The notes beneath the pieces are model-generated. The model made no database searches. It saw nothing but the letters and a program-made list of their open reading frames with translations, and was not told the origin of the DNA. This document shows, piece after piece, positions 1-64,000 of a stretch of DNA of 64,000 nucleotides (position 1 is the stretch's first letter; each line of letters begins with the position of its first letter). A program made the translations under genes and the position numbers. The stretch covers positions 1 to 64,000 of the forward strand of contig JAJRTN010000017.1 in assembly GCA_024278275.1 (NCBI GenBank). Direction: 5' to 3'. This stretch comes from Candidatus Hydrogenedentota bacterium (GTDB lineage Bacteria; Hydrogenedentota; Hydrogenedentia; Hydrogenedentales; JAJRTN01).

Positions 1-1
1 A

Positions 2-286
2 CTGTCGCGGATTCGCTTTGGCGACGGACTGCGTCCCCTTGGCGCGCTGGTGATCATGCGCCTCGCCGTCAGCCCCGTCCTGGCGCTGGCGCTGGTCACC
101 CTATTCGAAATCCACGGCACGCTTTCCGCCGTCCTCGTCGCCATGGCGGGCCTGCCCATTGCGGTGAACGTGTATATCCTCGCCTCCGAGTATGGCGAGG
201 ACGCCGAGTTGGCCTCACAGGGCGTCTTCTGGACCACCCTTTTCAGCGCGGGTACACTCACCCTGCTGCTTCGCTTTTTAACGTAG
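2..286 (+). CDS. AEC-family (auxin efflux carrier-like) transporter, C-terminal part
   Basis: The open frame runs in from the left edge and stops at 286, so only the last 94 residues are present. They are almost wholly hydrophobic and form about three membrane segments, ending in a Leu-rich helix just before the stop. The stretch around AGLPIAVNVYILASEYG, a Pro-containing helix followed by an acidic loop, resembles the C-terminal half of AEC-family permeases (malate/auxin-efflux type inner-membrane carriers). Substrate cannot be inferred. An ATG at 54 is internal, not the start. Family assignment is by eye. Confidence 0.75.
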   Translation: MSRIRFGDGLRPLGALVIMRLAVSPVLALALVTLFEIHGTLSAVLVAMAGLPIAVNVYILASEYGEDAELASQGVFWTTLFSAGTLTLLLRFLT

Positions 287-314
287 GGAGGGAGGGTGCC
301 GACAAGCTCAATCC

Positions 315-339
315 TGTAAGGGTGGGCCTTGGTCCACCA
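315..339. repeat. Dispersed 25-bp palindromic repeat, copy 1
   Basis: The sequence around GGTGGGCCTTGGTCCACC can form a hairpin. It recurs at 9757-9781 with one mismatch (GGTGGGCCTTGGCCCACC), preceded in both cases by TGTAAG. A second hairpin, ACACGGAC/GTCCGTGT, lies at 351-373. The two copies sit about 9.4 kb apart in unrelated intergenic gaps, which points to a dispersed repeat family. Confidence 0.7.
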
Positions 340-527
340 TCAGTGGCAACACACGGACGCACACGGTCCGTGTTCGTCCATTCTACCCTGGTCTGCCGAT
401 TCACTTTCTCGCGTGGGCGTGCCCGGTCGCCGCGGATGATTTGCCCCGCACAATGTGGTAGATTGATGAAAGCTCAAACCGGAAGCCGACGGATCGCGGT
501 TCGGTCAAGGGGGAGGATAGGAAAACA

Positions 528-722
528 ATGGGGTTTTTTACTTCGGACAGGAACAGCCCGATGGCGCCGCTTGATATTACGCGCGTGCTTACGGCCATCG
601 CTATCGTTGTGGTCATTGCGGGCTTCATTGTTTCCCTTTTTTTCGACGGCCCGGTTGCCGATACCTTTTCGGAATACGCCTGGTGGGTGTGGATAAGGAT
701 GCCACGCCTGTTCGGTGTTTGA
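528..722 (+). CDS. Small single-pass membrane protein, unknown function
   Basis: 64 residues. One strong hydrophobic segment at about residues 20-44 (ITRVLTAIAIVVVIAGFIV) makes this a likely single-span inner-membrane protein with a short soluble N-terminus. The GGGGAGGA tract at about 510-517 is a good ribosome binding site upstream of the ATG. It lies 42 bp before the redoxin gene on the same strand, so the two may be cotranscribed. No family recognised. Confidence 0.6.
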   Translation: MGFFTSDRNSPMAPLDITRVLTAIAIVVVIAGFIVSLFFDGPVADTFSEYAWWVWIRMPRLFGV

Positions 723-764
723 CGTGGACCATGGACATGAACCGGAAGAAGAAAGGAATCCATC

Positions 765-1346
765 ATGGCATTCACCCTTGAATTGGGCGCGCAGGCCCCG
801 GATTTCCATCTGCCCGCCACGGACGGCAAGACCTATTCACTGGCTGATTTCAGCGACGCGAAGGCGCTGGTCGTGTTCTTTACCTGCAACCATTGCCCCT
901 TCGTCACGGGCAGCGACGAGGTTACCCGGAAGACGGTGGAGCGTTTCGCGCCGCAAGGGGTGGCCTTCGTCGGCATCAACGCGAACGAAACGGAAAACCA
1001 CCCCACCGACGCCTTCGACCACATGGTGGCGCGCATGGAGGAACACGGTTTTCCCTGGGTCTACTGCCGCGACAATTCACAGGACGTGGCCCGTGCCTAC
1101 GGCGCCCTGCGCACCCCCCATTTTTACGTTTTCGACGCCGACCGGAAACTGGTATACACGGGGCGCGGCGTGGACAACCCCCGCGAGACGGACAAGATGA
1201 CCGTCAATGACCTCGACAACGCCCTCGAAGAACTGCTTGCCGGCAAGCCCGTCACCACGCCGCTTACCAACCCCATCGGTTGTAACGTGAAGTGGCGGGG
1301 AAAGGACGCGCACTGGATGCCCGCCGAGGCCTGCGACCTGGTGTGA
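765..1346 (+). CDS. Thioredoxin-fold redoxin (AhpC/TSA-like)
   Basis: 193 residues. The N-terminus ([20 protein letters not shown]) is the typical opening of peroxiredoxin/TlpA-type proteins. The redox motif FTCNHCPFV, near residue 44, gives a C-N-H-C pair. A cis-Pro segment RTPHFYVFD follows, and the C-terminal part ([11 protein letters not shown]) carries another Cys. This matches a widespread thioredoxin family protein with a CxxCP motif, probably a cytosolic thiol-disulfide reductase or peroxidase, since no signal peptide is visible. The ATG at 765 follows AAAGGAA. It converges with the SGNH gene, leaving 12 bp. Confidence 0.9.
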
Positions 1347-1358
1347 TCTGACGGGCCG

Positions 1359-2699
1359 TTACCATGTGGGGAAGAGCTTGAGCAGTGCTTTGGCGAATAT
1401 ACGATGTCCCCGCTCGTCGGGATGGTTGATGGCATTCCCAAGCAGGGTGGGATAAGGGATACCGATGCGCCACAGCTTGCACCATTCCACCGAGGCGTCC
1501 GCGAGCGCCACGTCGTACTCCCTGGCGAAGCGGCGAAGCCCCTTCACGTAGGGCCTGGGGTCGTCGTCGAACTTCACCGAGTCCACGCCCATCCAGTCCG
1601 GTCGGACGAGATGGGGCGTCAACACGATCAACTCCGCCCCCGCGCCCCGGATGCGGTCGAGGAGCATCTTGTAGTGTTCCACCGTCTGGTCCTCGGTGAG
1701 ATAGGCGTCGTTTACAAACTCGATGGTTACCAGGTCGGGCTTGGGATCCAGTACGTCCCGCTGGAAATTGTGTTCGGCGCCCTCGGGCTGTTTGAGCCAT
1801 TGGGCGCTGCTGGAGCCGCCCCAGCCGGCCGTGATCATTTCAATTTCGGCGCGTGGGAAACGTTCCATGAGCATGGCAAGGAACTGGTCCTGGTAGCGTT
1901 TGCTCTTGTCCGGCAGGACGCCGCCGCCCACGGTCACACTGTCCCCCCAGGCCACGATACGGACCTTCTCGCCCGCGCGCAGCTTGGCGAGCGTCTTGGG
2001 GAAGTGACGCAGGGCGTCCTCCTCCGGGTCATCGGGCAGCATCTTCTTCATGGAAGGACTCAAGGGGAAGATGTTTTCTTCCGTGAGCTTGTCCATGTTG
2101 CCATGGGTCCAAACCGTGACCAGGGCCTTTTCCCCCCGCTTGTGCATGGGGGGATGAATAACGGCGAGTCCCGGTTTTCCCGAGGCCAGTCGGGTGCCCC
2201 CGTCGCCATAGAGTACGGCATGCAATTGCTCGGGAAAGTAGGTGTAGTCCACCAGCACCGCCGTGTCCGCGCCGATGCGTCCGCCTTCGAGGCGGCCCAG
2301 GGTGGCCCAGGAATCATCCAGTTCATAATCCTTGCCCCGTTCGTAGACGACACTTCGGTCCGCCGATTTCACCACCACCGAGGCGGGCACCAGGGCGCCG
2401 GTGGCCGTACACTCCTGCGCGATAAGCGCTTTCAGCCGTTCCCCGCGCGTCCAGCCGCCTGTTTTCGGATTGAAGACACGCAGGTGGGGATAGGCCTCCT
2501 CTTTGATGGTCACGGGCACGGGCGCCGGGATCTTGAAAATCTCCGACTTCGTAAGTTCCACCTGACCGTTGATGCCCTTGACCACGCCCGGGCCGACTTC
2601 AATGGTCCAGGGACCCACGATGTGAACGGGCATGGCGTTATCCAGGACAGGCGTGGCGGCCATGAGGCCGGTCAGCAGAAAGGCGGTTCCAATGATCAT
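1359..2699 (-). CDS. Secreted SGNH/GDSL-family hydrolase
   Basis: 446 residues from the ATG at 2699, chosen because GGAG lies about 10 bp upstream; an in-frame TTG at 2708 is too close to it. A hydrophobic leader (IIGTAFLLTGLMAATPV) suggests export. The N-terminal half is a beta-rich accessory region. The C-terminal half carries SGNH-hydrolase blocks: VRIVAWGDSVTVGGG (block I Ser), a Gly near AGWGGSSS, VTIEFVNDAY in block III, and NHPDERGHRIFAKALLKLF with the Asp/His pair in block V. The family includes carbohydrate esterases and rhamnogalacturonan acetylesterases; deacetylation of a polysaccharide is a reasonable guess. It is divergent from the DUF1080 gene, with 175 bp between starts. Confidence 0.88.
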   Translation of the reverse strand: MIIGTAFLLTGLMAATPVLDNAMPVHIVGPWTIEVGPGVVKGINGQVELTKSEIFKIPAPVPVTIKEEAYPHLRVFNPKTGGWTRGERLKALIAQECTATGALVPASVVVKSADRSVVYERGKDYELDDSWATLGRLEGGRIGADTAVLVDYTYFPEQLHAVLYGDGGTRLASGKPGLAVIHPPMHKRGEKALVTVWTHGNMDKLTEENIFPLSPSMKKMLPDDPEEDALRHFPKTLAKLRAGEKVRIVAWGDSVTVGGGVLPDKSKRYQDQFLAMLMERFPRAEIEMITAGWGGSSSAQWLKQPEGAEHNFQRDVLDPKPDLVTIEFVNDAYLTEDQTVEHYKMLLDRIRGAGAELIVLTPHLVRPDWMGVDSVKFDDDPRPYVKGLRRFAREYDVALADASVEWCKLWRIGIPYPTLLGNAINHPDERGHRIFAKALLKLFPTW

Positions 2700-2874
2700 G
2701 ACAGGCAATCTCCATCGTTCGTCCAGCGGCGCATCCCCCCTGAAACATTCCCGGCATCATAGCAGGAAGTCTCGTGTCATGCCATTTCGCCGCGAGACGT
2801 ACTTGCGGCGACCCATGAAATAAGGCATCATGGTCGGGTGCCAGGTTCTCCTCAACAACATCAAAGGGAGTCGG

Positions 2875-3537
2875 ATGATGAAAAGGATGGTTGCTGTTTT
2901 GCTGGCCATGGTGCTTTGTTCGTGGGCGCCCTGGGCCGAGGAAGGTTCGCACGGCGCGAAGTCCGAAAAGAGGAATACGGTAAAGCTGTTCAACGGAAAA
3001 AACCTGGAAGGCTGGAAACCCTATCTCAAGGACAAGAACGTCAACCCCCGTGATATCTGGTCGGTCAAGGATGGCGTGATTCATTGCACTGGCGCGTCGC
3101 CGGGCTATATCCGCACGCGGGAAAAGTATTCGGACTATCGTCTCACCGTGCAGTGGCGCTGGCCGGGCTCCGGGGGAAACAGCGGGGTGTTGCTTCACAT
3201 ACAGGATGTGGATGACGTGTGGCCCAAGTCCATCGAATGCCAGCTTCTGAGCGGCAATGCGGCGGACTTCTGGGTGATTGGCGGCACCGATTTCAAGGAA
3301 CACACCAACAAGGACGAACGGCGTGTGCCGAAGATGAGCGACTCCACGGAAAAACCGCTCGGGGAATGGAACACCTATGTCATCGAGTGCCGGGGCGACA
3401 CCATCAAGTCCTACGTGAACGGCAAGCTCCAGAACCACGCCTCGGAGACCACGGTGACGAAGGGCTACATCGGCCTTCAGAGCGAGGGCACGCCCATCGA
3501 GTTCAGAAACGTGTCACTGGAACGGCTGGAAAAGTAA
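2875..3537 (+). CDS. Secreted DUF1080 protein (3-keto-disaccharide hydrolase/LamG-like fold)
   Basis: 220 residues. The start at 2875 is set by AAAGGGAG at 2863-2870; the longer frame from 2830 lacks a ribosome site. A signal peptide (MVAVLLAMVLCSWAPWAEE) is followed by the classic DUF1080 pattern: VKLFNGKNLEGWKPY, SVKDGVIHCTG, YSDYRLTVQWRWP, GNSGVLLHI, IECQLLSGNAADFWVIGG, WNTYVIECRGD and GYIGLQSEG. Members form a concanavalin-like beta-sandwich and are abundant in polysaccharide-degrading bacteria. Some act on 3-keto-glycosides; the substrate here is unknown. Confidence 0.95.
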   Translation: MMKRMVAVLLAMVLCSWAPWAEEGSHGAKSEKRNTVKLFNGKNLEGWKPYLKDKNVNPRDIWSVKDGVIHCTGASPGYIRTREKYSDYRLTVQWRWPGSGGNSGVLLHIQDVDDVWPKSIECQLLSGNAADFWVIGGTDFKEHTNKDERRVPKMSDSTEKPLGEWNTYVIECRGDTIKSYVNGKLQNHASETTVTKGYIGLQSEGTPIEFRNVSLERLEK

Positions 3538-3557
3538 GGTTGGCTGGTGGTGGACGT

Positions 3558-3599
3558 AGTGGACATGGTGGACGAGAAATTGTGTCCACTCCGTCCACT
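3558..3599. terminator. Hairpin between convergent DUF1080 and purQ genes
   Basis: Left arm AGTGGAC-ATG-GTGGAC (3558-3573) pairs with right arm GTCCAC-TCC-GTCCACT (3584-3599) around a 10-nt loop. The GTGGAC unit also occurs just upstream at about 3550. The position, between two convergent stops, suits a bidirectional terminator, although there is no strong U tract. Confidence 0.5.
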
Positions 3600-3616
3600 G
3601 GGTCCATCCCGCCCGA

Positions 3617-4408
3617 TCAAACCAGCTTCTTCGCGGCATAGGCCACGGCGTTGCGGAAAAGCTGAAGACCCGCGCCTTCTTCCGGCAGCTCCTCGCGGGT
3701 CCAACGGGGGTGGTTGGTACGGTCGATAAAGGCTTCGGGGTGGGGCATGAGCCCGAAGACGCGCCCCGAAGGATCGCAAATACCGGCGATGTCGTCCACG
3801 GACCCGTTGGGATTGGCGGGATAGGCTCCCCGTGCGGGCGCGCCCTCGGCCGTGGCGTAACGCAGCGCGATTTGGCCGTTGGCCTTCAGGCGCTCAAGCA
3901 CCGTGTCATCCCGGGGAATGAACTTGCCCTCGCCATGGCGGATGGGCGCCTCCAGGCTATCCATGTTCTTCAGCCACACGCACGGGGTCGCGGGCTCTTT
4001 CTTCAGATGCACCCACCGATCCTCGAAACGGCTTGAATCGTTGTGGGTCAGGGTGGTTTCCTGGGCGAAATCCCCGTCAAAAAGGGGCAGAATCCCCATT
4101 TTCACGAGCACCTGGAAGCCGTTGCAGATACCAACGACCAGCTTTCCGTCGTCAACGAAACCTTTGATGGCCCCGCCGAGCCGGTAGCGGAGACGGTTGG
4201 CGAGAATGCGGCCCGAGGCGACATCGTCGCCAAAGGAGAAGCCGCCCGGCACGGCCAGGATGTGGAACGCCCGGAGCATGGCGGGGTCGGCCGCCAGGTC
4301 GTTCAAGTGAACAAGTTTCGCTTTGGCTCCGGCCCGCTCGAAGGCGTTGCCCGTCTCCGCTTCGCAGTTGATGCCGAAGCCCGTCAGGATAAGTGCGTGT
4401 ACATCCAT
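3617..4408 (-). CDS. purQ: Phosphoribosylformylglycinamidine synthase, glutaminase subunit PurQ
   Basis: 263 residues, a class I glutamine amidotransferase that supplies ammonia for FGAM synthesis in de novo purine synthesis. Visible motifs are the N-terminal ALILTGFGINCEAETG, GGFSFGDDVASG, the nucleophile elbow VVGICNGFQVLVKMG with the catalytic Cys, and the C-terminal LMPHPEAFIDRTNHPRW carrying the His of the triad. It is longer than the ~225-residue Bacillus-type PurQ and resembles the ~260-270-residue form that pairs with large PurL. It is the last gene of purM-purL-purQ, 37 bp after purL. Confidence 0.96.
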   Translation of the reverse strand: MDVHALILTGFGINCEAETGNAFERAGAKAKLVHLNDLAADPAMLRAFHILAVPGGFSFGDDVASGRILANRLRYRLGGAIKGFVDDGKLVVGICNGFQVLVKMGILPLFDGDFAQETTLTHNDSSRFEDRWVHLKKEPATPCVWLKNMDSLEAPIRHGEGKFIPRDDTVLERLKANGQIALRYATAEGAPARGAYPANPNGSVDDIAGICDPSGRVFGLMPHPEAFIDRTNHPRWTREELPEEGAGLQLFRNAVAYAAKKLV

Positions 4409-4445
4409 GGCTGATTCTTTTCCATTGCTCTTGGCGGCCGCCGGT

Positions 4446-7403
4446 TTACCAACCCAGGGGCTTTTGCCAGGCTGCTTTCAACTCCGCCAGGGAGGCGTCC
4501 ACCTGGAGACCCTTTCGGCAGGTAATCCGCAATCGCTCGTCGTCCACCACGTCACCGATCCGGAACAAACCGTGGCCGTTGAGTTGCTGCTCGAAGGCTT
4601 CGCTTTTCCCCCGCGGCACGGTGACCACGAAACGGCTTTGGGATTCGCTGAAGAGGGCGGCGATACTGCTTTCCAATCCGAGGGGCGCGAGATCGAGTTT
4701 CATGCCGAAGCCACCGGCGAAAGCGCTTTCCGCCAGGGCCACGGCAAGGCCGCCGTCGGAGCAGTCATGACAGGAGGCCACGAGTCCCTCGGCGATGGCG
4801 CGGGACAGGGCGCTGTAGCGGGCGCGGGCGACCACCGGGTTGACCCTGGGCACGTTGACCCCGAGCTGGCCGTGCAGGGCGAGGTATTCGCTGCCGCCCA
4901 GCTCGTCCCGGGTCTCGCCCAGGACATAGACCGCGTCGCCGGGACGTTTCACGTCCATGGACACCACTTTCTCCACGTCGTCGATGATGGCGGCGGCGGT
5001 GAAGAGCACCGTGTGCGGAATGGAGATTCGCGTGCCGCCGATGCTGTAGTCGTTTTTCATGCTGTCCTTGCCGCTGATGAGAGGGATATCGTAGGCGGTA
5101 CAGACCTCGTACAGGGCCTCGCAGGTGCGCACCAGTTGGGCGAGTTTGTGCCGGCCGTCGGGCGTCTTTTCACTCTCCACGGGATCGGGCCAGCAGAAGT
5201 TGTCCAGCCCGGCGATGGCGCCCATTTTCGCGCCCACGGCGACGAGGTTCCGCACCGCCTCGTCGATGGAGCAGGCCATCATGTGGTAGGTGTCGATGTC
5301 GCTGTAGCGTGGCGTAATCCCGCAGGCCACGGCGATGCCCTTCCTCGAACCGGGCACGGGCCGGATGACCCCCGCGTTGCCGGGGCCGTCGTGGTCCGCG
5401 CCCTGGAAGGGCTTGAGGACGCTTTGCCCCTGCACTTCGTGGTCATACATGCGCACGAAGCTTTCCTTGCTCGCCACGTTGAGCGCGCCCAGGACCGCTT
5501 TAAGTTCCGCCGTGAGGTCCGTGTCTTCCACGATCACCTCGGGCCGGAGCGCGGGCGGCTCAATCTTCGCCTTCAGGCGCATCCGGGGCACGCCGTCGTG
5601 GAGGAAGTCCATGGAGAGGGAGGCGATCCGCTTGCCCTCGTGGAAGCACTCCAGGTACCCGCTGTCGGTGAATTCGCCCAGCACCGTGGCCTCCACCTCG
5701 CGCCGCGCGGCCAGGTCGAGAAAGGCGTCGATGTGTTCCGGAGGCACGGCGAAGCTCATCCGTTCCTGTGCCTCGGAGAGGAAAATCTCCCAGGGGGCGA
5801 GGCCGGGATACTTGAGGGGGGCCTTGTCCAGGTGAATCCGCGCGCCGCCGGGATCGCGGGCCATCTCGCCCAGGCTGGACGACAGTCCCCCCGCGCCGTT
5901 GTCGGTAATGCTGCTGTAGAGTCCCAGGTCACGCGCCTCGAAGAGGAAATCGGCCATCTTGCGCTGGGTAATGGGGTCGCCGATCTGCACGGCCGTGGCG
6001 GGCGATCCTTCGTGCAATTCCTCCGAGGAAAAGGTCGCGCCATGGATGCCGTCCTTGCCGATGCGGCCGCCCGTCATGACAATGAGGTCCCCGGGACGGG
6101 CTTCCTTGGTCTCGGTGGGTCGTCCGTTGATCGTCCGCGGGATGAGACCGCCCGTGCCGCAGAAGACGAGGGGTTTGCCCAGGAAACGCTCGTGGAAGAC
6201 GATGGCGCCGTTGATGGTGGGAATGCCGCTTTCGTTTCCGCCGTCCCGCACGCCCGCGTGGACCCCCCGCAGGACGCGGCGGGGATGGAGCAGGCGCTCG
6301 GGAATGGTTCCGTCGAAGTAGGGCGTGGCGAAGCAGAAAACATCGGTGTTGAAGATGCACTTGCAGCCCAGGCCCGCGCCCAGGATGTCGCGGTTTACCC
6401 CCACGATACCCGTCATGGCGCCGCCGTAGGGGTCCAGGGCGGAGGGACTGTTGTGGGTTTCCGCCTTGAGGGCGAAATTGAATTGCTCGTCAAAGCGGAT
6501 GATGCCCGCGTTGTCGTGAAAGACGCTTACCAGCCAGTCGATACGCTTCGCCACGTCGTCCGTGGCGCCCTTCACGAAGGTCTTGAAGAGGCCGTCGATG
6601 GTGCGCGTCTTTCCCTCGGCGTCGGTATATTCGATGAGGGCGGAAAAGATCTTGTGCTTGCAGTGCTCGGACCAGGTCTGGGCGATGATCTCCAGCTCAA
6701 TGTCCGTGGGGTGGGGGGGAAGTCCCGCCCCGCGCCGGTGCGCGGCCGTCGTTCCATCGCGGTAATGGTCCCGGATTGCCCTCATTTCGTCCACGTCGAG
6801 GGCCAGCGTCATTTCGCGGCTGAGCGCGGCAAGCGCCTCATCCGCCCGTTCCAGGTTAATCTCGTGGATCACCGGATCACTGCGGTCGGTGACGATGGGC
6901 AGATCGAGCAGGGGCGCGTCGCCGTGGACCCCCATCTCTTCGCGTGACTTGAGCGCCCACTGTTCGATGAGATCGTTGGCCAGGGCACGCCGGGCGATGC
7001 GCCGGGCCTCCGCCTCGTTGACCCCTTTCAGGGCGTACTGGGTGGACTTGTAGACCGCTTCGCCCTCGGCCAGCTTGCGGCCCAGCGTGTCCTGTATGCC
7101 CACCACCGAGCTTTTGCCCACGTTGTCCGTGACCCCGGGGCGAAAGCCCACCTCGATGAGATAGTCATAGTTCCGGGCGAGGGAGCGGTTCAACGCGGAT
7201 TCCTCGATGACCGGATCGGTGAACAACTCGACACGGACCCGCTCCAGTTCTTCCCCGGAAAGATCGGCGTTGATCGTGTAGACGTGGAGAATGCGGATGG
7301 CCTCGGCGCGAATCCCCAAATCTTCCGCCAGGCGGCTGGCCAGCGCGTCACCCGCCGGGTCGGGGCGGTCCGCCGGGATGGCCACTTCGATACGCTCAGC
7401 CAT
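4446..7403 (-). CDS. purL: Phosphoribosylformylglycinamidine synthase, synthetase subunit PurL with N-terminal PurS-like region
   Basis: 985 residues, much longer than the ~740-residue small PurL. The first ~180 residues (from RIEVAIPADRPDPAGDALA) look like a PurS-like domain plus linker. The synthetase core follows: PHPTDIELEIIAQTWSEHCK, FALKAETHNSPSALDPYGGA, a Gly-rich ATP site at DILGAGLGCKC, ITDNGAGGLSSSLGEMA and a second AIR-synthase-like half with SCHDCSDGGLAVALAE. It converts FGAR to FGAM using ATP and ammonia from PurQ. The start overlaps the end of purM by 8 bp, which suggests translational coupling. Confidence 0.96.
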   Translation of the reverse strand: MAERIEVAIPADRPDPAGDALASRLAEDLGIRAEAIRILHVYTINADLSGEELERVRVELFTDPVIEESALNRSLARNYDYLIEVGFRPGVTDNVGKSSVVGIQDTLGRKLAEGEAVYKSTQYALKGVNEAEARRIARRALANDLIEQWALKSREEMGVHGDAPLLDLPIVTDRSDPVIHEINLERADEALAALSREMTLALDVDEMRAIRDHYRDGTTAAHRRGAGLPPHPTDIELEIIAQTWSEHCKHKIFSALIEYTDAEGKTRTIDGLFKTFVKGATDDVAKRIDWLVSVFHDNAGIIRFDEQFNFALKAETHNSPSALDPYGGAMTGIVGVNRDILGAGLGCKCIFNTDVFCFATPYFDGTIPERLLHPRRVLRGVHAGVRDGGNESGIPTINGAIVFHERFLGKPLVFCGTGGLIPRTINGRPTETKEARPGDLIVMTGGRIGKDGIHGATFSSEELHEGSPATAVQIGDPITQRKMADFLFEARDLGLYSSITDNGAGGLSSSLGEMARDPGGARIHLDKAPLKYPGLAPWEIFLSEAQERMSFAVPPEHIDAFLDLAARREVEATVLGEFTDSGYLECFHEGKRIASLSMDFLHDGVPRMRLKAKIEPPALRPEVIVEDTDLTAELKAVLGALNVASKESFVRMYDHEVQGQSVLKPFQGADHDGPGNAGVIRPVPGSRKGIAVACGITPRYSDIDTYHMMACSIDEAVRNLVAVGAKMGAIAGLDNFCWPDPVESEKTPDGRHKLAQLVRTCEALYEVCTAYDIPLISGKDSMKNDYSIGGTRISIPHTVLFTAAAIIDDVEKVVSMDVKRPGDAVYVLGETRDELGGSEYLALHGQLGVNVPRVNPVVARARYSALSRAIAEGLVASCHDCSDGGLAVALAESAFAGGFGMKLDLAPLGLESSIAALFSESQSRFVVTVPRGKSEAFEQQLNGHGLFRIGDVVDDERLRITCRKGLQVDASLAELKAAWQKPLGW

Positions 7404-8457
7404 AATTCAACGCCCCTTTGTACTCCACGGTGCCGTTCCCCGGGATGACCTCGCCCACTATCATGGCGGACTGTCCCGCCAGATCGATGGTTTCCAGGGC
7501 CTTTTCCGCCTGGTCTGCCCGAACCACCACGAGGAAGCCCTGGCCCATGTTGAAGGTGCGAAGCATCTCCATGTCCGCCACGTTGCCGGTTTCCCCCAGG
7601 AAACGGAACAAAGGCGGCACGGTCCAGGCGCCCAGGTCGATGACGGCGCCCAGGCCTTCGGGAAGCACGCGGGGAAAGTTCTCCGTGATGCCACCGCCGG
7701 TGATGTGGGCCATGCCCCGCACCTCGACCACCTTCATCACGATCTGCATGAGCTTGGCATAGCTGAGATGGGGCTCCATGAGGGCCTCCGCCACCGTCCG
7801 GCCCACGCCCGGCATTTCATCGTCCGGGCCGAGTCCGGCCACCTCGAAACAGATCTTGCGCGCCAGGCTGTAGCCATTGGTATGGAGACCCGACGAGGGC
7901 AGACCGATAATCTTGTCTCCGGCCTCGATGGAGGAACCATCGACGATCTTCTTCCGGTCCACCATGCCCACGATGGTGCCGGCGAGATCGTATTCTCCCG
8001 GCCGGTACATATTGGGCATTTCGGCGGTCTCGCCGCCAATCAACGCGCAGCCGCCCAGCAGGCAGCCGTTGGTAAGTCCGCGAACGATACTCACCACGAC
8101 CTCCGGGTCGAGTTCCCCCACGGCCAGGTAGTCCATGAAAAAGAGGGGGCGCGCTCCCTGAACAAGAATGTCGTTTACACAGTGGGAAACAATGTCAATA
8201 CCCACCGTGTCGTGCTTGCCCGTCATGAAAGCCAGCTTCAGCTTCGTGCCCACGCCGTCCACGCTGGAAACGAGGACGGGCTCTTCCATGCCCTTGAGAT
8301 TGGGTTGATACATGGCGCCAAAGGTGCCGATATCCCGCAATACCTGGTCGTTAAACGTGCGCTTTACCAGGCCTTTTACCGTCTTGAGCGCCGTATTGGC
8401 CGCGTCGATATCAACCCCCGCGTCGCGGTAACTCAGCCCTGTCTTATCTTCACCCAT
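7396..8457 (-). CDS. purM: Phosphoribosylformylglycinamidine cyclo-ligase (AIR synthetase) PurM
   Basis: 353 residues from the ATG at 8457, preceded by AAGGAA; the frame stays open further upstream but without a ribosome site. PurM motifs: LSYRDAGVDIDAAN, VLVSSVDGVGTKLKLAF, VSHCVNDILVQGARPLFFMDY, CALIGGETAEMPNMY, GLPSSGLHTNGYSLARK and AHITGGGITENFPRVLP. It closes the imidazole ring to make AIR from FGAM, the step after PurL/PurQ, and is first in the operon. Upstream is a ~370-bp gap before the divergent LysR gene; no purine riboswitch was recognised there. Confidence 0.97.
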   Translation of the reverse strand: MGEDKTGLSYRDAGVDIDAANTALKTVKGLVKRTFNDQVLRDIGTFGAMYQPNLKGMEEPVLVSSVDGVGTKLKLAFMTGKHDTVGIDIVSHCVNDILVQGARPLFFMDYLAVGELDPEVVVSIVRGLTNGCLLGGCALIGGETAEMPNMYRPGEYDLAGTIVGMVDRKKIVDGSSIEAGDKIIGLPSSGLHTNGYSLARKICFEVAGLGPDDEMPGVGRTVAEALMEPHLSYAKLMQIVMKVVEVRGMAHITGGGITENFPRVLPEGLGAVIDLGAWTVPPLFRFLGETGNVADMEMLRTFNMGQGFLVVVRADQAEKALETIDLAGQSAMIVGEVIPGNGTVEYKGALNYG

Positions 8458-8617
8458 ACCGGATTCCTTCGCTTGGTTGGCCCGGACCCTGGCGGTCGGG
8501 AACAAGAGGAGGATAATAGTCGCCCATGATATAATGCAAATGAAATGTTTGGATTGCCTCGATAAGGTAAACTTATTGATGTATGGTAGAGACAGTACCT
8601 GTTTACCCCGCCTGGAT

Positions 8618-8678
8618 CGTTATTGCGAGGAGGAACGACGAAGCAATTCATGGTCGCCGGGCCTTCCTCGCCATGACG
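8618..8678. repeat. REP-like palindromic element (CGTCATTGCGAG type)
   Basis: The left arm reads CGTTATTGCGAGGAGG and the right arm is its near inverted complement (CCTTCCTCGCCATGACG). This is a degenerate copy of the common CGTCATTGCGAGG...CCTCGCAATGACG intergenic element. It lies in the 366-bp gap between purM and the LysR gene, where nothing else coding is visible. A related but distinct copy is at 38937-39001. Confidence 0.65.
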
Positions 8679-8823
8679 GTAACGTTGCCCCGGGATCTTA
8701 CCGCTTTCAAATCGGTTGGAGGCCGCTTCTGCTTCGGGTGGTGAAAGGTCACGAAAACAACCGCGTAAGACCGTGTGTGTCCATCCCAGCCAGCGGACCT
8801 TTACTTACCAAGGAGTCGTCGCC

Positions 8824-9708
8824 ATGACCCTCGACGCCCTACGCTGTTTTTGCGCCATCCTCGACACGGGCGGTTTCCGTTCCGCCGCAGCGCGGGTTCA
8901 CCGCTCGCAGCCTGCGGTAAGCCAGCAGTTGAAAAGCCTCGAAGAGGAAACGGGGCACGTTCTCATCGACCGCAAGACCTGTCGTCCCACGCCCATGGGC
9001 CGGATCCTGCGGGATCGGGCGCGGCACATCTTGCAGGAGCTCCAGGCGCTGGAGCGGGAATTGCGCGACTTCGACGAGACCGCGGTGGGGGAGTTGCGGG
9101 TGGGCACGAGCGACACGACGGCCATGTACGTTCTGCCGCCCTATGTGCGGCGTTTCGCGGAGGTTATGCCGCGCATCCACCTGGTACTCACGAACCGGCA
9201 TTCGGAAGAACTCGCGCGGCAGGTTCGGCAGGGCGAGATCGACCTGGGCATCGTAACCTTGCCCGTCGAGGATCCCGGACTGGAGGAGCATTTGCTCTTC
9301 GAGGAGCATTTTCGGCTTGTCGTGCCCGCCGGCCATCCGCTGTGCGGAAAACGCCGGGTCCGGTTAACGGACCTGGTCGAGCTGCCCATGCTTCTGTTGG
9401 ACGAGGGAACGCGGACGGGCGGACTCTTGCGCCGTCATTTTCAGACGAAAGGCTTCACGCCGCGCACCGTGCTGGACAGCGGTTCATTCGAGGTGATCAA
9501 GCGGTACATCGCCGAAGGGGTGGGGATTTCGTTCCTGCCGGAATCGGTGGTCACGCCGGGGGATGCGTTGCTCGTGACCCGCGAGGTCGCGGGACTGCCG
9601 CGGGTAAGCATCGGAGCGGTCCGACGCAAGGGCATCTATCGCACGCGGGCGGAAAAGGCTTTCCTGGACCTGTTGCGCGCGCCGGTGGCGAAGAAGCCCA
9701 TTGCCTGA
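8824..9708 (+). CDS. LysR-family transcriptional regulator
   Basis: 294 residues. The start at 8824 is set by AAGGAGT about 8 bp upstream. The N-terminal winged helix-turn-helix is clear: FCAILDTGGFRSAAARVHRS followed by QPAVSQQLKSLEEETG. The substrate-binding domain follows from about residue 90 (GELRVGTSDTTAMYVLPPY, GEIDLGIVTLP, ISFLPESVV). It resembles the CysB/CysL-like branch. The effector and targets are unknown; it is divergent from the purine operon by 366 bp and may or may not control it. Confidence 0.93.
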   Translation: MTLDALRCFCAILDTGGFRSAAARVHRSQPAVSQQLKSLEEETGHVLIDRKTCRPTPMGRILRDRARHILQELQALERELRDFDETAVGELRVGTSDTTAMYVLPPYVRRFAEVMPRIHLVLTNRHSEELARQVRQGEIDLGIVTLPVEDPGLEEHLLFEEHFRLVVPAGHPLCGKRRVRLTDLVELPMLLLDEGTRTGGLLRRHFQTKGFTPRTVLDSGSFEVIKRYIAEGVGISFLPESVVTPGDALLVTREVAGLPRVSIGAVRRKGIYRTRAEKAFLDLLRAPVAKKPIA

Positions 9709-9722
9709 ACGTGTGTTCAGGC
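9703..9722 (+). terminator. Hairpin spanning the LysR stop codon
   Basis: Perfect 8-bp stem GCCTGAAC-GTGT-GTTCAGGC with a 4-nt loop; the TGA stop lies inside the left arm. There is no downstream U run, so termination strength is uncertain. Confidence 0.45.
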
Positions 9723-9756
9723 GGTATAGTAACCCCGATGCCGGTCGTCCAGAAAT

Positions 9757-9781
9757 TGTAAGGGTGGGCCTTGGCCCACCA
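9757..9781. repeat. Dispersed 25-bp palindromic repeat, copy 2
   Basis: Second copy of the TGTAAGGGTGGGCC element (see 315-339), with one difference. It is followed at 9829-9844 by another perfect hairpin, CCACGG-TTCT-CCGTGG. Both lie in the 192-bp gap upstream of ruvA. Confidence 0.7.
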
Positions 9782-9900
9782 GGGGCAAACTGGAAGCCCC
9801 TTCTACTTTTCATCGGAACCACGGTTCTCCGTGGAGACGATTCTTGGTTCCGGCTCCGCCGGGTTAGGCGCTCGCCAATTCTGGATACATAAGGTCAATC

Positions 9901-10509
9901 ATGTACGCATTTCTTCGCGGCACGGTCGCGCATAAGGGGTTGGAATCGATTGCGCTGGATGTCAACGGCGTGGGCTTCCTGGTGTTCGTGCCGGATTGCG
10001 TACACCGCCGCATCTCGCCCAATCAAGAGGTGACTCTCCTCACGTACTGTCACATCCGAGAGGATACCTTCCAGATCTTCGGTTTTCTCAGGGAGGAAGA
10101 GAAAGCCCTGTTCACTATGCTCCTGGGCATCAACAAAGTCGGGCCCAAGGTGGCGCTCAACGTGTTGTCGGGACTGTCGGTGCGGGAGTTCGGGCGCGCC
10201 GTGATGGAGAGCGACGTGAAGGCCTTCACCCGCGTCTCGGGCGTGGGCAAGGCCATGGCCCAACGCATCATCCTCGAGGTGAAGTCGAAACTGGGGCAGG
10301 ACACGGAACTGAGCGTCCTGCTGGGTGAACCGGACGCGGTCGACGTGCCGCCCGAGGGCGATGACGTGTATGAAGCCCTGCTGAGTCTCGGCTGCACGCC
10401 GGTGGAAGCGAAGCGCGCGGCCGCCGGAGCGCGGAAGGAACTGGGCGCGGAGGCCACCGACGAGGATCTCGTCCGTGTGGCGTTACGCTCCATGGCAAAG
10501 GTGAAGTAG
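9901..10509 (+). CDS. ruvA: Holliday junction branch-migration protein RuvA
   Basis: 202 residues, the normal RuvA length. The N-terminal OB-fold begins MYAFLRGTVAHKGLESIALD and continues with GVGFLVFVP and REDTFQIFGFLREEEKALF. Helix-hairpin-helix motifs follow: LLGINKVGPKVALNVLSG and FTRVSGVGKAMAQRIILEV. The C-terminal UBA-like domain III (EALLSLGCTPVEAKRAAAGA) contacts RuvB. It binds four-way junctions as a tetramer and loads RuvB. Its stop directly abuts the ruvB start, so the two are cotranscribed. Confidence 0.97.
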   Translation: MYAFLRGTVAHKGLESIALDVNGVGFLVFVPDCVHRRISPNQEVTLLTYCHIREDTFQIFGFLREEEKALFTMLLGINKVGPKVALNVLSGLSVREFGRAVMESDVKAFTRVSGVGKAMAQRIILEVKSKLGQDTELSVLLGEPDAVDVPPEGDDVYEALLSLGCTPVEAKRAAAGARKELGAEATDEDLVRVALRSMAKVK

Positions 10510-11532
10510 ATGGCCCACGACGATGTAATCGATCCCGGACGGCTCCCCGAGGAGGGAGCCTTCGACGACCAGATTCGCCCGCAACGGCTGGAGGATTTTC
10601 CGGGGCAGGAGCCCATCAAGGAAAAGCTCCGCATCGCGATCCAGGCGGCAAAGGGCCGGGGCGAACCGCTCGACCACATGCTGCTGGCGGGACCGCCCGG
10701 CTTGGGCAAGACGACCCTCGCCCGAATCCTGGCACAGGAAATGGGCGTGGACATCAAGCAGACCTCCGGCCCGGTCATCGAGCGGCAGGCCGACCTGTCG
10801 GCCATCCTCACGAGTCTCGAAGAATTCGACGTGCTTTTTATCGACGAAGTACACCGACTGAACCATGCCGTGGAGGAAACGCTCTATTCCGCCATGGAGG
10901 ACTTCGAGGTGGACATCATGCTCGGGAAAGGTCCCACGGCGCGGTCCATGAAGATCGGCCTCAAGCCCTTCACCCTCATCGGCGCCACTACGCGGCAGGG
11001 GCTGCTCACGCCCCCCCTTCGCGCCCGTTTCGGCGACACCTGCCGCTTTGATTTCTACTCGCCCGAAGAACTGGAGTGCATCATCGTCCGGGCCGCGCGC
11101 ATTCTCAACGTGCCCATCGAATCCGACGGCGCCCTGGAGATCGCCATGCGTTCCCGAGGCACGGCCCGCGTGGCGAACCGGCTCCTGCGCCGCGTGCGCG
11201 ACTTCGCCGAAGTGAAGGGCGACGGCGTGGTGACCAGGGACGTGGCGAACGCCGCCCTCAAGCTCCTCCGCATCGACGACCTGGGCCTGGACGATATGGA
11301 CCGGCAGATCATCTCCACGGTGATCGAGAAATTCGCCGGCGGCCCCGTGGGGCTGTCGTCCATGGCGGTGGCCGTGGGCGAGGAACGCCAGACCCTGGAA
11401 GAGGTCCACGAGCCCTACCTCATTCAGCTCGGCTTCATGAAACGCACGCAGCAGGGCCGCGTGGCGACCCCTCTCGCCTACAAACACTTCGGCTTCACCC
11501 CGCCGGAGACGGAACAGCCGCGGTTGTTTTGA
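10510..11532 (+). CDS. ruvB: Holliday junction branch-migration ATPase RuvB
   Basis: 340 residues. The N-terminal RPQ-like segment [18 protein letters not shown] precedes the AAA+ core: Walker [15 protein letters not shown], Walker [12 protein letters not shown], sensor 1 [19 protein letters not shown] and a sensor 2 Arg in [15 protein letters not shown]. The C-terminal winged helix contains [20 protein letters not shown]. It acts as a hexameric motor with RuvA in recombination repair. No ruvC is seen here. The start follows the ruvA stop with zero gap. Confidence 0.98.
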
Positions 11533-11638
11533 AGGGGGCGGCCATGGGTAATGTAGAGCCTTACCCGTGAAGTTCTGCACAAATTGTCACGAAAACGTGC
11601 TTGCCCCTACCCGCCACGCCCTGCCCCCCGCTGTCATC

Positions 11639-11709
11639 CCCGCTTTCGCGGGAAAACGTAGAAGCGGCTTCCAGCCGCTTTGAACCTAACCCGGCTTGGC
11701 CGGGTTAGG
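11639..11709. repeat. Three consecutive hairpins downstream of ruvB
   Basis: In order: CCCGC/GCGGG (11639-11652), AAGCGGCT-TCC-AGCCGCTT (11662-11680) and an 11-bp stem CCTAACCCGGC-TTG-GCCGGGTTAGG (11685-11709). They occupy the 364-bp gap between ruvB and the next gene. The first resembles the CCCGCxxxxGCGGG core found in other gaps here. They may end ruvAB transcription but lack U tracts, so a dispersed-repeat origin is equally likely. No gene seen in this gap. Confidence 0.6.
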
Positions 11710-11896
11710 GGGGATGAATCGCGTGTCCCTGGGGCTTTTGCAATCCAGGGTTTGCATCGGACCGCGGTAATCCCTATCCTTCCCCGGCCGGACGGAGCGG
11801 CGGGCCGTCTTCCAAGGGGATAGACCCGCGTAAGGTATTCACCTGTTTTGCCCGCGGACAACGGAGCGCCTTTTGGCGGTAAGGAGCACGAATCAC

Positions 11897-13240
11897 ATGA
11901 GAATCGTTTTGTCATTGGTTGGCCTGGTTTTGTTGAACCTGGCCGCGTCAGGGGAAGGGTTTGGCGGAATGAGCTACCTGGATAATGGGATAATTCGCAT
12001 CGGGGCCAATCTTGATATTGGTGGGGCGATCACCTTTGTCGCGCCCTCCGGCTCGGATGAGAACATCATCAACAGTCACGATTGGGGGCGGCAGGTGCAG
12101 ATGTCGTTCTATTCGGGACCGAATCCCTTCACGCCCAATGGTAAGCAGCCGCGGGAATCATGGCGATTCCTCGGTTGGAATCCCATTCAGTCCGGCGACT
12201 GCTACGGTAACCGCTCCAGGGTCATCGCCCATGAAAACGATGGCAAGACCCTGTATATCAAGTGCATTCCCATGCAGTGGCCCTTGAACAACGAACCGGG
12301 CGAATGCACTTTCGAGACCTGGATCCGGCTGGAAGGTAATACGGCGCACGTTAGCAGTCGAATCAACAACAACCGGTCCGACACGACCCAATACGCCGCG
12401 CGTGGACAGGAATTGCCCGCCGTTTATACCAATGGGAACTACTACCGCCTTTTCACCTATGATGGTGACGCCCCGTACACGGGCGGCCCGATGCGGCGAA
12501 TTACCAAAGTGTGGGACACCAGCAAGGGCGTACACGTGGAAGGCGGGCCCTGGGACCACTGGTACGGTACGGAGAACTGGGCGGCCCTGGTCCGCGATGA
12601 TGATTTTGGCCTGGGCGTGTGGTCGCCCGGCACCTATACCTTCGTGGGCGGCTTCGCTGGAAAACCCGGTAAAGGCGGTCCCAAGGACGGACCTACCGGC
12701 TACATCGCTCCCGTTCGTAACGAGATCCTCGACCACAACATCCGGTATGACTACAATTATGTGCTGATCGTGGGGAAACTGGAAGCCATTCGCGATTACG
12801 TTTACGCCCATGCCCCCAAGAATCCCCTTCCGAATTACACCTTCAAACAGAACCGCCAGGGCTGGACGCTTCGTTCCTGCACCGACGCGGGCTGGCCCAT
12901 CACCGCCGGCCTGGCGGTAACATTGGCCTCCGGCACTCCCCTGCTTATTGGGCCGAACGCCCTTTGGGAAGCGGCCCAGGCTCCCACGATATACGTGCGC
13001 GCCGCCTTCGACACGGGGCAGGATACGGCGGTACTGGCCTGGGAACGGCTGGAAGGCAAGGGGGGCGAGCTTCGCTTTCCGGTCCAGTCCGACGGCGAAA
13101 TGCGCACCTACGTGGTGGACCTCGGCGCGGCTCCGGACTACGAAGGCCCATGCACCCGTCTCTCCCTGCGCCCGATTGACGCGGGCCGGGAAGGCGCGAC
13201 GGTGCGGGTGGAATACATCGGTACGCGTCGGCCGGAATAG
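11897..13240 (+). CDS. Secreted protein of unknown function, beta-rich
   Basis: 447 residues. The ATG at 11897 is chosen because AAGGAG lies at 11881-11886. A signal peptide (MRIVLSLVGLVLLNLAASGE) is clear. The body is rich in Trp, Tyr and Gly; segments such as FETWIRLEGNTAHVSSRI suggest a galactose-mutarotase-like or polysaccharide-lyase-like beta-sandwich core (about residues 25-320). A C-terminal ~110-residue beta-sandwich from YTFKQNRQGW resembles a carbohydrate-binding module. No catalytic motif can be named. It is probably periplasmic or extracellular and sugar-related, which is inference from fold impression and genome context. Confidence 0.8.
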   Translation: MRIVLSLVGLVLLNLAASGEGFGGMSYLDNGIIRIGANLDIGGAITFVAPSGSDENIINSHDWGRQVQMSFYSGPNPFTPNGKQPRESWRFLGWNPIQSGDCYGNRSRVIAHENDGKTLYIKCIPMQWPLNNEPGECTFETWIRLEGNTAHVSSRINNNRSDTTQYAARGQELPAVYTNGNYYRLFTYDGDAPYTGGPMRRITKVWDTSKGVHVEGGPWDHWYGTENWAALVRDDDFGLGVWSPGTYTFVGGFAGKPGKGGPKDGPTGYIAPVRNEILDHNIRYDYNYVLIVGKLEAIRDYVYAHAPKNPLPNYTFKQNRQGWTLRSCTDAGWPITAGLAVTLASGTPLLIGPNALWEAAQAPTIYVRAAFDTGQDTAVLAWERLEGKGGELRFPVQSDGEMRTYVVDLGAAPDYEGPCTRLSLRPIDAGREGATVRVEYIGTRRPE

Positions 13241-13683
13241 GTGTGTGTGGGGGCATCCCATGCAGGGCATGGGAAGGCGAGGAATCGTTACGGAGTACTT
13301 TCGCTATCGAGCAACGACGCGTTCCCCGGAATGACGAATTGGAACGGACCTTCACGGTACGAAAGCCGAGGTGAAAGGACGCCCTCCCCCTTGTCATGCC
13401 GAGCGTTGGCGCGGCAACAGGGCCGTGTGAATGCCCGGTTTTTTCAGGGTTGGCCCAGTGCATCCGGGCGGGAAGCGCCAGTCAAGCAGCGGTAATGACA
13501 AAAAACTTGTGACGCCATGATCGCATGTGGCATACTTGGGCCAATCCCTAATTCTCAAATCGCCACACGTCCGTTATCCGGGCCTCGACGCAGGCCGGAC
13601 CATTCGCCGTTCCAGGCCGATGTGAGAATGGATCATCAGTTTTTTAGACGCCTAATCCCCGTTTTACGAGATAGGATTTCGCT
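13241..13683. other. 443-bp gap upstream of nqrA, no gene seen
   Basis: It contains degraded REP-like words (CGCGTTCCCCGGAATGACG near 13317-13335 and TTGTCATGCCGAGCG near 13393). A candidate promoter for the nqr operon is annotated separately at 13507-13536. Short open frames here have no ribosome site or recognisable content. Confidence 0.5.
13507..13536 (+). promoter_or_regulatory. Candidate sigma70-type promoter for the nqr operon
   Basis: TTGTGA at 13507 and CATACT at 13531 are separated by 18 bp. This is the best match in the gap and lies about 140 bp before nqrA. Sequence match only. Confidence 0.35.
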
Positions 13684-15075
13684 ATGGCTTTGCATGTGAC
13701 GAAGAAGGGACTCGACCTGCCCATCACGGGCGCGCCCGAGCAACGTGTCAGTGATGCGAAAGTCTCCGCGCGCGTGGCCGTGAACGCGGTGGACGCCGTG
13801 GGTATGAAACCCAGCTTCCGGGTGAAGGTGGGCGATACGGTCAAGCGAGGGCAGGTGCTCTTCGAGGACAAGAAGACCCCTGGCGTGCTCTTTACCGCGC
13901 CGGGCGCGGGAACGGTGGCCGCCATCAATCGGGGCGAGCGCCGGGCGCTTCAAACCGTGGTAATCGATCTTGCCGAGAGCGAGCGGGGCGATGCCGCGGG
14001 CAATGGTGTGAGCGAAGGGGATTGCGTCGCTTTCGACAGCTATGGCGGCAAGGCCGTGTCCGAGCTGGATGCCGATGCCGTCAAGGCCCTGCTCCTGGAA
14101 TCCGGGCTGTGGACCGCGTTGCGCACGCGGCCCTTCAGCAAGGTCCCCGCCCCGGAGACCCGTCCCCACTCGATTTTCGTCACGGCCATGGACACCAATC
14201 CCCTGGCGCCTTCCATGGAGGTGATTGCAAAAGACCGGGACGACGCGATGAACGCCGGCCTGGCGGCCCTGAAAAAGCTCACCGACGGCGAGGTCTTCTT
14301 CTGCAAGGCGCCCGGTAGCGCGGTGAAGCCCGCGGACAATACGGGTGTTCGCGTGGAAGAGTTTCAGGGGCCCCATCCCAGCGGTCTTCCGGGGCTGCAT
14401 ATCCACCTGCTGGACCCCGTGAGCCGCAACAAGACCGTATGGCATATCGGTCTGCAGGATGTGATTGCCATGGGGATACTCTTCCAGTCGGGCAAGCTCG
14501 ATGTGTCGCGTATCGTGTCCCTGGCCGGTCCCTCCGTGAAGAATCCCCGTCTCTTGCGCACGCGTCTGGGCGCGGATTTGAACGCACTGACCGAGGGCGA
14601 GATTGCCGAGGGCGAACAGCGGATCATTTCCGGATCGGTCCTTTCGGGGCGTACCGCCATGGGCGATGTTCATGGTTACCTGGGACGATACCATCAGCAG
14701 GTTTCCGTGCTGGCGGAAGGGCGGGAACGGGAGTTCATGGGGTGGCTGGCCCCGGGCAGGGAAAAGTTCTCCATCACGAACACCTTCATTTCAAAGCTGG
14801 TGCCCGGCAAGAAGTTTGCCTTTACCACGGCGACCAATGGCAGCCAGCGGGCCATGGTGCCCATCGGCATGTACGAGAAAGTCATGCCCATGGACATCTT
14901 ACCCACTTTCCTGCTCAGGGCGTTGGTGATGGACGATTTGGAGCGTGCCGAACAACTGGGTTGCCTGGAGTTGGACGAGGAGGATCTCGCCCTGAGCACC
15001 TTGGTCTCTCCGGGAAAAACCGACTATGGCCCGGTGCTCCGACGCAACCTGAACACTATTGAAAAAGAGGGCTGA
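13684..15075 (+). CDS. nqrA: Na+-translocating NADH:quinone reductase subunit A
   Basis: 463 residues. The opening [20 protein letters not shown] and the biotinyl/lipoyl-like segment [20 protein letters not shown] with the following [19 protein letters not shown] are diagnostic of Nqr[12 protein letters not shown]-like and [14 protein letters not shown] regions follow. NqrA is the cytoplasmic-side subunit of the six-subunit Na+ pump that oxidises NADH, reduces ubi/menaquinone and exports Na+. It heads nqrABCDEF-apbE in standard order. Confidence 0.97.
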
Positions 15076-15134
15076 CCCGGTATGGGACGGCTATCCCGAC
15101 GGACGGCATCGAGGCAAACCAACAGAGCGGATAC

Positions 15135-16379
15135 ATGAAGTTCATTCGTCACATTCTCGACAAACAGCGGCCCCTCTTTGAGAAGGGCGGCAAGCTGGAA
15201 CTCCTTTTTCCTCTTTTCGAGGCAAACGACACCATCCTCTTCACGCCGGGCTACGTGACGCGGGGGCCCGCCCATGTTCGCGATGGCCTGGACCTGAAGC
15301 GGATGATGATGACCGTGGTCATCGCGCTGGTGCCTTGCATCCTCATGGCCCTGTACAACACGGGCTTCCAGGCCAACCTGGCCATGGCCGAAGGCGCTTC
15401 CGCGCCGGGATGGCGTGGGGCGGTCATTGACCTGCTGGGCCTGGGCTACGGCACCGGCAACATCCTCGCCTGCATGGTCCACGGCTTCCTCTATTACCTG
15501 CCCATCCTGATTGTCACCTTCGTGGTGGGCGGCGGCATCGAGGTGCTCTTTGCCATCGTGCGCAAACACGAGGTGAACGAAGGCTTCCTGGTTACCGGCA
15601 TGCTTTTCCCCCTGATTCTTCCGCCCACCATTCCCCTCTGGCAAGTGGCCCTGGGCATCGCCTTCGGCGTGGTGCTGGGCAAGGAAATCTTCGGCGGTAC
15701 GGGCATGAACATCCTCAACCCGGCGCTTACCGCCCGCGCCTTCCTTTTCTTCGCCTACCCGGCCCAGATTTCAGGCGACAAGGTGTGGATCGCCGCCTCG
15801 GAAACCGTGGACGGCTTTAGCGGCGCCACGGCCCTGGGCCGCATGGCCGTGGCGGACGCGTCCGTTCAGGACGGCGCCCTCAAGGCCTTGCAGGAGATGC
15901 ACGTATCCTGGACCGATGCCTTCCTGGGCTTCATCCCGGGATCCCTGGGGGAAACCTCCACGCTGGCATGTTTGCTGGGCGCGCTGGTACTCATCGTGGT
16001 GGGCGTGGCTTCCTGGCGCATTATCGTGGGCGGCATCATCGGCACCATTTTGGCCTGTCTCCTGCTCAACGCCGTCGGTTCCGACACCAACGCGCTCATG
16101 AACGTTCCTTTTTATTGGCAGATGGTGCTGGGGGGCTGGGCCTTCGGCCTGGTTTTCATGGCCACGGATCCCGTCTCGGCGCCATTCACCAACACGGGCC
16201 GCTTCGTTTACGGCCTGCTTATCGGCATCATGGCCATGCTGGTTCGTGTTGTCAATCCGGCCTACCCGGAGGGCATGATGCTGGCCATACTCTTCATGAA
16301 CATCTTCTCGCCGCTGATTAACCACTTTGCCATCAGCGCCAATATCCGCAGGAGGGTCGCGCGCAGTGAAGCAGTATAG
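15135..16379 (+). CDS. nqrB: Na+-translocating NADH:quinone reductase subunit B
   Basis: 414 residues with about ten membrane segments. The N-terminal region ([20 protein letters not shown]) and [20 protein letters not shown] are typical of NqrB/RnfD. The covalent FMN attachment motif D-G-F-S-G-A-T starts at residue 226, making Thr232 the expected flavinylated residue. That matches the D-x-[ST]-G-A-[ST] consensus read by ApbE, encoded at the end of this operon. The gene overlaps the nqrC start by 14 bp. Confidence 0.97.
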
Positions 16380-17130
16380 CACCACCTACATTTTCATCTT
16401 CGCGGCCGCGCTTTGCCTGGCCTGCTCGACGATGATTTCGGCGGCCTATGTGGGGCTGCGGGAGCGGCAGGACGAGAACCGCCTGCTGGACAAACAAAAA
16501 AGCGTCCTCATCGCCTGCCAGAAAATCAAGACCGGTGAGAAAATCAGCCGGGAGGAGATTCTGAAGCGCTTTTCCAATATCGAGGCCAAGGTGATTGATT
16601 TGGCGACGGGTAAGTACGTGGAAGGCGTTGACCCGGATGCCTTTGACGAGGATGCCGTCGAAAAGGTACCCGCGCCGAAGAATGCGGCCCAAGTCCTGGA
16701 AATACCCAAGCAGGTCAAGATCTACCGCGTTATGGACGGCGACCATCTCGGGATGATGGTGCTTCCCATCTATGGCAAGGGTCTTTGGAGCACCCTCTAC
16801 GGGTTCCTGGCCCTGGATGCCGATGGTAACACCGTGCGTGGCCTCACCTATTACCAGCATGGGGAAACACCCGGTCTTGGCGGAGAGGTGGACAACCCGA
16901 AATGGAAGAATCGCTGGCCCGGCCGCAAGATCTTTGGAGAAGACGGTTCCGTGAAACTCCATGTGATCAAAGGTCAGGCAGGTCCCGCCACGGAGAACCC
17001 CTACGAGGTGGACGGCCTTTCCGGTGCCACGCTGACCAGTCGTGGCGTCAGCAATATGTTGCAGTTCTGGTTCGGAAAAGACGGGTATGGCCCTTACCTG
17101 GACCAGTACCGGAAGAATGGGAGCGCCTGA
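16366..17130 (+). CDS. nqrC: Na+-translocating NADH:quinone reductase subunit C
   Basis: 254 residues from the GTG at 16366, chosen because GGAGG lies at 16351-16355 and the product then starts just before the membrane anchor ([20 protein letters not shown]). The periplasmic FMN-binding domain includes [34 protein letters not shown] and the flavinylation motif D-G-L-S-G-A-T (Thr222 by this start). It carries the second covalent FMN of the pump. Confidence 0.96.
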
Positions 17131-17133
17131 ATC

Positions 17134-17763
17134 ATGGCATTTGGCAAAAAAGAACGTGACGCTCTGTACGATCCGATTTTCAACAACAACCCCATCGCAT
17201 TGCAGGTCTTGGGCATCTGCTCCGCCCTCGCGGTGACGACGAAGATGGAGACGGCCTTTGTCATGTGCCTGGCGGTTACCGGGGTCACCATGGGCTCGTC
17301 CTTTGTCATCAGCATGCTGCGCAACAATATCCCGCCCAGCATTCGCATTATCGTGCAGCTTTCGGTCATTGCGTCCTTCGTGATTCTCACCGACCAGATC
17401 CTGAAAGCCTACCTCTTCGACATCAGCAAGCAGTTGTCGGTGTTCGTGGGCCTTATCATCACGAACTGTATCGTCATGGGACGATGCGAAGCCTACGCCA
17501 TGCAGAACGGCCCTTGGCTCAGCGCTCTGGACGGCCTCGGCAACGGCTTGGGGTACAGCGTGATCCTCATGGCCACGGCTTTCTTCCGCGAGCTCTTTGG
17601 CTCGGGATCGCTCTTTGGACACGTGCTGCTCAAGCCCGTCACCGATGGCGGCTGGTACACGCCCAACGGACTCATGGTTCTCTCGCCCGGCGCTTTCTTC
17701 CTCATCGGCTTTTTCATCTGGCTGATTCGCGTGTGGAAGCCCGAGCAGATCGAGGAGGAGTAA
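17134..17763 (+). CDS. nqrD: Na+-translocating NADH:quinone reductase subunit D
   Basis: 209 residues, about six membrane helices. The start [20 protein letters not shown] and the helix [18 protein letters not shown], then [19 protein letters not shown] with its conserved Cys, match NqrD. In structures of this complex, NqrD and NqrE Cys residues hold an intramembrane iron centre; the Cys in [10 protein letters not shown] is consistent. It starts 3 bp after nqrC and ends 1 bp before nqrE. Confidence 0.97.
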
Positions 17764-17764
17764 A

Positions 17765-18388
17765 ATGCAGGAGTACCTGAGCCTATTCGCCAAGTCCGTG
17801 TTTATCGAGAACATGGCGCTGGCCTTTTTCCTGGGCATGTGTTCTTTTCTCGCCTGCTCGAAGAAGGTAGACGCCGCCTTTGGCCTCGGTTGTGCCGTTA
17901 TCTTCGTGTTGGCCATTACCGTGCCCGTGGATAACCTCATCTATGTCTACCTCCTGGAGAAGGGCGCTTTGGTATGGCTCCCCGTGGTGGGTGACAAGAT
18001 GAAGGAGGTGGATCTTTCCTTCCTTTCCTTCCTCAGCTTCATCGGCGTTATCGCGGCCATCGTTCAGATCGTGGAAATGTTCCTCGACAAGTTTGTGCCC
18101 AAGCTCTACGCTTCGCTGGGTATTTTCCTGCCCCTTATTGCCGTAAACTGCGCCATCCTGGGCGCCTCCCTTTTCATGGTGGAGCGCAATTACAGTTTCG
18201 GGGAAAGCGTTGTTTTTGGCTTCGGCAGTGGCGTCGGCTGGATGCTGGCCATCGTGGCCCTCGCCGCCATCCGTGAAAAAATGCGTTACAGCAATGTTCA
18301 GCCCGCGTTGCGCGGGCTGGGCATCAGCTTCCTCCTGGTGGGCCTCATGGCCCTCGGTTTCATGGCATTTTCGGGCATTCAGCTTTAA
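17765..18388 (+). CDS. nqrE: Na+-translocating NADH:quinone reductase subunit E
   Basis: 207 residues, about six membrane helices. [20 protein letters not shown] and [19 protein letters not shown] at the start, and [20 protein letters not shown] further on, are NqrE signatures. It is homologous to NqrD and pairs with it around the intramembrane iron site. It is tightly packed in the operon. Confidence 0.97.
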
Positions 18389-18421
18389 GCCCGCGGGCAT
18401 CGCTAAAAGGAGTTGTCATCC

Positions 18422-19645
18422 ATGTTGACCGTTGCAATGGGCGTCGCCATGTTCTGCGTCGTCATCCTCTCGCTGGTTGCCATTCTGCTTGCCGCCAAGG
18501 CGCAGTTGGTGGCCTCGGGCGAGGTGACCATCACCATCAATGACGACCCGGAGAAAGCCCTGAAAACGCCCGCCGGCAGTACTTTGCTCAATACGCTGGC
18601 CGCCAACCGGATCTTCATCCCTTCCGCCTGTGGCGGCAAGGGAAGTTGCGGCGTTTGCAAGGTCAACGTCAAGGAGGGCGGCGGTTCGTTGCTTTCCACC
18701 GAGGAAGCCCACATCAGCCGCGCCGAAGAGCGGGAAGGCTGCCGGCTGGCCTGCCAGGTCAAGGTCAAGGGCGACATGAAGATCGAGATCCCCCCCGAGA
18801 TCTTTGATGTTCGCAAGTGGGTCTGCAAGGTGCGTTCGAACCACAACGTGGCCACCTTCATCAAGGAACTGGTGCTGGAACTGCCCGAGGGTGAATCCGT
18901 GCCTTTCCGTGCCGGTGGCTACATCCAGATCGAACGCCCCGCCGGAACTGTCCATTTCAAGGACTTTGACGTGGAGGAGGAGTACCGGCCCGACTGGGAT
19001 AAGTTCAAGCTCTGGGATCTCGTGTCCGTGGCCGACGAGGACGTGACGCGAGCCTATTCCATGGCCAACTACCCCGAGGAAGAAGGCATTATCATGCTCA
19101 ACGTGCGTATTGCCACGCCTCCGCCGCGCACCGAGAACATTCCTCCCGGTCTCATGTCCTCCTTCATTTTCAACCTTAAACCCGGCGACACGGTGACCAT
19201 ATCCGGACCTTTCGGCGAGTTCTTCGCGCGGGAAACCGACCGGGAAATGTGCTTTATCGGTGGTGGCGCGGGTATGGCTCCCATGCGCTCCCATATCTTC
19301 GACCAGTTCCGCCGTCTTAAGACCAAGCGGAAGGCCACCTTCTGGTACGGCGCCCGCAGTCTGCGGGAAATGTTCTACCAGGAGGACTTCGACAGCATCG
19401 CCCGGGAAAACGAAAACTTCCAGTGGCATGTGGCCCTTTCCGAGCCCCAGCCCGAAGATAATTGGACCGGCTATACCGGCTTCATTCACCAGGTACTGCA
19501 CGATAACTACCTCAAGGATCATCCGGCGCCCGAAGACATCGAATACTACCTTTGCGGGCCGCCCATGATGCTTTCCGCCTGCACCAAGATGCTGGAAGAT
19601 CTCGGAGTCGAACAAGAGATGATCATGTACGATGACTTCGGTTAA
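18422..19645 (+). CDS. nqrF: Na+-translocating NADH:quinone reductase subunit F
   Basis: 407 residues from the ATG at 18422, with AAAGGAG at 18406-18412. One N-terminal membrane anchor ([16 protein letters not shown]) precedes a ferredoxin-type 2Fe-2S domain with Cys in [16 protein letters not shown] and a fourth in [13 protein letters not shown]. The FAD domain has [12 protein letters not shown], and the NADH domain has [15 protein letters not shown] and a C-terminal [16 protein letters not shown]. It is the NADH-oxidising entry point of the pump. Its last 14 bp overlap apbE. Confidence 0.97.
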
Positions 19646-20675
19646 TCGGCGAAACGAACACGATAACTTCGGAAGCACGGCCTTGGCCGTGCTTCTTGTT
19701 TTCCTGCTTGCCCTGGCGGGGTGTGGCCCGCACGGCCCGCGCGAAATCCTCTTAAGCGGCCCCATCATGGGGACCACGTATCATGTGAAGGTCGTGGCCA
19801 CCCTCGACGGCCGGCAGGAAAAGGCGCTCGCCCAAGAGGTTTTGAAGGTACTGGAACGGGTTAACGCCCGCATGTCCACCTACCGGGACGATTCGGAACT
19901 GTCCCGCTTCAACCACCGCAAGGAAACCACGCCTTTTGCTCTTTCCGACGAGACCCTCGGTGTATTCGAGATCGCCCTCGAGGTCAGCCGCCAGACAAAC
20001 GGGGCCTTCGATGTCACCATCGGACCGCTGGTCAATGCCTGGGGCTTTGGACCCGGTGACGCCCAGTCACCCACGGATGAAACCGTAACCCGCCTGCGGC
20101 AAGACGTGGGCTATCATCTGCTGACGCTGGACCGCGAGGGCGGAACGCTCAGCAAGAAACGGCCCGGGGTGTACTGCGACCTGTCCGCCGTGGCGAAAGG
20201 CTATTCCGTTGATGCCGTGGCGGAGGCTCTTGAAGGTGCGGGTATTCATCGGTACATGATCGAAGTGGGGGGGGAAGTGCGCACGGCCGGCATCAACCTG
20301 CGCGAGGAACCCTGGCGCATCGGTATCTACCGTCCCGACCCCGAGCGCTTTGACGTGCAACGGGTTGTCGCCCTGTCCGGCCAGTCCATGGCCACCTCCG
20401 GCGATTACCGAAACTTCATCGATAATGACGGCCAACGGATCTCCCATACCATCGATCCACGTACCGGCTACCCCGTCGCCCACGGCGTGGCCTCCGTCAG
20501 CGTGGTACATGCCTCCTGCGCCTGGGCCGATGCCTACGCGACCGCGCTTATGGTACTCCCCCCGAAGGAGGGTTACGCCTTCGCCGAGGCGCATGATCTC
20601 GCCGCCTACTTTATCGTCCACGACGGCAAAGACGGTTTCACCGAACACATGACGCCGGCCTTCGAAGCGCTGTAG
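19632..20675 (+). CDS. apbE: FAD:protein FMN transferase (ApbE), lipoprotein
   Basis: 347 residues. A lipoprotein signal ends at a lipobox (LLALAGCG), so it is probably membrane-anchored in the periplasm. ApbE motifs: [61 protein letters not shown], the active-site region [14 protein letters not shown] and [12 protein letters not shown]. It transfers FMN from FAD to Thr/Ser in D-x-[ST]-G-A-[ST], exactly as seen in NqrB and NqrC upstream. The 14-bp overlap with nqrF suggests coupled expression with its substrates. Confidence 0.96.
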
Positions 20676-20713
20676 GCACGGGCCTTTCTCAAGAGCATGT
20701 ACGTGGGGCCCAA

Positions 20714-20932
20714 TCAGCCCATTCTTGAAGCCCTGACCGCCTCCAGAATATCCTGCGTCGTCGCCTTGGTCCGTATCCCGGGAATATCAAATGGCGATAC
20801 CGATTTCTTCGGTTTGCATGTCAGGGCGAAAACGGCACCATCTCTTCTGCGGATTTCGACTTCTTCCACCTGTGCCAAGGTCAGCAGCTTGGCAAGGTTT
20901 TGACGGGCTTCCGAGTAGGTAAAGACTTTCAT
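20714..20932 (-). CDS. Phd/YefM-like antitoxin
   Basis: 72 residues. The N-terminus (MKVFTYSEARQNLAKLLTLA) matches the Phd/YefM pattern, in which a short beta strand precedes an S/T-x-A-R-x-N-L helix. EEVEIRRRDGAVFAL follows as the second strand. The C-terminus would bind the toxin. The ribosome site GGAGTAAT lies in the last codons of the upstream PIN gene, six bases away, so the pair is one transcript with the toxin first, the reverse of the usual order. Confidence 0.75.
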   Translation of the reverse strand: MKVFTYSEARQNLAKLLTLAQVEEVEIRRRDGAVFALTCKPKKSVSPFDIPGIRTKATTQDILEAVRASRMG

Positions 20933-20938
20933 CAGCGA

Positions 20939-21328
20939 TTACTCCAGCAACGGAATGTGAAGTTTTCCCGCCACTTTCCTCATACGTTTGTCAAGTGTAA
21001 TCAGTGGCAGCGCCGCCGATACTGCACACTGTAAGAAATACGCATCGTACGCATAAATGTTGTACTCAATCGCCAGCCTGAGAGCCTGCTGGATGTTAAC
21101 GTTGACCAACCGTACCGGGACGGAAAGGGCTGCTCTCAGCACAGTCTGCGCATTCTTACCGGTAATCTGCTTTCGCTTAACCATGGCCGACAGGGCGTTG
21201 CCGATTTCATACGGGAGTATTTCAGGGGAAACGGCGTCAGCACCGGATGTCAGCCGGACTATTTGATCCTTTTCGGGCTCATTCAGGGCCACGGCCAAGA
21301 ATACGTTGGTGTCCGCGACAAAATACAT
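20939..21328 (-). CDS. PIN-domain (VapC-like) toxin
   Basis: 129 residues from the ATG at 21328; a TTG five codons upstream is possible. PIN features: MYFVADTNVFLAVALNEPE (first catalytic Asp), an acidic residue in PEILPYEIGNALSAMVKRK, YAYDAYFLQCAVSAALPLIT (third Asp) and LDKRMRKVAGKL (fourth). These match VapC-like ribonucleases that cleave tRNA or rRNA; the actual target is unknown. It precedes the Phd-like gene by 6 bp. Confidence 0.82.
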   Translation of the reverse strand: MYFVADTNVFLAVALNEPEKDQIVRLTSGADAVSPEILPYEIGNALSAMVKRKQITGKNAQTVLRAALSVPVRLVNVNIQQALRLAIEYNIYAYDAYFLQCAVSAALPLITLDKRMRKVAGKLHIPLLE

Positions 21329-21666
21329 TGAGCAATTGTACAACTACTCTCTTGACGGTTCAAATGCCATTTGCGGAAAGATGGTTTTCAGCAAGACCGC
21401 AACATACAGGATGGCACGTAAAAAGATCCTCAATTTCGCAAACGCCTCTTCAAGAACGGAGGAACGGAAACGAGACAGTAAGTTCCCGGTGGACTCGGTC
21501 TCGCCACGCGGATCCAGGGCCTGAAACGCCCGTCCCAACGGTGCCCTGTGCTACTTACATCCAGGATCGTTAAATCTGTTTGCCCTTTTCTAGGGGATTG
21601 GCTTAAGTCATTGTGCAGTAATATATTGGCTGAGACGGCAAAGAATGAGATCTTGACAGAGCCGAA

Positions 21667-21874
21667 GGCTCTTCTTTTTATGTGGCACAGCCGCCCTCGG
21701 CTGTGGGGCCGACAGGCCCCAATTGGAATCGGATTTTACGAGCATTCAAGGTCTGTTGCTCGGAGAAAACAAATACCCGTAAGGGTGCGAGATGGAACCC
21801 TGCGGGTTTCACCAGCCCCCGGTTCGGACCGAGTACGGCCTACAGAGGGCGGCTGTTCCACATTCAAGAAAGCC
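21667..21874. repeat. MITE-like element with ~30-bp imperfect terminal inverted repeats
   Basis: The left end (21667-21698) includes TGTGGCACAGCCGCCCTC. The right end (21845-21874) reads, on the other strand, TGTGGAACAGCCGCCCTC followed by TTCAAGAAAGCC-like bases that also match the left end. The arms agree over about 26 of 31 positions, and the interior has no gene. A nested hairpin CACAGCCG/CGGCTGTG lies in the left end. The remaining sequence of the 582-bp gap 21344-21925 shows nothing recognisable. Confidence 0.55.
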
Positions 21875-21925
21875 GCCGCGCCGTGAACGGTTTGCACTTC
21901 CTTTGGTCGCGGCCAGACGGTTGCC

Positions 21926-22459
21926 CTATGGCCCGCCACCGTCCAGATGGTTAATGAGGGCGTGCAGGCCTATGAAGGTCTTTCCGTCGAGGAAATCATT
22001 GGCCTTGAGGCGGCGGCGCACTTCCTCCATGGGCATCTCGACGACCTCGATGCGCTCTTCCTCGTCCAGCTTCTGCCGGGTCTTCACGAGGTCAAAGGCC
22101 AGGTAGAGGTGGATCTTCTCCGAGCAAAAGCCCACGGTCGGGTAGTAGCTGCACGCATGCACCAGGCGGCCGGGGCGGTAGCCCACCTCTTCCTCGACCT
22201 CGCAACGGCCGCGGTATTCGGGGTTTTCGTCGCCCTCGATTTTTCCCGCGGGCGCTTCCAGGATATACCGGTCCAGGGCGATCCGAAACTGGCGGACGAG
22301 CAGGACGGAATGTCCCGTATAAGGGACCACGCATACGCCGCCCTTGTGCTCGACCACCTCGCGGTAGGCCCGGTTTCCGTTGTCGAGGGTCACCTCGCCC
22401 ACGCGCAGTCGCACCACGGGACCGCTGTGGATGATTTTACTTGCTGCCCAGACTTCCAT
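21926..22459 (-). CDS. Nudix hydrolase (ADP-ribose pyrophosphatase-like)
   Basis: 177 residues. EHKGGVCVVPYTGHSVLLVRQF and YILEAPAGKIEGDENPEY lead into the Nudix box, whose C-terminal part reads RCEVEEEVGY. The metal-binding Glu residues are present, but the Arg normally found before the first Glu (R-E-x-x-E-E) is Cys. The downstream YYPTVGFCSEKIHLYLA and the Glu-rich loop resemble ADP-sugar pyrophosphatases (NudF type). It probably hydrolyses ADP-ribose or a related nucleotide sugar in the cytosol. It starts 10 bp after the AIM24 gene, probably the same transcript. Confidence 0.9.
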   Translation of the reverse strand: MEVWAASKIIHSGPVVRLRVGEVTLDNGNRAYREVVEHKGGVCVVPYTGHSVLLVRQFRIALDRYILEAPAGKIEGDENPEYRGRCEVEEEVGYRPGRLVHACSYYPTVGFCSEKIHLYLAFDLVKTRQKLDEEERIEVVEMPMEEVRRRLKANDFLDGKTFIGLHALINHLDGGGP

Positions 22460-22469
22460 GGGCCCCTTC

Positions 22470-23243
22470 TCAGAACTTGTTGTCGCCGCCGAGCAATCCG
22501 CCGAGGAGGCCTCCGCCCAGGCCGGCCACGCCCTTGGATTCGCCCCGGTTCATGCTGCCCGCCGCCGCGACAACACGGTCCGCCAGGCGGGAGAAGGGAA
22601 GTGTTTGCAGGTAGACTTTACCCGGCCCGGTGAGGGTGGCCATGAACAACCCCTCGCCCCCGAAAAGGGCGTTCTTGAAACCGCCCACCATCTGGATATC
22701 GTAGTTCACCGTGGGGGCGAAGGCCGCCAGGCAACCCGTGTCCACGCGAAGCTGTTCGCCCGGTTGCAGGTCCTTTTCAACAATGGTGCCCCCGGCATGG
22801 ATGAAGGCCAGCCCGTCGCCTTCGAGTCGCTGAAGGATAAACCCTTCACCCCCGAAAAGCCCCGCGCCTATTTTCTTCGTGAAGGACACCTCGATCTCGA
22901 CGCCCTGTGCGGCGCAGAGAAAGGCATCCTTCTGGCACATGAACTGCCCTCCCATGCCCGCCAGGTCCAACGGGATGATCTTCCCGGGATAGGGCGCGGC
23001 GAAGGCCACCTGTCCTTTTCCCGTGCCGTTAAAGAGGAAGCTGGTGATGAAAAAACTCTCTCCCGTCACCATGCGTTTGAGCCCTTTGAATATTCCACCG
23101 CCGGTGCCGGTCTGCATCTCGATGCCGGGGCCCATGTACATCATGGCGCCTGCCTCCGCACGTACCGCCTCGCCGGGATCCAGCTCTATTTCGACCATCT
23201 GCATGTCGTCGCCGAAGATCCGGTAATCAATGACATCCGCCAT
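22470..23243 (-). CDS. AIM24/TIGR00266-family protein
   Basis: 257 residues. DYRIFGDDMQMVEIELDPGE, AEAGAMMYMGPGIEMQT and GESFFITSFLFNGTGKGQVAF are typical of the widespread AIM24 family (TIGR00266), a beta-rich fold of unknown bacterial function. The C-terminus is a Gly/Leu tail (GLGGGLLGGLLGGDNKF), common in this family. AGGAGG precedes the ATG. It is first in a two-gene set with the Nudix hydrolase. Confidence 0.9.
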   Translation of the reverse strand: MADVIDYRIFGDDMQMVEIELDPGEAVRAEAGAMMYMGPGIEMQTGTGGGIFKGLKRMVTGESFFITSFLFNGTGKGQVAFAAPYPGKIIPLDLAGMGGQFMCQKDAFLCAAQGVEIEVSFTKKIGAGLFGGEGFILQRLEGDGLAFIHAGGTIVEKDLQPGEQLRVDTGCLAAFAPTVNYDIQMVGGFKNALFGGEGLFMATLTGPGKVYLQTLPFSRLADRVVAAAGSMNRGESKGVAGLGGGLLGGLLGGDNKF

Positions 23244-23497
23244 GGGTATCCTCCTGTGTCGATTTTCTCTCCCAAGAAGCCTACAACAAAGCCGCCCGGA
23301 AGATCGAATGGGAGGGGAGAAAAGCGGAACCCTGTACGGTCCCGCGGGATGAGTCTCTTGGCAGATGAATCGTGTTCAGGATGAGATGAAACGAGGTGCG
23401 GCCAGGTTTTGCAGGGTGGCCACCATCGCCCTGATATGGAACTTCACGAGTAAAGCCCTATTTGTCCGGAACCGGGAAACTGACATACAATTCCGCC

Positions 23498-25891
23498 ATG
23501 ACACGATTTACAGTACCTAAAACGTCTTTCCTGTTGGCTTTGCTGGTCGGGGTGGCGTGTTACGCCCGTGCTGATTTTCCACCCCTTAGCGTCGAGATCA
23601 GTGATCTGCATCCACTCTTTATTTTCTCCTGTCCCGACGGCACGGGCGCGACCCCCGAGGGCTACGCCGCCGGCGTTACGCAACAGTGGGACGCCCTTGA
23701 TGAGGAGCTTCGTCCCTATGCCGTGCTGCGGGTGCGGTCCCAAGCGCCCCGGGAAGGGCGGACCGCGTGGTATGGCGCGCTTGCCCCCTTGCTTCAGACG
23801 GCGGGCATCCCGGTGGTGATGGCGGTGGGCGAGGACGACCCGCGAAGCTGGATGAGCGCCGACGAGGTGGAACGGTTGCTCCTGGCCAATACGGCTATTC
23901 GTGGTATCGAGATATCAGACTTGCGCTTTGATACCTATGTGCCGTCCCTGCCCGGTGGGGATGGCATGACGCCCAAGGTGCGCTGGCTTACGGGGATGAT
24001 CGATGTGGCCGCGCGGTATGGCCGCTTCACGCACCTGCCGCTGGGGGGCATCAACTGGCCCCGCGTGATGGCGAACACCGACTGCACCGCGCTTTACAAG
24101 AAACTCGTCGCCTGCCGGACCCACGTTATCCCGTCGGGCCTCTACCGTGGCGCCCACGCCCTCGCGCGCAACGGGGCGCTGCTGGGACTATGGCTCGAAG
24201 GGGCCGTGACGCAATGGGGCATTACTGCCGACGCCGATTGGTACGGCGAAGCGCGTTTCATGGAGCCGGGCGTCTTTGGCTTGACGGGCGGCCCGGAGAA
24301 GACGCCGTCAAGTCTTTACCGCGCCATGATTCTGACCGGTGTCATGGCGGGCGCGTCCGTCTATGCCTTTGACAACCCGGACAGTCTTTGGATGGGCGCG
24401 CAACGCCGCCATTGGGACGAAGCCATCCGACCCACCCTGACCTCGGTCCTGCGGCTGGGGCTCATCCCTCGGCAGGACTTTGTGCGCAAGAAAGTATCCG
24501 TGGTGTACCAGCTTGGCCCCGCCGGCACCCCGCCCGAGTTCCACGCGAACCTGCGCGATATCGACGCCATTCTGGACGAAGGGAACCTGATCCGGGGCGC
24601 CTATGGCCTGGAACGGCCCGGACAGGTCTGGGAGCTGATCCCGAATCGAGGCGATTACTACCTCGTGCCGCTTCTCTCGCCCCATGCGGACGATGCGGTG
24701 TTGAAGGGCTTCGCCCGCGTGGTGCATCCCGGTGAGATGAATGGTCCCGCGGATTGGAAAGCGCTGCTGGGCCGTTACCGTGACCTGACCCAGGCGGGCG
24801 AGGGAAGCGCCTTTGTCACCCGAGTGGGCCGGGGCGTTTTTGTTCTGAATACCCGCGAGAATGCCGCGCAAGAGCAAACCTTCGCCATCGACGCGCTCCC
24901 CGCCCCCGTGCGCCATGTCGAAGCGCGCCGTTTGGGTGAATCCGTGGCGCTCACCTGGCCCTTCCGCGAGGGTGACGTGTCCTACAGTGTTTACCGGCGC
25001 GCCCATCCCGACGAGCGCTTTGTCCTTATCGCGTCGGGTCTCGACGACCGGCAGTACGTGGACACGAATGTTTTTCCGGCCGCGTCCCAGGCACCGGAAC
25101 CCGTGAAGGAGGCCGCTCCACCGGCAACACGGCCGGTGATGCTCGAAGCGGCGATACCGGACGATACAGCGCCGGAGGAATCGGCCGTGGCCTATGCCGT
25201 GACGGCCTTGACCAGCGAGCAGGAACCTTTCTCCGGCACCGTGGGTTACGGGGAATACCTGGCTTTGAGCGTGGTGGAAAGCCGCATTGCCGAACAGGTG
25301 GTGCTTCATCCCCTCATCATCAGTGCGGTCAGCGAACCCATCCCGGAGACCGTGGAGGCCTCCGAAGCGGCCCCGGTGGATCCGCGTTTCGCGGGGGTTC
25401 CCGACGGCCAGCTTGCCGCCGCCAAGGCCATTGTCGCGCGCATCGATCAGTGGGATCGCGCTTTCAGCGGGGAAGATCTCTCGGGCGTCATGGATCTTTA
25501 CGCCACGTCCTACGAGGATCCCCAGGGGTGGCGGTCCCAATATGTCCGCCGGGCCTATCAGTGGTTCTTCGAGCGCTACACCTTTCCCCGCATGGAGCGC
25601 CAGGTCCGCCGCTGGCAGTTTTCGCGCACGGCGGAAACGGGAGCGGTCAACCTCTTGCTCTATTGCCGCCTCACCGGCGTGGCCATCAGCAGCGCCGACG
25701 GGCGTCAGGCCGACCCGCAAGTGGCCATCCCCCGTACCAGCACGTGTGAAGTGTGGGTGACCTGGGCGCGGGAAGAGGGCCTGTGGCGCATCGTCAAAAC
25801 CAACCCGGCCCTGCCCAACTTCCGCGACCTGCTCAGCTACGCCGCCGGTCCTTATGACAACTTCCCCCTCGGCGCGGACTGGCTGGAATAA
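23498..25891 (+). CDS. Large secreted protein: TIM-barrel-like N-terminus, fibronectin-III-like middle, NTF2-like C-terminus
   Basis: 797 residues from the ATG at 23498. The signal peptide LLALLVGVACYARADF is clear. Residues ~20-420 contain AYGL-type and GIEISDLRF/RTHVIPSGLYRG segments suggesting a glycoside-hydrolase-like barrel, remotely reminiscent of GH98 proteins; this is a weak impression. A fibronectin-III-like unit follows (ESVALTWPFREGDVSYSVYR), then a Pro/Glu-rich linker, and a C-terminal ~150-residue domain (IVARIDQWDRAFSGEDLSGV to WVTWAREEGLWRIVKTNPAL) that resembles the NTF2/SnoaL-like fold found at the ends of exported enzymes. A role in polysaccharide handling is inferred, not shown. 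Confidence 0.7.
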   Translation: MTRFTVPKTSFLLALLVGVACYARADFPPLSVEISDLHPLFIFSCPDGTGATPEGYAAGVTQQWDALDEELRPYAVLRVRSQAPREGRTAWYGALAPLLQTAGIPVVMAVGEDDPRSWMSADEVERLLLANTAIRGIEISDLRFDTYVPSLPGGDGMTPKVRWLTGMIDVAARYGRFTHLPLGGINWPRVMANTDCTALYKKLVACRTHVIPSGLYRGAHALARNGALLGLWLEGAVTQWGITADADWYGEARFMEPGVFGLTGGPEKTPSSLYRAMILTGVMAGASVYAFDNPDSLWMGAQRRHWDEAIRPTLTSVLRLGLIPRQDFVRKKVSVVYQLGPAGTPPEFHANLRDIDAILDEGNLIRGAYGLERPGQVWELIPNRGDYYLVPLLSPHADDAVLKGFARVVHPGEMNGPADWKALLGRYRDLTQAGEGSAFVTRVGRGVFVLNTRENAAQEQTFAIDALPAPVRHVEARRLGESVALTWPFREGDVSYSVYRRAHPDERFVLIASGLDDRQYVDTNVFPAASQAPEPVKEAAPPATRPVMLEAAIPDDTAPEESAVAYAVTALTSEQEPFSGTVGYGEYLALSVVESRIAEQVVLHPLIISAVSEPIPETVEASEAAPVDPRFAGVPDGQLAAAKAIVARIDQWDRAFSGEDLSGVMDLYATSYEDPQGWRSQYVRRAYQWFFERYTFPRMERQVRRWQFSRTAETGAVNLLLYCRLTGVAISSADGRQADPQVAIPRTSTCEVWVTWAREEGLWRIVKTNPALPNFRDLLSYAAGPYDNFPLGADWLE

Positions 25892-25894
25892 GGG

Positions 25895-26638
25895 CTATTT
25901 GGCCGACACCTCAAGCCCCTCGCCATCGAAGATAATGTTCACGCTCGCCCGGAAGTTCTCTCCGTCGCGGACGAAATCGAGGTAGTGTGCCAGCCGCTCC
26001 GCGCAGTTCACGCTGTTGTGGGCCAACACGATGGCGCCGTCCGGCATACGGTTCCAGGCAGCCCGCAGGATGTCGTAATAGATACCCTTGCCCCGCGCGG
26101 CGTCGCCGTCGGCATCCAGGTAGAGCAGGTGAATGGGCGCGTCGAAGGCCGCCACGTAGTCCACCGCGTCCGCCGCCACCACCCGGGCCACGCCGGTCGG
26201 ATCGATCCGGCGCACATTGCGCTCGGCCCGCGCCGCTTCCTCTGGCTTGATCTCGATGCCGATGAGGTTCTCCGCCCGGTAGCACGCCCCCGGCCCGGCG
26301 GCCGCGCCCGCGTTCGAGAAGAAGGTATTGCCGCAGAAAACCCCCGCTGCAAGCATGTTTACCGGTTGGGCGACGGCGTTGATGGCATAAAGGAGCCGTT
26401 GCATACGCGGTGAAATGGCGGTCCAGGGGATCTCGAAGAGTTCCGCCACCGCCCGCCGGTGGGCAAGCATTTTTTCGTGGTCGTAGTTCCCGTGGGGAAG
26501 GATTCCCGCATCCACCAACGCCGCCAGCGCGTCGTCCACCACTGCGATTTCCCGCGCCAGGGGCTCCAGTTCCCGGTGGGGTTGGGGGTAGTCCATGGTG
26601 TACTGGTCCCAGTCTTCGGTCTGAAAGGTGTGGCTCAT
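25895..26638 (-). CDS. Class I SAM-dependent methyltransferase-like protein
   Basis: 247 residues. The helical N-terminus (residues ~1-80) precedes a Rossmann-like core: NMLAAGVFCGNTFFSNAGAA at the usual SAM-loop place, LIGIEIKPEEAARAERNVRR with an acidic strand end, VVAADAVDYVAAFDAPIHLLY and LDADGDAARGKGIYYDIL. The canonical GxGxG is not intact (GVFCGNTF). It resembles O-methyltransferase/TylF-type proteins. Its 3' end lies 3 bp from the convergent large secreted-protein gene. The substrate is unknown. Confidence 0.75.
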   Translation of the reverse strand: MSHTFQTEDWDQYTMDYPQPHRELEPLAREIAVVDDALAALVDAGILPHGNYDHEKMLAHRRAVAELFEIPWTAISPRMQRLLYAINAVAQPVNMLAAGVFCGNTFFSNAGAAAGPGACYRAENLIGIEIKPEEAARAERNVRRIDPTGVARVVAADAVDYVAAFDAPIHLLYLDADGDAARGKGIYYDILRAAWNRMPDGAIVLAHNSVNCAERLAHYLDFVRDGENFRASVNIIFDGEGLEVSAK

Positions 26639-26735
26639 GGATTACTCCCGCGTGATGACGTGTGTACCGTTGCCCCGAAACCGTGTCTGCCAGGGCGGGG
26701 TGGGCGCGGCCTGCCTGCTGTCCGTGGCCCCGGCG

Positions 26736-27248
26736 CTACCGCTTGGTCCGGGTGCCCTTGCCGCCGTCCCAGTTACCGCCGCTGGTGAAGTTGTAGCGAT
26801 ACACTTCCCGCCCTTCCTTATCCGTGGGAATGGTGGCGGAACCGGTCTCGGCCTCCGAACGCGACGAAAAACGCTTGCTTTGGTACACCCGGTACGCGTA
26901 TTCAATATAACCGTAGTACGACTGGGCGCTGCCCTGTCCGCTACGGTTCGCGGGCGAGGCATCCAGGGGGTAGAAGTTCTCGTAGACCTTCACCTCCTTG
27001 TAATACTTCCCCCGAAGCCCGTCCTGCTGGAACTTGATCTCGCCATGCCGTTCACGCAGGTTGAGGCGTTTTATCTCCGCATCGCCCACCGCCCCCAGGT
27101 TCTGGTAAACCAGGTCCGTGCCCGAGACATAGCCTTCCGGCCGCTCCCGAAGCCCGAAATCCGAGAGTACCTTGTTTGCGACACCGCCCTCTGTCTGACA
27201 GGCGGACACCCCCAGGCAACACAACACGGCAACGATGATTTCTCTCAC
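26736..27248 (-). CDS. Small lipoprotein, unknown function
   Basis: 170 residues from a GTG at 27248, with AGGGAGG upstream. The leader IIVAVLCCLGVSACQ ends in a lipobox with Cys17. The mature part is Tyr- and Arg-rich (YYGYIEYAYRVYQSKRFSSR) and ends in a basic tail. Probably an outer- or inner-membrane lipoprotein. No family recognised. Confidence 0.75.
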   Translation of the reverse strand: MREIIVAVLCCLGVSACQTEGGVANKVLSDFGLRERPEGYVSGTDLVYQNLGAVGDAEIKRLNLRERHGEIKFQQDGLRGKYYKEVKVYENFYPLDASPANRSGQGSAQSYYGYIEYAYRVYQSKRFSSRSEAETGSATIPTDKEGREVYRYNFTSGGNWDGGKGTRTKR

Positions 27249-27438
27249 GGCGGGGCCTCCCTGTGGCGTGACTGATCTTCCGAACCGCGGGAAGTATAGC
27301 GCGGGCGCGCCGGGTGCGACAAATGCGGTTTTTCACCCCTTTCGATCCGTGTGAAGAACACGATAACCAGTAGACTTCTCGATCACACTCTTAATCGGGT
27401 GGGACCCGATTATTGCGTTGGGTGGAGATAAACGTACA

Positions 27439-27796
27439 TCATGAATCCCCGGTGTGGGTATCGGCAAGAATCGTTTCCAACTGGTGAACCAGTGGCGGTA
27501 GCTCGTCCGACACGATTCGCCAAAGAATGTCGAGGTCCACTTGGTCGTAGCCGTGGACGAGACGATTTCGTGTTCCCACAATATCGCCCCAAGGGATGCT
27601 AGGATGGTACTCGCGTGTGGCTTGTGAGACCCGGTTGGCGGCCTCCCCAATGATATCGACGAGTTTGGTGAGTGCCAAAGCAAACAATCGATTCCGTGTC
27701 GAGGTCGCGCCGTGACCGGCCATTGGCCGCCCCCACGGCTTCCATGGCATGATCACGCATGTGCTGGAGCGCGATGGTATCATCATGCCGCGACAT
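27439..27796 (-). pseudogene. hepT: HepT-like toxin gene broken by a +1 frameshift
   Basis: From the ATG at 27796 the frame reads MSRHDDTIALQHMRDHAMEA up to RRDLDT, then leaves frame. Removing one T at 27692-27693 (one extra A on the coding strand, GGAATCG versus GGATCG) restores DRLFALALTKLVDIIGEAAN and runs to a stop at 27439, about 118 residues. The HepT active motif R-x4-H-x-Y is present as RNRLVHGYDQ. HepT is the HEPN RNase toxin partner of MntA. Either the gene is dead or this is a sequencing error at a homodinucleotide. Confidence 0.85.
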
Positions 27797-27875
27797 AGAG
27801 ATCCTTCGCTTCTCGCAACACTTCATCGCGGAAGTACTTGCTGAGAAATCCGGGTGTATTGAGATCAACCACGCC
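27783..27875 (-). pseudogene. mntA: 3' remnant of an MntA-type nucleotidyltransferase antitoxin
   Basis: About 30 codons are open before a stop at 27783, ending VVDLNTPGFLSKYFRDEVLR and then EAKDLYVAA. This matches the C-terminus of minimal nucleotidyltransferases that pair with HepT. The frame is closed by a stop at 27876-27878, and the catalytic N-terminal two thirds are absent. Its end overlaps the hepT start by 14 bp, the normal arrangement of this operon. The truncation point coincides with the start of a plus-strand fragment of a different protein. Confidence 0.7.
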
Positions 27876-27999
27876 CTACCTCGCCAAACTGCTCCGCCAG
27901 CGCGAAAACACCGACCCATTCAAGTTGTCAAAAGTGCTTAACGAGCATCTCAAGAAGCTTGAAGTGACACGGTGTCAGAGCAGCAAACCTGCCGCGTAA
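27868..27999 (+). pseudogene. C-terminal fragment of a possible transposase
   Basis: A plus-strand frame ending at TAA 27997-27999 encodes TPYLAKLLRQRENTDPFKLS followed by KVLNEHLKKLEV. By eye this resembles the tail of DDE-transposase/integrase-core proteins. It has no start and begins where the mntA remnant ends, which suggests an element inserted and then decayed. The family is uncertain. Confidence 0.35.
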
Positions 28000-28013
28000 A
28001 CCGACAAAAACCG

Positions 28014-28041
28014 CCCCTCCTCCCCCCGGGGGGAGGAGGGG
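28014..28041. repeat. Perfect 28-bp GC palindrome
   Basis: Two 14-bp arms with no spacer: CCCCTCCTCCCCCC then GGGGGGAGGAGGGG. It lies 14 bp after the transposase-like fragment and 220 bp before the next gene. It could be a terminator stem or a residue of the mobile element. The rest of the gap to 28260 shows no gene. Confidence 0.8.
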
Positions 28042-28260
28042 AACAAGAACAACAAGAGAGGAGCCAAACCATGCAGCAAAGTAAGATCACAAATGTCCCG
28101 ACGATACGCCCTAGGGTAAGATTAGCAAATGGCTTGACACGCATGGCGCCGTGCGGACGTTTTGTGGATTTCATGGAACTTGCGCCACGGAAAACGGCTG
28201 TGTTTGTCATCCATCCCCCAGTGGTGTCAGAATCGGGATCACCATAGCCGGGAGTGTTCC

Positions 28261-29076
28261 ATGGATGAACTTGCCTTTATCGAGACCTTTCTCCGGGAGA
28301 ACGCGGCGTATGTTCGAGAGCGCCATGCCGCGCGCAACCAGGTGACCATGACGGTGAAGTCGAATGCGAGCGACCTGCTGACGGAGGCGGATCTGACGGT
28401 GCAGCAGCGGGCCGTGGAGGCGCTGGCCAAGGCGTTTCCGGGCGACAGGCTCGTGGCGGAGGAGGGCGACTGCGCGGCCTATCCGGAAAATCGAAATGCC
28501 CGGTGCTGGGTGCTGGACCCCATCGATGGAACCAACAACTTTGTGCGGGGCCTGTTTCCGTGTTTCGGAATCTCCCTGGCCTTCGCCGAGGAGGGGGTTC
28601 CCCGGGCGGGCGGGGTCATGTTGCCCGTATCGGGGCACCTCTTTCTGGCGGAACGGGGCGGCGGCGCCACGCTGAACGGCGAAGCCATTCATGTTTCGGA
28701 TGTCCAGGACATTGGGGCGGCGAAGGTGGAGTTGGATTTCGGTTGGGTGGAAGAGCGCGATCTCATGCTGAATCGCGCGGCCAAGCTCATCAAGAGCGTG
28801 GGACAGGTTCGATGCACGGGCTCGGCCGTGGTCGCCCTGTGCCAGATCGCCTGCGGTGAAACGGACGGTTTTGCCCACATGACGCTCCAACCCTGGGATT
28901 ACGCGGCGTCGCAGGTGATTGTGGAGGAGGCGGGGGGCATGGCGACACGGTTGGACGGCAAAGCGCTGCACCTTTTCGATGGCAGGAAAGGCGTGCTCAT
29001 GAGCAACGGCGCCATTCACGGCACCATGCGGGGACTGATTCGGGAGCGGCGCGTGGCGCGGGATCAGCGCCGGTAG
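28261..29076 (+). CDS. Inositol monophosphatase family phosphatase
   Basis: 271 residues from the ATG at 28261, with GGGAG just upstream. Family motifs: SDLLTEADLTVQQRAVEAL, VAEEGD (metal-binding Glu), CWVLDPIDGTNNFVRGLFPC (the D-x-I-D-G-T core) and the C-terminal QPWDYAASQVIVEEAGG (metal-binding Asp). These are Mg2+-dependent, Li+-sensitive phosphatases acting on inositol phosphate, fructose-1,6-bisphosphate, PAP or histidinol phosphate; the substrate cannot be assigned. Its last 13 bp overlap the end of the convergent kinase gene. Confidence 0.94.
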   Translation: MDELAFIETFLRENAAYVRERHAARNQVTMTVKSNASDLLTEADLTVQQRAVEALAKAFPGDRLVAEEGDCAAYPENRNARCWVLDPIDGTNNFVRGLFPCFGISLAFAEEGVPRAGGVMLPVSGHLFLAERGGGATLNGEAIHVSDVQDIGAAKVELDFGWVEERDLMLNRAAKLIKSVGQVRCTGSAVVALCQIACGETDGFAHMTLQPWDYAASQVIVEEAGGMATRLDGKALHLFDGRKGVLMSNGAIHGTMRGLIRERRVARDQRR

Positions 29077-31820
29077 GAAAGACCGGCGCGGCCGTCCGTG
29101 GTTTCCGGGGTGACCTCAAGCACCTGGGAAGGCCGCGGTTGCGTTTCGATGATGGTGGTGGGGGTGGTGAGACCGAAGTTGATGTCGAGTTTGCTGGGGT
29201 AGACCAGCTCGATATAGAAGGCGGTATACCCCGTCTCCTCGGAGAGGATGGTGCCCTCATAGTAGCCTTCGGCGTTGTACGTAAGGCGCTCCATGCGCCA
29301 GGTGAGCGGTTCGGGTTCCTCGCCCGTGAACTCCGTTTCGGCCTCTCGGTAGCTGAAATCACGGGCCTTGGAATGGGCCAGCCACAGGCGGACCTCGACG
29401 GGCGGCTCTTCGGTCGTCACCTTGTAATGCCCGTCCTGCCCCACCTCCCAGGTGAAGGCCGGCATGGGCTTGCCCACCAGGATTCGATGGTAGAAGACCT
29501 GGAGCGTGTTCCGGAAGTCCTGTATCGCGTATTCCCGCGCACCAGCCGCCTGGGGCAGTTCCACGGGGCTGCCCTGTTGTGGGAGGAAGGGGTTGCCCCG
29601 GCTGAGGCGGAGGTTGGGCGCGCAGAAGAGGTAGTTTTCACCCTGAAGACCGTCCATGTAGAGGGTGGCCGCGTCGATGGTGGTGTAAGGATTGCTGCTG
29701 GAGGGCAATAGCAGCAGTTTGGGCATGGTGAGGAGATTGCGGTAGGCATAGGGGTCGATGATGCGCAGCAGTTGTTCACCCTGTTTCGTGTCGAGCGCGG
29801 CCAGGACGCCGCTTTCGCTCATGAGCGACATGAAGGGGGAGAGAGCGCCGCGGAAGCCAATCTGGTGTTCCGCCTGGCGGTTGATGTTGAGCAGGTCGAA
29901 CTGAATGGGGGCGATGGCCGCCACCCGTTTGTCCACGGCGCCGGTGAGCCACACGCCCCAGCCATCGGCCTCGCCCGTGAGTACGAAGGACTTGATGGGC
30001 GTTTCGAGAGACAGCTCCTTTTCGGTGAAGCCCTGCACCGTGTCCATGGCGCGGACGGCGCTTTTCACCAGCGGGCACACGATGGGCCAGGTGGGATCGC
30101 CCGTATCGAGGAAGCGGCTGAAACTTTCCACGGCCAGCCGGTTGCGATCCTGTGGGTCAAAGGCATTGGGATCGTCGTGAATGCCCACGGGATCACGGGG
30201 GTAACCTTCCAGCACGGCCACCACCGACCGCGTCGAAAGCGCCGTGGCCAGCAGCATGATGGGCACCTCGCTCAGCGGCCGCGTGGCGGTCGAGAATCCT
30301 TCCGAAAACGCCAGCATGGCCGTGTCTTGTGCCACGTTGTCCGGAACGATGATGGTAAGCCAGTGTTTCCACACGGGAGGGGAAACCTTGTCGGCGTGCC
30401 AGGTCTGGGAGGTCATGTCGAGAACATAGGCCGTGTAGCCTTCATCCTCGATGATGCTGTTTTGACGGTAGCTGTAATTGTCGTCCTCCGCCGTCACGTA
30501 ATCCTTGAGTGGTGTCGCGCTGAGCAGACCACCGACGGTGATGGCTTCCCGGTCGCCGGAGCCTCCGCCCTGGTACATCCAATACCCCAAGGCAAGGCAC
30601 AGCACCATCACCACCGTGGCAAGTCCAATCCACGGAAACATGGGGCGACGATGCGGCGTGAAACCTTTTTCCGGGACCTCCGGCTCGTCCCGTGGCACGG
30701 GTTGAGGCATGGGCGAAGGTGTTTGGAGTAGCATGGGGGCCGGTGTCGGCGTCGTCGGACCCGGCGGTAAGGAGGGGGGCGTCACGCCGGAAGGCCGTGT
30801 CATGCCCATGGGTGTGGGGGTTGCCGTGCGTAGCGGGCCGGGGCCGGGAGCCGGCGTTGGGGAAGCCGGGGCCGCAGGAACCGGCGTCATCGGCGTGGAA
30901 GGGGTGTGGGTGTGGGGCGCCGACAAGGCCACCGTGTCCGAATTGGCGGGATCGTTAATGTCGGATGCGTTCGGCGCGCATTGTTCCAGGGCCAGGCGGC
31001 GCAAGGCTTCCGCCAGTTCCAGGCCCGACGCGGGCCGCTGGTCGATGTGTTTGGCGAGGCATTGCATGACCACCCGCTCAAGATCCAGCGGCAGGGAAGG
31101 GCGAAGAAGACGGACCGGTGTGGGGGGAGTGTCCGTGTGATGCCGCAGCAGGGCCAGGTAGTTCTCCGCCTCGAAGGGAAGACTGCCCGAGACCATCTCG
31201 TAAATGATGACCCCCAAGGAGTAAAGGTCGGACTGGGGCACCGCTTCGTAGCCCTGGCACTGTTCGGGCGACATGTAGGCGGGGGTGCCCAGCACGCAGT
31301 TCTCCCCCGTGAGTGGTGTCAGCGACGTGTCCACCAGGCGGGCGAGGCTGAAGTCCGTCAGTTTTACGTGCCCATGCTGGTCCAGCATGACATTGCCCGG
31401 CTTCACGTCCCGGTGAATGATGCCCTCTTTGTGCGCGGCGTACAGGGTCTCGGCAATATCGGCGGCAATGAAAAGCTTCTGCTGAAGGCTGAGTTCGGGA
31501 TGGTCCCGCAGGTATTGGCCGAGGGTGGAGCCCTGGATATACTCCATGACGATGGCCATGCGGTCCTTTTCTTCCACCACGTCATAGATTTGGACAATGC
31601 CGGGGTGGTTCAGGCGCGCGGCGCTGCGGGCCTCCCGCACGAAGCGTGCCGCGTGATCCGCCTCCATGGCATGATAACCGTGAAGGAGCTTGATGGCCAC
31701 ATCCCGCTCGAGACGGGGATCAAAAGCCAGGAAAACCGCCCCAAAGCCTCCTTCCGCGATCTTGTGACGGACCTGGTAGTGTCCAATCTGGACGATATCG
31801 TTCTCCGATGGGTGCGGCAC
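29064..31820 (-). CDS. Membrane Ser/Thr protein kinase fused to a PhoPQ-activated-protein (PqaA)-like domain
   Basis: 918 residues. Residues ~14-275 form a Hanks-type kinase: GGFGAVFLAFD glycine loop, VAIK Lys, an alphaC Glu in FVREARSAARLNHPG, catalytic loop HRDVKPGNVML, a DFS in place of DFG, GTPAYMSPEQ and SDLYSLGVIIYEM. A Pro/Thr-rich juxtamembrane stretch (~300-390) precedes one membrane helix (~394-415, WIGLATVVMVLCLALGYWMY). Residues ~430-880 resemble PhoPQ-activated pathogenicity-related proteins (VKSAVRAMDTVQGF, VAAIAPIQFDLLNI, IIDPYAYRNLLTMPKLLL), predicted to be outside the cytoplasm. The nucleophile motif GASKRGW of that family appears as GEADGW, so the domain may be a non-catalytic sensor. 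Confidence 0.9.
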   Translation of the reverse strand: MPHPSENDIVQIGHYQVRHKIAEGGFGAVFLAFDPRLERDVAIKLLHGYHAMEADHAARFVREARSAARLNHPGIVQIYDVVEEKDRMAIVMEYIQGSTLGQYLRDHPELSLQQKLFIAADIAETLYAAHKEGIIHRDVKPGNVMLDQHGHVKLTDFSLARLVDTSLTPLTGENCVLGTPAYMSPEQCQGYEAVPQSDLYSLGVIIYEMVSGSLPFEAENYLALLRHHTDTPPTPVRLLRPSLPLDLERVVMQCLAKHIDQRPASGLELAEALRRLALEQCAPNASDINDPANSDTVALSAPHTHTPSTPMTPVPAAPASPTPAPGPGPLRTATPTPMGMTRPSGVTPPSLPPGPTTPTPAPMLLQTPSPMPQPVPRDEPEVPEKGFTPHRRPMFPWIGLATVVMVLCLALGYWMYQGGGSGDREAITVGGLLSATPLKDYVTAEDDNYSYRQNSIIEDEGYTAYVLDMTSQTWHADKVSPPVWKHWLTIIVPDNVAQDTAMLAFSEGFSTATRPLSEVPIMLLATALSTRSVVAVLEGYPRDPVGIHDDPNAFDPQDRNRLAVESFSRFLDTGDPTWPIVCPLVKSAVRAMDTVQGFTEKELSLETPIKSFVLTGEADGWGVWLTGAVDKRVAAIAPIQFDLLNINRQAEHQIGFRGALSPFMSLMSESGVLAALDTKQGEQLLRIIDPYAYRNLLTMPKLLLLPSSSNPYTTIDAATLYMDGLQGENYLFCAPNLRLSRGNPFLPQQGSPVELPQAAGAREYAIQDFRNTLQVFYHRILVGKPMPAFTWEVGQDGHYKVTTEEPPVEVRLWLAHSKARDFSYREAETEFTGEEPEPLTWRMERLTYNAEGYYEGTILSEETGYTAFYIELVYPSKLDINFGLTTPTTIIETQPRPSQVLEVTPETTDGRAGLSYRR

Positions 31821-32260
31821 GTCTGGGGCGGAGCCTCGTGAGTTTACTGCGGTGCGGGATCACACGGGTTCTGATGGACGGAATCCCGGTTCCCGGGAAA
31901 AAGTTCCCGTGTTTTGGCCGAGCGAAATACGAATACAAGGGACTTGCATATACCCCTTACTACAACTTAACAACGAGTCCCCTGCTTTGTTACGCTCACC
32001 GGCATTCTTTTCGAATTTTCGCCCCACGGAAATACAACTATCCGATTTCGCAACGATCATAGCACAACGACGGTCCTGTCTTCTCCAAAGAGCATTGCGA
32101 AATGAAGGCTTCTTACGTGCCACCGCACGGGAATGCCCTCGGTCAATGTTCGAAATGGCAGGAAGACCCTGGTCGTTACAAAGCGCGCTACCGGCCATGC
32201 CAATAGCCGCGCCACCGGACTTGGTTGGGGAGCGCGGTCCCGGCGGGCGCGATTTTGGGG

Positions 32261-32289
32261 TTGACACATTTGGCGCCTCACCGTAAACT
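32261..32289 (+). promoter_or_regulatory. Strong sigma70-type promoter for the Cys-rich protein gene
   Basis: TTGACA at 32261-32266 and TAAACT at 32284-32289, spaced 17 bp, about 30 bp before the ATG at 32321. A second -10-like TATACT lies at 32292. The 500-bp divergent gap between the kinase start (31820) and this gene has no other recognisable content. Confidence 0.65.
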
Positions 32290-32320
32290 TATATACTGTG
32301 GATTTTGGAGGCTTCGTGGG

Positions 32321-32665
32321 ATGCGCCAGTGCCACCAATGCGGGACGGAGTGGACCGGTGAAAAAGCGGTGCCCGGCCCCAAGGAGTACTGTGAGGTATG
32401 CAGTGCTTATCTCCATTGCTGTCTCAATTGCCGGTTTCGCAAGCAGGGCCGCCATAATGAATGCGCCATTCCAAACACGGACTGGGTGGGCGACCGCGAG
32501 GGGCCGAACTTCTGCGAGCATTTTGAATTCGTTGACGCAGCACCGACCACGCCGCTGGAAAACGATGTGGAGGCCAGTACCGCCTTTCGAGCCCTTTTCG
32601 GTGACATTGATCCCCCAAAGAACAAGTACCCCAGCTCCTTTGAAGACCTGTTCAGCGGAGACTGA
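32321..32665 (+). CDS. Small Cys-rich, probably zinc-binding protein
   Basis: 114 residues; the start at 32321 follows GGAGG at 32307-32311. Cys pairs at 4/7 and 24/27 form a possible zinc ribbon, followed by Cys33, 34, 37, 48 and 65 with His32, 45 and 67. The C-terminus is acidic and unstructured-looking (FRALFGDIDPPKNKYPSSFE). Probably cytosolic; possibly a zinc-ribbon protein with nucleic-acid or protein-binding role. No named family. Confidence 0.8.
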   Translation: MRQCHQCGTEWTGEKAVPGPKEYCEVCSAYLHCCLNCRFRKQGRHNECAIPNTDWVGDREGPNFCEHFEFVDAAPTTPLENDVEASTAFRALFGDIDPPKNKYPSSFEDLFSGD

Positions 32666-32847
32666 GTCTTCGCGGCCGTTCTCTTTTTTGTCGTCTTTTG
32701 CGCATATTTTACTGCCATCGCAACACCACGCCCCCCTCATTACGTTTTCCTCCCTGCCGGGCCCCCAACCGAATGTTTGACCGCCCCCGGACTGGATGGT
32801 ACATTACGGTTTAGAAGCACTCACTCGGTGTGGGACAGGAGTTTGCC

Positions 32848-34218
32848 GTGGACCGTAAGGATGTACAGGTTCGGTTGTTGGTGGTCGATGACAAGGCCAG
32901 CATCCGCCAGTTGCTTCGCGCCGCCTTCGAGGAGCAGGGGTGCGTGGTGGACACCGCGTCTTCGGGCGAGGAGGCCATCAAACGCCTTGGCGAAAGCCGT
33001 TTCAGCATTATACTGACGGATCTGAGCATGCCCGGGAAGTCGGGCATGGACGTGTTACGGGCCGCGAAAAGTGCTTCCCCGGAGACGGAGGTGATCCTGA
33101 TCACGGCCTATGGCACCATCGAAACCGCTGTCGAAGCAATGCGCCTGGGGGCCGCCGATTTCATCACCAAGCCATTCCAGCTTGCCGAGATCGAGAATAA
33201 AGTGGCCAAACTGGTCAGACGTGCCACGGACGGTCATTCGGGGAGTGCCCAGACCTGGATTCATCCCGGAGTCCAGCACATGGTGGGTGCCAGCGCCCAG
33301 ACCAAGGAACTCGTGCGCATGATCAGCAAGGTGGCGCCCAGCAAGAGTTCCGTTCTGATCACCGGGCCAAGCGGTGTTGGAAAAGAGCTTGTGGCCCGTG
33401 CCATCCACGAAGCCAGTCCCCGGCGCGACCGGGCCTACGTGGCCCTGAATTGTGCCGCATTGGCGCCGGGTGTGCTCGAAAGCGAGCTGTTCGGCCATGA
33501 AAAGGGCGCTTTCACAGGGGCCACGGACCGTCACGTGGGACGCTTCGAGAAGGCCCACCAGGGCACGCTGTTTCTGGATGAAATCACGGAGATTGCCCCG
33601 CATATCCAAACGAAACTCCTGCGTGTTCTCCAGGAAGGCGAATTCGAGCGCGTCGGCGGCCAGGAGACCATCCGGGTGGACGTGCGTATCGTGGCGGCCT
33701 CGAACCGGGACATCCAGGAGGCCATCGCCGGCGGAGATTTTCGCGAGGACATCTATTATCGTCTCAATGTGTTCTCCCTCCGTGTTCCCGCGCTCCGTGA
33801 ACGGCGCGACGATATCCCCGCGCTCGTGGATCACTTCCTCAAGAAGTTCAGCCTGGAAATTGGTAAGGACGTACACGAAATTCATGACCGTGCGATGAAG
33901 ATTCTGCTCGATTACGCCTGGCCCGGCAACGTGCGCGAGTTGGAAAACGTTATTGAGCGCGCCGTCGTGCTGGCGGATACGTCGCGGATAACGTGCGACG
34001 ACTTGCCGCCCGAGTTGGTTCAGTACGACCCGCCTCCCCTGAAAATGCTGGAGGATGACCCCGACGCCAGTCTGCCCGAACGTACCGACCGTCTTGAGGC
34101 GGACCTCATTCGCCGTGCCCTGGACCAGTTTCGCTGGAACAAGACCAAGGCCGCCGAACACTTGGGGCTCAAACGCACCACCCTTCAATACAAGATCAAG
34201 AAGTACGGGCTGGAGTAA
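32848..34218 (+). CDS. Sigma54-dependent response regulator (NtrC/ZraR type)
   Basis: 456 residues from a GTG at 32848, chosen for CAGGAG at 32836-32841. Receiver domain: LLVVDDKASIRQLLRAAFEE, phospho-acceptor Asp58 in ILTDLSMPGKSGMDVL, Lys in FITKPFQ. AAA+ domain: Walker A TGPSGVGKELVARAIHEAS, the sigma54-contacting loop ELFGHEKGAFTGATDRHVGR, Walker B TLFLDEITEIA and an Arg finger region. The Fis-type HTH ends the protein (KTKAAEHLGLKRTTLQYKIK). It activates sigma54 promoters when phosphorylated. No histidine kinase gene is adjacent, so it is an orphan here. Confidence 0.96.
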   Translation: MDRKDVQVRLLVVDDKASIRQLLRAAFEEQGCVVDTASSGEEAIKRLGESRFSIILTDLSMPGKSGMDVLRAAKSASPETEVILITAYGTIETAVEAMRLGAADFITKPFQLAEIENKVAKLVRRATDGHSGSAQTWIHPGVQHMVGASAQTKELVRMISKVAPSKSSVLITGPSGVGKELVARAIHEASPRRDRAYVALNCAALAPGVLESELFGHEKGAFTGATDRHVGRFEKAHQGTLFLDEITEIAPHIQTKLLRVLQEGEFERVGGQETIRVDVRIVAASNRDIQEAIAGGDFREDIYYRLNVFSLRVPALRERRDDIPALVDHFLKKFSLEIGKDVHEIHDRAMKILLDYAWPGNVRELENVIERAVVLADTSRITCDDLPPELVQYDPPPLKMLEDDPDASLPERTDRLEADLIRRALDQFRWNKTKAAEHLGLKRTTLQYKIKKYGLE

Positions 34219-34220
34219 GC

Positions 34221-34246
34221 GGCCGCGGACGGGGCGACGGCCTTTT
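34221..34246 (+). terminator. Weak intrinsic terminator after the response regulator
   Basis: GGCCG (34221) pairs with CGGCC (34238-34242) and is followed by TTTT. The stem is short and the loop is 12 nt. Confidence 0.4.
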
Positions 34247-34352
34247 CGGGAGAATCCTTTGCATTTTGCCACCGCCATCTTTTCGGCGTATGATAACCGC
34301 AAGTTGACGTTAATCCCGTCCCCCGTGGCGGCTGGCCGGAGGTGATTTCATC

Positions 34353-35450
34353 ATGCGTAAGTTGGTGCTTGTTCTCGTCTTGTGTTGCTTTTCCGCCCTT
34401 TCCTTTGCCGAGGCTACCGTGACGACCGTGGGGAGTGGCGCGGACGCCATCCCCGTCATCGTGGTCGGTGGAACCCCTTTCGAGATGGGCCGGGACCTGG
34501 GCGTGGCGCTGAAAAAGGAGGCCACGGCGTTCCTGAACCGCATGCTGGCCATGGTGAAGATGGAAGACGCCGAGCGTTACGGCGATGCGGCCCTGGACCA
34601 GGCGTGGGCGAGTGTATCACCCTATACCGATCCGCGATTCAAGGAGGAATTGGCGGGCCTCGCCGAAGGCTCGGGCATTCCCATCGAAGTAATGCGGCGG
34701 GTGCATATGATTCCCGTGGTATCGGACTACTCGTGCAGCGGCATTGCCGCCTGGGGCGCGGCCACCAGGGACGGCCACCTCTATCAGACCCGCGACCTAG
34801 ACTGGGTCATGGAGGCGCGGGCACACGACTACCCCTGCATCGTTGTTTACCGTCCCGATGAAGGGATACCCCACGTGAACATCACCTTCGCCGGGTTTAT
34901 AGGTGCGAACACGGGGATGAACGCCGAAGGCATCACCTTGTCCGAAATGGGCAATTCCCCCGGCAGGGAATACCCTTACGACATGAACGGGGCCCATTTC
35001 ACGACCCTTTTCCGCCGGGTATTTTACGATGCCAACAACCTGGACGAAGCCCTCGGCATCTTCCGGAAAGCCAGGCGAATCAAGCGCTATCATTACATCG
35101 TGGGCGATGGGAAAACGAAGCAGGGCGTGAAGGTACTGGCCCACGCCCCGGACTTCGTGGTCTGGACGGACAATGATCCGAAGGATGAATACGCCCCCCG
35201 CGTGCTCAAGAACGTGGTCTACGAGGATGAGGGACGCGGGGCCTACGAACCGCTGAAGGAAGCCTACGGCAAGCTCGACGCCGCCAAGATGCGTGAAATC
35301 GCGTGCAGTATTCCCATCCGGGGCTCCAACGTGTTGGACGTGATCTACGATGCCACGGCCCTTGAGTTCTGGGTCGCCTATGCGGAGGGTGACCAGGAAG
35401 CCTACACCCGGCCTTTCGTCCACGTGAAGCTCCGGGACTACCTGGAATAG
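34353..35450 (+). CDS. Secreted C45-like Ntn-hydrolase (acyltransferase/amidohydrolase family)
   Basis: 365 residues with a signal peptide (LVLVLVLCCFSALSFAEA). The pattern matches the C45/acyl-CoA:6-APA acyltransferase-like family: GTPFEMGRDLGVAL near the start, LAEGSGIPIEVMRRVHMIPV, then the autocleavage site before Cys128 in SDYSCSGIAAWG, followed by HLYQTRDLDWV and GFIGANTGMNAEGITLSEMG. Such enzymes self-process and use the exposed Cys as an N-terminal nucleophile to hydrolyse or transfer amide-linked acyl groups. Substrate unknown. Confidence 0.88.
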   Translation: MRKLVLVLVLCCFSALSFAEATVTTVGSGADAIPVIVVGGTPFEMGRDLGVALKKEATAFLNRMLAMVKMEDAERYGDAALDQAWASVSPYTDPRFKEELAGLAEGSGIPIEVMRRVHMIPVVSDYSCSGIAAWGAATRDGHLYQTRDLDWVMEARAHDYPCIVVYRPDEGIPHVNITFAGFIGANTGMNAEGITLSEMGNSPGREYPYDMNGAHFTTLFRRVFYDANNLDEALGIFRKARRIKRYHYIVGDGKTKQGVKVLAHAPDFVVWTDNDPKDEYAPRVLKNVVYEDEGRGAYEPLKEAYGKLDAAKMREIACSIPIRGSNVLDVIYDATALEFWVAYAEGDQEAYTRPFVHVKLRDYLE

Positions 35451-35499
35451 CCGGTAATATCCATGCGGGGCGGACCGTGAAAAAAATTTTGGAGGGGGC

Positions 35500-35528
35500 T
35501 TGCTGTTGGGGGGACAGGTGTGTATACT
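35500..35528 (+). promoter_or_regulatory. Sigma70-type promoter for the RRM protein gene
   Basis: TTGCTG at 35500-35505 and TATACT at 35523-35528 with a 17-bp spacer. Transcription would start near 35535, giving a ~150-nt 5' leader before the ATG at 35685. Long leaders are common for RNA-binding and cold-responsive genes. The motif TATACTATAGGGA here is echoed by TATACCTATAGGGA at 36766. Confidence 0.65.
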
Positions 35529-35684
35529 ATAGGGAGAATCTGTGCAGGTTTTGTGACTTGTAGCCGACGCTCATTGACGCCCGTAGACGTGTGAATCGTT
35601 CCGATTTCTGCTCTCCTGGTTTGGTCACGAACGCGGACCCGGTGACATGACCTCCAACCACTCCCCTGAAAGGAGAGCAAAAAA

Positions 35685-35948
35685 GTGAATATCTATGTAG
35701 GAAACCTTTCGTACGACACCCGTGACGACGACCTGGAGCAGCTTTTTGGCGCTTTTGGCCGTGTCGACTCTGCTCGCGTCATCATCGACCGGGACACCAA
35801 CCGCTCCAAGGGCTTCGGCTTCGTGGAGATGGAGAACAAGGAAGACGCCGAAAAGGCCATCGCCGAATTGAACGGCACGAACTTCCAGGGCCGCGACATC
35901 AAGGTCAACGAAGCGCGCCCACGCGAAAGTCGCCCCAGCCGCTACTAG
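35685..35948 (+). CDS. RRM-domain RNA-binding protein
   Basis: 87 residues, a single RRM. RNP2 is IYVGNL at the N-terminus and RNP1 is KGFGFVEM near residue 45, both with the aromatic residues that stack on RNA. The short C-terminus is basic (RPRESRPSRY). Bacterial single-RRM proteins of this size (Rbp type) bind single-stranded RNA and are often cold-induced. AAAGGAGAG precedes the ATG. It is a monocistronic unit with its own promoter, long leader and terminator. Confidence 0.96.
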   Translation: MNIYVGNLSYDTRDDDLEQLFGAFGRVDSARVIIDRDTNRSKGFGFVEMENKEDAEKAIAELNGTNFQGRDIKVNEARPRESRPSRY

Positions 35949-35976
35949 GCGACCGGCGGAATAGTGTAGACCATCC

Positions 35977-36010
35977 AAAGGCGTCCCTTCCTCGTGAAGG
36001 GGCGCCTTTC
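35977..36010 (+). terminator. Intrinsic terminator after the RRM gene
   Basis: Stem AAAGGCG-T-CCCTTC (35977-35990) with GAAGGG-G-CGCCTTT (35996-36009), 5-nt loop CTCGT; the right arm itself ends in TTT. One T-G wobble in 14 positions. Confidence 0.8.
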
Positions 36011-36044
36011 CTCAGGGATCCCCGCTGAGAGCACTCGGCGCGAA

Positions 36045-36233
36045 CTATTCGCGGGGCTGCTCCGCGGTGCGACGCGCGCCGGCGGCCACGCGCTCACAGA
36101 TGGCCACCCATTCCTTGTCGCTCATGGTGTCATATTCGCCCGATTCCATGGCCTCAAGACAAAAATTCTGTTCATCGCGAAGGGAGATATCGCGCCCGCG
36201 TCCGGTGGTCTTATATTCATGTGATGTGGTCAT
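36045..36233 (-). CDS. Small hypothetical protein, possibly translated from a leaderless transcript
   Basis: 62 residues from the ATG at 36233. The composition is charged and soluble (EYDTMSDKEWVAICERVAAG), with two Cys and no membrane segment. There is no ribosome site, but TATAAT sits exactly 6 nt before the ATG, so a transcript would start at or next to the A of ATG. No homologue recognised; supported mainly by composition and the promoter. Confidence 0.5.
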   Translation of the reverse strand: MTTSHEYKTTGRGRDISLRDEQNFCLEAMESGEYDTMSDKEWVAICERVAAGARRTAEQPRE

Positions 36234-36239
36234 TCGGCC

Positions 36240-36245
36240 ATTATA
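36240..36245 (-). promoter_or_regulatory. Consensus -10 box (TATAAT) placed for leaderless transcription
   Basis: A perfect TATAAT on the minus strand ends 6 nt before the ATG at 36233. No clear -35 is seen at 17 bp. Confidence 0.45.
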
Positions 36246-36251
36246 ACACAA

Positions 36252-36741
36252 ATAACCGTGTGGATGCGCTTTCCGCGTTGCGGCGGAGAAAGAAGCCCCT
36301 CATGCGCTTTTTCTCCGTTACATACCGAACGTTGACGCCGGCGGGCCTTGGTTATTACGAATGCGTAGAACGGGCACGGTCGGACCAGCTTCGCACCGCT
36401 TTGTGAGGTGTCATCTGCAAAAAGGTGTTTTCCAAGGAAAGGCACCTTGAAAACGCCCCTGAAGGGCTACTCGTAACCCCGTTCACGGGGAACACGACGC
36501 TGCCGCCGCCACGGCTCCAGGCAGATAGGGTAGGGACAAGCCCCCGCTGCTCCCTTTCCCGAAGCTGAACACGCTTTATCATGGCTCTCCCGTTGGCGCG
36601 GGGCGCTTGCCGTCAAGGCATTTGCGAAAAGGTGAATCTTATCATGCGTCGTTCCGCCTGTTGCGGCGTTTTGAACCGCCGGGGATGGCGAGAGGGTGTC
36701 TTGCCCGCCAGGAATTGTTTGTTGCGAAGAGCATCCGGCAG
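36252..36741. other. Gap with no confident gene
   Basis: About 490 bp. It contains an imperfect hairpin around AAGGTGTTTTCC/GGAAAGGCACCTT (36422-36450). It also holds a GTTGACGCCGGCGGG motif near 36330 that nearly repeats GTTGACGCTGGCGGG at 36741, the -35 region of the next promoter. Open frames here lack ribosome sites and plausible composition. Confidence 0.5.
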
Positions 36742-36771
36742 TTGACGCTGGCGGGGCTCTTGATATATACC
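36742..36771 (+). promoter_or_regulatory. Sigma70-type promoter for the small lipoprotein gene
   Basis: TTGACG at 36742-36747, with TATATA (16-bp spacer) or TATACC (18-bp spacer) as -10, about 75 bp before the ATG at 36844. It is followed by CTATAGGGA as at the RRM promoter. Confidence 0.6.
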
Positions 36772-36843
36772 TATAGGGAAGAGACTGTCCCGCTGGCAAT
36801 GGAGCTTTTGCGGGCATGAGACCAAACCAGAGGGAGACTTGGA

Positions 36844-37065
36844 ATGACACGTAAACTGATTGCCCTGACCCTGTGTGTCGCCTTTGTATGCGCCGTGGCC
36901 ATGACCGGCTGTGGCTCGAAAACTGTTACGGTGGAACAGCCGAAGGACGCTCCTAAAATCGAGATGCCCCCCATGCCTCCGATGCCCACCCCGCCCGCGG
37001 CGCCCGCGGCGAATGACGGCGCCCAGAAAAAGGAGGCGCCGGCTCCCGCCGAAGGCAGCAACTAG
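36844..37065 (+). CDS. Small Pro/Ala-rich lipoprotein
   Basis: 73 residues. The signal peptide LIALTLCVAFVCAVAMTGCG ends in a lipobox, leaving a mature peptide of about 50 residues dominated by Pro, Met and Ala (MPPMPPMPTPPAAPAAN) and a charged end. Such short tethered lipoproteins are often periplasmic linkers. GAGGGAG precedes the ATG. It has its own promoter and terminator. Function unknown. Confidence 0.85.
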   Translation: MTRKLIALTLCVAFVCAVAMTGCGSKTVTVEQPKDAPKIEMPPMPPMPTPPAAPAANDGAQKKEAPAPAEGSN

Positions 37066-37107
37066 TCGTTTTTCAATCCTTTTCGATTCGCGGCGTGGGA
37101 AAACCGT

Positions 37108-37135
37108 ACAGCGGTCTTCCTGCGCCGCTGTTTTT
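37108..37135 (+). terminator. Intrinsic terminator after the small lipoprotein gene
   Basis: Stem ACAGCGG (37108-37114) with CCGCTGT (37125-37131), a 10-nt loop, then a run of T to 37135. Confidence 0.8.
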
Positions 37136-37648
37136 CGGGGGCCGTCTCACGAGAGGGCGCGTAACCCCCACGGTATGATCGTGTAACCCAGACCTTCATT
37201 GCGGGGGAGCCTGGCTTGGCCCAGCCGGAAGCAGGAATCCCTACTCCTGTCCATGCCAGGACCACCGTAACCCCCGCGAAGGCGGGGCACCATGATACGG
37301 GGCAACACCTTTCCTGTTTCGTAACCGTTCACGAAGAGCACGATACTGCCAGTGCCGCGGGCACCAGGCGGGAGGGGGCAGAGACAAGGGCCCGCTTGTC
37401 CGTTGGCCGGACGTGGTCCCCCTCGGGAAGGGTTCTTCCCCCTGGCGTGGGGCATTCGCCACAAACGGTTGCGCGGGAGCGCGCCCCATGCGAATTCCCG
37501 GGAACGGTTACCGAAAAACGGCACCTCCCGGTCTCTTGCGGCCCGATGCAAAGACTGCTACAATCTCCGGTCCCGAAGGTGGATGTGTGGCTTGACGCGG
37601 TGTGCGCGATGGGTCATGGCAGGTTTTCGCACAAAAGAGGGATATCCC
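37136..37648. other. 513-bp gap with repeat remnants, no gene seen
   Basis: It contains a CCCCCGCGAAGGCGGGG hairpin near 37273-37290, a core shared with other gaps, and several GC-rich palindromic words such as GTCCGTTGGCCGGAC near 37397. Frames open through this region run into the beta-propeller gene but have no start signal and are atypical in composition. Confidence 0.5.
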
Positions 37649-38911
37649 GTGAACTGTCGTTTTAGGCGTGGTGGCATTGTGTTTTTGATGTTGGCGGTGT
37701 GTGTGGCGTGTCTTCCATCTTTTGCGGATTGGCCCCAGTTTCAGGGGCCCAATCTCAACAGTAGCTCTCCGGAGACGGGGTTGCTTCGCTCGTGGTCGGC
37801 CGGCGGGCCGCGGATGGCGTGGAAGTTTCCCCTTGGTCCGGGTTTCGCGGGGCCGGCGGTGCGCGATGGCGAGGTCTATGTGCTGGATCGGGAGGACGAG
37901 GCACGGGATATCTTGCGGTGCATCGACCTGACGACGGGCAAGGAGTTGTGGAACTACACCTATGATGCACCGGGAAGCGTGGGCTTCAGTGGCTCGCGCA
38001 CTACGCCTACGGTCACGGAGACCCATGTTTACACGGTGGGCATGATGGGTGATTTCTATTGCTTCGACCGCAAAACGCGCCGGCCCGTTTGGCACAGGAA
38101 CCTGCTGAAGGATTATGGATCCGGCACCCCGGTCTGGGGCGTATCCCAGGCGCCCCGCCTCTACAGGGACTGGGTACTCGTGGCGCCGCAGGCGGCGAGC
38201 GTGACCGTGGCAACCTTTGAAAAGGCCACGGGGAAACCCGTGTGGCAGGCGAAGCTCGCGGGCGGCGTGGGTTATGTCAGTCCGGTGATTACCACGCTGT
38301 GCGGCGTGGACCAGGCCATCATGGTTACCGCCGGCGACGAGGGCACGGTGGGCGGCGTGGCCATGGCCGACGGGAAGGTGCTGTGGACCTATGGGGGCTG
38401 GCACTGCAAAATCCCCATTGTTTCGGCGACTCCCCTGCCGGAGGACAGGGTGTTCATTACGGGTGAATACGGCGCGGGTTCCGCCATGCTGAAAATCACC
38501 CGCGATGGCGATGCCTTTCAGGCGGAGGAACTTTACAAGACGGATCGCTGCGGCAGCCAGATCCACCAGCCCCTGCAGATCGACGGCTATCTCTACATGA
38601 ACAGTAACGGCAACCGCCGGGCGGATGGAATGACCTGCATGACGCTTGGCGGAGAACGCAAATGGAACACGGGCCGGAGACCGGGCTTTGAACGGGGCAA
38701 TCTCATTATGGCCGACGGCATGATCTTCAACCTGGATGGAAAGACGGGGATCCTTCATCTTGTGGAACCTTCGCCCGAGGGGTACAAGGAACTTGCCCAG
38801 GCCAAAGTGCTGGATGGAAAACTGATGTGGTCGCCCATGGCGCTTTCCGATGGGATGCTTCTCGTCCGGGACCAAGCCGTCATGAAGTGCCTGGACGTGC
38901 GCAATCCCTAG
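37649..38911 (+). CDS. Secreted PQQ-like beta-propeller protein
   Basis: 420 residues from a GTG at 37649, with GAGGG 8 bp upstream. A signal peptide (GIVFLMLAVCVACLPSFADW) is followed by WPQFQGPNLNSSSPETGLL, the usual opening of PQQ-like repeat proteins, and repeated blades with DLTTGKELWNY, DRKTRRPVWHRN, KATGKPVWQAK and MADGKVLWTYGGW. These bacterial WxxFxGP proteins are periplasmic or secreted and generally have no bound PQQ; some relate to BamB. Function unknown. The neighbouring gene at 40418 encodes a related lipoprotein. Confidence 0.9.
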   Translation: MNCRFRRGGIVFLMLAVCVACLPSFADWPQFQGPNLNSSSPETGLLRSWSAGGPRMAWKFPLGPGFAGPAVRDGEVYVLDREDEARDILRCIDLTTGKELWNYTYDAPGSVGFSGSRTTPTVTETHVYTVGMMGDFYCFDRKTRRPVWHRNLLKDYGSGTPVWGVSQAPRLYRDWVLVAPQAASVTVATFEKATGKPVWQAKLAGGVGYVSPVITTLCGVDQAIMVTAGDEGTVGGVAMADGKVLWTYGGWHCKIPIVSATPLPEDRVFITGEYGAGSAMLKITRDGDAFQAEELYKTDRCGSQIHQPLQIDGYLYMNSNGNRRADGMTCMTLGGERKWNTGRRPGFERGNLIMADGMIFNLDGKTGILHLVEPSPEGYKELAQAKVLDGKLMWSPMALSDGMLLVRDQAVMKCLDVRNP

Positions 38912-38936
38912 CCCGGTCTGGCCGGAATCCAAAAGC

Positions 38937-39001
38937 CGTCACTGCGAGGGCGCTTCAGGCGACCGTGGCAATCCGGGTTCCCGCGTTCGCGGGAATGACG
39001 G
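38937..39001. repeat. REP-like element with CCGTCA/TGACGG ends
   Basis: It starts CCGTCACTGCGAGGG and ends CCCGCGTTCGCGGGAATGACGG, with an internal CCCGCG/CGCGGG hairpin. It is related to the elements at 8618 and to the remnants near 47226 and 60500. Confidence 0.65.
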
Positions 39002-39128
39002 AAGGGAGGGGCAGGCATGTTTCCGGGACCCTTTGTACAGAACTTCACGGGAAGGGACGAATGAAAAGGGGAATGGCAGGAAAAAGCGTTGGCCCCCTTT
39101 CAGCTTATCCGCGGCGGGGTGAATGCCG

Positions 39129-40418
39129 ATGAAAATCGTTCACATCGTGCCCGGCACGGGCGGCACCTTCTATTGCCAGAATTGCCTTCGCGACATGGCG
39201 CTGGTCGGTGCGCTCCGGCGCCGGGGGCACGACGTGATGGTGGTGCCCATGTACCTGCCCGTCCGGGTGGACGATACGGAACTCGGGGGCGACACGCCCA
39301 TCTTTTTCGGCGGCATCAACGTGTACCTGCAACAGACGCTGGGCCTGTTTCGCCACACACCACGCTGGATTGACCGGCTCCTTGACGCGCGCTGGCTTCT
39401 GCGCCGGGCCGCGCGGCGGGAAGGCTCAACCCAGGCGGTAAGCCTGGGCGCCATGACCCTTTCCATGCTCCATGGCCGCGACGGACTTCAGCGAAAGGAA
39501 CTCGACCGGCTGACCCATTGGCTGGCAACACACGAACGGCCCGACGTGGTGCATCTCTCGAATTCACTGCTCATCGGTCTGGCGGGACCCTTGTCCGACC
39601 GCCTTGGCGTGCCCGTCTGCTGTGCCCTGCAGGACGAGGACACCTGGCTGGATGCCATGCACCCCGAAGACAGCCGCCGCTGCTGGGAGGCCATGGCGGA
39701 GAAGGATGAAGATGTCGCGGCGTACGTGGTGGTGAGTGATTGGTACGCCCGGCAAATGCATGAACGCATGGGCATCGCCGACAGGCAACTGCATCGCGTG
39801 CATATCGGTTTGGACCTCGCCGGGTTTGAGGCTTCCCCGCTGCCTTTCGAACCGCCCGTCATCGGGTTCCTCTCGCGCATGGGCAAGGCCCAAGGGTTGG
39901 GAGAGCTGGTGCATGCCTTCATGGCGCTCAAAGCGAAGCCCGAGTTCAAGGAACTCAGGCTTCGGGCCACGGGGGGGATCACCGCCCTGGACCGTCCGTT
40001 TGTACAGGGGCTCAGGGATAGGTTACGGGCCGCCAACATGCTCGACGACGTGGATTTTCTTGAGCATTTTAACGACGCGGACCGCCGCGCCTTCCTGCAG
40101 ACGGTTTCCGTACTCTCCGTGCCGGTGCGAGAGGGGGAAGCTTTCGGCACCTACATCATCGAGGCCCTGGCCTCAGGGGTTCCCGTGGTGCAGCCCGATG
40201 TGGGCGCCTTCCCCGAGTTGGTGGAGACCACGGGCGGCGGGCGCGTCTATGATCACACCCGGCCGGATGGGCTGGTGGATGCGCTGGCCGCCCTCCTGCT
40301 CAACCCCGGTGAAGCAGGGCAACTCGGACAACGGGGCCGCGCGGTGGTGCTTGAACGTTTCACGGCGGATGCCATGGCGGAACGGGTGGAGCGGGTCTAC
40401 GAATCGGTGTGCCGGTGA
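39129..40418 (+). CDS. Glycosyltransferase family 4 protein
   Basis: 429 residues. An ATG at 39123 is possible, but the GGGG ribosome site fits 39129 better. N-terminal Rossmann half: MKIVHIVPGTGGTFYCQNCL. Linker and C-terminal half: IGFLSRMGKAQGLGELVHAF, LEHFNDADRRAFLQTVSVLS and the nucleotide-sugar motif EGEAFGTYIIEALASGVPVV then QPDVGAFPELVE, i.e. the E-x7-E signature of GT4. It is a cytosolic retaining glycosyltransferase. Its stop overlaps the next start (TGATG), so it is cotranslated with a beta-propeller lipoprotein. Confidence 0.93.
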   Translation: MKIVHIVPGTGGTFYCQNCLRDMALVGALRRRGHDVMVVPMYLPVRVDDTELGGDTPIFFGGINVYLQQTLGLFRHTPRWIDRLLDARWLLRRAARREGSTQAVSLGAMTLSMLHGRDGLQRKELDRLTHWLATHERPDVVHLSNSLLIGLAGPLSDRLGVPVCCALQDEDTWLDAMHPEDSRRCWEAMAEKDEDVAAYVVVSDWYARQMHERMGIADRQLHRVHIGLDLAGFEASPLPFEPPVIGFLSRMGKAQGLGELVHAFMALKAKPEFKELRLRATGGITALDRPFVQGLRDRLRAANMLDDVDFLEHFNDADRRAFLQTVSVLSVPVREGEAFGTYIIEALASGVPVVQPDVGAFPELVETTGGGRVYDHTRPDGLVDALAALLLNPGEAGQLGQRGRAVVLERFTADAMAERVERVYESVCR

Positions 40419-41626
40419 TGAAAGCGCGTGGGAACCATGGTGCGCTGAAGCGCTCCCTACCGCTTTTGCTTCTGTTCGCCCTGACGGGTTGTGGCGGAAA
40501 AGGTGTGGCGCCCGAGAACGCCTCCGAAGTGGTGAAAGTGCGAGAGCCCGCAAGCGCGCCGAATGCCGCGTGGTTCACTTTTCACGGCGATGCCGGCTTG
40601 ACGGGGTACGTTGCGTGGGAACCGCCGGACGTGCTCGCCTTGCGATGGCGGTATGCGTCGGGCTCTGAAATAGTAAACACGCCCGTGGCCGGCAATGGAC
40701 GCATCTATTGTGCCAACACCCGGGGCATGGTGTTCGCGGTGGATTTGAAAGGCCGGGAAATCTGGTCGCGTACCCTGATGCGCCCCGTCCTGAAGAAGGA
40801 AGGACCCCAACCGGAAGCACTGGACGCGCCCCTGCTTTACCACGAAGGCCGGGTTATCGTGGCCGCGGCCGACGGGGCGCTATACGCGCTCGACGGTGCC
40901 ACGGGCAAGGTCGCGTGGCAGGTGGAGATGGACGCCACGTTCTTGGGTTCACCCACCTATGGGAAGGGCAGGATCTACCTTGTCACCCAGGACGAAGGCG
41001 TGCTCCAGGCACGAAGCGTGGAGACGGGCGCGCTGCTCTGGAAGAGTGAGGCCGTGGCGCGCTGTGACGGGTCGCCCTCGGTGGGCGCGGATTTCGCGGC
41101 ATTCGGCAGTTGCGACGCGGCGCTGCACGTTCGTTCCCTGGAAGACGGGGGGGTGCTTTTCGACATCCCCATCGACGACGATTCGCAGATCGCTGGAGGC
41201 GTAGCCATCGACGGCAAGGCCGTTTTCTCGGGAAGCCGAAGTGGCGCGGTTGTTCATGCCAACGGAAAGACGGGAAAGATTGTCTGGATGAATCGGGACA
41301 GCCGGGACGAGATCTTCACCACGCCGGCGGTCACGAAAGACTGGGTGATCGTGGCTTCACAAGACGGAATGATCTACGGTTTGAACCGGGCAACGGGTAA
41401 GCAGCGCTGGCGCTTTGATACGGAAGGGGAGCCCATGTCCCCGGTCATCACAGGGGAAAAAGTGGTGGTGACCGCCGACGGGACACTTTTCCTGCTTCGC
41501 CTCAAGGACGGTGAGGAATTGTGGTCCTGCCGTGTGAGCGACGAGATTACCGCGCCCGCCATTGTGGGTGACATGGTGGTGGTGGGCTGCGACGATGGCA
41601 CCGTGGCGGTCTTTGGCGCGCCATGA
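40418..41626 (+). CDS. PQQ-like beta-propeller lipoprotein (BamB-like)
   Basis: 402 residues from the ATG at 40418, which overlaps the GT4 stop. A lipoprotein signal (LPLLLLFALTGCGG) ends at the lipobox. AAWFTFHGDAGLTGYVAWEP opens a propeller whose blades repeat the DGATGKVAWQVEMD, VETGALLWKSEAV, NGKTGKIVWMNRDS, NRATGKQRWRFDTEGE and LKDGEELWSCRVSD pattern. The arrangement is like BamB but lies in a glycosyltransferase operon. It may act as an anchored binding platform; ligand unknown. Confidence 0.9.
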   Translation: MKARGNHGALKRSLPLLLLFALTGCGGKGVAPENASEVVKVREPASAPNAAWFTFHGDAGLTGYVAWEPPDVLALRWRYASGSEIVNTPVAGNGRIYCANTRGMVFAVDLKGREIWSRTLMRPVLKKEGPQPEALDAPLLYHEGRVIVAAADGALYALDGATGKVAWQVEMDATFLGSPTYGKGRIYLVTQDEGVLQARSVETGALLWKSEAVARCDGSPSVGADFAAFGSCDAALHVRSLEDGGVLFDIPIDDDSQIAGGVAIDGKAVFSGSRSGAVVHANGKTGKIVWMNRDSRDEIFTTPAVTKDWVIVASQDGMIYGLNRATGKQRWRFDTEGEPMSPVITGEKVVVTADGTLFLLRLKDGEELWSCRVSDEITAPAIVGDMVVVGCDDGTVAVFGAP

Positions 41627-41651
41627 CGCTTTCCCCCCCTATCCCGCGGCC

Positions 41652-42467
41652 TCACATGGCCAGGATGGCGCGCAGGGCGTCGTGACAATGTTTCAGGGTT
41701 GTGTCGAAAGCGTGGGGGTACGCGCCATATTCGGCGGTCAGGGCACCCTCGAAGCCCACGTCTTTCAACGCGCCCATCACGGCCGGCCAGTTCACGTCGC
41801 CTTCCAGCAGCATGACAAAGCCGCTGAAGCCTCCTGCCGCCGTTCGGAAGTCCTTGGCATGTATCTTGAGCAGGCGGTCGCCCAGAATGCGAATCCATTG
41901 CTCCGGATAACCGTAGAGCAGGATGTTGCCCAAGTCGAAATAGGCGCCCACGTATTCGCTCTCGAACTGATCGATAAAGTCCCGTGTTTCGGTGGGACTG
42001 AGGAGAAACTTGTTCCACACGTTTTCAAGGCCCATGGCCACGCCCAGCTTCTCGGCCACGGGTACCAGGTCCTGGATGGCGTTGAAACTGTTCTCGATGG
42101 CCATCTCGTAGCTTACCTCTGGGGTTACCACGCCGGGCACCACCAGCACGGCGTCGGTGCCCAGCCATTGGGCGATCTGTAATGCGCGCCCGGTGGCCTC
42201 TTTGCCCTGCGCTCGCACCGTCTCGTCGGGCGAGGACAGGGGCAGGGACCAGCCCATGCCGCATCCCACGCTGCATATCTCCAGCCCCAGGCTGTCGGCG
42301 TGTTTGCGAATGGCCGTGATCTCGCCTTCCGAAGCATCGAGATGTACCGGACCCTGGTCGCCCACGCACACCTCGAAGGCATCGAAGCCCATCTGTCTGG
42401 CCTGGTCCATCGCAACTTGCGTGGGCATATCCCCCGGAAAGATCCACTGGTTGATACCTGCTTTCAT
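41652..42467 (-). CDS. Sugar phosphate isomerase/epimerase-like TIM-barrel protein
   Basis: 271 residues from the ATG at 42467, preceded by GGGGA; the frame is open further upstream without a better start. AP-endonuclease-2-like barrel features: MGFDAFEVCVGDQGPVHLDA, LEICSVGCGMGW, VVPGVVTPEVSYEMA, LGVAMGLENVWNKFLLSP (metal-binding Glu), GAYFDLGNILLYG (Asp), LLKIHAKDFR (His/Asp) and FEGALTAEYGAY (Glu). These bind divalent metal and interconvert keto-sugars or inositol derivatives. It lies alone on the minus strand. Confidence 0.92.
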   Translation of the reverse strand: MKAGINQWIFPGDMPTQVAMDQARQMGFDAFEVCVGDQGPVHLDASEGEITAIRKHADSLGLEICSVGCGMGWSLPLSSPDETVRAQGKEATGRALQIAQWLGTDAVLVVPGVVTPEVSYEMAIENSFNAIQDLVPVAEKLGVAMGLENVWNKFLLSPTETRDFIDQFESEYVGAYFDLGNILLYGYPEQWIRILGDRLLKIHAKDFRTAAGGFSGFVMLLEGDVNWPAVMGALKDVGFEGALTAEYGAYPHAFDTTLKHCHDALRAILAM

Positions 42468-42949
42468 GCCGTTCCCCTGCTCCGTTTCGGTCATCCGTGT
42501 TGCGTCCCGGCGCGCGGGGACATCGACACGATTCGTCCGCGGGACCAGGCTCGTTACTTTAACCCATCTTAGTACCACCGCGCGCCGTGGTGCAAGGGGC
42601 GAGTCGAAGAAACGCGGAAGCAACAGCCTGTTGTGAGAAACCCCAACCGGGGTCCCTCACGAGGCATTTACGAAAGCCAGGCGCTTTGTGACGTGCCATC
42701 CGACGGAGCGCGTTCGGTCCCGTGCCTGGTATGTGGCGGTCTCGCCGAATCGTCTTTTCGCTGACAGCACCTCACGAACCGGCGTTAAAGCATGTCCGCC
42801 CGTGTCCTTGTTCCCGCCTTGGTGAAGGCCGAGGCACAAGACGTCAAGGCTCGGCTGGACAGGAAAAACGATTCGCGTGGATGCGTACCAGGGGCGCGGA
42901 CAACCCGGAAGCAGGTTGCCGTGACCGGTACCGTGGAATCAACCCCTCA
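42468..42949. other. 482-bp gap, no gene seen
   Basis: It lies between the isomerase start and the PEP-CTERM stop on the minus strand. It contains a short ACCCC/GGGGT hairpin near 42641-42655. No frame with a ribosome site or sensible composition, and no convincing promoter. Confidence 0.45.
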
Positions 42950-43828
42950 TCAGCGTTGCCTGCGCGTGCCCGCACGCCTTCGCCCCAGGTTTCGGGCAAC
43001 CATGCCGGCGAGACCGAGACCCAACAATCCCGCGGTGGCGGGCTCGGGAACGGGCGTAGCCGGCGAGAAAGATCCGGAGACATTGACCTCCACGCCCGGG
43101 TCGATGCCGTACGGAACACTCAGACCATACATGAAATCAATGCGGTATCCACGCCCGGCGAAAAGAGCCACGTCCAGGCCCGTGCTGCCATCGGTCGAGG
43201 CAATCGTGGTGAAATCGACGAAGGGTGGGGGATCGGCGATCATTTCCGACACACTTATGTCGAGAAAAGTTCCCACGCCGGGGTCGGATGCACCGGCCCC
43301 GGTCATCACCACGGCCGCCGGATCCAAATGGAAATCACCGACATAGTCTCCGGCCGCCGCGCCGCCAAACCCGGGATCGATAAAAAACTCCACGCCACCG
43401 AATACCTGGATAATAGCACTCTGCGTTTCGCCCGCAGCATCCTCAGCGCTCAATGCACTCGCCAACACGTTGGTGTAAAAATGCACCGTGTCCATGCTGG
43501 AGGGACCACCAAAAGTCAGAGCCGTCGATACGAAACCCTGCACTTCACCCGCGCCCACGTCTGGCGACAAGAGGCCGACACTGCTGGACGTGCCCTGCAC
43601 CGTGCCCTCGGCCACCGCCGGCCAGGTGATGGGCGCAAAAGCAAAGGACGGCCCCACGGACACGGTGTCGTCCGTCGTATCGCCGAAAAAGCCGGCCCTG
43701 CTTATTCCGGTGGAAACAAAAGCGCCATTTCCGGAGTGCCTGGCAATGACCGAGGTGGCGTCCGCCACCAGCGCGGGTATTGTCAATAACGCTGCCATCA
43801 ACACAACCCCGAAGATACGGTGTCTCAT
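42950..43828 (-). CDS. PEP-CTERM exosortase-sorted protein
   Basis: 292 residues from the ATG at 43828, with GGGAGAG upstream. An N-terminal signal peptide (IFGVVLMAALLTIPALVADA) and a C-terminal tripartite sorting signal are both visible: VPEPATAGLLGLGLAGMVA, then NLGRRRAG. PEP-CTERM proteins are cleaved and anchored or released by exosortase in extracellular-polysaccharide-producing bacteria. The mature domain is Gly/Ser/Thr-rich and beta-like. No exosortase gene is in this window. Confidence 0.93.
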   Translation of the reverse strand: MRHRIFGVVLMAALLTIPALVADATSVIARHSGNGAFVSTGISRAGFFGDTTDDTVSVGPSFAFAPITWPAVAEGTVQGTSSSVGLLSPDVGAGEVQGFVSTALTFGGPSSMDTVHFYTNVLASALSAEDAAGETQSAIIQVFGGVEFFIDPGFGGAAAGDYVGDFHLDPAAVVMTGAGASDPGVGTFLDISVSEMIADPPPFVDFTTIASTDGSTGLDVALFAGRGYRIDFMYGLSVPYGIDPGVEVNVSGSFSPATPVPEPATAGLLGLGLAGMVARNLGRRRAGTRRQR

Positions 43829-43946
43829 GAGTCTCTCCCTTTCTCGCCTGCGCTCCAAATCTTTCAAATCAGATCATTTTTATAAAGTATACCCGATTTT
43901 TCATTTTTTGACAGGCAATCCACGGGACCGTGATGAGAAGGACCGG

Positions 43947-44954
43947 TTACCGGCCCCAATAGGCGCGGTATTTCCGGCTGAGTTCCGCGACTCCGGAAAG
44001 GGGGGAAAGGGGATACAGGAAGTTCTGGTACTCCCAACATGCGTAGCGGTCCACGTAAGGGGCGGCCATACGCATCTGCCCAAGCACCTGCTCGAAGGGC
44101 TTGCATGAAGTGAGGTCCAATACCGGTTCCCGGTGAAATAGTTCCACCACGCTCCACAGTTCCACGCCGTGTTTCCTGAACACGGGCGCGGCCGCGGCGA
44201 ACCAGTCGCCGATTTCCTCGCGCGGCGCGGTGGCATCCTGGATCAGAAACACGTCAATGTCCTCGATCTCGGAAAGCATGGCGTCCCACTCCGCCGCGAA
44301 TTTGGCGGGCGTCGTGGCGTCCTCACCGATGGTCAGTCGTGACGTGAACCAGGGCGAGTGGGAGACCTTCCGGTCTGGGGTGAGTTGTTTGAGGAAGGGG
44401 GGAAGTTCCCGCAGGATGGTCATAATGTCGCCCCGGTGCGTGCGGTCGCCCGTTTCGTGGGGGATATACCAGCCCCAGATATTCTTGCGGTCGCCATATT
44501 TCTCGAAGAGCTCACGGCAGAAGCGCTTGTTCATGTCGAGGTCGGCCCGTGGGTCCCAGCCCTTACCCTGGAATTGACCGTAGTACGTGTAGCAAATGCC
44601 CGGCAGCACCACCTCCATGCCGTACTTTTCCGCTAGGTCGAAGAGCCACGCATAGGCGTCATAGCCCAGCGTGTTGGGCAGGATATCCGAATCGTGGAAG
44701 GCCTGTTTCCCCACTGGAATGGGCAGCAGCACCGTTTCGACCCCGTCCTTTTTCATGGAGACGAAAAGGGCTTCCACCTCTGCTTGAGACCATTGATCCA
44801 GGCCCCAGCGGGGAACGTTTTCATACTCCGCGAAAGGACTGGTGAATACCAGGGGAACGATGGTGATGGGTTTCACGTTGGATTCCTCCGCGCCTTGCGC
44901 GGTTGACCACGACGCCACGAGACACAATGGAATGGCCAGGAAGGGATTTCGCAT
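43947..44954 (-). CDS. Secreted DUF4434-like TIM-barrel protein (glycosidase-like)
   Basis: 335 residues from the ATG at 44954, preceded by GAGGAG. The signal peptide LAIPLCLVASWSTAQGA is followed by a barrel-like sequence: VFTSPFAEYENVPRWGLDQW, GVETVLLPIPVGKQ, AEKYGMEVVLPGICYTYYGQ, NIWGWYIPHETGD and VFLIQDATAPREEIGDWF. The order and the Trp-rich strands match DUF4434-type proteins related to glycoside hydrolases. His/Glu in WYIPHE and Asp in IQDAT are candidate active residues. It lies 118 bp upstream (minus-strand sense) of the PEP-CTERM gene, possibly cotranscribed. Confidence 0.75.
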   Translation of the reverse strand: MRNPFLAIPLCLVASWSTAQGAEESNVKPITIVPLVFTSPFAEYENVPRWGLDQWSQAEVEALFVSMKKDGVETVLLPIPVGKQAFHDSDILPNTLGYDAYAWLFDLAEKYGMEVVLPGICYTYYGQFQGKGWDPRADLDMNKRFCRELFEKYGDRKNIWGWYIPHETGDRTHRGDIMTILRELPPFLKQLTPDRKVSHSPWFTSRLTIGEDATTPAKFAAEWDAMLSEIEDIDVFLIQDATAPREEIGDWFAAAAPVFRKHGVELWSVVELFHREPVLDLTSCKPFEQVLGQMRMAAPYVDRYACWEYQNFLYPLSPLSGVAELSRKYRAYWGR

Positions 44955-45159
44955 GGGGGCTCCTCGCAATGGCGGTTTATGAAAGACATGAACGGCTACG
45001 AAGTAACGTTTGCCGAAAATCACAGAAAAAAGGACAAGACAAACATCATGGATTCGATGGACGGTGCAAGGCCCTACGGTGTCGTGCCATCTGAAATGGC
45101 CCGGTAGAGTCTTAATTTTAATACCTCATCGTCGAGACTCTGATTCAAGGTGGCGGAGA

Positions 45160-45504
45160 TTAGATGATGCCAATAACCGGGGCCTTGATGTTAACGAAAT
45201 CTATTTCGTTAACATCCTCGTTCGAAGCCCCTAACTTAAATGCCTTCAAACGGTTACCACGCAGTACCTCGTAACCATTCTGGCACAATTCGGCACCATA
45301 TTGTTTGATATAATTGTCAATAGTGCGCGGGGTTACCTCAAAAAATGCGGCCACTTGCTCCTTGGTGAGTACGCTCTTACCCTCGAAGGAAATGCCTTGA
45401 ATCCGGGTGGCCCGCTCAATTTCCTTGAGGGCGAAGGGATTGTTCAGGATATTCTGCCGGTCCACCGCTGACGCGGTAAGATCCTTTTTCCCGCTTCCGC
45501 TCAT
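45160..45504 (-). pseudogene. Truncated HTH DNA-binding protein (N-terminal domain only)
   Basis: 114 residues from the ATG at 45504, with GAGGA upstream. NPFALKEIERATRIQGISFE, then VLTKEQVAAFFEVTPRTIDN and YEVLRGNRLKAFKLG match the N-terminal DNA-binding domain of a longer family (about 300-350 residues as I recall it, often beside Fic/death-on-curing genes). Here a stop follows KAPVIGII, just where the family continues into its second domain, and no continuation was found in the other frames. It is a truncated gene or a stand-alone HTH remnant. A 30-bp palindrome lies in its 3' end. Confidence 0.65.
45187..45216. repeat. 30-bp perfect palindrome inside the 3' end of the HTH gene
   Basis: Arms GATGTTAACGAAAT and ATTTCGTTAACATC around a CT centre, 14 bp each with no mismatch. 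It is AT-rich in a GC-rich region. It could be an operator, a hairpin or an inserted palindrome. Confidence 0.85.
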
Positions 45505-45568
45505 TTCGTGGTTCCTCACAGGGGTCTTGTGCCATGAGTGAGGCCCGGGGTTTTCCCGGATCTCTTTA

Positions 45569-46993
45569 CTACCGCTTCTTCACCGGCCGGTAGAGGTGCG
45601 TGCCGTGGCCGAAGAGGACGCCGGCGGACTCCATGATGGTCTCGCCTAGGGTGGGGTGGGGATGGATGGTGAGGTCGAGATCCTCGGCGGTGGCGCCCAT
45701 CTCGATGGCGAGGACGCCCTCGGAGATGAGTTCGCCCGCGCCCCGGCCCACGATGCCCACGCCAAGTAAAAGGTTCGTTTCAGGGTCGGTGAGGATCTTG
45801 GTGAGGCCCTCGGATCCGCCCATGGTGGCGGCCCGGCCCGAGGCGGACCAGGGGAAACGGGTGACCGTCACGGCGCGGCCGGTCTTTTTCGCCTCCTCCT
45901 CGGTGAGGCCGCACCAGGCGATTTCGGGGTCGGTGAAGACCACGGCGGGAATGGCTTGCGGCTCGAAGGCGACGTTGCGGCCCGCGATGACTTCCGCGGC
46001 CACGCGGCCTTCGTGGGAGGCCTTGTGCGCCAGCATGGCGCCGCCCACGATGTCGCCAATAGCGAAGATGGCGGGGTCGGCGGTGCGGCGCTGTAGGTCC
46101 ACTTCGATGAAACCCCGCGAATCGACCTTGACCCCCGTGTTGTCCAGTCCCAACCCGGTGGAATTGGGCTTGCGCCCAACGCTCACCAGTACCTTGTCGA
46201 AGAGGCGCGAGGGCTTCTTCACGTGATCACCTTCGAGCTTCACCCGGATACCGTTCTTCTGCTTTTTCATCTCCACGACCCGGGTATTGAGAAGGATCTC
46301 CTCGAAGCGTTCCCCGAGGACCTTGCCCAGTGGCTTGACGAGATCGGCGTCGGCGCCGGGAAGCAGGCGGTCCATCATCTCGACCACCGTCACTTCCGAG
46401 CCCAGGGCAGCGTAGACCGAGCCCAGTTCCAGGCCGATGTAGCCTCCGCCCAGCACCATGAGCGACTTGGGAATGTCTTCCAATTCCAGGGCGTCGGTGG
46501 AGGTCATGATCCGGGGCGTGTCGATAAGGGGCCCCACCATGGCGGGCCGTGAACCCGCGGCGATGATGGTGTATTCCGTGGCGACCCGTGTCTGGACCCC
46601 GTCGGTGCTGCTCACAAGCAGGTTGTTGCTGTCCTGAAAGGTGGCCATGCCCTGCATGTAGTTGACCTTGCGCGCTTGGCAGAGCTGGCCGAGTCCGCCC
46701 GTGAGCTGGCGCACCACGTCGCTCGTCTTGGCGCGCAGGCGGTCGAAGTTGATCTTCGGCTCCGGGAAATCCACCCCCCACTCGGCGGCTTCCCGGGCCT
46801 CGGTCAGCACCTTGGCCACGTGCAGCAACGCTTTCGACGGGATGCAGCCCCGATAGAGACAGGTGCCTCCCGGGTTTTCCTCCACGTCAATCAGCGTGAC
46901 ATCGAGGCCCAGATCGGCGGCCATGAACGCCGCGGCGTAGCCCCCGGGCCCGCCACCCACCACGGTCACATATGTACTCTGTTTTTTACTCAT
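45569..46993 (-). CDS. lpdA: Dihydrolipoyl dehydrogenase (E3)
   Basis: 474 residues. FAD site VVGGGPGGYAAAFMAADLGL, redox-active disulfide GGTCLYRGCIPSKALLHVA, NAD site LGGGYIGLELGSVYAALGSE, FAD motif FAIGDIVGGAMLAHKASHEG, and the C-terminal catalytic His-Glu in HPHPTLGETIMES. It reoxidises dihydrolipoamide in 2-oxoacid dehydrogenase or glycine-cleavage complexes. No E1/E2 or glycine-cleavage gene is adjacent, so its partner complex lies elsewhere. GAGGA precedes the ATG. Confidence 0.97.
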   Translation of the reverse strand: MSKKQSTYVTVVGGGPGGYAAAFMAADLGLDVTLIDVEENPGGTCLYRGCIPSKALLHVAKVLTEAREAAEWGVDFPEPKINFDRLRAKTSDVVRQLTGGLGQLCQARKVNYMQGMATFQDSNNLLVSSTDGVQTRVATEYTIIAAGSRPAMVGPLIDTPRIMTSTDALELEDIPKSLMVLGGGYIGLELGSVYAALGSEVTVVEMMDRLLPGADADLVKPLGKVLGERFEEILLNTRVVEMKKQKNGIRVKLEGDHVKKPSRLFDKVLVSVGRKPNSTGLGLDNTGVKVDSRGFIEVDLQRRTADPAIFAIGDIVGGAMLAHKASHEGRVAAEVIAGRNVAFEPQAIPAVVFTDPEIAWCGLTEEEAKKTGRAVTVTRFPWSASGRAATMGGSEGLTKILTDPETNLLLGVGIVGRGAGELISEGVLAIEMGATAEDLDLTIHPHPTLGETIMESAGVLFGHGTHLYRPVKKR

Positions 46994-47225
46994 TGGAATA
47001 ATCCTCGTTGGACCAGACGGTCATGCGGCAATGGTTTTTCGTAATCTTCGTGGATGCCCCGAAAAAGGGCTGGCAAGATTAGAGAACAATTCGTGGGGGT
47101 CATGCAAGCCTTGCAAGAATGAAAGCCTTCCATTTCGCAAGTGTCCTTCCATGGATGGGGTGTTTGGGCGTGTTCCAAGCGACTGGAACGTGTTTTACGT
47201 TTATTGGCGGTAACTCCTCCGCCCC

Positions 47226-47350
47226 TTCCCGTCATTCCCGCGCTCGCGCGTTCATGGAATCCACGCGCCGGTGCGTGGTACGATTTCAGGCTGACCGGCG
47301 GGATGCGATACGTCCCGCCCAAGTAGGTACCACGCGCGTTTTTCGCGCGT
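47226..47350. repeat. Repeat remnant and three hairpins upstream of the glycan operon
   Basis: A CCCGTCATTCCCGCGCTCGC word (REP-type) at 47226 is followed by hairpins CCACGC/GCGTGG (47260-47277), GGCGGGA/TCCCGCC (47297-47319) and ACGCGCG-TTTTT-CGCGCGT (47332-47350). They fill the 379-bp gap between lpdA and the gene at 47373. The last hairpin lies just before the ribosome site and could affect expression. Confidence 0.6.
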
Positions 47351-47372
47351 CCAGGAAGGGAGAGAAGAATTC

Positions 47373-48179
47373 GTGGGGAAGGTTCCGGGCAGGTATCTTG
47401 AGCGTCCCATCTGGGCGACCATGGAGCGTGACGACAGCGAAGCCATGCGTTACCGCGTTGCCTGCGCGGAGCGGGGACGTCCGCTGTCGGAAAACGACGG
47501 CCGTATCGCGGCGCTGAAGGATGTGCATCGGGGTCGGACGGCGTGGCTGCTGGGCAACGGTCCCAGTGTGCGCGTGGCGGACCTGGAACGGCTTTCCGGG
47601 CGTGTAAGTTTCGGCTGTAACCGGCTTTACCTGGCCTACCCGGACATGCGCTTCCGGCCGACCTACCTCTGTTCCACGGACCTTCAGATGATTCGCGATT
47701 TCGGGAAAGAGATGCTGGAAGCCCATCCGGGCAAGGTACTCTTCGTCTCGGAAACGCCGCCGGACCTGGAGGGGGATTTCGTCTGGTTCCCCTGGGGCAG
47801 CCGCACGCCGCTGGAGTTTTCCGACAATGTGTATGATTTCGTCATGCCGGGGGGTGGCACGCTGATCACGGCCATCCAAATCGGCTTTTACATGGGTATT
47901 ACCCGGTTTTATATCTACGGCATGGATCACAACTTTGTTTACCGGACCAACGAAGCCACGGACGACCATTACGCGAAGGCGGAAGGCGACGGCAACCATT
48001 TCATCAAGAATTACCGTTCCGGCAAGGCCTGGGCGCCGCCGGTGCTGTGGCAGGTGGAAGGGGCCTTGCTCAGCGCGCACCTTTTCTTACAGTCCCACGG
48101 CGGCTGGCTCAGAAACGCAACGCGGGGGGGAAAACTCGAGGTGCTCGAACGGGTGGATTTTGATGATGTGGTGGGTTGA
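47373..48179 (+). CDS. MptE/DUF115-like protein, possible glycosyltransferase
   Basis: 268 residues from a GTG at 47373, with AAGGGAG about 10 bp upstream. The nucleotide-binding-like motif is RTAWLLGNGPSVRVADLERL near residue 55, followed by SFGCNRLYLAYPDMRFRPTY. The second half has GGTLITAIQIGFYMGITRFY, IYGMDHNFVY and an end motif LRNATRGGKLEVLERVDFDD. The same motifs recur in the C-terminal half of the protein at 56219. The family covers MptE-like and Maf (DUF115) proteins and resembles GT42-type transferases. First of five same-strand genes. Confidence 0.8.
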   Translation: MGKVPGRYLERPIWATMERDDSEAMRYRVACAERGRPLSENDGRIAALKDVHRGRTAWLLGNGPSVRVADLERLSGRVSFGCNRLYLAYPDMRFRPTYLCSTDLQMIRDFGKEMLEAHPGKVLFVSETPPDLEGDFVWFPWGSRTPLEFSDNVYDFVMPGGGTLITAIQIGFYMGITRFYIYGMDHNFVYRTNEATDDHYAKAEGDGNHFIKNYRSGKAWAPPVLWQVEGALLSAHLFLQSHGGWLRNATRGGKLEVLERVDFDDVVG

Positions 48180-48236
48180 ACGACCCGGTCGCCCCGTCGG
48201 GCCATTTCGCCCCGCCTCGCCATGGAGTAAAAGTTG

Positions 48237-50093
48237 ATGCAGTCCATTTCGGTCGTAATCCCCACACATAACCGGCTGCCCGTGTTACTGGAGGCGTTGC
48301 GCTGCCTCGCGGGGGGCAGCGAGATGCCCGACGAGGTTATTGTGGTCGATGACGGTTCGGAGGAGCCGGTACAGCCGGCGGTGGAGGCGGCCGATTTCGG
48401 CTTTCCCTCGCTCCGGGTCATCCGCTTTTCGCCGGGCCGGGGCGCTCCGGTGGCGCGCAACGAAGGGGCGCGTGCGAGTACGGGCGATATTGTTGTCTTC
48501 ATGGATGACGATCTGCTGCCGGATGTGAACATGGTGCGCTACCACCGGCGGATTCATGAAGCCCATCCCGCGCCGAATTACGGGGTCATGGCGCGCATCT
48601 ATTTCGATCCCGACCTGCCGCGCACGCCCCTCATGCACTACATCGAGGAATACGGCTATTTCACGGCGGTCAGCAAAGATCCTGACCGCACCCCCGTGCT
48701 GGACGGGTTGATCAGTGCCAATTTTTCCATGAAGCGGGCCTTCATGGAGGGGCGAAGCAAGCTCTTCGACGAGAACTTTCCTCACAACCGCAACGAGGAT
48801 ACGGAGTTCGGGGTGCGCATGGTGGCCGAGGGCTGGGACCTGCACTATCACATCGCGCCGAGCAGCCGCCATCATTCCCCCCTGGACCTGGATACCTTTT
48901 TCAGGCAGGTGCGCCAGGGCGGCTTCTCCAAGGCCTATTGGTCCCTCGCCGCGCCCGATGATACGGGCTTTTGCCTTTGCCTGGGAGAATGCGCGAAACG
49001 CAAGCTGCGGGAAGTCGAGATTACCGCGCTCATCGGGCAATACCGCGAGGCCTTCGGGGAAGCGCTTATCACCGGCGACATGGACCACTGTTCCCCGGTC
49101 GAGTTCGACAACTTCCGTTTCTTTGTCCGCAATGCCATGGCCTGGGTGCAGGATATTGGCCAGATGGATGGCTGGTGCGAGCGGGTTCCCGTCGTGCGGG
49201 ACATGCTGGATGACTTGGCGGAAGCCTTCGATGCGAAAGACACGGATGAACGGTTGACCCACCTCACGCGCGCCCATGACCGGGATCCCGCGTTCCTGCC
49301 CATGGCCGTGCTGCTGAGCGATGAACTGGGCGGGGCGGGTTACCTGGAGGAGGCCCGAAAGGCCCTGGTCCCGGTTGCCGGCAGCCTGTGGGTGAAGCTT
49401 CGCATGGCCGAACTTGCCGAAGCATTGGGCGACCTTGAGACCTGTTGGCGCAACGCACGCATGGTTTACGACGGCACCGCGGGCGGCAATGGCGTCCAGT
49501 GGGAACAACGCCGCCGGGCGTCGGAAATCCTCACGCGGCTGGAGGCCACGGACTGTTTCGACATTGCGTGGGCGAGAAGCGTTTGGACGGCGCTGGGCGC
49601 GCGCGATTTTACCTACAACCGCCAGTGGGTCTACACGCTTCACCGTGCGTTGAAACGCCGCGGCCTGTTGCCGGAGAACGAAACCGTGTCGGGCCTGTTG
49701 GAGCGAATGAGCGGCATTCACACCTGCAACAAGGTGTTGAAGGCTTTAAACGGGGCCGCGGAATACAAGGCGCCGCAACGGATAACGCCGTCGGTCACGC
49801 CGCCACCGCCGCTTCGTCCCGAACGGGCCGTGGACAAGGTGATTGGCAAACGCCTGGCGGGCGAGGTGACCTGGTTCACCCCGGAGAAGCGTTTCGGCTT
49901 TGTCCGCATGGACGGCACGGATCTTATTGCCTTTGTTCACTACCGGCACGTGAAAGTGCCCCGGTTTGCGTACTTTGAGCCCGGGCAACGGCTCACGTTC
50001 ACGGTTCACGAAACGACTATTGGACTGGAAGCGCGGGACATACGCCCCGAAGAAGGCCCTGAATCCAATGGCAATGCCGGACCCACCGCGTGA
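48237..50093 (+). CDS. GT2 glycosyltransferase with TPR-like middle and C-terminal cold-shock domain
   Basis: 618 residues. The ATG at 48237 is favoured over a TTG three bases before. GT-A fold of family 2: ISVVIPTHNRLPVLLEALRC, EVIVVDDGS, PVARNEGARAS, IVVFMDDDLLPD (D-D-D) and HNRNEDTEFGVRMVAEGW (E-D). A helical, TPR-like stretch covers ~330-480. Residues 538-604 form a cold-shock domain: AGEVTWFTPEKRFGFVRM (RNP1-like) and LIAFVHYRHVKVPRFAYFEP (RNP2-like). A nucleic-acid-binding domain on a glycosyltransferase is unusual; here it may have been adapted to bind something else. The next gene starts within 27 bp. Confidence 0.9.
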   Translation: MQSISVVIPTHNRLPVLLEALRCLAGGSEMPDEVIVVDDGSEEPVQPAVEAADFGFPSLRVIRFSPGRGAPVARNEGARASTGDIVVFMDDDLLPDVNMVRYHRRIHEAHPAPNYGVMARIYFDPDLPRTPLMHYIEEYGYFTAVSKDPDRTPVLDGLISANFSMKRAFMEGRSKLFDENFPHNRNEDTEFGVRMVAEGWDLHYHIAPSSRHHSPLDLDTFFRQVRQGGFSKAYWSLAAPDDTGFCLCLGECAKRKLREVEITALIGQYREAFGEALITGDMDHCSPVEFDNFRFFVRNAMAWVQDIGQMDGWCERVPVVRDMLDDLAEAFDAKDTDERLTHLTRAHDRDPAFLPMAVLLSDELGGAGYLEEARKALVPVAGSLWVKLRMAELAEALGDLETCWRNARMVYDGTAGGNGVQWEQRRRASEILTRLEATDCFDIAWARSVWTALGARDFTYNRQWVYTLHRALKRRGLLPENETVSGLLERMSGIHTCNKVLKALNGAAEYKAPQRITPSVTPPPPLRPERAVDKVIGKRLAGEVTWFTPEKRFGFVRMDGTDLIAFVHYRHVKVPRFAYFEPGQRLTFTVHETTIGLEARDIRPEEGPESNGNAGPTA

Positions 50094-50119
50094 AGGCGCG
50101 GGAAAACGGGGAGAGGCCG

Positions 50120-53100
50120 ATGATGAGTATTGCGAAAGGGCTGCGGAAGTTTGCCGTGGCCGTGATTATGTCCAACAAGATTACCCGGGGCATACAGCGC
50201 CGTATCGCGCTCGATGACGCCTGCCTGGAGAGCCTCTTCACCCACACTTTGTTCCCCCGTCGTCTCACGCAAAACGATTCGCTCTGGGACGTATTCGTCC
50301 GTACCGTGCGCGGTCCCCTCGTGTTCCTGAGACTTTTCCGCGCCCTTTGCGCCGACGACCGCGCGGCCGAACATGCGCTGGAAGACCGGCGTTTTCTCGC
50401 GCGCCTGCTGCGCCTGTTGCCTCGCAGGCTGCGGGAAGATGAAGCACTGTGGAAGGCCTTTACCGGGCTGTTAATGACGCCGGGGTTGTTTCTCAAGTTG
50501 TTCCGCCTCTTCTGTGCCGACGACCGCGCGGCGGGGCATGCCCTGGAGGACCGGCGTTTTCTCATCCGCGTGATGAGCCTGTTGCCCCGGCGGCTCAGGG
50601 AGGACGAATCTCTCTGGGACGCCTTCATGGGGATGGTGATGAAGTCCACCCTGTATACGCGGGTGCTTCGTGCGCTGTTGAAAGATGACCGCGCGCTGGA
50701 CTGCATCCTCGACGACCGGGAACTGGTGGAACGAATCGCGGGCAGCCAGCGTTTCGAGGAAATTGTTTTCGGGCTGGAGCCGAGAGCCTTCGGCCCGGCG
50801 GACCTGTCCTCCACCGGGAAAAACCTGGCCGCGAAGCTGGCGGAATCCCCCCACCTGCTTCCACGATTGGCGTGTTCTCCCCGTGCTGCCGAGGCCCTGC
50901 TCAACGAACCCGGCCTGCTCGCGCTGGCGCGTTTGCTGGAGACCGACCGGGCCGTGGATCTCATCTGCACCGAGGAGGACGTGCTGCGCCGGGTACTGGC
51001 GAATCCCGCGGCCCTGGAGGCGTTGACCGATGATCCGGCGTTGCTGTTGCCCTTCCTGAAGTCGAACCCTCTTTTCAACGCCATCCTGCAGCATCGTCCC
51101 TTGCTTCAGCGCATCGTCAACAGCGGAAAGGCGCGCGAGCGCATTGTGAGAACACCAAAACTGGTCGAAGCCCTGGTCGCCACCCCCGCTTTTACAAAGG
51201 CCCTGGTGAAAGTGCCGGAAGCACTGCACCGCGTACTGTCCAGCCCGGTCGCGCTGGATACCCTGGTGGGTGACGATGCGTTGCTGGAACGGGTGCTGAG
51301 CCGCCCGGACCTGCCGCCGAAGGTGCTGGCCCACGGGGCGTTGTCCGAGCGTTTGGCGGGCGATGATCGGCTCCTGGACCTGGTCGTCGCCCGGGAGGAT
51401 TTCCCCGCGCGCCTGGCCGAGCGGGCCGACGCGGCCCTGTGGCGGAGCCTGCTGTCGCCCGATTCCGTGATGGCGGCGTTGGCGGCCAACGCCGATTATG
51501 TCAAGCGTCTTGCGGCTCAACCGGCGGCCCATGCGACACTCACCGGCAACATTCCCTTTATGAAACGGGTTCTGGCGGAGGGCCAGGTTTTTGGCCTTTT
51601 GCTGAACGATGATGAACTGCTCGACCGGTTGGTGAAACACGAACGGACCCGGGATCGTATCACGGAGAACCGGGTCCTCTTGCGCCGGTTGGTCACGGGA
51701 ACAGCGGGCGTGCAGGAGGCCCTGTCTGAGCGGGCACACCTGCTTCGCCTGCTGGACACCAAGGCGGCCCGGGACGCGCTGGCCAACACGCCGGACCTGC
51801 TCCAGGGATTGCTGGGCGATTTGGCGGTCTTCGCGCGCCTGGCGGAAGATGATGACTTCGTGAAGCGCATCGCGAAGGATGATCGCGCGGTTCAAACCCT
51901 TTCGGGCAACGTGCCCTTCGTGCGCCGGCTCCTGGGCGAAGCGAAGGCTTTTGGTGTCGTACTCAATGATCCCGAGATCCTTGCCCCCATTCTCAGGCAC
52001 CCCAAGGCCGTGTCGGCGCTCCTCGCGGACCAGCCATTGTTGCGCGATCTGTTGCGGCGCGAACCGGTGAGTGCCGTTCTCCTCAGTGACGGGGAAAGAC
52101 TGCATCAACTGCTGGACACCCGGGAAGTTCGCGGTCTGCTGGCGAACACGCCCGACCTGCTCGAACGGATCTTGAACGATGACGGTGTTTTCGGGCGCAT
52201 CGCCGAGAACGGCAAACTGATGAAGCGCCTGGTCAAGGAATCCGCCGTGGTGGACACCTTGGCCGGAACACCCTCTTTTGTACGGGTCTTCCTCGAAGAG
52301 GACCGCGTTTTCGGCGCCCTCCTCAACAGCGAGACCATCCTCGGGCGCGTGGTTCGGCACGCCAAGGCGGGTGAGGTCATCCGGTCGGCCAAACCGCTCC
52401 TGAAGTCGATCACCGAGAGTGACGCGGGCGTGGCGGCCATCCTCGACAACACCGATCTGCTTACCCGCCTGACCGACAGTCCTCCTCTGCGGAAGCACCT
52501 GGCGCGACAGCCTGAATTGTTGGCCCGGTTGTTCCGTGACAGCGAGGTGTTCCCGGTGATCGCGGCGGATACGGCGTTTGTCAAGCGCCTCGCCAAGGAG
52601 GACACCGCCCTGGCGGTCCTGGCGGAAAACGTGCCCTTCCTGCAACGTCTGCTGCGGGAAGACCGGGCGTTCGGCGTGATGCTCAACGAGCCGGAGGTTC
52701 TTGGCCGCGTGGTGCGTCACGAACGTGCGCTCGAATGGATCGAGCAGGACCCCGCGCTGCTTTGCCGCATTGCCACGGGGGATGCCGGGCTGGCGGTTGT
52801 TCTTTCCAGCGTGCCCGCCATGACCCGGATTCTCGAAGCCCCTTCGCTCCGGGCCTGTCTCGCGGCGCAACCGGATTTGTTGATTGGACTGGTGAATGAG
52901 CAGGCCGTGTTCGCCACGTTGACCGGCCGGCCCGACTTCGTGAAACGGCTGGCTAAGGAAAAGGCTTCGCTGACCGCGCTGGCTGGAAACGTGCCTTTCC
53001 TGCGCCTTCTGCTGAACGAGGACAAGGCCTTTGGAACCCTGCTCAACGAACCGGAGATCCTCGGGCGGGTGTTGCGCCACGAAAAGACGCTGGCCTGCCT

Positions 53101-55999
53101 GGAAGACGATCCCGGTCTGCTGCGCGCCATCGTGGGCCGCCCGGCGGCCCGCGCGGCCCTGCTGTCCAGTCCGGCAGGCCTGGCGGAACTGCTCGATACC
53201 GAGCCGGTGCGGACGCATCTCGCGGGTCAACCGGCGCTGTTGTTGAAGACGGTGGGGGACGCGGCGGTATTTCATGTACTGTCCGGGGATGCCGATTTCG
53301 TGAAACGTTTGGCAAAGGCGGAGACCGCGCTGGCCACGCTGGCGGAGAACCCGCCCTTCCTGCGCCTTCTGCTGAACGAGGACAAGGCCTTTGGAACCCT
53401 GCTCAACGACGCGGAGACCCTGGGCCGGTTGCTGCGTCACGAAAAGACGCTGGCCTATTTGGAAGGCGATCTGGGCCTGCTGCGCGCCGTCGTGGGCAGT
53501 CCGGCGGGCCGGACGGCGCTGCTCTCCAGCCCGTCGGTCCTGGCGGAACTGCTTGACACCGAGCCGGTGCGGACGCTTCTCGCGGGTCAACCGGCGCTGC
53601 TGTTGAAGACGGTGGGGGACGCTGCGGTATTCCGTGTATTGTCTGGTGATGGAGACTTTGTGAAACGTTTGGCGAAAGCGGAGACGGCGCTGGCCACGCT
53701 TGCGGAGAACCCGCCCTTCCTTCGCCAGTTGCTGGCGCAGGACCGGGCTTTCGGGACCGTGCTCAACGATGCGGAGACCCTGGGCCGGTTGCTGCGTCAC
53801 GAAAAGACGCTGGCGTATTTGGAAGGCGACCTGGGCCTGCTGCGCGCCATCGTGGGCAGTCCGGCGGGCCGGACGGCGTTGCTTTCCAGCCCGTCGGTCC
53901 TGGCGGAACTGCTCGACACCGAGCCGGTGCGGACGCTTCTCGCGGGTCAACCGGCGCTGCTGTTGAAGACGGTGGGGGACGCCGCGGTATTCCGTGTATT
54001 GTCCGGTGATGGTGACTTTGTGAAACGTTTGGCGAAAGCGGAGACCGCGCTGGCCACACTGTCGGGCAATCCGCCCTTTGTTCGTCAACTCCTGGCGCAA
54101 GATCGGGCTTTTGGAGTCGTGCTCAACGAAGCGGAGATCCTGGGGCGGGTGCTCAATCATGAACGGGCACGGACGGCCATCGCGGAGCAGGGCGCGTTGC
54201 TGCGGCGAATCGTCGAGGACGAGCGGGCCACCGCGACCCTGCTCAACGACGCGGCCTGGCTCACGGGCGTCATGCGTTCCGCCCAGGTGCTTCGTTTACT
54301 CGCCGGCGCGCCTGATCTTCTTTTGCGCTTGACCAATGACAACGATCTTTTCCGCCTCCTCATGGGCGACGACGGTTTCGTGAAACGCCTCATGCGGGAC
54401 GATCACCTTGTGAGCGTGGCCGCCGGCGACGCCATCTTCGCGTACAAGTTCCTGGGACAGGTGGACATTGTCGGGCGCATAGCCCGGGAACCCATGATCG
54501 TGGGGGCGCTGCTCTCGGATAAGACCTTCCACGAATCCGCCACCCGGGACAAACGTTTCATCCGCCGTTTCGCCTCCCACGGCGATGTTTTCGAGGCGCT
54601 TATGAGCAACGGCGATTTCCGCCGTAGGGCGGGCGCAGACCGGCGGATGCTGGCGCAGTTGCTCGCCACGCCCGCCAGTGTGAAGGCGCTGGTGAGTGAC
54701 GACCGTGCCATCGATTTCGTCGTGGGACAACCCGCGGCCTTCGTGAAAACCGTTACGGGTCGGGGGCGCCTGTCGAAGCTCTGTGGCGAACAGGGCCTGT
54801 TGGCCCGCCTTCTGGGCCACGAGGGCGTGCGCCACCGTATTGCCCGGGAGAATGCCCTGTTGGGACCCCTCGTGAGCGACACCCGGCTCTGCGATGCCAT
54901 CGCCGAAACGCCAGTCTTCCGGGGCCGCCTGTTTGAGAACGAGCGGGTCATGGACAGCATCGTCACGGACGGCCGGTTGCTTCGCCACGAAAGCGTGCGC
55001 AACCACTTGCGCGCCACCCTGGCCTTCAGCCGCGCTTTCGAGTCGCTTCGTCCCTATCTGCCCGCCGACCTGCCCGATTTGCCCCAACGCATCAGCAAGG
55101 CGCGGGCCAAGCTCGACGACGATAAGGGTGTGCCCGAGGCCATCCTTAAGGTGATGTGCGACCGAAACACGGTGGTGCTCGCGCCGAAGCCCTTGCGTTT
55201 CCCCGACAAGGAGGCGCTCTGGACCTGTATGCAGGAAATCCTCATGGCGGAGGAGTACTACTTCGAGGCCGAAAGCGACACGCCCCGCATCCTCGATTGC
55301 GGCGCGAACTTCGGCCTGGCCGTCCACTACTTCAAGCGCCTCTACCCCAAGGCCCGTATCACCGCCTTCGAACCCATCCCGCGTATCCGCCGCATGACGA
55401 AAAAGAACATGGCGGACAGTGGCTACGGGGATGTGGAAATCCTGCCCTACGCCTTGTCCGACCAGGCGGGCAAGGCACGGTTTCTTGTGTCGAAAACCTA
55501 TGCGCTGGCCGGTTCGCTCACGGAGCGCCGCAAAGAGGCGGGGGACGCGGTAGAAGAGATCGTGGTGCAGTGCCGCACCCTCGGCGCTTTCCTCGAAGAG
55601 CCGGTGGACTACCTGAAACTGGATATCGAGGGAAGCGAGGACGTGGTGCTGGCCGAGGCACGGCCCCTCCTGGGTAACGTGCAGCACATCTTCTGCGAGT
55701 ACCATCACGGCAGTGGTTTGGCCACCGACCGGTTGGCCCGCATCCTGGATCTGCTGGACGAGGAGGGCTTTGACTGCCACGTGAGCAAGTCGGTCACTTT
55801 CTCCCAATCCTCGGCCCGGCGTCCCATGAACTTCGTGCGCCGCCCTTATTCCGCCGTCCTGTGGGCCAAGGCGCGGGACTGGACGGAAGGCCGGCGGCGA
55901 GCCGCCGCCTTTCTGGCGAAACAAGGCAAGGCGGCCGAGGCTAAGCGTGCCCCGAAAGCAAAAGCAAAGACGAAGAGAACGAACAAAGTAAAGGTGTAG
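50120..55999 (+). CDS. Giant leucine-rich helical-repeat protein with C-terminal FkbM methyltransferase
   Basis: 1,959 residues from ATG 50120 (ATG 50123 equally possible; GGGGAGAGG at 50108). A GTG at 50090 would overlap the GT2 stop. N-terminal part: 55-residue repeats (LEDRRFLARLLRLLPRRL type) over residues ~30-220. Middle: ~24-residue helical repeats to about residue 1,630, grouped by five into a 120-residue unit; GDFVKRLAKAETALATL-like anchors occur every 120 residues nine times from residue 459. C-terminal ~1,720-1,900: FkbM methyltransferase, with ILDCGANFGLAVHYFKRLYP (SAM motif), ITAFEPIPRIRRMTKKNM and VDYLKLDIEGSEDVVLAEA. The tail is Lys-rich (APKAKAKTKRTNKVKV). No signal peptide or membrane segment. 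Likely a cytosolic alpha-solenoid scaffold carrying an O-methyltransferase for a glycan. Confidence 0.93.
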   Translation: MMSIAKGLRKFAVAVIMSNKITRGIQRRIALDDACLESLFTHTLFPRRLTQNDSLWDVFVRTVRGPLVFLRLFRALCADDRAAEHALEDRRFLARLLRLLPRRLREDEALWKAFTGLLMTPGLFLKLFRLFCADDRAAGHALEDRRFLIRVMSLLPRRLREDESLWDAFMGMVMKSTLYTRVLRALLKDDRALDCILDDRELVERIAGSQRFEEIVFGLEPRAFGPADLSSTGKNLAAKLAESPHLLPRLACSPRAAEALLNEPGLLALARLLETDRAVDLICTEEDVLRRVLANPAALEALTDDPALLLPFLKSNPLFNAILQHRPLLQRIVNSGKARERIVRTPKLVEALVATPAFTKALVKVPEALHRVLSSPVALDTLVGDDALLERVLSRPDLPPKVLAHGALSERLAGDDRLLDLVVAREDFPARLAERADAALWRSLLSPDSVMAALAANADYVKRLAAQPAAHATLTGNIPFMKRVLAEGQVFGLLLNDDELLDRLVKHERTRDRITENRVLLRRLVTGTAGVQEALSERAHLLRLLDTKAARDALANTPDLLQGLLGDLAVFARLAEDDDFVKRIAKDDRAVQTLSGNVPFVRRLLGEAKAFGVVLNDPEILAPILRHPKAVSALLADQPLLRDLLRREPVSAVLLSDGERLHQLLDTREVRGLLANTPDLLERILNDDGVFGRIAENGKLMKRLVKESAVVDTLAGTPSFVRVFLEEDRVFGALLNSETILGRVVRHAKAGEVIRSAKPLLKSITESDAGVAAILDNTDLLTRLTDSPPLRKHLARQPELLARLFRDSEVFPVIAADTAFVKRLAKEDTALAVLAENVPFLQRLLREDRAFGVMLNEPEVLGRVVRHERALEWIEQDPALLCRIATGDAGLAVVLSSVPAMTRILEAPSLRACLAAQPDLLIGLVNEQAVFATLTGRPDFVKRLAKEKASLTALAGNVPFLRLLLNEDKAFGTLLNEPEILGRVLRHEKTLACLEDDPGLLRAIVGRPAARAALLSSPAGLAELLDTEPVRTHLAGQPALLLKTVGDAAVFHVLSGDADFVKRLAKAETALATLAENPPFLRLLLNEDKAFGTLLNDAETLGRLLRHEKTLAYLEGDLGLLRAVVGSPAGRTALLSSPSVLAELLDTEPVRTLLAGQPALLLKTVGDAAVFRVLSGDGDFVKRLAKAETALATLAENPPFLRQLLAQDRAFGTVLNDAETLGRLLRHEKTLAYLEGDLGLLRAIVGSPAGRTALLSSPSVLAELLDTEPVRTLLAGQPALLLKTVGDAAVFRVLSGDGDFVKRLAKAETALATLSGNPPFVRQLLAQDRAFGVVLNEAEILGRVLNHERARTAIAEQGALLRRIVEDERATATLLNDAAWLTGVMRSAQVLRLLAGAPDLLLRLTNDNDLFRLLMGDDGFVKRLMRDDHLVSVAAGDAIFAYKFLGQVDIVGRIAREPMIVGALLSDKTFHESATRDKRFIRRFASHGDVFEALMSNGDFRRRAGADRRMLAQLLATPASVKALVSDDRAIDFVVGQPAAFVKTVTGRGRLSKLCGEQGLLARLLGHEGVRHRIARENALLGPLVSDTRLCDAIAETPVFRGRLFENERVMDSIVTDGRLLRHESVRNHLRATLAFSRAFESLRPYLPADLPDLPQRISKARAKLDDDKGVPEAILKVMCDRNTVVLAPKPLRFPDKEALWTCMQEILMAEEYYFEAESDTPRILDCGANFGLAVHYFKRLYPKARITAFEPIPRIRRMTKKNMADSGYGDVEILPYALSDQAGKARFLVSKTYALAGSLTERRKEAGDAVEEIVVQCRTLGAFLEEPVDYLKLDIEGSEDVVLAEARPLLGNVQHIFCEYHHGSGLATDRLARILDLLDEEGFDCHVSKSVTFSQSSARRPMNFVRRPYSAVLWAKARDWTEGRRRAAAFLAKQGKAAEAKRAPKAKAKTKRTNKVKV
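50213..50780 (+). repeat. 165-bp (55-codon) tandem repeats
   Basis: The codons for ADDRAAEHALEDRR start at 50351, those for ADDRAAGHALEDRR at 50516 and those for KDDRALDCILDDRE at 50681, exactly 165 bp apart. LPRRL/LW-A/D-F units show the same spacing. A degenerate copy precedes at about 50213. In frame throughout. Confidence 0.85.
51420..54500 (+). repeat. 360-bp (120-codon) tandem repeats, nine copies in exact register
   Basis: The anchor codons of the (D/G)-x-F-V-K-R motif fall at 51494, 51854, 52214, 52574, 52934, 53294, 53654, 54014 and 54374: eight intervals of exactly 360 bp with no indel. Each unit holds five 24-codon subrepeats. Copies at ~53300-54100 are nearly identical in DNA, implying recent duplication or gene conversion, while the outer copies are diverged. 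Confidence 0.92.
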
Positions 56000-56000
56000 C

Positions 56001-56044
56001 CTCGCGGTGCGCGGTGGCCGGGGACGGCCACCCCATCGCGCGAG
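56001..56044 (+). terminator. Long hairpin after the giant gene
   Basis: Inner stem GGTGGCCG-GGGA-CGGCCACC (56013-56032) inside outer arms CTCGCG (56001) and CGCGAG (56039-56044). There is no U tract, so it may attenuate rather than stop transcription into the next gene, 175 bp on. The rest of the 219-bp gap shows nothing else. Confidence 0.5.
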
Positions 56045-56218
56045 ACGGATGTAAAGCTGTCCGGGGGGCGTCTCCGGGCACCGTGAGGCCGTGAATGACT
56101 GTGTAAAACGAAAGGCCCAAAATGTTTCCCCGCCGCCCCGTGGTGGCGCGTGGGTTGAAGGACATAGGATCTGTTCGCGGCGGCGTGGGCGGAGTGGGGC
56201 GGGAAAGGTGTAGTGTTT

Positions 56219-58240
56219 ATGCACATTGTATCGACCATGGACGATGTTGGTGTCGGCGAGTACCTGACCCTGGTGCGCAGCATCCGCGCCCACGGCGGTG
56301 GCATACCCCGCCTTAAAGTTATCGCGTTGACCGGTAATGTGACGGCGGACTCGATGAAACGGGTGCGGCAGGTGGCGGATGAAACCCGTCCCTTCGCGAC
56401 CTTTGCGTCTTACAGGCGTTACGACGCCTTCGGCGATGGCCTGGGGCATCCCCTGGGTAAGTTCGCCAAGCTGTTTTTCGCGCTGGAGTATTTCAACGAG
56501 AACACGCCGGATGACGAAATGGTCATGTTTCTCGACCCGGATGTTTACGTGCAGCGGCCCCTCCGGCAGTTCGTCAAGTTCCTGGATGACGACGCGCTGC
56601 TTTTCGGTCACGAAATCCAGCATTCTCACCACATGGCCAGGCCCAACGCACGCCTGAAAGTGGCGCACTATTTCGATGATCCCGGCGGCTGGTGGGCCAC
56701 CTATGTGACCGAAATTAACACGGGGGTCATTCTCGGCCGGGCGGCCACCTTCAAGCGGATCATGGGAGACTTCGAGAACTTCGTTCTCAAGTCGGACTAC
56801 TTCAAAAAGGCCATGCCCCGTGCCGGGGGCGCCCGCTGGCACGACCAGGATTTCTTCCGCTATTTCTACCGCAAGACCATGCGTACCGACATTGGCGTGC
56901 TCGACCTGGAGCAGATCTTTACCACTACCCGGGGCGCGGCGAAATGCCTTTACTTCGATATGAAGCGCAACCAGTACCGTACCGTCTGGGGGGCCACGCC
57001 CTTCGTAGTCCATTTCGCCGGGGGCACCCTCGGCAAGATTCCCCGCAAGCCTCCCGTGGACGAGACGCCCGCGCCCACACCCCCCGTGCTTTCCGCGGCG
57101 CCCGCCACCACGCACCACCTCGCCTACGTGGCGCAAGCGGATGACCCGGTGCTGGAGCACTGGATCGCCCGGCTGCCGCGCGACGAGAAGGTGTCCCTCC
57201 TTGTCGCGCCCGACGCAGGCGACACCGACGACCTCCAACGGCGTTACGAGGGTGTGTCACGGTCCTACGCGCTGGCCCATCCCCCGGAAGACGACGCGTC
57301 CCTGGATCAACTCAAGGCTGTCATGAGGGAAGTGCGTCCCCACGACGTGGTCCTGCCGTCGGGTCTCGATGCGCGGGAGATCGAGTTCCTGCCCGGTTAC
57401 CGCATGCCCGACCTGCGCCCGCTCTACCCGGCCGTGCGCGGCCTGTGGCGCGCGGGCGCGCGTCGCTTCCGCCTGCGCACCTTCGCGGGCTCCGTCGATA
57501 TGGACATTCCCTGGCTGCTCGACGGCCTGGTGAACCGCCACCAGGGCAAGCGCTGCTTTGTCGTCGGCAACGGTCCCAGCCTTAACGACCTGGACATGGG
57601 GTTGTTGAAGAACGAGATTACTTTCGGCTCCAATCGCTGCTACATGGGCTACGAACAGTGGGGCTACGGGTTTACCTATTGGGGGTGCATGGATCGTTTA
57701 CAGGTGGAGAAGTACGCCCTGGAATACGAACGAAACGTGCCTGAAGACTGTATCAAGCTCTTTCCCTTCGAATACATGCCGCTGTTTCGCTTCAAAAACG
57801 CCTGCCCCGTGAACCTTAACTACGAGTGGCGGCCCCCCTACCGTTTTTCCGGCACGCCCGGAGAATTGTTTCTCGGCTTTACCGTGACCCACATGCTGCT
57901 CCAGACGGCCGTGATCATGGGGTGCAATCCCATCTATCTCATCGGCGTGGATCACCGTTACAACCTGTCCAGCGCCCCCGAGAAGAAGCGAAAGATCGGC
58001 AAGTCCAACGCCGAACTATGGGTCGCCGGCGACGCTGCCAAACCGACCCATTTCACCAGCCAATACACCGGTGGCGCGCCCAAGGAGTTCGTCAAGCCCC
58101 GTCCCGAACGGGCCGAGGCCTGTTTCGAGGTTGCCAACACCTGGGTTCGGGACCATAGCCTGAAAATCCTCAACGCCACGCCCGGCACCGCCCTCACGGC
58201 CTTTCCCCTGGTGGATTTCAACAGTCTTTTCCCAAAGTGA
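56219..58240 (+). CDS. GT8-like glycosyltransferase fused to an MptE/DUF115-like domain
   Basis: 673 residues; ATG 56219 (a GTG at 56213 is possible) after GGGAAAGG. N-terminal ~1-280: GT-A fold of nucleotide-diphospho-sugar transferase type, with FALEYFNENTPDDEMVMFLD then PDVYVQRPL (D-x-D-like motif DPD), INTGVILGRAATF and RWHDQDFFRYFYRKTM. A variable middle of ~150 residues follows. From ~440: KRCFVVGNGPSLNDLDMGLL, TFGSNRCYMGYEQWGYGFTY, FTVTHMLLQTAVIMGCNPIY, LIGVDHRYNL and NATPGTALTAFPLVDFNSLF, the same family as the gene at 47373. A bifunctional glycan-assembly protein is the likely role. Confidence 0.85.
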   Translation: MHIVSTMDDVGVGEYLTLVRSIRAHGGGIPRLKVIALTGNVTADSMKRVRQVADETRPFATFASYRRYDAFGDGLGHPLGKFAKLFFALEYFNENTPDDEMVMFLDPDVYVQRPLRQFVKFLDDDALLFGHEIQHSHHMARPNARLKVAHYFDDPGGWWATYVTEINTGVILGRAATFKRIMGDFENFVLKSDYFKKAMPRAGGARWHDQDFFRYFYRKTMRTDIGVLDLEQIFTTTRGAAKCLYFDMKRNQYRTVWGATPFVVHFAGGTLGKIPRKPPVDETPAPTPPVLSAAPATTHHLAYVAQADDPVLEHWIARLPRDEKVSLLVAPDAGDTDDLQRRYEGVSRSYALAHPPEDDASLDQLKAVMREVRPHDVVLPSGLDAREIEFLPGYRMPDLRPLYPAVRGLWRAGARRFRLRTFAGSVDMDIPWLLDGLVNRHQGKRCFVVGNGPSLNDLDMGLLKNEITFGSNRCYMGYEQWGYGFTYWGCMDRLQVEKYALEYERNVPEDCIKLFPFEYMPLFRFKNACPVNLNYEWRPPYRFSGTPGELFLGFTVTHMLLQTAVIMGCNPIYLIGVDHRYNLSSAPEKKRKIGKSNAELWVAGDAAKPTHFTSQYTGGAPKEFVKPRPERAEACFEVANTWVRDHSLKILNATPGTALTAFPLVDFNSLFPK

Positions 58241-58307
58241 AACGTGCGAGGAAACATCACCCGGCGCCGGTTGATGCACCCGTTGTGAGAAGTGAAGGGA
58301 TCCCATT

Positions 58308-59624
58308 ATGAAGCCGCTCAATGTTCTCTACATCCATTCCCATGACACGGGTACTTATATTCAGCCCTACGGTCACGCCATACCCACCCCGAACCTGCAA
58401 CGACTGGCGGAAGAGGGCGTGGTATTCCGAAGCGCCTTCAACGTGAACCCCACGTGCTCGCCCAGCCGGGCCGCCCTGCTCACGGGCCAGTACCCCCACC
58501 AAAACGGCATGTTCGGCCTGGCCCATCGTGGTTTCAGCCTCAACGATTCATCGCGCCACCTGGCGGGTTTTCTCCGGCGTAACGGCTACCACACGGTGCT
58601 GGCCGGGGTACAACACGAGACCATGGGTACGCCGGAGAACCTCAATGCCCTGGGCTACGCGGAGCACCACCCTGACCACCGGAGCGCCGTGAAGTTCCTG
58701 GAGGGTAAACCGGAGAAACCTTTCTTCCTTGCCGTGGGTTTCATGGAAACCCACCGCGCCGCGCCGCCCGACGTGGAGGACTTTTTCCGGGACGAGGAGC
58801 CCTCCGACAGTCGTTTCGTCCGGCCCCCCGCGCCCCTGCCCGACACCCCGGTGACCCGGAAGGACATGGCCCATTTCATCGCCAGTGCCCGGACGCTCGA
58901 CCGCAAGATGGGCGAGGTCTTCGACGCACTGGAGACCTCGGGCCTCGCGGACAACACGCTGGTCATCTGCACTACCGACCACGGTATCGCCTTCCCGAGA
59001 ATGAAATGCAACCTGGAAGACGACGGCACCCGGGTTTTCCTCATCCTGCGGGGACCCGGGGGCTTCCGCGGCGGCAAGGTGGTGGACGCCCTGGTGAACC
59101 ACCTCGACGTGTATCCCACGGTGTGTGCCCTGGCGGGACTCGAAGCCCCGCCCTGGCTCGAAGGGAAATCCCTCGTTCCCCTGGTGGAAGGCGAAACGGA
59201 GGAGCTGCACGACACCCTTTTTGCCGAGGTCAATTATCACTGCGCCTTCGAGCCCATACGCGCCGCTCGCACGGCCCGGTGGAAATACATTCGCCGCTTT
59301 GAACCCCGCCCGGGGCCCGTGCTGTGCAACACGGATCGTTCCCCCAGCAAGGCCCTGTGGATAAGGCACGGCTGGCCCACCATGGCCCCCGCCCAGGAGG
59401 CGCTGTACGACCTCGTCTTCGACCCCCACGAGCGCAACAACCTGGCCGACAGCGTGGCACATGCCGGGGTGCTCGACGACATGCGCGGCCGGCTCATGGG
59501 CTTCATGAACGACACGGAGGATCCCCTTCTCAAAGGGGGCATTCCCCATCTGGATAGCTACCAGGTCAACAGCGCGGATGATGTGGACCCCCAGGATCCC
59601 ATGCTGCCACCGGGCCAACGGTAA
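58308..59624 (+). CDS. Sulfatase (type I, formylglycine-dependent)
   Basis: 438 residues, no clear signal peptide. N-terminal metal site LNVLYIHSHDTGTYIQPYGH; formylglycine motif NPTCSPSRAALLTGQYPHQN with Cys50 as the residue to be oxidised (C-x-P-S-R); VICTTDHGIAFPRMKCNLED as second metal site. It resembles N-sulfoglucosamine sulfohydrolase/heparan-type sulfatases. AAGGG precedes the ATG. It is the last of five same-strand genes before a terminator, so it may act on the sulfated glycan made by this operon, or on a scavenged one. Confidence 0.93.
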   Translation: MKPLNVLYIHSHDTGTYIQPYGHAIPTPNLQRLAEEGVVFRSAFNVNPTCSPSRAALLTGQYPHQNGMFGLAHRGFSLNDSSRHLAGFLRRNGYHTVLAGVQHETMGTPENLNALGYAEHHPDHRSAVKFLEGKPEKPFFLAVGFMETHRAAPPDVEDFFRDEEPSDSRFVRPPAPLPDTPVTRKDMAHFIASARTLDRKMGEVFDALETSGLADNTLVICTTDHGIAFPRMKCNLEDDGTRVFLILRGPGGFRGGKVVDALVNHLDVYPTVCALAGLEAPPWLEGKSLVPLVEGETEELHDTLFAEVNYHCAFEPIRAARTARWKYIRRFEPRPGPVLCNTDRSPSKALWIRHGWPTMAPAQEALYDLVFDPHERNNLADSVAHAGVLDDMRGRLMGFMNDTEDPLLKGGIPHLDSYQVNSADDVDPQDPMLPPGQR

Positions 59625-59641
59625 AAGGAGCGGTTTTCCGG

Positions 59642-59671
59642 GGCGTGGAAACAGGTTTCCTTGCCTTTTTT
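59642..59671 (+). terminator. Intrinsic terminator closing the glycan operon
   Basis: GGC-GT-GGAAAC-AG-GTTTCC-TT-GCC followed by TTTTTT, starting 18 bp after the sulfatase stop. The remaining gap to 59954 holds a GGTTTCCA/TGGAAACC inverted repeat near 59863-59893 and no gene. Confidence 0.6.
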
Positions 59672-59954
59672 ACATTTTTTCTTCCGGCGGGTGCCGGGGC
59701 CGCGAAGAAACATGAACGGCTACTGTTGCTGTGATCCCCGGCATGGCCGGGACACGGACTCGCCTCTTCCCTTCTTGACCTGCTATGCTTGGGATCTGGC
59801 GTTATGGTGGCCCGAGGGCGCACCGGGCATATCGGGCCGGCGCGCGGGGTTACAAGTACATGGGGTTTCCAACCTCCATCACCCCTGGAAACCAATACAT
59901 GATCATGCCTTAACATAACGTGCGCACCTATGTGCGCAAAAAGGAGACTTCACC

Positions 59955-60197
59955 ATGGCAGACCAGATTCATGGCCACGAAGTAATGGAGATGATGATGG
60001 CGTCGGGCGTGGCCTATACCCGGTCGAGCCTTCGTGCCGCCATTATTGACCGGTTTGGAGAAGATGCGCGGTTCTATACCTGCTCCGCCGAGAACATGAC
60101 GGCGGAAGAATTGATTGAGTTCCTTGAAGAACGCGGCAAGTTTGTCGACCATGACGGTGGATTCACCACGGCGCGGGACAAAGTCTGCAACCACTGA
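59955..60197 (+). CDS. YecH-family (DUF2492) putative metal-binding protein
   Basis: 80 residues, a near-textbook match to this family. QIHGHEVMEMMM at the start carries His6 and His8, FGEDARFYTCSAENMTAEEL has Cys43, and the C-terminus is CNH (Cys78, His80). These residues probably bind a metal. Its biological role is not established. AAAAGGAG lies just upstream of the ATG. Monocistronic. Confidence 0.95.
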   Translation: MADQIHGHEVMEMMMASGVAYTRSSLRAAIIDRFGEDARFYTCSAENMTAEELIEFLEERGKFVDHDGGFTTARDKVCNH

Positions 60198-60546
60198 TTC
60201 GTGGTCTGCCCAGGTTAAGCGTTCCCGGAATTCGGGCGGGTGCGCATCGCTCCTGATGCCTGTATCTCCGGAATGATGCACGGTCTGTTTCATGGTAAAA
60301 ACAGGGCCTTCAGGGGGGCGGGGCGGCTTGCATCGCGAACGAACCCATGGGATATCCTGCTGCCCCCCGGATGCGGTAAGGGAGGTGTGGCGCCCTGCCG
60401 TATGCGAAGCGGTTGGATGCCGCTTCTGTTCTAGGCCGTGAAGTTGTTGTTCAAGGTTCCATTAACGCATGGGCAACCGTCCTCATGACGCCCCGGCCCA
60501 TTCCCTGTGAAACGCCGCTTTCGTGGGAATGGCGGTGGGTGGTGTT
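60198..60546. other. Gap with REP remnant upstream of the GT-C-like gene
   Basis: ACGCCGCTTTCGTGGGAATGGCGG near 60502-60525 is a degraded copy of the CGCGTTCGCGGGAATGACGG element at 38980-39001. Potential GTG/ATG starts at 60523 and 60529 lie within it, which argues for a later start of the next gene. Nothing else recognised. Confidence 0.5.
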
Positions 60547-62352
60547 ATGGATTTTCCGTTGCCGGTGCCTAATTCTCTGGAGATAACATCGCCGGTGAAT
60601 CCGTCTGAATTCCACATGTCCAGTGGTGCGGGCCATGCCCGCGCCTATGTACGGGTGTGCTGTGTTGCCGCGCTCATCGGTGTGGCCACGTTGGGCTTGG
60701 GCTTCTTTTCCGACGATTTTCTGCACCTGGCCACCATCGACGGGCGGGACACCCCCGCCCACTCGAAGTGGAATCTCTTTACCTTTGCCGATGGCAACCC
60801 GGCCCACATGCGGCATCAGCAGTCCACCGGACCCCACCCGTGGTTTGCCCTGCCCGCACTCAAGATGCACTTCTTTCGTCCCCTTACCAGCGCCACCATG
60901 GTGATCGACCGTGCCGTATTCGGAGACTGGGCGCCGGGCTACCATCTCCATTCCGCCCTCTGGTACCTGGCTCTCGTGGCCGTGGTCATGCTGCTTTTCC
61001 GAAGCTGGCTGCCCGGCGGGGCGGGCGTGCTCGCCCTCCTCCTCTTCACCATCGACGAGGCCCACGCGATTCCCCTGGGGTGGTGGGCCAATCGCAACGC
61101 CCTGGTCGCCACGGTTCCCGCCCTGCTCGGGCTCCTGGCCCACCTGCGCTGGCGGGAACGGGGCTGGCGGCCCGGGCTGCCCCTGTCCCTTGTGGGCTAT
61201 ATCGTCGGATTCCTCGGCGGCGAAATCGCCTTGGGCGTTATGGGGTACCTTGGCGCATATGAACTCATCGCGGCACCCGGCCCGTGGCGCAAGCGTTTCA
61301 CCGCGCTGCTTCCCGCCGCTACGCTCTCCCTGGTCTATCTCTATCTTTATGGTCTGGCAGGGTTCGGCGCCTACGGTTCCCGGGATTACATCAACCCGCT
61401 TCGAGAGACGGGCGTGTTCCTCGCCCACTTTCCGGACCGTTTCCTCGGCATGGTGGGCAACCTCTTTCTGAGTTTTCCCCCGGAAGGTCATGTGCTGCTG
61501 AGCCGCCTTCAGTGGGGACTGGTCGCTGTTGCCATCATGGTCCCGGCCCTCCTGCTACTCCGATCCCGAATGTCGGCCGAAGAACGCCGGGCCTTGCCGT
61601 GGCTCCTTCTCGGCGGCCTCATTGCCGGGATCCCCACGCTGGGGGCCGCACCCTCCGCACGGCTTTACATGCTGCCTTCCATTGCCGCCGCCGCCGTCAT
61701 CGCGGTCGTCCTGCGCCACACGTGGGCCATGGCCTGGTCGCGCCGGAATGTCCTCTGGAAAACACTGCTCCTGCTTTTCGGTTTTTTCCACCTGCTCCTG
61801 GCGGGACTCTTCTGGCCGCTGGCCCTGGTTGCCATCAGCCTTCTCACCAGCGGCCACGCCGCCTCGGCACGATCTTTCGAATCACGATGCGATATCGCCG
61901 GGAAAGAGGTCATCCTGCTCACCGCGCCTGACCTGCTCTACACGGTCTATTTCCCTTTCCAGCTCAGCAAGGACCGTCTTCCCGCCGCGTGGTGGGCCAA
62001 CACCCTCTCACCCTACGACAAACGCATCACGCGCACCGCGCCCAACGAGTTGGAAGTCGAGTTGATTGGTGATGATGTATTGCCTCGGGGCATCGAGCAC
62101 GTGCTGCGCAGCACCCGGTTTCCCTTCGTGAAAGGCGACGAAGTGGCCGTAACGGGCATGACTGTGCGCGTGCTCGAAACGGAGAACGGGGGCGTGCGGA
62201 AGTTCCGAATGACCTTTGACGCGTCCCTGAACGACGCGCGCTACCGCTTTCTCGTCTACGACGCTTCCCTGCCCGGTTTCACCTTCACGTCCCCCCCCGC
62301 ACTCGGCGAACATGTCGATCTGGAGCGGCAGTATCTGCCATCATTGTTCTAG
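60547..62352 (+). CDS. Polytopic membrane protein, probable GT-C-type glycosyltransferase
   Basis: 601 residues from the ATG at 60547; an ATG at 60616 is also possible and the N-terminus is uncertain. About ten membrane helices; the first is RVCCVAALIGVATLGLGFFS, immediately followed by SDDFLHLATIDG. An acidic pair in the first periplasmic loop is typical of GT-C transferases that use lipid-linked sugars. A short conserved-looking loop is FFRPLTSATMVIDRAVFG, and a soluble ~100-residue tail follows the last helix. It is similar in plan to PMT/ArnT-like or O-antigen-related proteins; substrate unknown. It lies just downstream of the glycan operon. Confidence 0.75.
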   Translation: MDFPLPVPNSLEITSPVNPSEFHMSSGAGHARAYVRVCCVAALIGVATLGLGFFSDDFLHLATIDGRDTPAHSKWNLFTFADGNPAHMRHQQSTGPHPWFALPALKMHFFRPLTSATMVIDRAVFGDWAPGYHLHSALWYLALVAVVMLLFRSWLPGGAGVLALLLFTIDEAHAIPLGWWANRNALVATVPALLGLLAHLRWRERGWRPGLPLSLVGYIVGFLGGEIALGVMGYLGAYELIAAPGPWRKRFTALLPAATLSLVYLYLYGLAGFGAYGSRDYINPLRETGVFLAHFPDRFLGMVGNLFLSFPPEGHVLLSRLQWGLVAVAIMVPALLLLRSRMSAEERRALPWLLLGGLIAGIPTLGAAPSARLYMLPSIAAAAVIAVVLRHTWAMAWSRRNVLWKTLLLLFGFFHLLLAGLFWPLALVAISLLTSGHAASARSFESRCDIAGKEVILLTAPDLLYTVYFPFQLSKDRLPAAWWANTLSPYDKRITRTAPNELEVELIGDDVLPRGIEHVLRSTRFPFVKGDEVAVTGMTVRVLETENGGVRKFRMTFDASLNDARYRFLVYDASLPGFTFTSPPALGEHVDLERQYLPSLF

Positions 62353-62541
62353 TCCGTGAATGTTTCACCTTCGGAACGCTTCCGTCCGAGGTAGTCGTTC
62401 ATGGGCCTGTACATACCTTAACTCCGGGATGACGGTAACGTACATCGGCGATATTGCCTTGTGAACCGTTACCATCCAATGGCTTTCATGCCGGTTGGCC
62501 CCGGGTTCCGCAGGGATCGGGAAAAGGAAAGAAACACGCCT

Positions 62542-63003
62542 ATGACACCTGGTATGGAGTTTTCCGCCACCGCCCTGGACCACGCCCGGAACCCGCGTAA
62601 TGTCGGTTCCTTGGCTTCCGCCAACGGCCATGCGCGCATCACCGGTCCCTGCGGCGACACCATGGCCTTCTGGCTGTATGTCGAAAACGCTCGGATCAAA
62701 CGCATCGCTTTCGAGACGGACGGTTGCGGCTCGTCGCTGGCGTGCGGCAGCATGGCGACGGAACTGGCCCAAAACGCTTCCATCGAAGAAGCCTGCCACA
62801 TAGAGCAGCAGGATATCCTCGACGCGCTGGGCGGCTTTCCCGTGGAGGCACAACACTGCGCGCTGCTTGCGGCCAACACCCTCCACGCAGCCTGCCGCGA
62901 TTTCCGGAAGAATGACGGCAAGAACCGCAAAGGCGTTCTTCACCACCTGCTTCGCCCGGTGATTGAGCTTTTCAACACCTTGTCATCCAATCCGTCCAAG
63001 TAG
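62542..63003 (+). CDS. IscU/NifU-like iron-sulfur cluster scaffold
   Basis: 153 residues from the ATG at 62542, with AAAAGGAAAG upstream. The three cluster-ligand Cys positions of IscU are present: Cys37 in GPCGDTM, Cys62 in DGCGSSLACGS and Cys106 in QHCALLAANTLH. The N-terminal DHARNPRNVGSLASANG is also characteristic. The usual Lys before the third Cys is replaced by His (HC), as in some stand-alone NifU-like proteins. No iscS, hscA or SUF gene is adjacent. It probably assembles or carries Fe-S clusters in the cytosol. Confidence 0.92.
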   Translation: MTPGMEFSATALDHARNPRNVGSLASANGHARITGPCGDTMAFWLYVENARIKRIAFETDGCGSSLACGSMATELAQNASIEEACHIEQQDILDALGGFPVEAQHCALLAANTLHAACRDFRKNDGKNRKGVLHHLLRPVIELFNTLSSNPSK

Positions 63004-63084
63004 GGGCACGGGGATCCTTCGGCGCATCCTTACGGCCCACCGAGAGCGGTCAGGAATGTCTTGCCACGGGGTTGACCAAGTCCG

Positions 63085-64000
63085 CTACTTCGCGGGCCGC
63101 ACCTCGACGGCAATCCGATTGGGATCGCCGTCCCGTGGACGGAAAGTAACCACGGTATCGCCGAAGCGATAGCGCAGCATGTCTTCCCTGGGGATGACGT
63201 GGTCGACGTAGGGGCGGACGGCATCGGAGAGGAAATCGGTGGTGGCCACCCAACGGCCCTTGCCCTCTTCGAGGGTTCCGTTGTCGCCGGTGATTTGGCG
63301 TACTTCCGTGGGCAGCAGGTGGGGCATGGCGATGCAGGTGGCTCCCTCGGCCACGCATTCCGCCACGTCGCGCAAGGTCTCGGGGCTCATTCCAAGGCCG
63401 GTAAGGAAAATGACCTCGACGCCTTCAAGCAAAGGCTTTCGGACATGGTGGTCGAACTCGATGACCCCGTCCAGGGGGCAGAAAACCTGGAAAGGACGGC
63501 TCACGTAGGGGCCGCCACCGTTCCAACTGAGGCCTTCCTTGGGAATGACGCCGTTGGACAGGAGATGCCAGATGCGAAGGCGGCCTTCGGTCTTGGCGTT
63601 GGTGGGCCAGTCGTCGTTGCCGAAGAGGCGGTCGCCGAGCCAACTGCCCTTCTGACCCCAGCAGGCGTCGGGCTGACGGATGATGGCCACGCGGGGACGG
63701 ACCTGCTGAAAGCGGTAGTATCGGGGATGGTTGGGCACGTAATCGTGGATGAAATCACGGGCCGCTTTTCCGTAGTCGGTAAGGCGGTAGCCCTCGCCCG
63801 TGAGCAGGATGAGGCTCCCTTTTCCCTTCTGCCCCTGGTCGTAGGCGAGGTTCTCGGTATAGATGCAATCGGCGCCCAGGTGGTAGGCCACGAGGAGGGC
63901 CGAGCGGTACTCGTCGAGGGAATGGCCGGGGTAGTCACCCAATCCCCACAGGTCGGGTGTCAGCCAGAACGCCTTGCCATACTGGAGGGCCGCGCCCATG
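63085..64000 (-). CDS. Hypothetical protein, partial at the window edge
   Basis: The frame continues past the right edge; 304 residues are visible to the stop at 63085. The sequence resembles a glycoside-hydrolase-like barrel end plus a beta-rich tail: LTPDLWGLGDYPGHSLDEYR, SALLVAYHLGADCIYTENLA, then a glutamine-amidotransferase-like or trimerisation-type segment PLLEGVEVIFLTGLGMSPET followed by LRDVAECVAEGATCIAMPHL. The second part looks like the ThuA/beta-galactosidase-trimerisation type of flavodoxin-like fold. Function not assigned. Confidence 0.7.
   Translation of the reverse strand, partial: MGAALQYGKAFWLTPDLWGLGDYPGHSLDEYRSALLVAYHLGADCIYTENLAYDQGQKGKGSLILLTGEGYRLTDYGKAARDFIHDYVPNHPRYYRFQQVRPRVAIIRQPDACWGQKGSWLGDRLFGNDDWPTNAKTEGRLRIWHLLSNGVIPKEGLSWNGGGPYVSRPFQVFCPLDGVIEFDHHVRKPLLEGVEVIFLTGLGMSPETLRDVAECVAEGATCIAMPHLLPTEVRQITGDNGTLEEGKGRWVATTDFLSDAVRPYVDHVIPREDMLRYRFGDTVVTFRPRDGDPNRIAVEVRPAK

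Follow-up and report, generated by a model that had tools for sequence, protein, structure and literature searches.

Five genes that run in the same direction at 47373-59624 of the window (the whole 64,000-nucleotide stretch of DNA that we analysed) may together make and cap a polysaccharide that is exported by a Wzm/Wzt ABC transporter. Judging from the sequence, we put the chances of this reading, in which the product of the third gene (g3) is a chain terminator with a ruler made of repeats, at roughly even. From the open reading frames, their domains and repeats, and the association with wzm and wzt seen in relatives, we infer that g3 is probably the terminator of an ABC-transporter-exported polysaccharide and that its repeats probably act as a molecular ruler. 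Judging from relatives, the host belongs to Candidatus Hydrogenedentota. The coordinates of the five genes and their features are listed in Table 1.

Table 1. Features of the five-gene region, with positions in the window
Feature	Position	Strand	Basis
g1, stand-alone DUF115-like protein, 268 aa, GNGPS motif	47373-48179	+	ORF, Pfam, homology
g2, GT2 glycosyltransferase with cold-shock domain, 619 aa	48234-50093	+	ORF, profile matches
g2 GT2 domain, residues 6-145	within 48234-50093	+	E 1.8e-23
g2 C-terminal cold-shock domain, residues 542-604	about 49857-50045	+	E 4.7e-9
g3, giant repeat protein with C-terminal FkbM methyltransferase, 1969 aa	50090-55999	+	ORF, profiles
g3 N-terminal module, residues 1-240	50090-50809	+	found alone in G023 and as part of a DUF115 protein of G015
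g3 ten-residue repeats, residues 241-1640	50810-55009	+	periodicity analysis
360-bp unit (12 decads), 3.4 tandem copies, 87% alike	52932-54153	+	tandem-repeat analysis
g3 FkbM methyltransferase domain, residues 1736-1895	55295-55774	+	Pfam, fold
g4, 675 aa	56213-58240	+	ORF
g4 N-terminal GT8-like domain, residues 1-277	56213-57043	+	fold; Pfam GT8 in homologue
g4 C-terminal DUF115 domain, residues 301-675	57113-58240	+	Pfam; GT42-like by sequence profile
g5, type I sulfatase, 438 aa	58308-59624	+	ORF, PF00884
Candidate terminator, weak hairpin then T run	about 59647-59671	+	by-eye reading

The ORF listing of the window places all five genes on the + strand, in agreement with a preliminary description of this DNA. 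The gaps, given there as 26-219 bp, are by coordinates 54 bp, a 4-base overlap between g2 and g3, 213 bp between g3 and g4, and 67 bp. The intrinsic terminator said to close the operon is visible by eye as a hairpin and T run, but it is weak (6 bp of stem closing a 2-base loop, or alternatively 5 bp closing a 4-base loop, with two G-C pairs) and is not among the terminator-scan predictions for the window. That scan predicted 15 terminators against a chance value of 14.1 +/- 3.8, and the promoter scan found one promoter-like site in the window, on the - strand, with 2.3 expected by chance. The last gene, g5, matches PF00884 at 133.4 bits (cut-off 25) and its translation contains CSPSR, which we take to be the C-x-P-S-R motif of type I sulfatases; no signal peptide was seen in g5 by eye. 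Because the genome has 64 sulfatase-profile matches, the adjacency of g5 is of little weight, and we rejected it as strong evidence of a sulfated glycan.

We searched 147 genomes with g3 and g4, reading 40 neighbourhoods of matches first, and saw the exact g1-g5 set in none of them. Linkage of the genes, proposed earlier as a check on the operon, is nevertheless conserved in part: the full set was seen in no relative, but one genome (G015) keeps an ortholog of g1 (68%) with a glycosyltransferase that has a cold-shock domain and a g4-type DUF115 gene, and another (G023) keeps the g3-type N-terminal module with GT8-DUF115 and Wzm. The recurrence of these partial sets and the overlap of g2 and g3 argue against the view that the genes are chance neighbours forming no functional unit, with g5 belonging elsewhere. 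That view, which accords with our not having seen the five-gene set in relatives, the abundance of sulfatase matches, the distance between g3 and g4, and the scans that yielded no promoter or strong terminator for the operon, would surprise us greatly if correct.

Most of g3 consists of repeats. It has about 140 decads, 120 of them in unbroken register (residues 441-1640), making it the longest such rod among the proteins examined, and a structure model of residues 1081-1969 contains a single short helix per decad. The 10-residue periodicity was above that of all 50 shuffles in one set and all 100 in a second, and the most recently duplicated 120-residue units have dN/dS values of 0.18-0.22; the repeats are therefore not a product of chance. 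With a ten-residue period and one short helix per unit, this spacer is not a coiled coil. We found no convincing relative of the rod in the PDB (Foldseek TM normalised to query length at most 0.23), a result that does not in itself make it a new fold, and a second fold search with the g3 model returned a list filled by methyltransferase matches. Weak matches of the g3 repeats in one genome (G127) were discarded as unrelated WD-repeat proteins. A membrane-binding amphipathic helix, a WbdD-type feature predicted for the N-terminus, gained no clear support: hydrophobic moments mostly did not exceed those of shuffles, and in only three of 12 N-termini did less than 10% of shuffles attain the observed value. 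At the other end of g3, the FkbM domain matches PF05050 (E 1.1e-15, 58.7 bits against a cut-off of 22.7) and TIGR01444 (E 3.3e-23), and its fold matches 2py6 (Z 14.2, rmsd 2.4, 165 aligned). The domain and fold are those of the FkbM family, whereas fusion to a 1,640-residue repeat region sets g3 apart from it.

The composition first given for the operon, DUF115, GT2 with cold-shock domain, repeat-FkbM, GT8-DUF115, and sulfatase, mostly stands, with two qualifications. Taken alone, g1 falls below the Pfam cut-off for DUF115 (PF01973; E 0.047, 13.9 bits); it is homologous to the DUF115 domain of g4 (E 1.6e-10), which as a DUF115/MptE-like domain scores 42.3 bits, above the cut-off. The Pfam GT8 profile has no match in the g4 of the window itself, and the GT8 assignment is supported by fold comparison and by a Pfam match in a full-length g4 homologue. 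Chains of CstII are the best PDB profile matches of the g1 and g4 DUF115 profiles (E 0.0015, with only about 30 residues aligned), and these domains may be sialyltransferase-like (GT42/CstII) at the level of sequence; the fold search with g4 gave a match list filled by its GT8 domain. Elsewhere in this genome, on contig C22, kdsA adjoins a DUF115 gene. By tblastn, kdsA was in no locus of the other genomes searched, and we treat this neighbourhood as a hint only, not as proof of a Kdo donor. We found no report of a fusion between a cold shock domain and a glycosyltransferase, as in g2, in openly licensed papers.

The proposal of a surface-polymer system, made in the preliminary description, gained support from relatives of the FkbM, sulfotransferase, GT8-DUF115, and DUF115 proteins, whose genes adjoin Wzm/Wzt polysaccharide exporters. 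FkbM relatives adjoin wzt, wzm, or both in seven of the ten related genomes with a strong match (in one of the other three, which lack this linkage, the contig begins inside the gene) and adjoin wzt/wzm in four of nine top-tier loci of other phyla. All four clear matches that combine ten-residue repeats with a sulfotransferase, fused or side by side, are next to wzt or wzm. The Wzt proteins of the FkbM/repeat loci bear a carbohydrate-binding Wzt_C domain, above the cut-off in G034 and in the C22 Wzt of the genome studied here. Among 68 genomes of the same order, Wzt_C is found in 11 of 11 with an FkbM protein compared to 24 of 68 overall (p 1.6e-6, uncorrected for relatedness). DUF115 genes occur at 6/15 top-tier FkbM loci versus 0/65 lower-tier loci (p 1.7e-5), and long N-terminal extensions at 15/15 versus 9/65; the closest Pirellulales relative has nearly no extension. 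By contrast, wzm and wzt together are near 7/15 top-tier and 24/65 lower-tier FkbM genes, an enrichment that is not significant (p 0.34), and for this reason we do not claim one specific to the subgroup. The gene upstream of wzt at locus L105 was rejected as wzm because it is DprA-like. At locus L164 the true Wzm is in a different frame from a 404-aa ORF.

In its own genome the operon is not adjacent to wzm or wzt; the genes for a single close Wzm and for two Wzt proteins from the same family lie on another contig, C22. Profile searches recognised no transporter gene in the operon, as would be expected if a surface polysaccharide or exopolysaccharide were made without Wzm/Wzt, by a Wzx/Wzy or synthase route, and g3 only methylated it. 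Many glycans are decorated by FkbM enzymes, and the best match of the g2 GT2 domain is an exopolysaccharide glycosyltransferase model, although far under its cut-off. The nearest relatives of g3 and a full-length relative of g4 adjoin Wzm/Wzt, however, and we consider such a route quite unlikely.

With export by Wzm/Wzt, the polysaccharide would be built at the cytoplasmic membrane face and then passed to the ABC transporter, perhaps the one on C22. Chain extension or adaptation would fall to g2 (GT2) and g4 (GT8), and the DUF115 domains present in both g1 and g4 could transfer CMP-activated acidic sugars, their donors being presumably of the Kdo or nonulosonate class. The FkbM head of g3 would methylate the growing chain end. 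Its decad helices would keep this head a fixed distance away from the enzymes that polymerise the chain; in our proposal, only chains of sufficient length would then be capped. The cap might then be recognised by the carbohydrate-binding C-terminus of Wzt, and g5 may carry out sulfate editing on the same sugar or on a scavenged one. The repeats could instead be a scaffold that gathers enzymes for the same ABC-exported polysaccharide and measures no length. This would suit a Nitrospinaceae locus (L183) with ten-residue repeats on both the glycosyltransferase protein and the FkbM protein, the presence of the g3 N-terminal module on the DUF115 protein of G015, and the variation in repeat unit length among relatives (10, 12, 23, and 46). 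But a scaffold would require neither 120 indel-free units nor one capping enzyme placed consistently at the same end, and we regard it as somewhat unlikely.

We suggest, tentatively, that proteins of this kind form a new class of ruler found in several phyla, characterised by an exchangeable FkbM or sulfotransferase head, a place beside Wzm/Wzt, and a helical repeat of very few residues (ten in g3, and roughly 12 or 23 among its relatives), with rods that grew by whole-block duplication and set glycan length. No description of such a class was found by searching openly licensed papers for FkbM with Wzt and for alpha-helical-repeat rulers. The survey by Mann et al. (2019, Glycobiology) is in our view the most likely to cover FkbM or sulfotransferase terminators, and parts of this picture may already be in print.

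The preliminary description had also raised protein glycosylation, while remarking that no flagellar gene is near. In line with the remark, no flagellin or NeuB family was found among the 19 window proteins scanned. In the available parts of PMC11339370, DUF115/PF01973 is the core domain of Maf, and the central domain of Maf is reported to resemble Cst-II. Maf flagellin glycosyltransferases have in common with g1 and g4 a DUF115/MptE-like domain, and the g1 and g4 profiles likewise match CstII; they differ in that g4 has GT8 where Maf has its flanking domains, g1 consists of the bare domain, and neither is beside flagellin. Glycosylation of flagellin or another surface protein by Maf-like DUF115 enzymes would also fit a flagellated genome (eight flagellin matches) and the presence in G037 of a flagellin gene about 5 kb away from the FkbM relative. 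However, a flagellin-Maf-NeuB cluster is present separately in this genome, on contig C139, which makes a role in flagellin glycosylation unlikely. DUF115 does not track flagellin across 68 genomes (p 0.38), and no flagellin match was found in 4 of 18 genomes with DUF115 and 2 of 11 with FkbM, some assemblies being incomplete. Given the separate cluster and the homologues in relatives with no flagellin match, we rejected flagellin glycosylation as the main reading and consider Maf-like glycosylation very improbable.

If g3 is a ruler, it would be a modular one with equal ten-residue steps, a second kind beside coiled coils. Because the steps are equal and 120-residue blocks could be removed singly, this idea can be tested directly by glycan length. 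Giant repeat-FkbM and repeat-sulfotransferase proteins, otherwise annotated as hypothetical, would then gain a function, and the ruler would indicate which exporter should carry the product.

Among known systems, g4 resembles WbbM from Klebsiella (6u4b), a bifunctional two-domain glycosyltransferase with a GT8-like domain, whose match to g4 covers residues 1-276 (Z 16.2, rmsd 3.6, 222 aligned), but identity is 14% and many other GT8-like enzymes score equally. The second domain of WbbM is presumably not DUF115. According to the available parts of PMC11231755, WbbM serves an ABC-dependent O antigen, in known terminators a long spacer bears the capping enzyme on its distal end, and the rulers described for ABC-dependent O-antigen systems are coiled coils. 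As in WbdD, WbbB, ORF7-O4, and ORF6-O7, which terminate O-antigen chains in E. coli and Klebsiella, g3 would have an end-capping enzyme on a long helical spacer; in WbdD and ORF6-O7 this enzyme is a methyltransferase, as is FkbM in g3, and WbdD-type loci contain wzm and a Wzt with a carbohydrate-binding domain, as do the loci of g3 relatives (PMC11231755, same parts). In contrast to the WbdD type, g3 has ten-residue single-helix repeats and is far longer, the order is reversed with the spacer N-terminal and the enzyme C-terminal, FkbM replaces the WbdD methyltransferase-kinase, and its own wzm/wzt are not adjacent. Since its spacer is not a coiled coil, we do not class g3 as a member of the WbdD type but only as a protein that probably works alike.

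Five open reading frames (ORFs) lie on the + strand where the preliminary description had placed them. They encode a DUF115-like protein (g1), a GT2 glycosyltransferase with a C-terminal cold-shock domain (CSD; g2), a 1,969-aa repeat protein with an FkbM domain (g3), a GT8-DUF115 protein (g4) and a sulfatase (g5). From g1 to g5 the ORF coordinates give distances of 54 bp, a 4-base overlap, 213 bp and 67 bp, a spacing that fits the proposed single operon, short of proof. A promoter scan of the window found no promoter-like site on the + strand. The intrinsic terminator said to close the operon stands as a hairpin read by eye; a scan of the window returned no strong terminator. Of the neighboring genes, the upstream GT4 glycosyltransferase is a possible member of the operon's pathway, and the 609-aa protein looks by eye like a multi-pass membrane protein.

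Features located in the window and in compared loci (G000, the window's own genome; C, contig; L, locus read)
Feature	Sequence	Coordinates	Strand
Ser/Thr protein kinase fused to PhoPQ-related domain	window	29064-31820	-
GT4 glycosyltransferase, ~7 kb upstream of operon	window	39123-40418	+
g1 to g5	window	47373-59624	+
CSD of GT2-CSD, beside g1	window	49857-50045	+
Hairpin	window	59647-59671	
609-aa protein right behind operon region, no Pfam or NCBIfam match	window	60523-62352	+
CSD of GT4-CSD-GT4, beside g1 relative	L096	12660-12896	
GW...RPD...YP segment	L183	12740-16204, 10883-12610	
GW...RPD...YP segment	L096	8878-10533	
GW...RPD...YP segment	L186	8471-10774	
Canonical cluster of adjoining flagellin, MptE-like (740 aa, 122 bits) and NeuB genes	L094 (G000:C139)	1-5279	
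SIS-CBS gene (arabinose-5-phosphate-isomerase-like), DAHP-synthase-I family gene read as kdsA, 410-aa DUF115 gene	L095 (G000:C22)	6831-10438	
Wzm, then two tandem Wzt genes ~50% identical to each other	L164 (G000:C22)	7755-11558	

Self-similarity along residues 1-1640 of g3 peaked at lags of 120, 240, 360, 20 and 40; lag 10 scored high as well, and these values far exceeded those of 50 shuffles. With the sequence written twenty residues to a line, the eye can pick out the repeat as a hydrophobic stretch of ~7 residues followed by a short polar turn, often with Pro. Residues 441-1640 form 120 ten-residue units in unbroken phase, preceded by ~20 units in shifted phase. At the DNA level there are 3.4 copies of a 360-bp unit that are 87% alike, indicating that the rod has recently grown by 12-unit blocks; dN/dS between the youngest units is 0.18-0.22. 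An AlphaFold2 model of residues 1081-1969 (14-row alignment, mean pLDDT 76.8) has one helix of 5-9 residues per unit, the rod's overall path being unreliable at pTM 0.47. Pfam and NCBIfam both assign the C-terminus to FkbM, and its fold matches that of 2py6 (Z 14.2, rmsd 2.4, 165 aligned).

Among 147 genomes searched, 10 besides the window's own had a strong match to the FkbM domain (E 4.3e-68 or better). Genes of an ABC polysaccharide exporter, wzt and/or wzm, were on the same stretch in seven of these: both in G002, G026, G034 and G057, wzt in G015 and G038, and wzm in G007. They were absent from the stretch in G001, where the contig begins within the FkbM-relative gene, and in G014 and G037; in all three, a Wzm/Wzt-family match lies on a different contig. 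In a second scan, this time of named genomes, the 80 best of 320 FkbM relatives were retained: 15 in a top tier (E 1e-40 or better) and 65 in a lower one. Six top-tier loci apparently repeat genomes of the first set. The nine new ones include four with both wzm and wzt (Pirellulales, Nitrospinaceae, Marinicaulis, Maricaulis) and five without the pair (Butyrivibrio, Ciceribacter, Albibacillus, Desulfobacterales, Phaeobacter). Since 24 of the 65 lower-tier genes likewise have wzm and wzt nearby (top versus lower tier, p 0.34), the association is not specific to the top-tier subgroup. Within these best 80, what distinguishes that subgroup is a long extension (ORF over 360 aa; 15/15 versus 9/65) and the company of a DUF115 gene (6/15 versus 0/65).

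Periodicity unmatched by any of 100 shuffles was found in 16 of the 19 N-terminal regions tested. It was weaker in L106, L187 and L170 (reached by 4, 7 and 1 of 100 shuffles, respectively), and the same test found none in four control regions. Among short units, one of 10 was the strongest in the window, in G007 and in both the Nitrospinaceae and the two sulfotransferase proteins; several Hydrogenedentota had 12 or 24, G015 and G057 had 23, Marinicaulis 40 and Maricaulis 46. The Phaeobacter extension looks by eye like a coiled coil. Also by eye, several enzymes share a segment around a GW...RPD...YP pattern, perhaps a carbohydrate-binding module.

Some repeat proteins carry a different head. 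The G008 protein has a sulfotransferase at its C-terminal end (47.6 bits) and is encoded downstream of wzm-wzt; as a query against 68 genomes it found matches in six. A 589-aa form immediately follows wzm-wzt in G057, the C-terminal part immediately follows wzt in G028, and in G023 a contig-end sulfotransferase fragment lies beside a 196-aa g3-like module, a full-length GT8-DUF115 and a Wzm fragment. Two matches are not counted, one in G046 (E 1.1e-4 over 58 residues) and one to the repeats of the window itself (E 2.8e-4). In each of the four clear cases, which include the query G008, wzt or wzm adjoins the sulfotransferase version.

The window's own genome (5.35 Mb in 200 contigs) has its only close Wzm on C22, adjoining two Wzt genes, one with the carbohydrate-binding domain Wzt_C over cut-off. 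Wzt_C matches occur in 11/11 genomes with the FkbM protein versus 24/68 overall (p 1.6e-6, kinship ignored). We consider it probable that the window genes are ABC-dependent surface-polysaccharide machinery. That g3 is the chain terminator, with its rod as a putative ruler, has an even chance of being right; the measuring step is one that we infer.

The preliminary description had also raised protein glycosylation. For flagellin this was not borne out, and we regard it as very unlikely. A flagellin gene does lie ~5 kb from the FkbM relative in G037, but the window's own genome keeps flagellin, a strong Maf and NeuB adjacent on a separate contig, C139. Nor does the g4 family track flagellin across 68 genomes (p 0.38): 4 of 18 g4-family genomes (G038, G051, G053, G057) lack a flagellin match, some assemblies being incomplete.

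On G015:C277, a DUF115 gene, a methyltransferase, a g1 ortholog (68%) and a GT4-CSD-GT4 gene run in one direction; this DUF115 protein is 50% identical to the g4 domain and its N-terminus resembles that of g3. A CSD-glycosyltransferase fusion thus adjoins g1 twice, each time in a different glycosyltransferase context, and a single search of the openly licensed literature found no paper on such a fusion. Fold comparison shows g4 to be GT8-like over residues 1-277. The best PDB matches of a profile of 25 g1/g4 relatives were CstII sialyltransferases (E 0.0015, over only ~30 residues). Excerpts of PMC11339370 describe a resemblance of the central PF01973 domain of Maf to Cst-II, and a Maf that accepts CMP-Neu5Ac and Kdo. 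The DUF115 gene on C22, directly 3' of the gene read as kdsA, hints that CMP-Kdo may be the donor for its type.

In known systems, according to excerpts of PMC11231755, an end-capping enzyme is held at the distal tip of a coiled coil, which restricts capping to long chains, and the carbohydrate-binding module of Wzt admits capped chains to export. The layout of enzyme plus rod is the same in g3, whereas the order is reversed and the rod is of another kind. The logic of the pathway is familiar; novelty may lie in the type of rod, the reversed order of head and rod, and the exchange of heads.

Follow-up and report, generated by a model that had tools for sequence, protein, structure and literature searches.

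A glycosyltransferase that ends in a cold-shock domain

Cold-shock domains (CSDs) normally occur in nucleic-acid proteins. What, then, is such a domain doing at the end of a glycosyltransferase, within a cluster of sugar-polymer genes? We address this question for a gene in the window, the 64,000-nucleotide stretch of Candidatus Hydrogenedentota DNA analysed here, which is carried on a 65-kb contig of a 5.35-Mb genome (200 contigs, 96% complete). The G+C content by codon position is coding-like across the GT2, middle and CSD parts of the gene alike, and the features discussed below are collected in Table 1.

Table 1. Coordinates of the fusion gene, its parts and its neighbours in the window
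Feature	Position	Strand	Remarks
DUF115/MptE-like soluble protein, 268 aa	47373..48179	+	Upstream; 68% identical to its L034 counterpart, likewise directly before a GT-CSD gene
GT2-CSD fusion gene	48237..50093	+	Single ORF, 618 aa; ATG start after a GGAGT Shine-Dalgarno-like stretch
GT2 (GT-A fold) glycosyltransferase domain	48243..48929	+	Residues ~3-231; PF00535/PF13641, aligned homologues
Middle region, no recognised family	48930..49781	+	Residues ~232-515, ~285 residues
Proline-rich linker (ITPSVTPPPPLRPERAVDKVIGKRL, contains PPPP)	49782..49856	+	Residues 516-540; from sequence
Cold-shock domain	49857..50045	+	Residues 541-603; PF00313, PDB Csp matches, residue map
RNP1 motif TWFTPEKRFGFVRM	49869-49910	+	Residues 545-558
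RNP2 motif AFVHYRH	49929-49949	+	Residues 565-571
Giant helical-repeat protein, ~1960 aa, C-terminal FkbM methyltransferase	50120..55999	+	Downstream; likely start ATG 50120 after GGGGAGAGG
675-aa protein	56213..58240	+	N-terminal half weakly nucleotide-sugar-transferase-like; C-terminal half MptE-like/DUF115

The enzymatic part is a complete GT2 domain, as an earlier sequence-only reading had proposed. It matches PF00535 at 1.8e-23 (83.8 bits; cut-off, 23.3) and has an intact metal motif, DDD (DxD-like), at residues 90-92 and an intact acid motif, NED, at 186-188, together with H212/H213. The top NCBIfam score is to GT2 enzymes of the EpsD kind (NF041875), with which the domain shares the GT-A fold and the intact metal and acid motifs. 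However, its 111 bits over residues 4-229 lie far under the equivalog cut-off of 370, and the protein further differs from EpsD in its additional unique middle of ~285 residues and in its CSD. The same reading had called this middle a TPR-like stretch, a description that finds no support here: Pfam and PDB searches return no significant match, Pfam TPR models included, and a generic TPR consensus score is reached by 226 of 500 shuffles. Homologues of the middle region are absent among the loci fetched. To judge from its sequence, the linker that follows is probably flexible.

The tail is assigned to the CSD family and to no other OB or SH3 family. PF00313 matches it at E 4.6e-9 in the whole protein and at 1e-10 (41.8 bits) in the isolated tail; scores range from 36.4 to 41.8 bits against a cut-off of 27, with profile positions 2-64 of 66 covered. 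The PDB matches are cold-shock-domain proteins, the top one being 2i5l CspB (5.5e-9). A chance motif is ruled out, because a CSD profile from which the tail was left out still gives it 50 bits, whereas the best of 1000 shuffles reaches 11.8. With both RNP motifs located, the C-terminal CSD first noticed by eye is borne out. It is like CspA and CspB (PF00313) in family by profile, in both RNP motifs and in having seven of seven stacking positions (one F to Y); it differs from them in lying within a 618-residue enzyme, in its changes at K7, N10, D25 and R56, and in its score (~41 bits versus 89.7 for a free Csp of the same genome). The architecture is thus a new one made of known domains, consistent with the earlier statement that no GT2-CSD protein is established: we find no glycosyltransferase-CSD protein in the open-access literature.

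A second fusion at a matching locus

When the 68 genomes of the same phylum, all from one order, are searched for CSDs with a complete list of matches, a single other long frame holding a glycosyltransferase emerges. This is an 865-residue protein of GT4-CSD-GT4 architecture at positions 6446-9043 of locus L034, from a genome (G015) of another family in the same order. The gene directly before it encodes a protein 68% identical to the short DUF115 protein that directly precedes the window's fusion (E 2.5e-137), so the two loci correspond. Since the second genome has an in-frame fusion at the matching locus, an assembly or frameshift artefact is ruled out, and the pairing of enzyme and CSD is real and probably selected. 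Loss of the fusion in all relatives, raised earlier as a concern, is likewise not what we observe.

Significant similarity between the fusion proteins is confined to the CSD (32% over 81 aa, 1.3e-8), and their catalytic domains, GT2 versus GT4, are unrelated. The two CSDs pair in a tree of 50 rows and 70 columns (88/93); their placement beside free Csps of the order is loose, and several of those Csps have the same EA..VRP-type tail. With long branches and few columns, the tree is suggestive of a common origin. Given that the CSDs pair, that the catalytic domains are unrelated and that the loci correspond, the CSD has stayed with the glycan cluster while the enzyme differs. It would be a constant accessory module of the cluster, paired in one lineage with a GT2 and in another with a GT4 catalytic module.

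Base-stacking positions in the fused domains

In Bacillus CspB, bases are stacked by F30 and F38 (site N1), H29 (N2), F27 (N3), F17 (N4) and W8 (N5), according to structural work summarised in PMC4493011. Mapping these residues onto the window CSD shows that the stacking aromatics, whose conservation had been put forward as a check, are kept at seven of seven positions, with F30 as Y. The L034 CSD keeps five of seven, having N2-N5 and lacking N1. The CSD of YB-1, an RNA binder, likewise has no counterparts of Phe30 and Phe38 and carries Glu at position 59 (PMC4493011), and both fused CSDs have E there too (Q59E). The kept stacking residues (7/7 in the window, 5/7 in L034) make single-strand nucleic-acid binding by the domain plausible. 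W8, F15, F17, F27 and H29 are the residues kept in both; if identity were spread at random, five given sites would all be identical by chance with a probability of ~0.002, a figure that overstates the case, these sites being conserved in all Csps. W8 is absent from every other fused CSD of the phylum in the tabulation. They are also changed alike, and mostly unlike other CSDs, at K7 (to T/H), D25 (to I/M) and R56 (to I/L); almost every other CSD in the tabulation has a basic residue at 56.

The surrounding glycan cluster

A simple hydropathy scan of both fusions and of the short DUF115 proteins detects no transmembrane segment. Distant homologues of the short DUF115 protein (32-34%) occur in two other genomes, G315 and G065, near PseF-like CMP-sugar cytidylyltransferases; the G315 relative (34%) lies in a CMP-sugar/ABC-export cluster near a Wzm/Wzt-like exporter, and the stretch fetched around it contains no CSD. 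From these PseF-like neighbours, the short DUF115 protein is probably a nonulosonate/Kdo-type transferase. The window's own genome has a PseF above cut-off on another contig (336 bits). Because of the homologues near PseF-like genes and the exporter, and of this PseF, the cluster likely makes a surface glycan or glycoprotein of the nonulosonate or Kdo type.

Further genes extend the comparison of the two loci. The MptE-like/DUF115 half of the 675-residue protein is 47% identical to the L034 2281-3849 product, a second DUF115 protein of G015, and the FkbM domain of the window's giant protein has a parallel in a G015 methyltransferase gene. The first ~50 residues of that giant protein (LRKFxxxIxxSNKxTR) resemble the start of the L034 2281-3849 product and, by eye, that of a 196-residue protein at locus L090. 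Adjoining the syntenic DUF115 and GT-CSD genes, L034 3879-5534 (+) encodes 551 residues that end in a SAM methyltransferase, the N-terminal half being without assignment. Just upstream of the window's glycan cluster, 45160-45519 (-) encodes a 119-residue protein with a weak DUF1670 match. A role in anti-phage defence finds no support among the neighbours: in both fusions PADLOC matched only the CSD itself. The sole other PADLOC match is that of the L034 methyltransferase domain to mad2, which is probably generic.

Possible roles of the fused cold-shock domain

Our preferred reading, to which we give a probability of only about 0.42, is that the CSD would be an accessory module that binds RNA or ssDNA and serves to regulate or position the enzyme. 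The protein would work in the cytoplasm as a soluble GT2 glycosyltransferase of a cluster for surface glycan or protein glycosylation, with the CSD tethered by the flexible proline-rich linker and most likely still binding single-stranded nucleic acid, probably RNA, through its kept stacking face. The enzyme may in this way be coupled to RNA, which would either let the cluster's mRNA be regulated autogenously or keep the enzyme near translating ribosomes. In favour of this reading we count that CSDs in this phylum are also fused to HPF/RaiA-like and NYN-like proteins (named by eye), which work on ribosomes or RNA; the changes at K7, D25 and R56 in both fused CSDs count against it. The reading draws on two fusions, and residues conserved between just two proteins are weak evidence.

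The main rival is docking to a partner protein, with the OB-fold reused to hold the glycosyltransferase to another protein of the cluster, such as the short DUF115 protein, and nucleic-acid binding lost or incidental. Both GT-CSD genes directly follow the same DUF115 subfamily, and neither is seen without the other among the genomes searched, counting close DUF115 homologues only; the hydrophobic residues at positions 25 (I/M) and 56 (I/L) in both fused CSDs would fit a contact face, and the giant neighbouring protein and the fused enzymes suggest an assembled complex. Yet both fusions keep W8, F15, F17, F27 and H29, most of which lie exposed in Csps, and pure docking has no need of exactly these; with only two cases at hand, we regard docking as somewhat unlikely. 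Were it correct, the CSD fold would have been reused outside nucleic-acid biology. The same kept stacking face, combined with the changed polar contacts K7, D25 and R56, could also bind another stacking ligand, such as the base of a nucleotide-sugar donor or a glycan chain, and so form an accessory substrate site. GT2 and GT4 enzymes use nucleotide sugars, as both partners here would, but we know of no precedent for a CSD that binds a sugar or nucleotide sugar, and we hold this to be very improbable.

An accidental or near-neutral acquisition of the tail, with no special role, would agree with how rare and patchy the fusion is (2 of the 68 genomes of the phylum, and none in the same-genus neighbour G021) and with the long branches. 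It fits poorly with an occurrence in two families of the order, at a matching locus, on unrelated catalytic domains and with the stacking face kept despite ~32% identity, and we judge it improbable. Similarly doubtful, at the other end of the range, is a glycan-assembly complex that the constant CSD tethers to RNA or puts under RNA control, with the glycosyltransferase exchanged and, at the extreme, RNA serving as the sugar acceptor. There is a small chance that the link between RNA and glycan is real. If true, carbohydrate synthesis and RNA would be joined physically, which is rare, by a CSD that a sugar-polymer cluster has kept on two unrelated glycosyltransferases; a domain of ~75 residues suffices to test this directly.

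Other proteins with cold-shock domains

The search for further GT2-CSD fusions that the sequence-only reading had called for thus yields one GT4-CSD-GT4 relative and no second GT2-CSD among the matches listed from the genomes searched. Complete listings contain no further GT-CSD fusion in the 68 genomes of the phylum and none in 95 genomes of another phylum, where no listed CSD lies in a frame of >300 aa. A profile of the two CSDs gives 152 bits for both and 68.7 for the next match, a free Csp, with no third member among the matches listed from 386 genomes; these larger searches list the best ~150 matches, so that a weakly matching GT-CSD fusion from another phylum may have escaped them. The genome contig collection returns only a Paenibacillus GT2 as a related locus, the annotated ones of the 40 plasmid matches listed are cold-shock proteins, and viral contigs give zero matches. 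One CSD in a 459-residue frame (G095) belongs to a free Csp over which a spurious long frame runs, and the phylum's other divergent long-frame CSDs belong to NYN-, HPF- or DUF1294-like fusions (named by eye), not to glycosyltransferases.

These NYN-CSD, HPF/RaiA-CSD and CSD-DUF1294 proteins, and the CSD-McrB homologues of CoCoNuTs, in which the CSD is read as a nucleic-acid contact (PMC11090510), resemble the window's protein in that a CSD, often read as an RNA/ssDNA-contact module, is added to a larger protein. They differ in that their partners either work on nucleic acid or ribosomes or sit in the membrane, whereas the window's partner is a glycosyltransferase; the other fused CSDs of the phylum have, in addition, lost the W8 that the window CSD keeps. 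Two further loci came to light among the CSD matches. L048 2563-3243 (+) encodes a 226-residue protein with a divergent N-terminal CSD (~30 bits) and an unrecognised C-terminal part, and L118 carries tandem CSD genes at 761-973 and 1114-1707 (+), the second with its CSD at the end of a 197-residue frame.

Follow-up and report, generated by a model that had tools for sequence, protein, structure and literature searches.

Organization of the locus

The window (the whole stretch of DNA analyzed, 64,000 nucleotides) comes from a metagenome-assembled genome (MAG) of Candidatus Hydrogenedentota and carries a gene for a predicted solenoid-FkbM methyltransferase, whose parts and neighbors are listed in Table 1. 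A GTG at 50090 lies in frame with the ATG start. The MptE-like proteins encoded on the two sides of the gene showed identities of 27.6% (47373..48179) and 31.6% (675-aa protein) to the neighbor of the Maricaulis relative described below. The cold-shock-like domain of the upstream GT2 protein (PF00313, E 5e-9) is an unusual fusion. Two antisense ORFs, at 50471-54160 (-, 1,229 aa) and 54296-57238 (-, 980 aa), were judged to be shadow ORFs lying opposite a repetitive gene of high GC content, because the plus frame carries the domain and the conserved relatives. Elsewhere, the product of a gene at 29064-31820 (-) combines a Ser/Thr protein kinase domain with a domain of the PhoPQ-activated pathogenicity-related type (PF10142). 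Rfam and tRNA features were absent from the window.

Table 1. Coordinates of the solenoid-FkbM gene, its segments, and its neighbors in the window
Feature	Position	Strand	Remarks
MptE-like (DUF115-type) protein, possible glycosyltransferase	47373..48179	+	weak Pfam match
GT2 glycosyltransferase with C-terminal cold-shock-like domain	48234..50093	+	26 bp upstream of ATG 50120
GGGGAGAGG, Shine-Dalgarno-like	50108..50116	+	ahead of ATG 50120; read from sequence
Solenoid-FkbM methyltransferase gene (predicted)	50120 (ATG)..55999 (stop)	+	1,959 aa
Basic hydrophobic segment, residues 1-31	50120..50212	+	no D/E, 7 K/R
55-aa helical repeats, residues ~40-215	50237..50764	+	~3 copies; autocorrelation peak at lag 55
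10/20-aa short-helix repeat solenoid (predicted), residues ~240-1634	50837..55020	+
Fifty 20-aa units in register, residues 441-1440	51440..54439	+	120-aa superperiod
360-bp DNA tandem array	52932..54153	+	3.4 copies, 87% matches
Conserved catalytic module (linker + FkbM)	55004..55894	+	41-51% identity across phylum
FkbM domain PF05050	55295..55774	+	DCGANFG and LKLDIEGSE motifs
Lys/Arg-rich C-terminal tail	55895..55996	+
675-aa protein, MptE-like C-terminal half	56213..58240	+	PF01973, E 9e-11

The C-terminal FkbM domain

The original prediction described a giant protein ending in an FkbM domain, and this description was borne out. PF05050 matched residues 1726-1885 with an E of 1e-15 and 58.7 bits (Pfam cut-off, 22.7), and TIGR01444 gave an E of 3e-23 and 82.7 bits (NCBIfam cut-off, 37.7). 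The FkbM part of the AlphaFold2 model had pLDDT values mostly >90, and Foldseek paired the C-terminus with the FkbM structure 2py6, pointing to a SAM-binding Rossmann-type methyltransferase fold. By profile and predicted fold, the window protein is an FkbM methyltransferase, with its activity predicted. It has the domain, motifs, and predicted fold in common with FkbM methyltransferases (PF05050, 2py6), but these are usually ~200-300 aa long and have no solenoid body, whereas the window protein has one. The predicted Lys-rich tail is also present; a shorter version was found in another genome of the phylum (G007), and the tail was missing from most relatives.

Sequence and predicted structure of the repeat body

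BLOSUM autocorrelation of residues 1-1640 gave peaks at lags of 20, 40, 60, 120, and 240, with scores of +1.35 at lag 120 and +0.25 at lag 20, compared with -0.65 for the best lag in 20 shuffles. The 50 successive 20-residue units in register contain no indel and have a consensus of approximately LRRLLxDDRAFxALLxDPxL; 77 repeat-profile windows scored >8 bits in the protein and none did so in five shuffles. The 55-aa repeat comes first and is followed by the 10/20-aa repeats with their 120-aa superperiod, which become more degenerate past residue 1440 and lead into the FkbM module. Thus, the body that was originally described as almost wholly Leu-rich helical repeats does appear to be a helical solenoid, but it is not uniform, as seen in the separate 55-aa repeat class and the basic N-terminal segment.

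At the DNA level, the copies encoding residues 1041-1160 and 1161-1280 are 90% identical; the central copies are the closest, and identity drops outward. The 360-bp array represents the most recent expansion of the repeats. Because the central copies are most alike and all exact DNA repeats in the window gene are shorter than 100 bp, the pattern fits stepwise in-frame duplication better than assembly collapse. Within the phylum, the 20-aa repeat profile matched only this gene, in the window genome (G000) and in G007; it is therefore not a repeat that is widespread in the lineage.

Pfam searches of the window protein for ARM, HEAT, TPR, and LRV repeats gave no match at E values up to 1, and PDB sequence searches with the repeats returned only 7qlr, as a weak match (E 0.004). 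The AlphaFold2 model of residues 760-1959 placed one 8-9-residue helix in every 10 residues throughout the repeats, with pLDDT mostly 50-75, and a second model of residues 801-1160 contained 36 short helices in 360 aa, with a mean pLDDT of 71. The structures nearest to the repeat model in Foldseek were 7qlr and armadillo (beta-catenin) solenoids (probability 1.00, TM-scores <0.5). The functions of these best fold matches, the CDHS-1 phage receptor-binding protein (7qlr) and armadillo proteins, are unrelated, and the helices of armadillo repeats are longer than those in the window repeats. The unbroken run of short helices supports, at moderate confidence, the proposed continuous alpha-solenoid as a class of fold and not an exact curvature or length.

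The suggested cytosolic location of the protein held up. By hydrophobic moment, the N-terminal helix was not statistically distinct from the repeats; the N-terminus is basic and acid-free in most family members, which hints at a possible in-plane membrane anchor at residues 1-31.

Relatives with the same catalytic module

A contig scan with the window protein alone gave no match, and an alignment query recovered the relatives. Of the 68 genomes of the phylum, 11 carried the catalytic module, at ~40-51% identity and always preceded by Leu-rich helical repeats. Homologs with the same FkbM C-terminus behind differing repeats, for which the original prediction had proposed a search, do therefore exist: among phylum members, the bodies of complete genes ranged from 193 to 1,628 aa, compared with a constant module, and repeat periods were 10/20 (G000, G007), 12/24/48 (G002, G026, G037), or 23 (G015, G038, G057) residues. 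The G007 homolog is split inside its repeats over contigs C151 and C497 (L041, L043); the complete protein probably has ~1,000 or more residues. The G001 gene is also split between contigs inside the repeats.

In the isolate Maricaulis salignorans, the same catalytic module belongs to a protein of 1,060 aa whose repeats are 46 aa long. At the threshold used, this module was found in only 1 of 137 genomes of the Maricaulis family. The bodies of the relatives in Kiritimatiellae and Desulfobacterales are TPR-like, and the form encoded by a Pirellulales MAG is only 365 aa long. The distribution of the module is patchy, as is that of glycan loci in general.

Association with the Wzm/Wzt exporter

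The gene adjoins wzt in G001, G002, G015, G026, G034, G038, and G057 and wzm in G007, so that wzm-wzt linkage with a cap-binding Wzt domain was observed in 8 of the 11 phylum genomes, not including the window's own contig. In G015 and G057, the ends of the genes overlap. In the neighboring Wzt proteins, an ABC ATPase is joined to a Wzt_C-type domain at the C-terminus, which scored above the curated cut-off in some and below it in others. The gene order was TPR/transglutaminase gene, wzm, wzt, solenoid-FkbM in G034 and wzt, solenoid-FkbM, GT4-like, unknown, dual GT2 in G015. The dual-GT2 protein of the latter cluster, a 60% homolog of which adjoins wzm in G007, is a candidate for the polymerase. 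Beyond the phylum, wzt adjoins the Pirellulales gene (L048), and in Maricaulis (L050) wzm-wzt lies 7 kb away and includes the only Wzt_C match of that genome.

Wzt_C was present in all 11 genomes with the gene, versus 13 of 57 without it (P = 1.6e-6, Fisher test, which ignores phylogeny). Six of the 11 genomes encode no FkbM protein other than the solenoid one. The 11 genomes hold six further FkbM matches, each on a contig that lacks Wzt_C. In the window genome, the solenoid-FkbM gene is on contig C128, and wzm-wzt-wzt genes belonging to the same subfamily are on C22; this separation is the main gap in the argument. The gene is likewise not linked to wzm-wzt in G014 and G037. At the C22 locus (L234, G000:C22:25836-29501), a single wzm is followed by two wzt genes in tandem.

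The Wzt of Aquifex binds 3-O-methyl sugars at the chain end; Trp362 forms a lid over the pocket for the methyl group, and His350 makes contact with the sugar (PMC9445017). A profile of twelve partner-type Wzt proteins aligned with Aquifex Wzt (8dku), including the cap-binding domain, at a weak 26.5 bits. The Trp362 column held W, Y, or F in 11 of the 12 proteins, and the His350 column held H in 8. Because the alignment is weak, these residues support cap binding by the partner Wzt in kind and do not amount to proof.

A proposed chain terminator with a solenoid spacer

Known terminators carry the capping enzyme on the distal tip of a coiled coil, which at its opposite end meets the membrane and the polymerase. 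The length of the coil determines that of the glycan, and export is restricted to capped chains (PMC11231755, PMC3482155). The rulers described are coiled coils, the characteristic marker of capped ABC-exported glycans (PMC11231755), which counts against the reading proposed here. We propose, with a probability of roughly 0.55, that the window protein is a chain-terminating methyltransferase with a role analogous to that of WbdD, in which a solenoid takes the place of the coiled-coil ruler. The capping role, predicted from gene context, is likely. A ruler role of the solenoid is plausible, at somewhat less than even odds. More tentatively still, an expandable alpha-solenoid of 10-12-residue short-helix units may act as the ruler, with repeat gain and loss setting the length of the exported polysaccharide. 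The original prediction had offered either a scaffold or a molecular ruler; the gene context, in which relatives of the gene lie beside a wzm-wzt pair whose Wzt has a cap-binding domain, favors a ruler or terminator. We infer that the protein methylates the terminal and not an internal sugar, that it is anchored at the membrane, and that it acts as a ruler of chain length.

Under this proposal, the protein would sit in the cytoplasm, probably at the membrane edge, and serve an ABC-transporter-dependent surface glycan. The FkbM module would O-methylate the nonreducing end of the growing lipid-linked chain, and this methyl cap would halt elongation. The C-terminal domain of Wzt would then recognize the cap, and the chain would enter the Wzm/Wzt exporter. 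The N-terminal solenoid would space the capping site from the membrane and the polymerase, so that only chains above a minimum length would be capped. The domain order would be opposite to that of WbdD, with the anchor end N-terminal and the enzyme C-terminal.

WbdD of E. coli O8/O9a and K. pneumoniae O3/O5 also combines a methyltransferase with an elongated spacer and works with wzm-wzt, a C-terminal cap-binding domain of Wzt, and ABC-dependent glycan assembly, the same setting as in the relatives (PMC3482155, PMC11231755). In contrast to WbdD, the window protein has a solenoid, a spacer-then-enzyme order, and an FkbM-type methyltransferase, and no kinase domain was found in it. PDB sequence searches with the module or its profile returned no chain at an E of 0.01, WbdD chains included, and short helices of a predicted solenoid were found where WbdD has its coiled-coil ruler. 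Because a coiled coil and sequence homology were both looked for and not found, we propose that the protein works like WbdD, not that it is a WbdD. Another terminator, ORF7 (GT137) of K. pneumoniae O4, includes a TPR-like helical bundle (PMC11231755) but differs in that its cap is added by a glycosyltransferase (Kdo) and a coiled coil is also present. Few papers link FkbM with ABC-exported glycans, and FkbM control of O-polysaccharide length in Ochrobactrum was asserted without proof (PMC10888714).

Among the proteins compared here, the window protein would then be the longest of the proposed solenoid-terminator family. If the proposal is true, a solenoid ruler would show that one type of spacer can replace another and that length can evolve through mere duplication of repeats, and a function would be assigned to a large uncharacterized protein of an uncultured phylum. 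The cultured relative, Maricaulis salignorans DSM 16077, makes the hypothesis directly testable.

Alternative explanations

The solenoid could instead serve for docking and bring Wzm/Wzt together with the flanking glycosyltransferases, with FkbM methylating the chain and exerting no length control. Partner binding is common among long solenoids, the window gene is flanked by genes for a GT2 and two MptE-like proteins, and the TPR-like bodies of the Kiritimatiellae and Desulfobacterales relatives would suit such a role. However, the shortest bodies are ~190 aa and repeat types vary widely, which leaves the family without one conserved docking surface, and capping better explains the link to cap-binding Wzt; we consider a scaffold without length control unlikely. 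Because WbdD also recruits its polymerase, scaffolding may belong to the same function as chain termination.

It is similarly improbable that FkbM caps chains for Wzt while the repeat number is neutral or serves only attachment to the membrane or partners. V. cholerae RfbT, a methyltransferase with no repeat body, modifies the terminal sugar of an O antigen made by an ABC-type pathway. Its profile, PF05575, had no match in the window protein in the Pfam search but weakly matched two relatives, those of Maricaulis and G015 (E 1.9e-5 and 2.8e-4). In addition, the short Pirellulales form nevertheless adjoins wzt. Against termination without a ruler, all 11 Hydrogenedentota members and Maricaulis have repeat bodies.

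A ubiquilin/STI1-like binder of hydrophobic clients, or chaperone, fused to FkbM is very improbable. PF23195 (Ubiquilin-1-like; cut-off, 27 bits) did score 65 bits across the full length of the window protein and 31.7 bits in G007, but this match reflects the many short NP/DP-capped leucine helices and was missing from the other relatives tested. UBL and UBA domains were not found, and ubiquilin identity was rejected on this architecture. Near-identical tandem repeats can misassemble in MAGs, and the G001 and G007 genes are broken within theirs, but an assembly or gene-calling artifact, including the joining of two genes that was raised originally, is hardly credible because the same module stands behind repeat bodies in 11 genomes and an isolate and the window gene is free of long exact repeats.

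Among viral sequences, annotated phage records contained no relatives of the FkbM module. One IMG/VR record of viral class (L144), within which no wzt was found, encodes at 3909-5789 an FkbM relative whose body looks like a coiled coil and which may form a bridge to rulers of that type.
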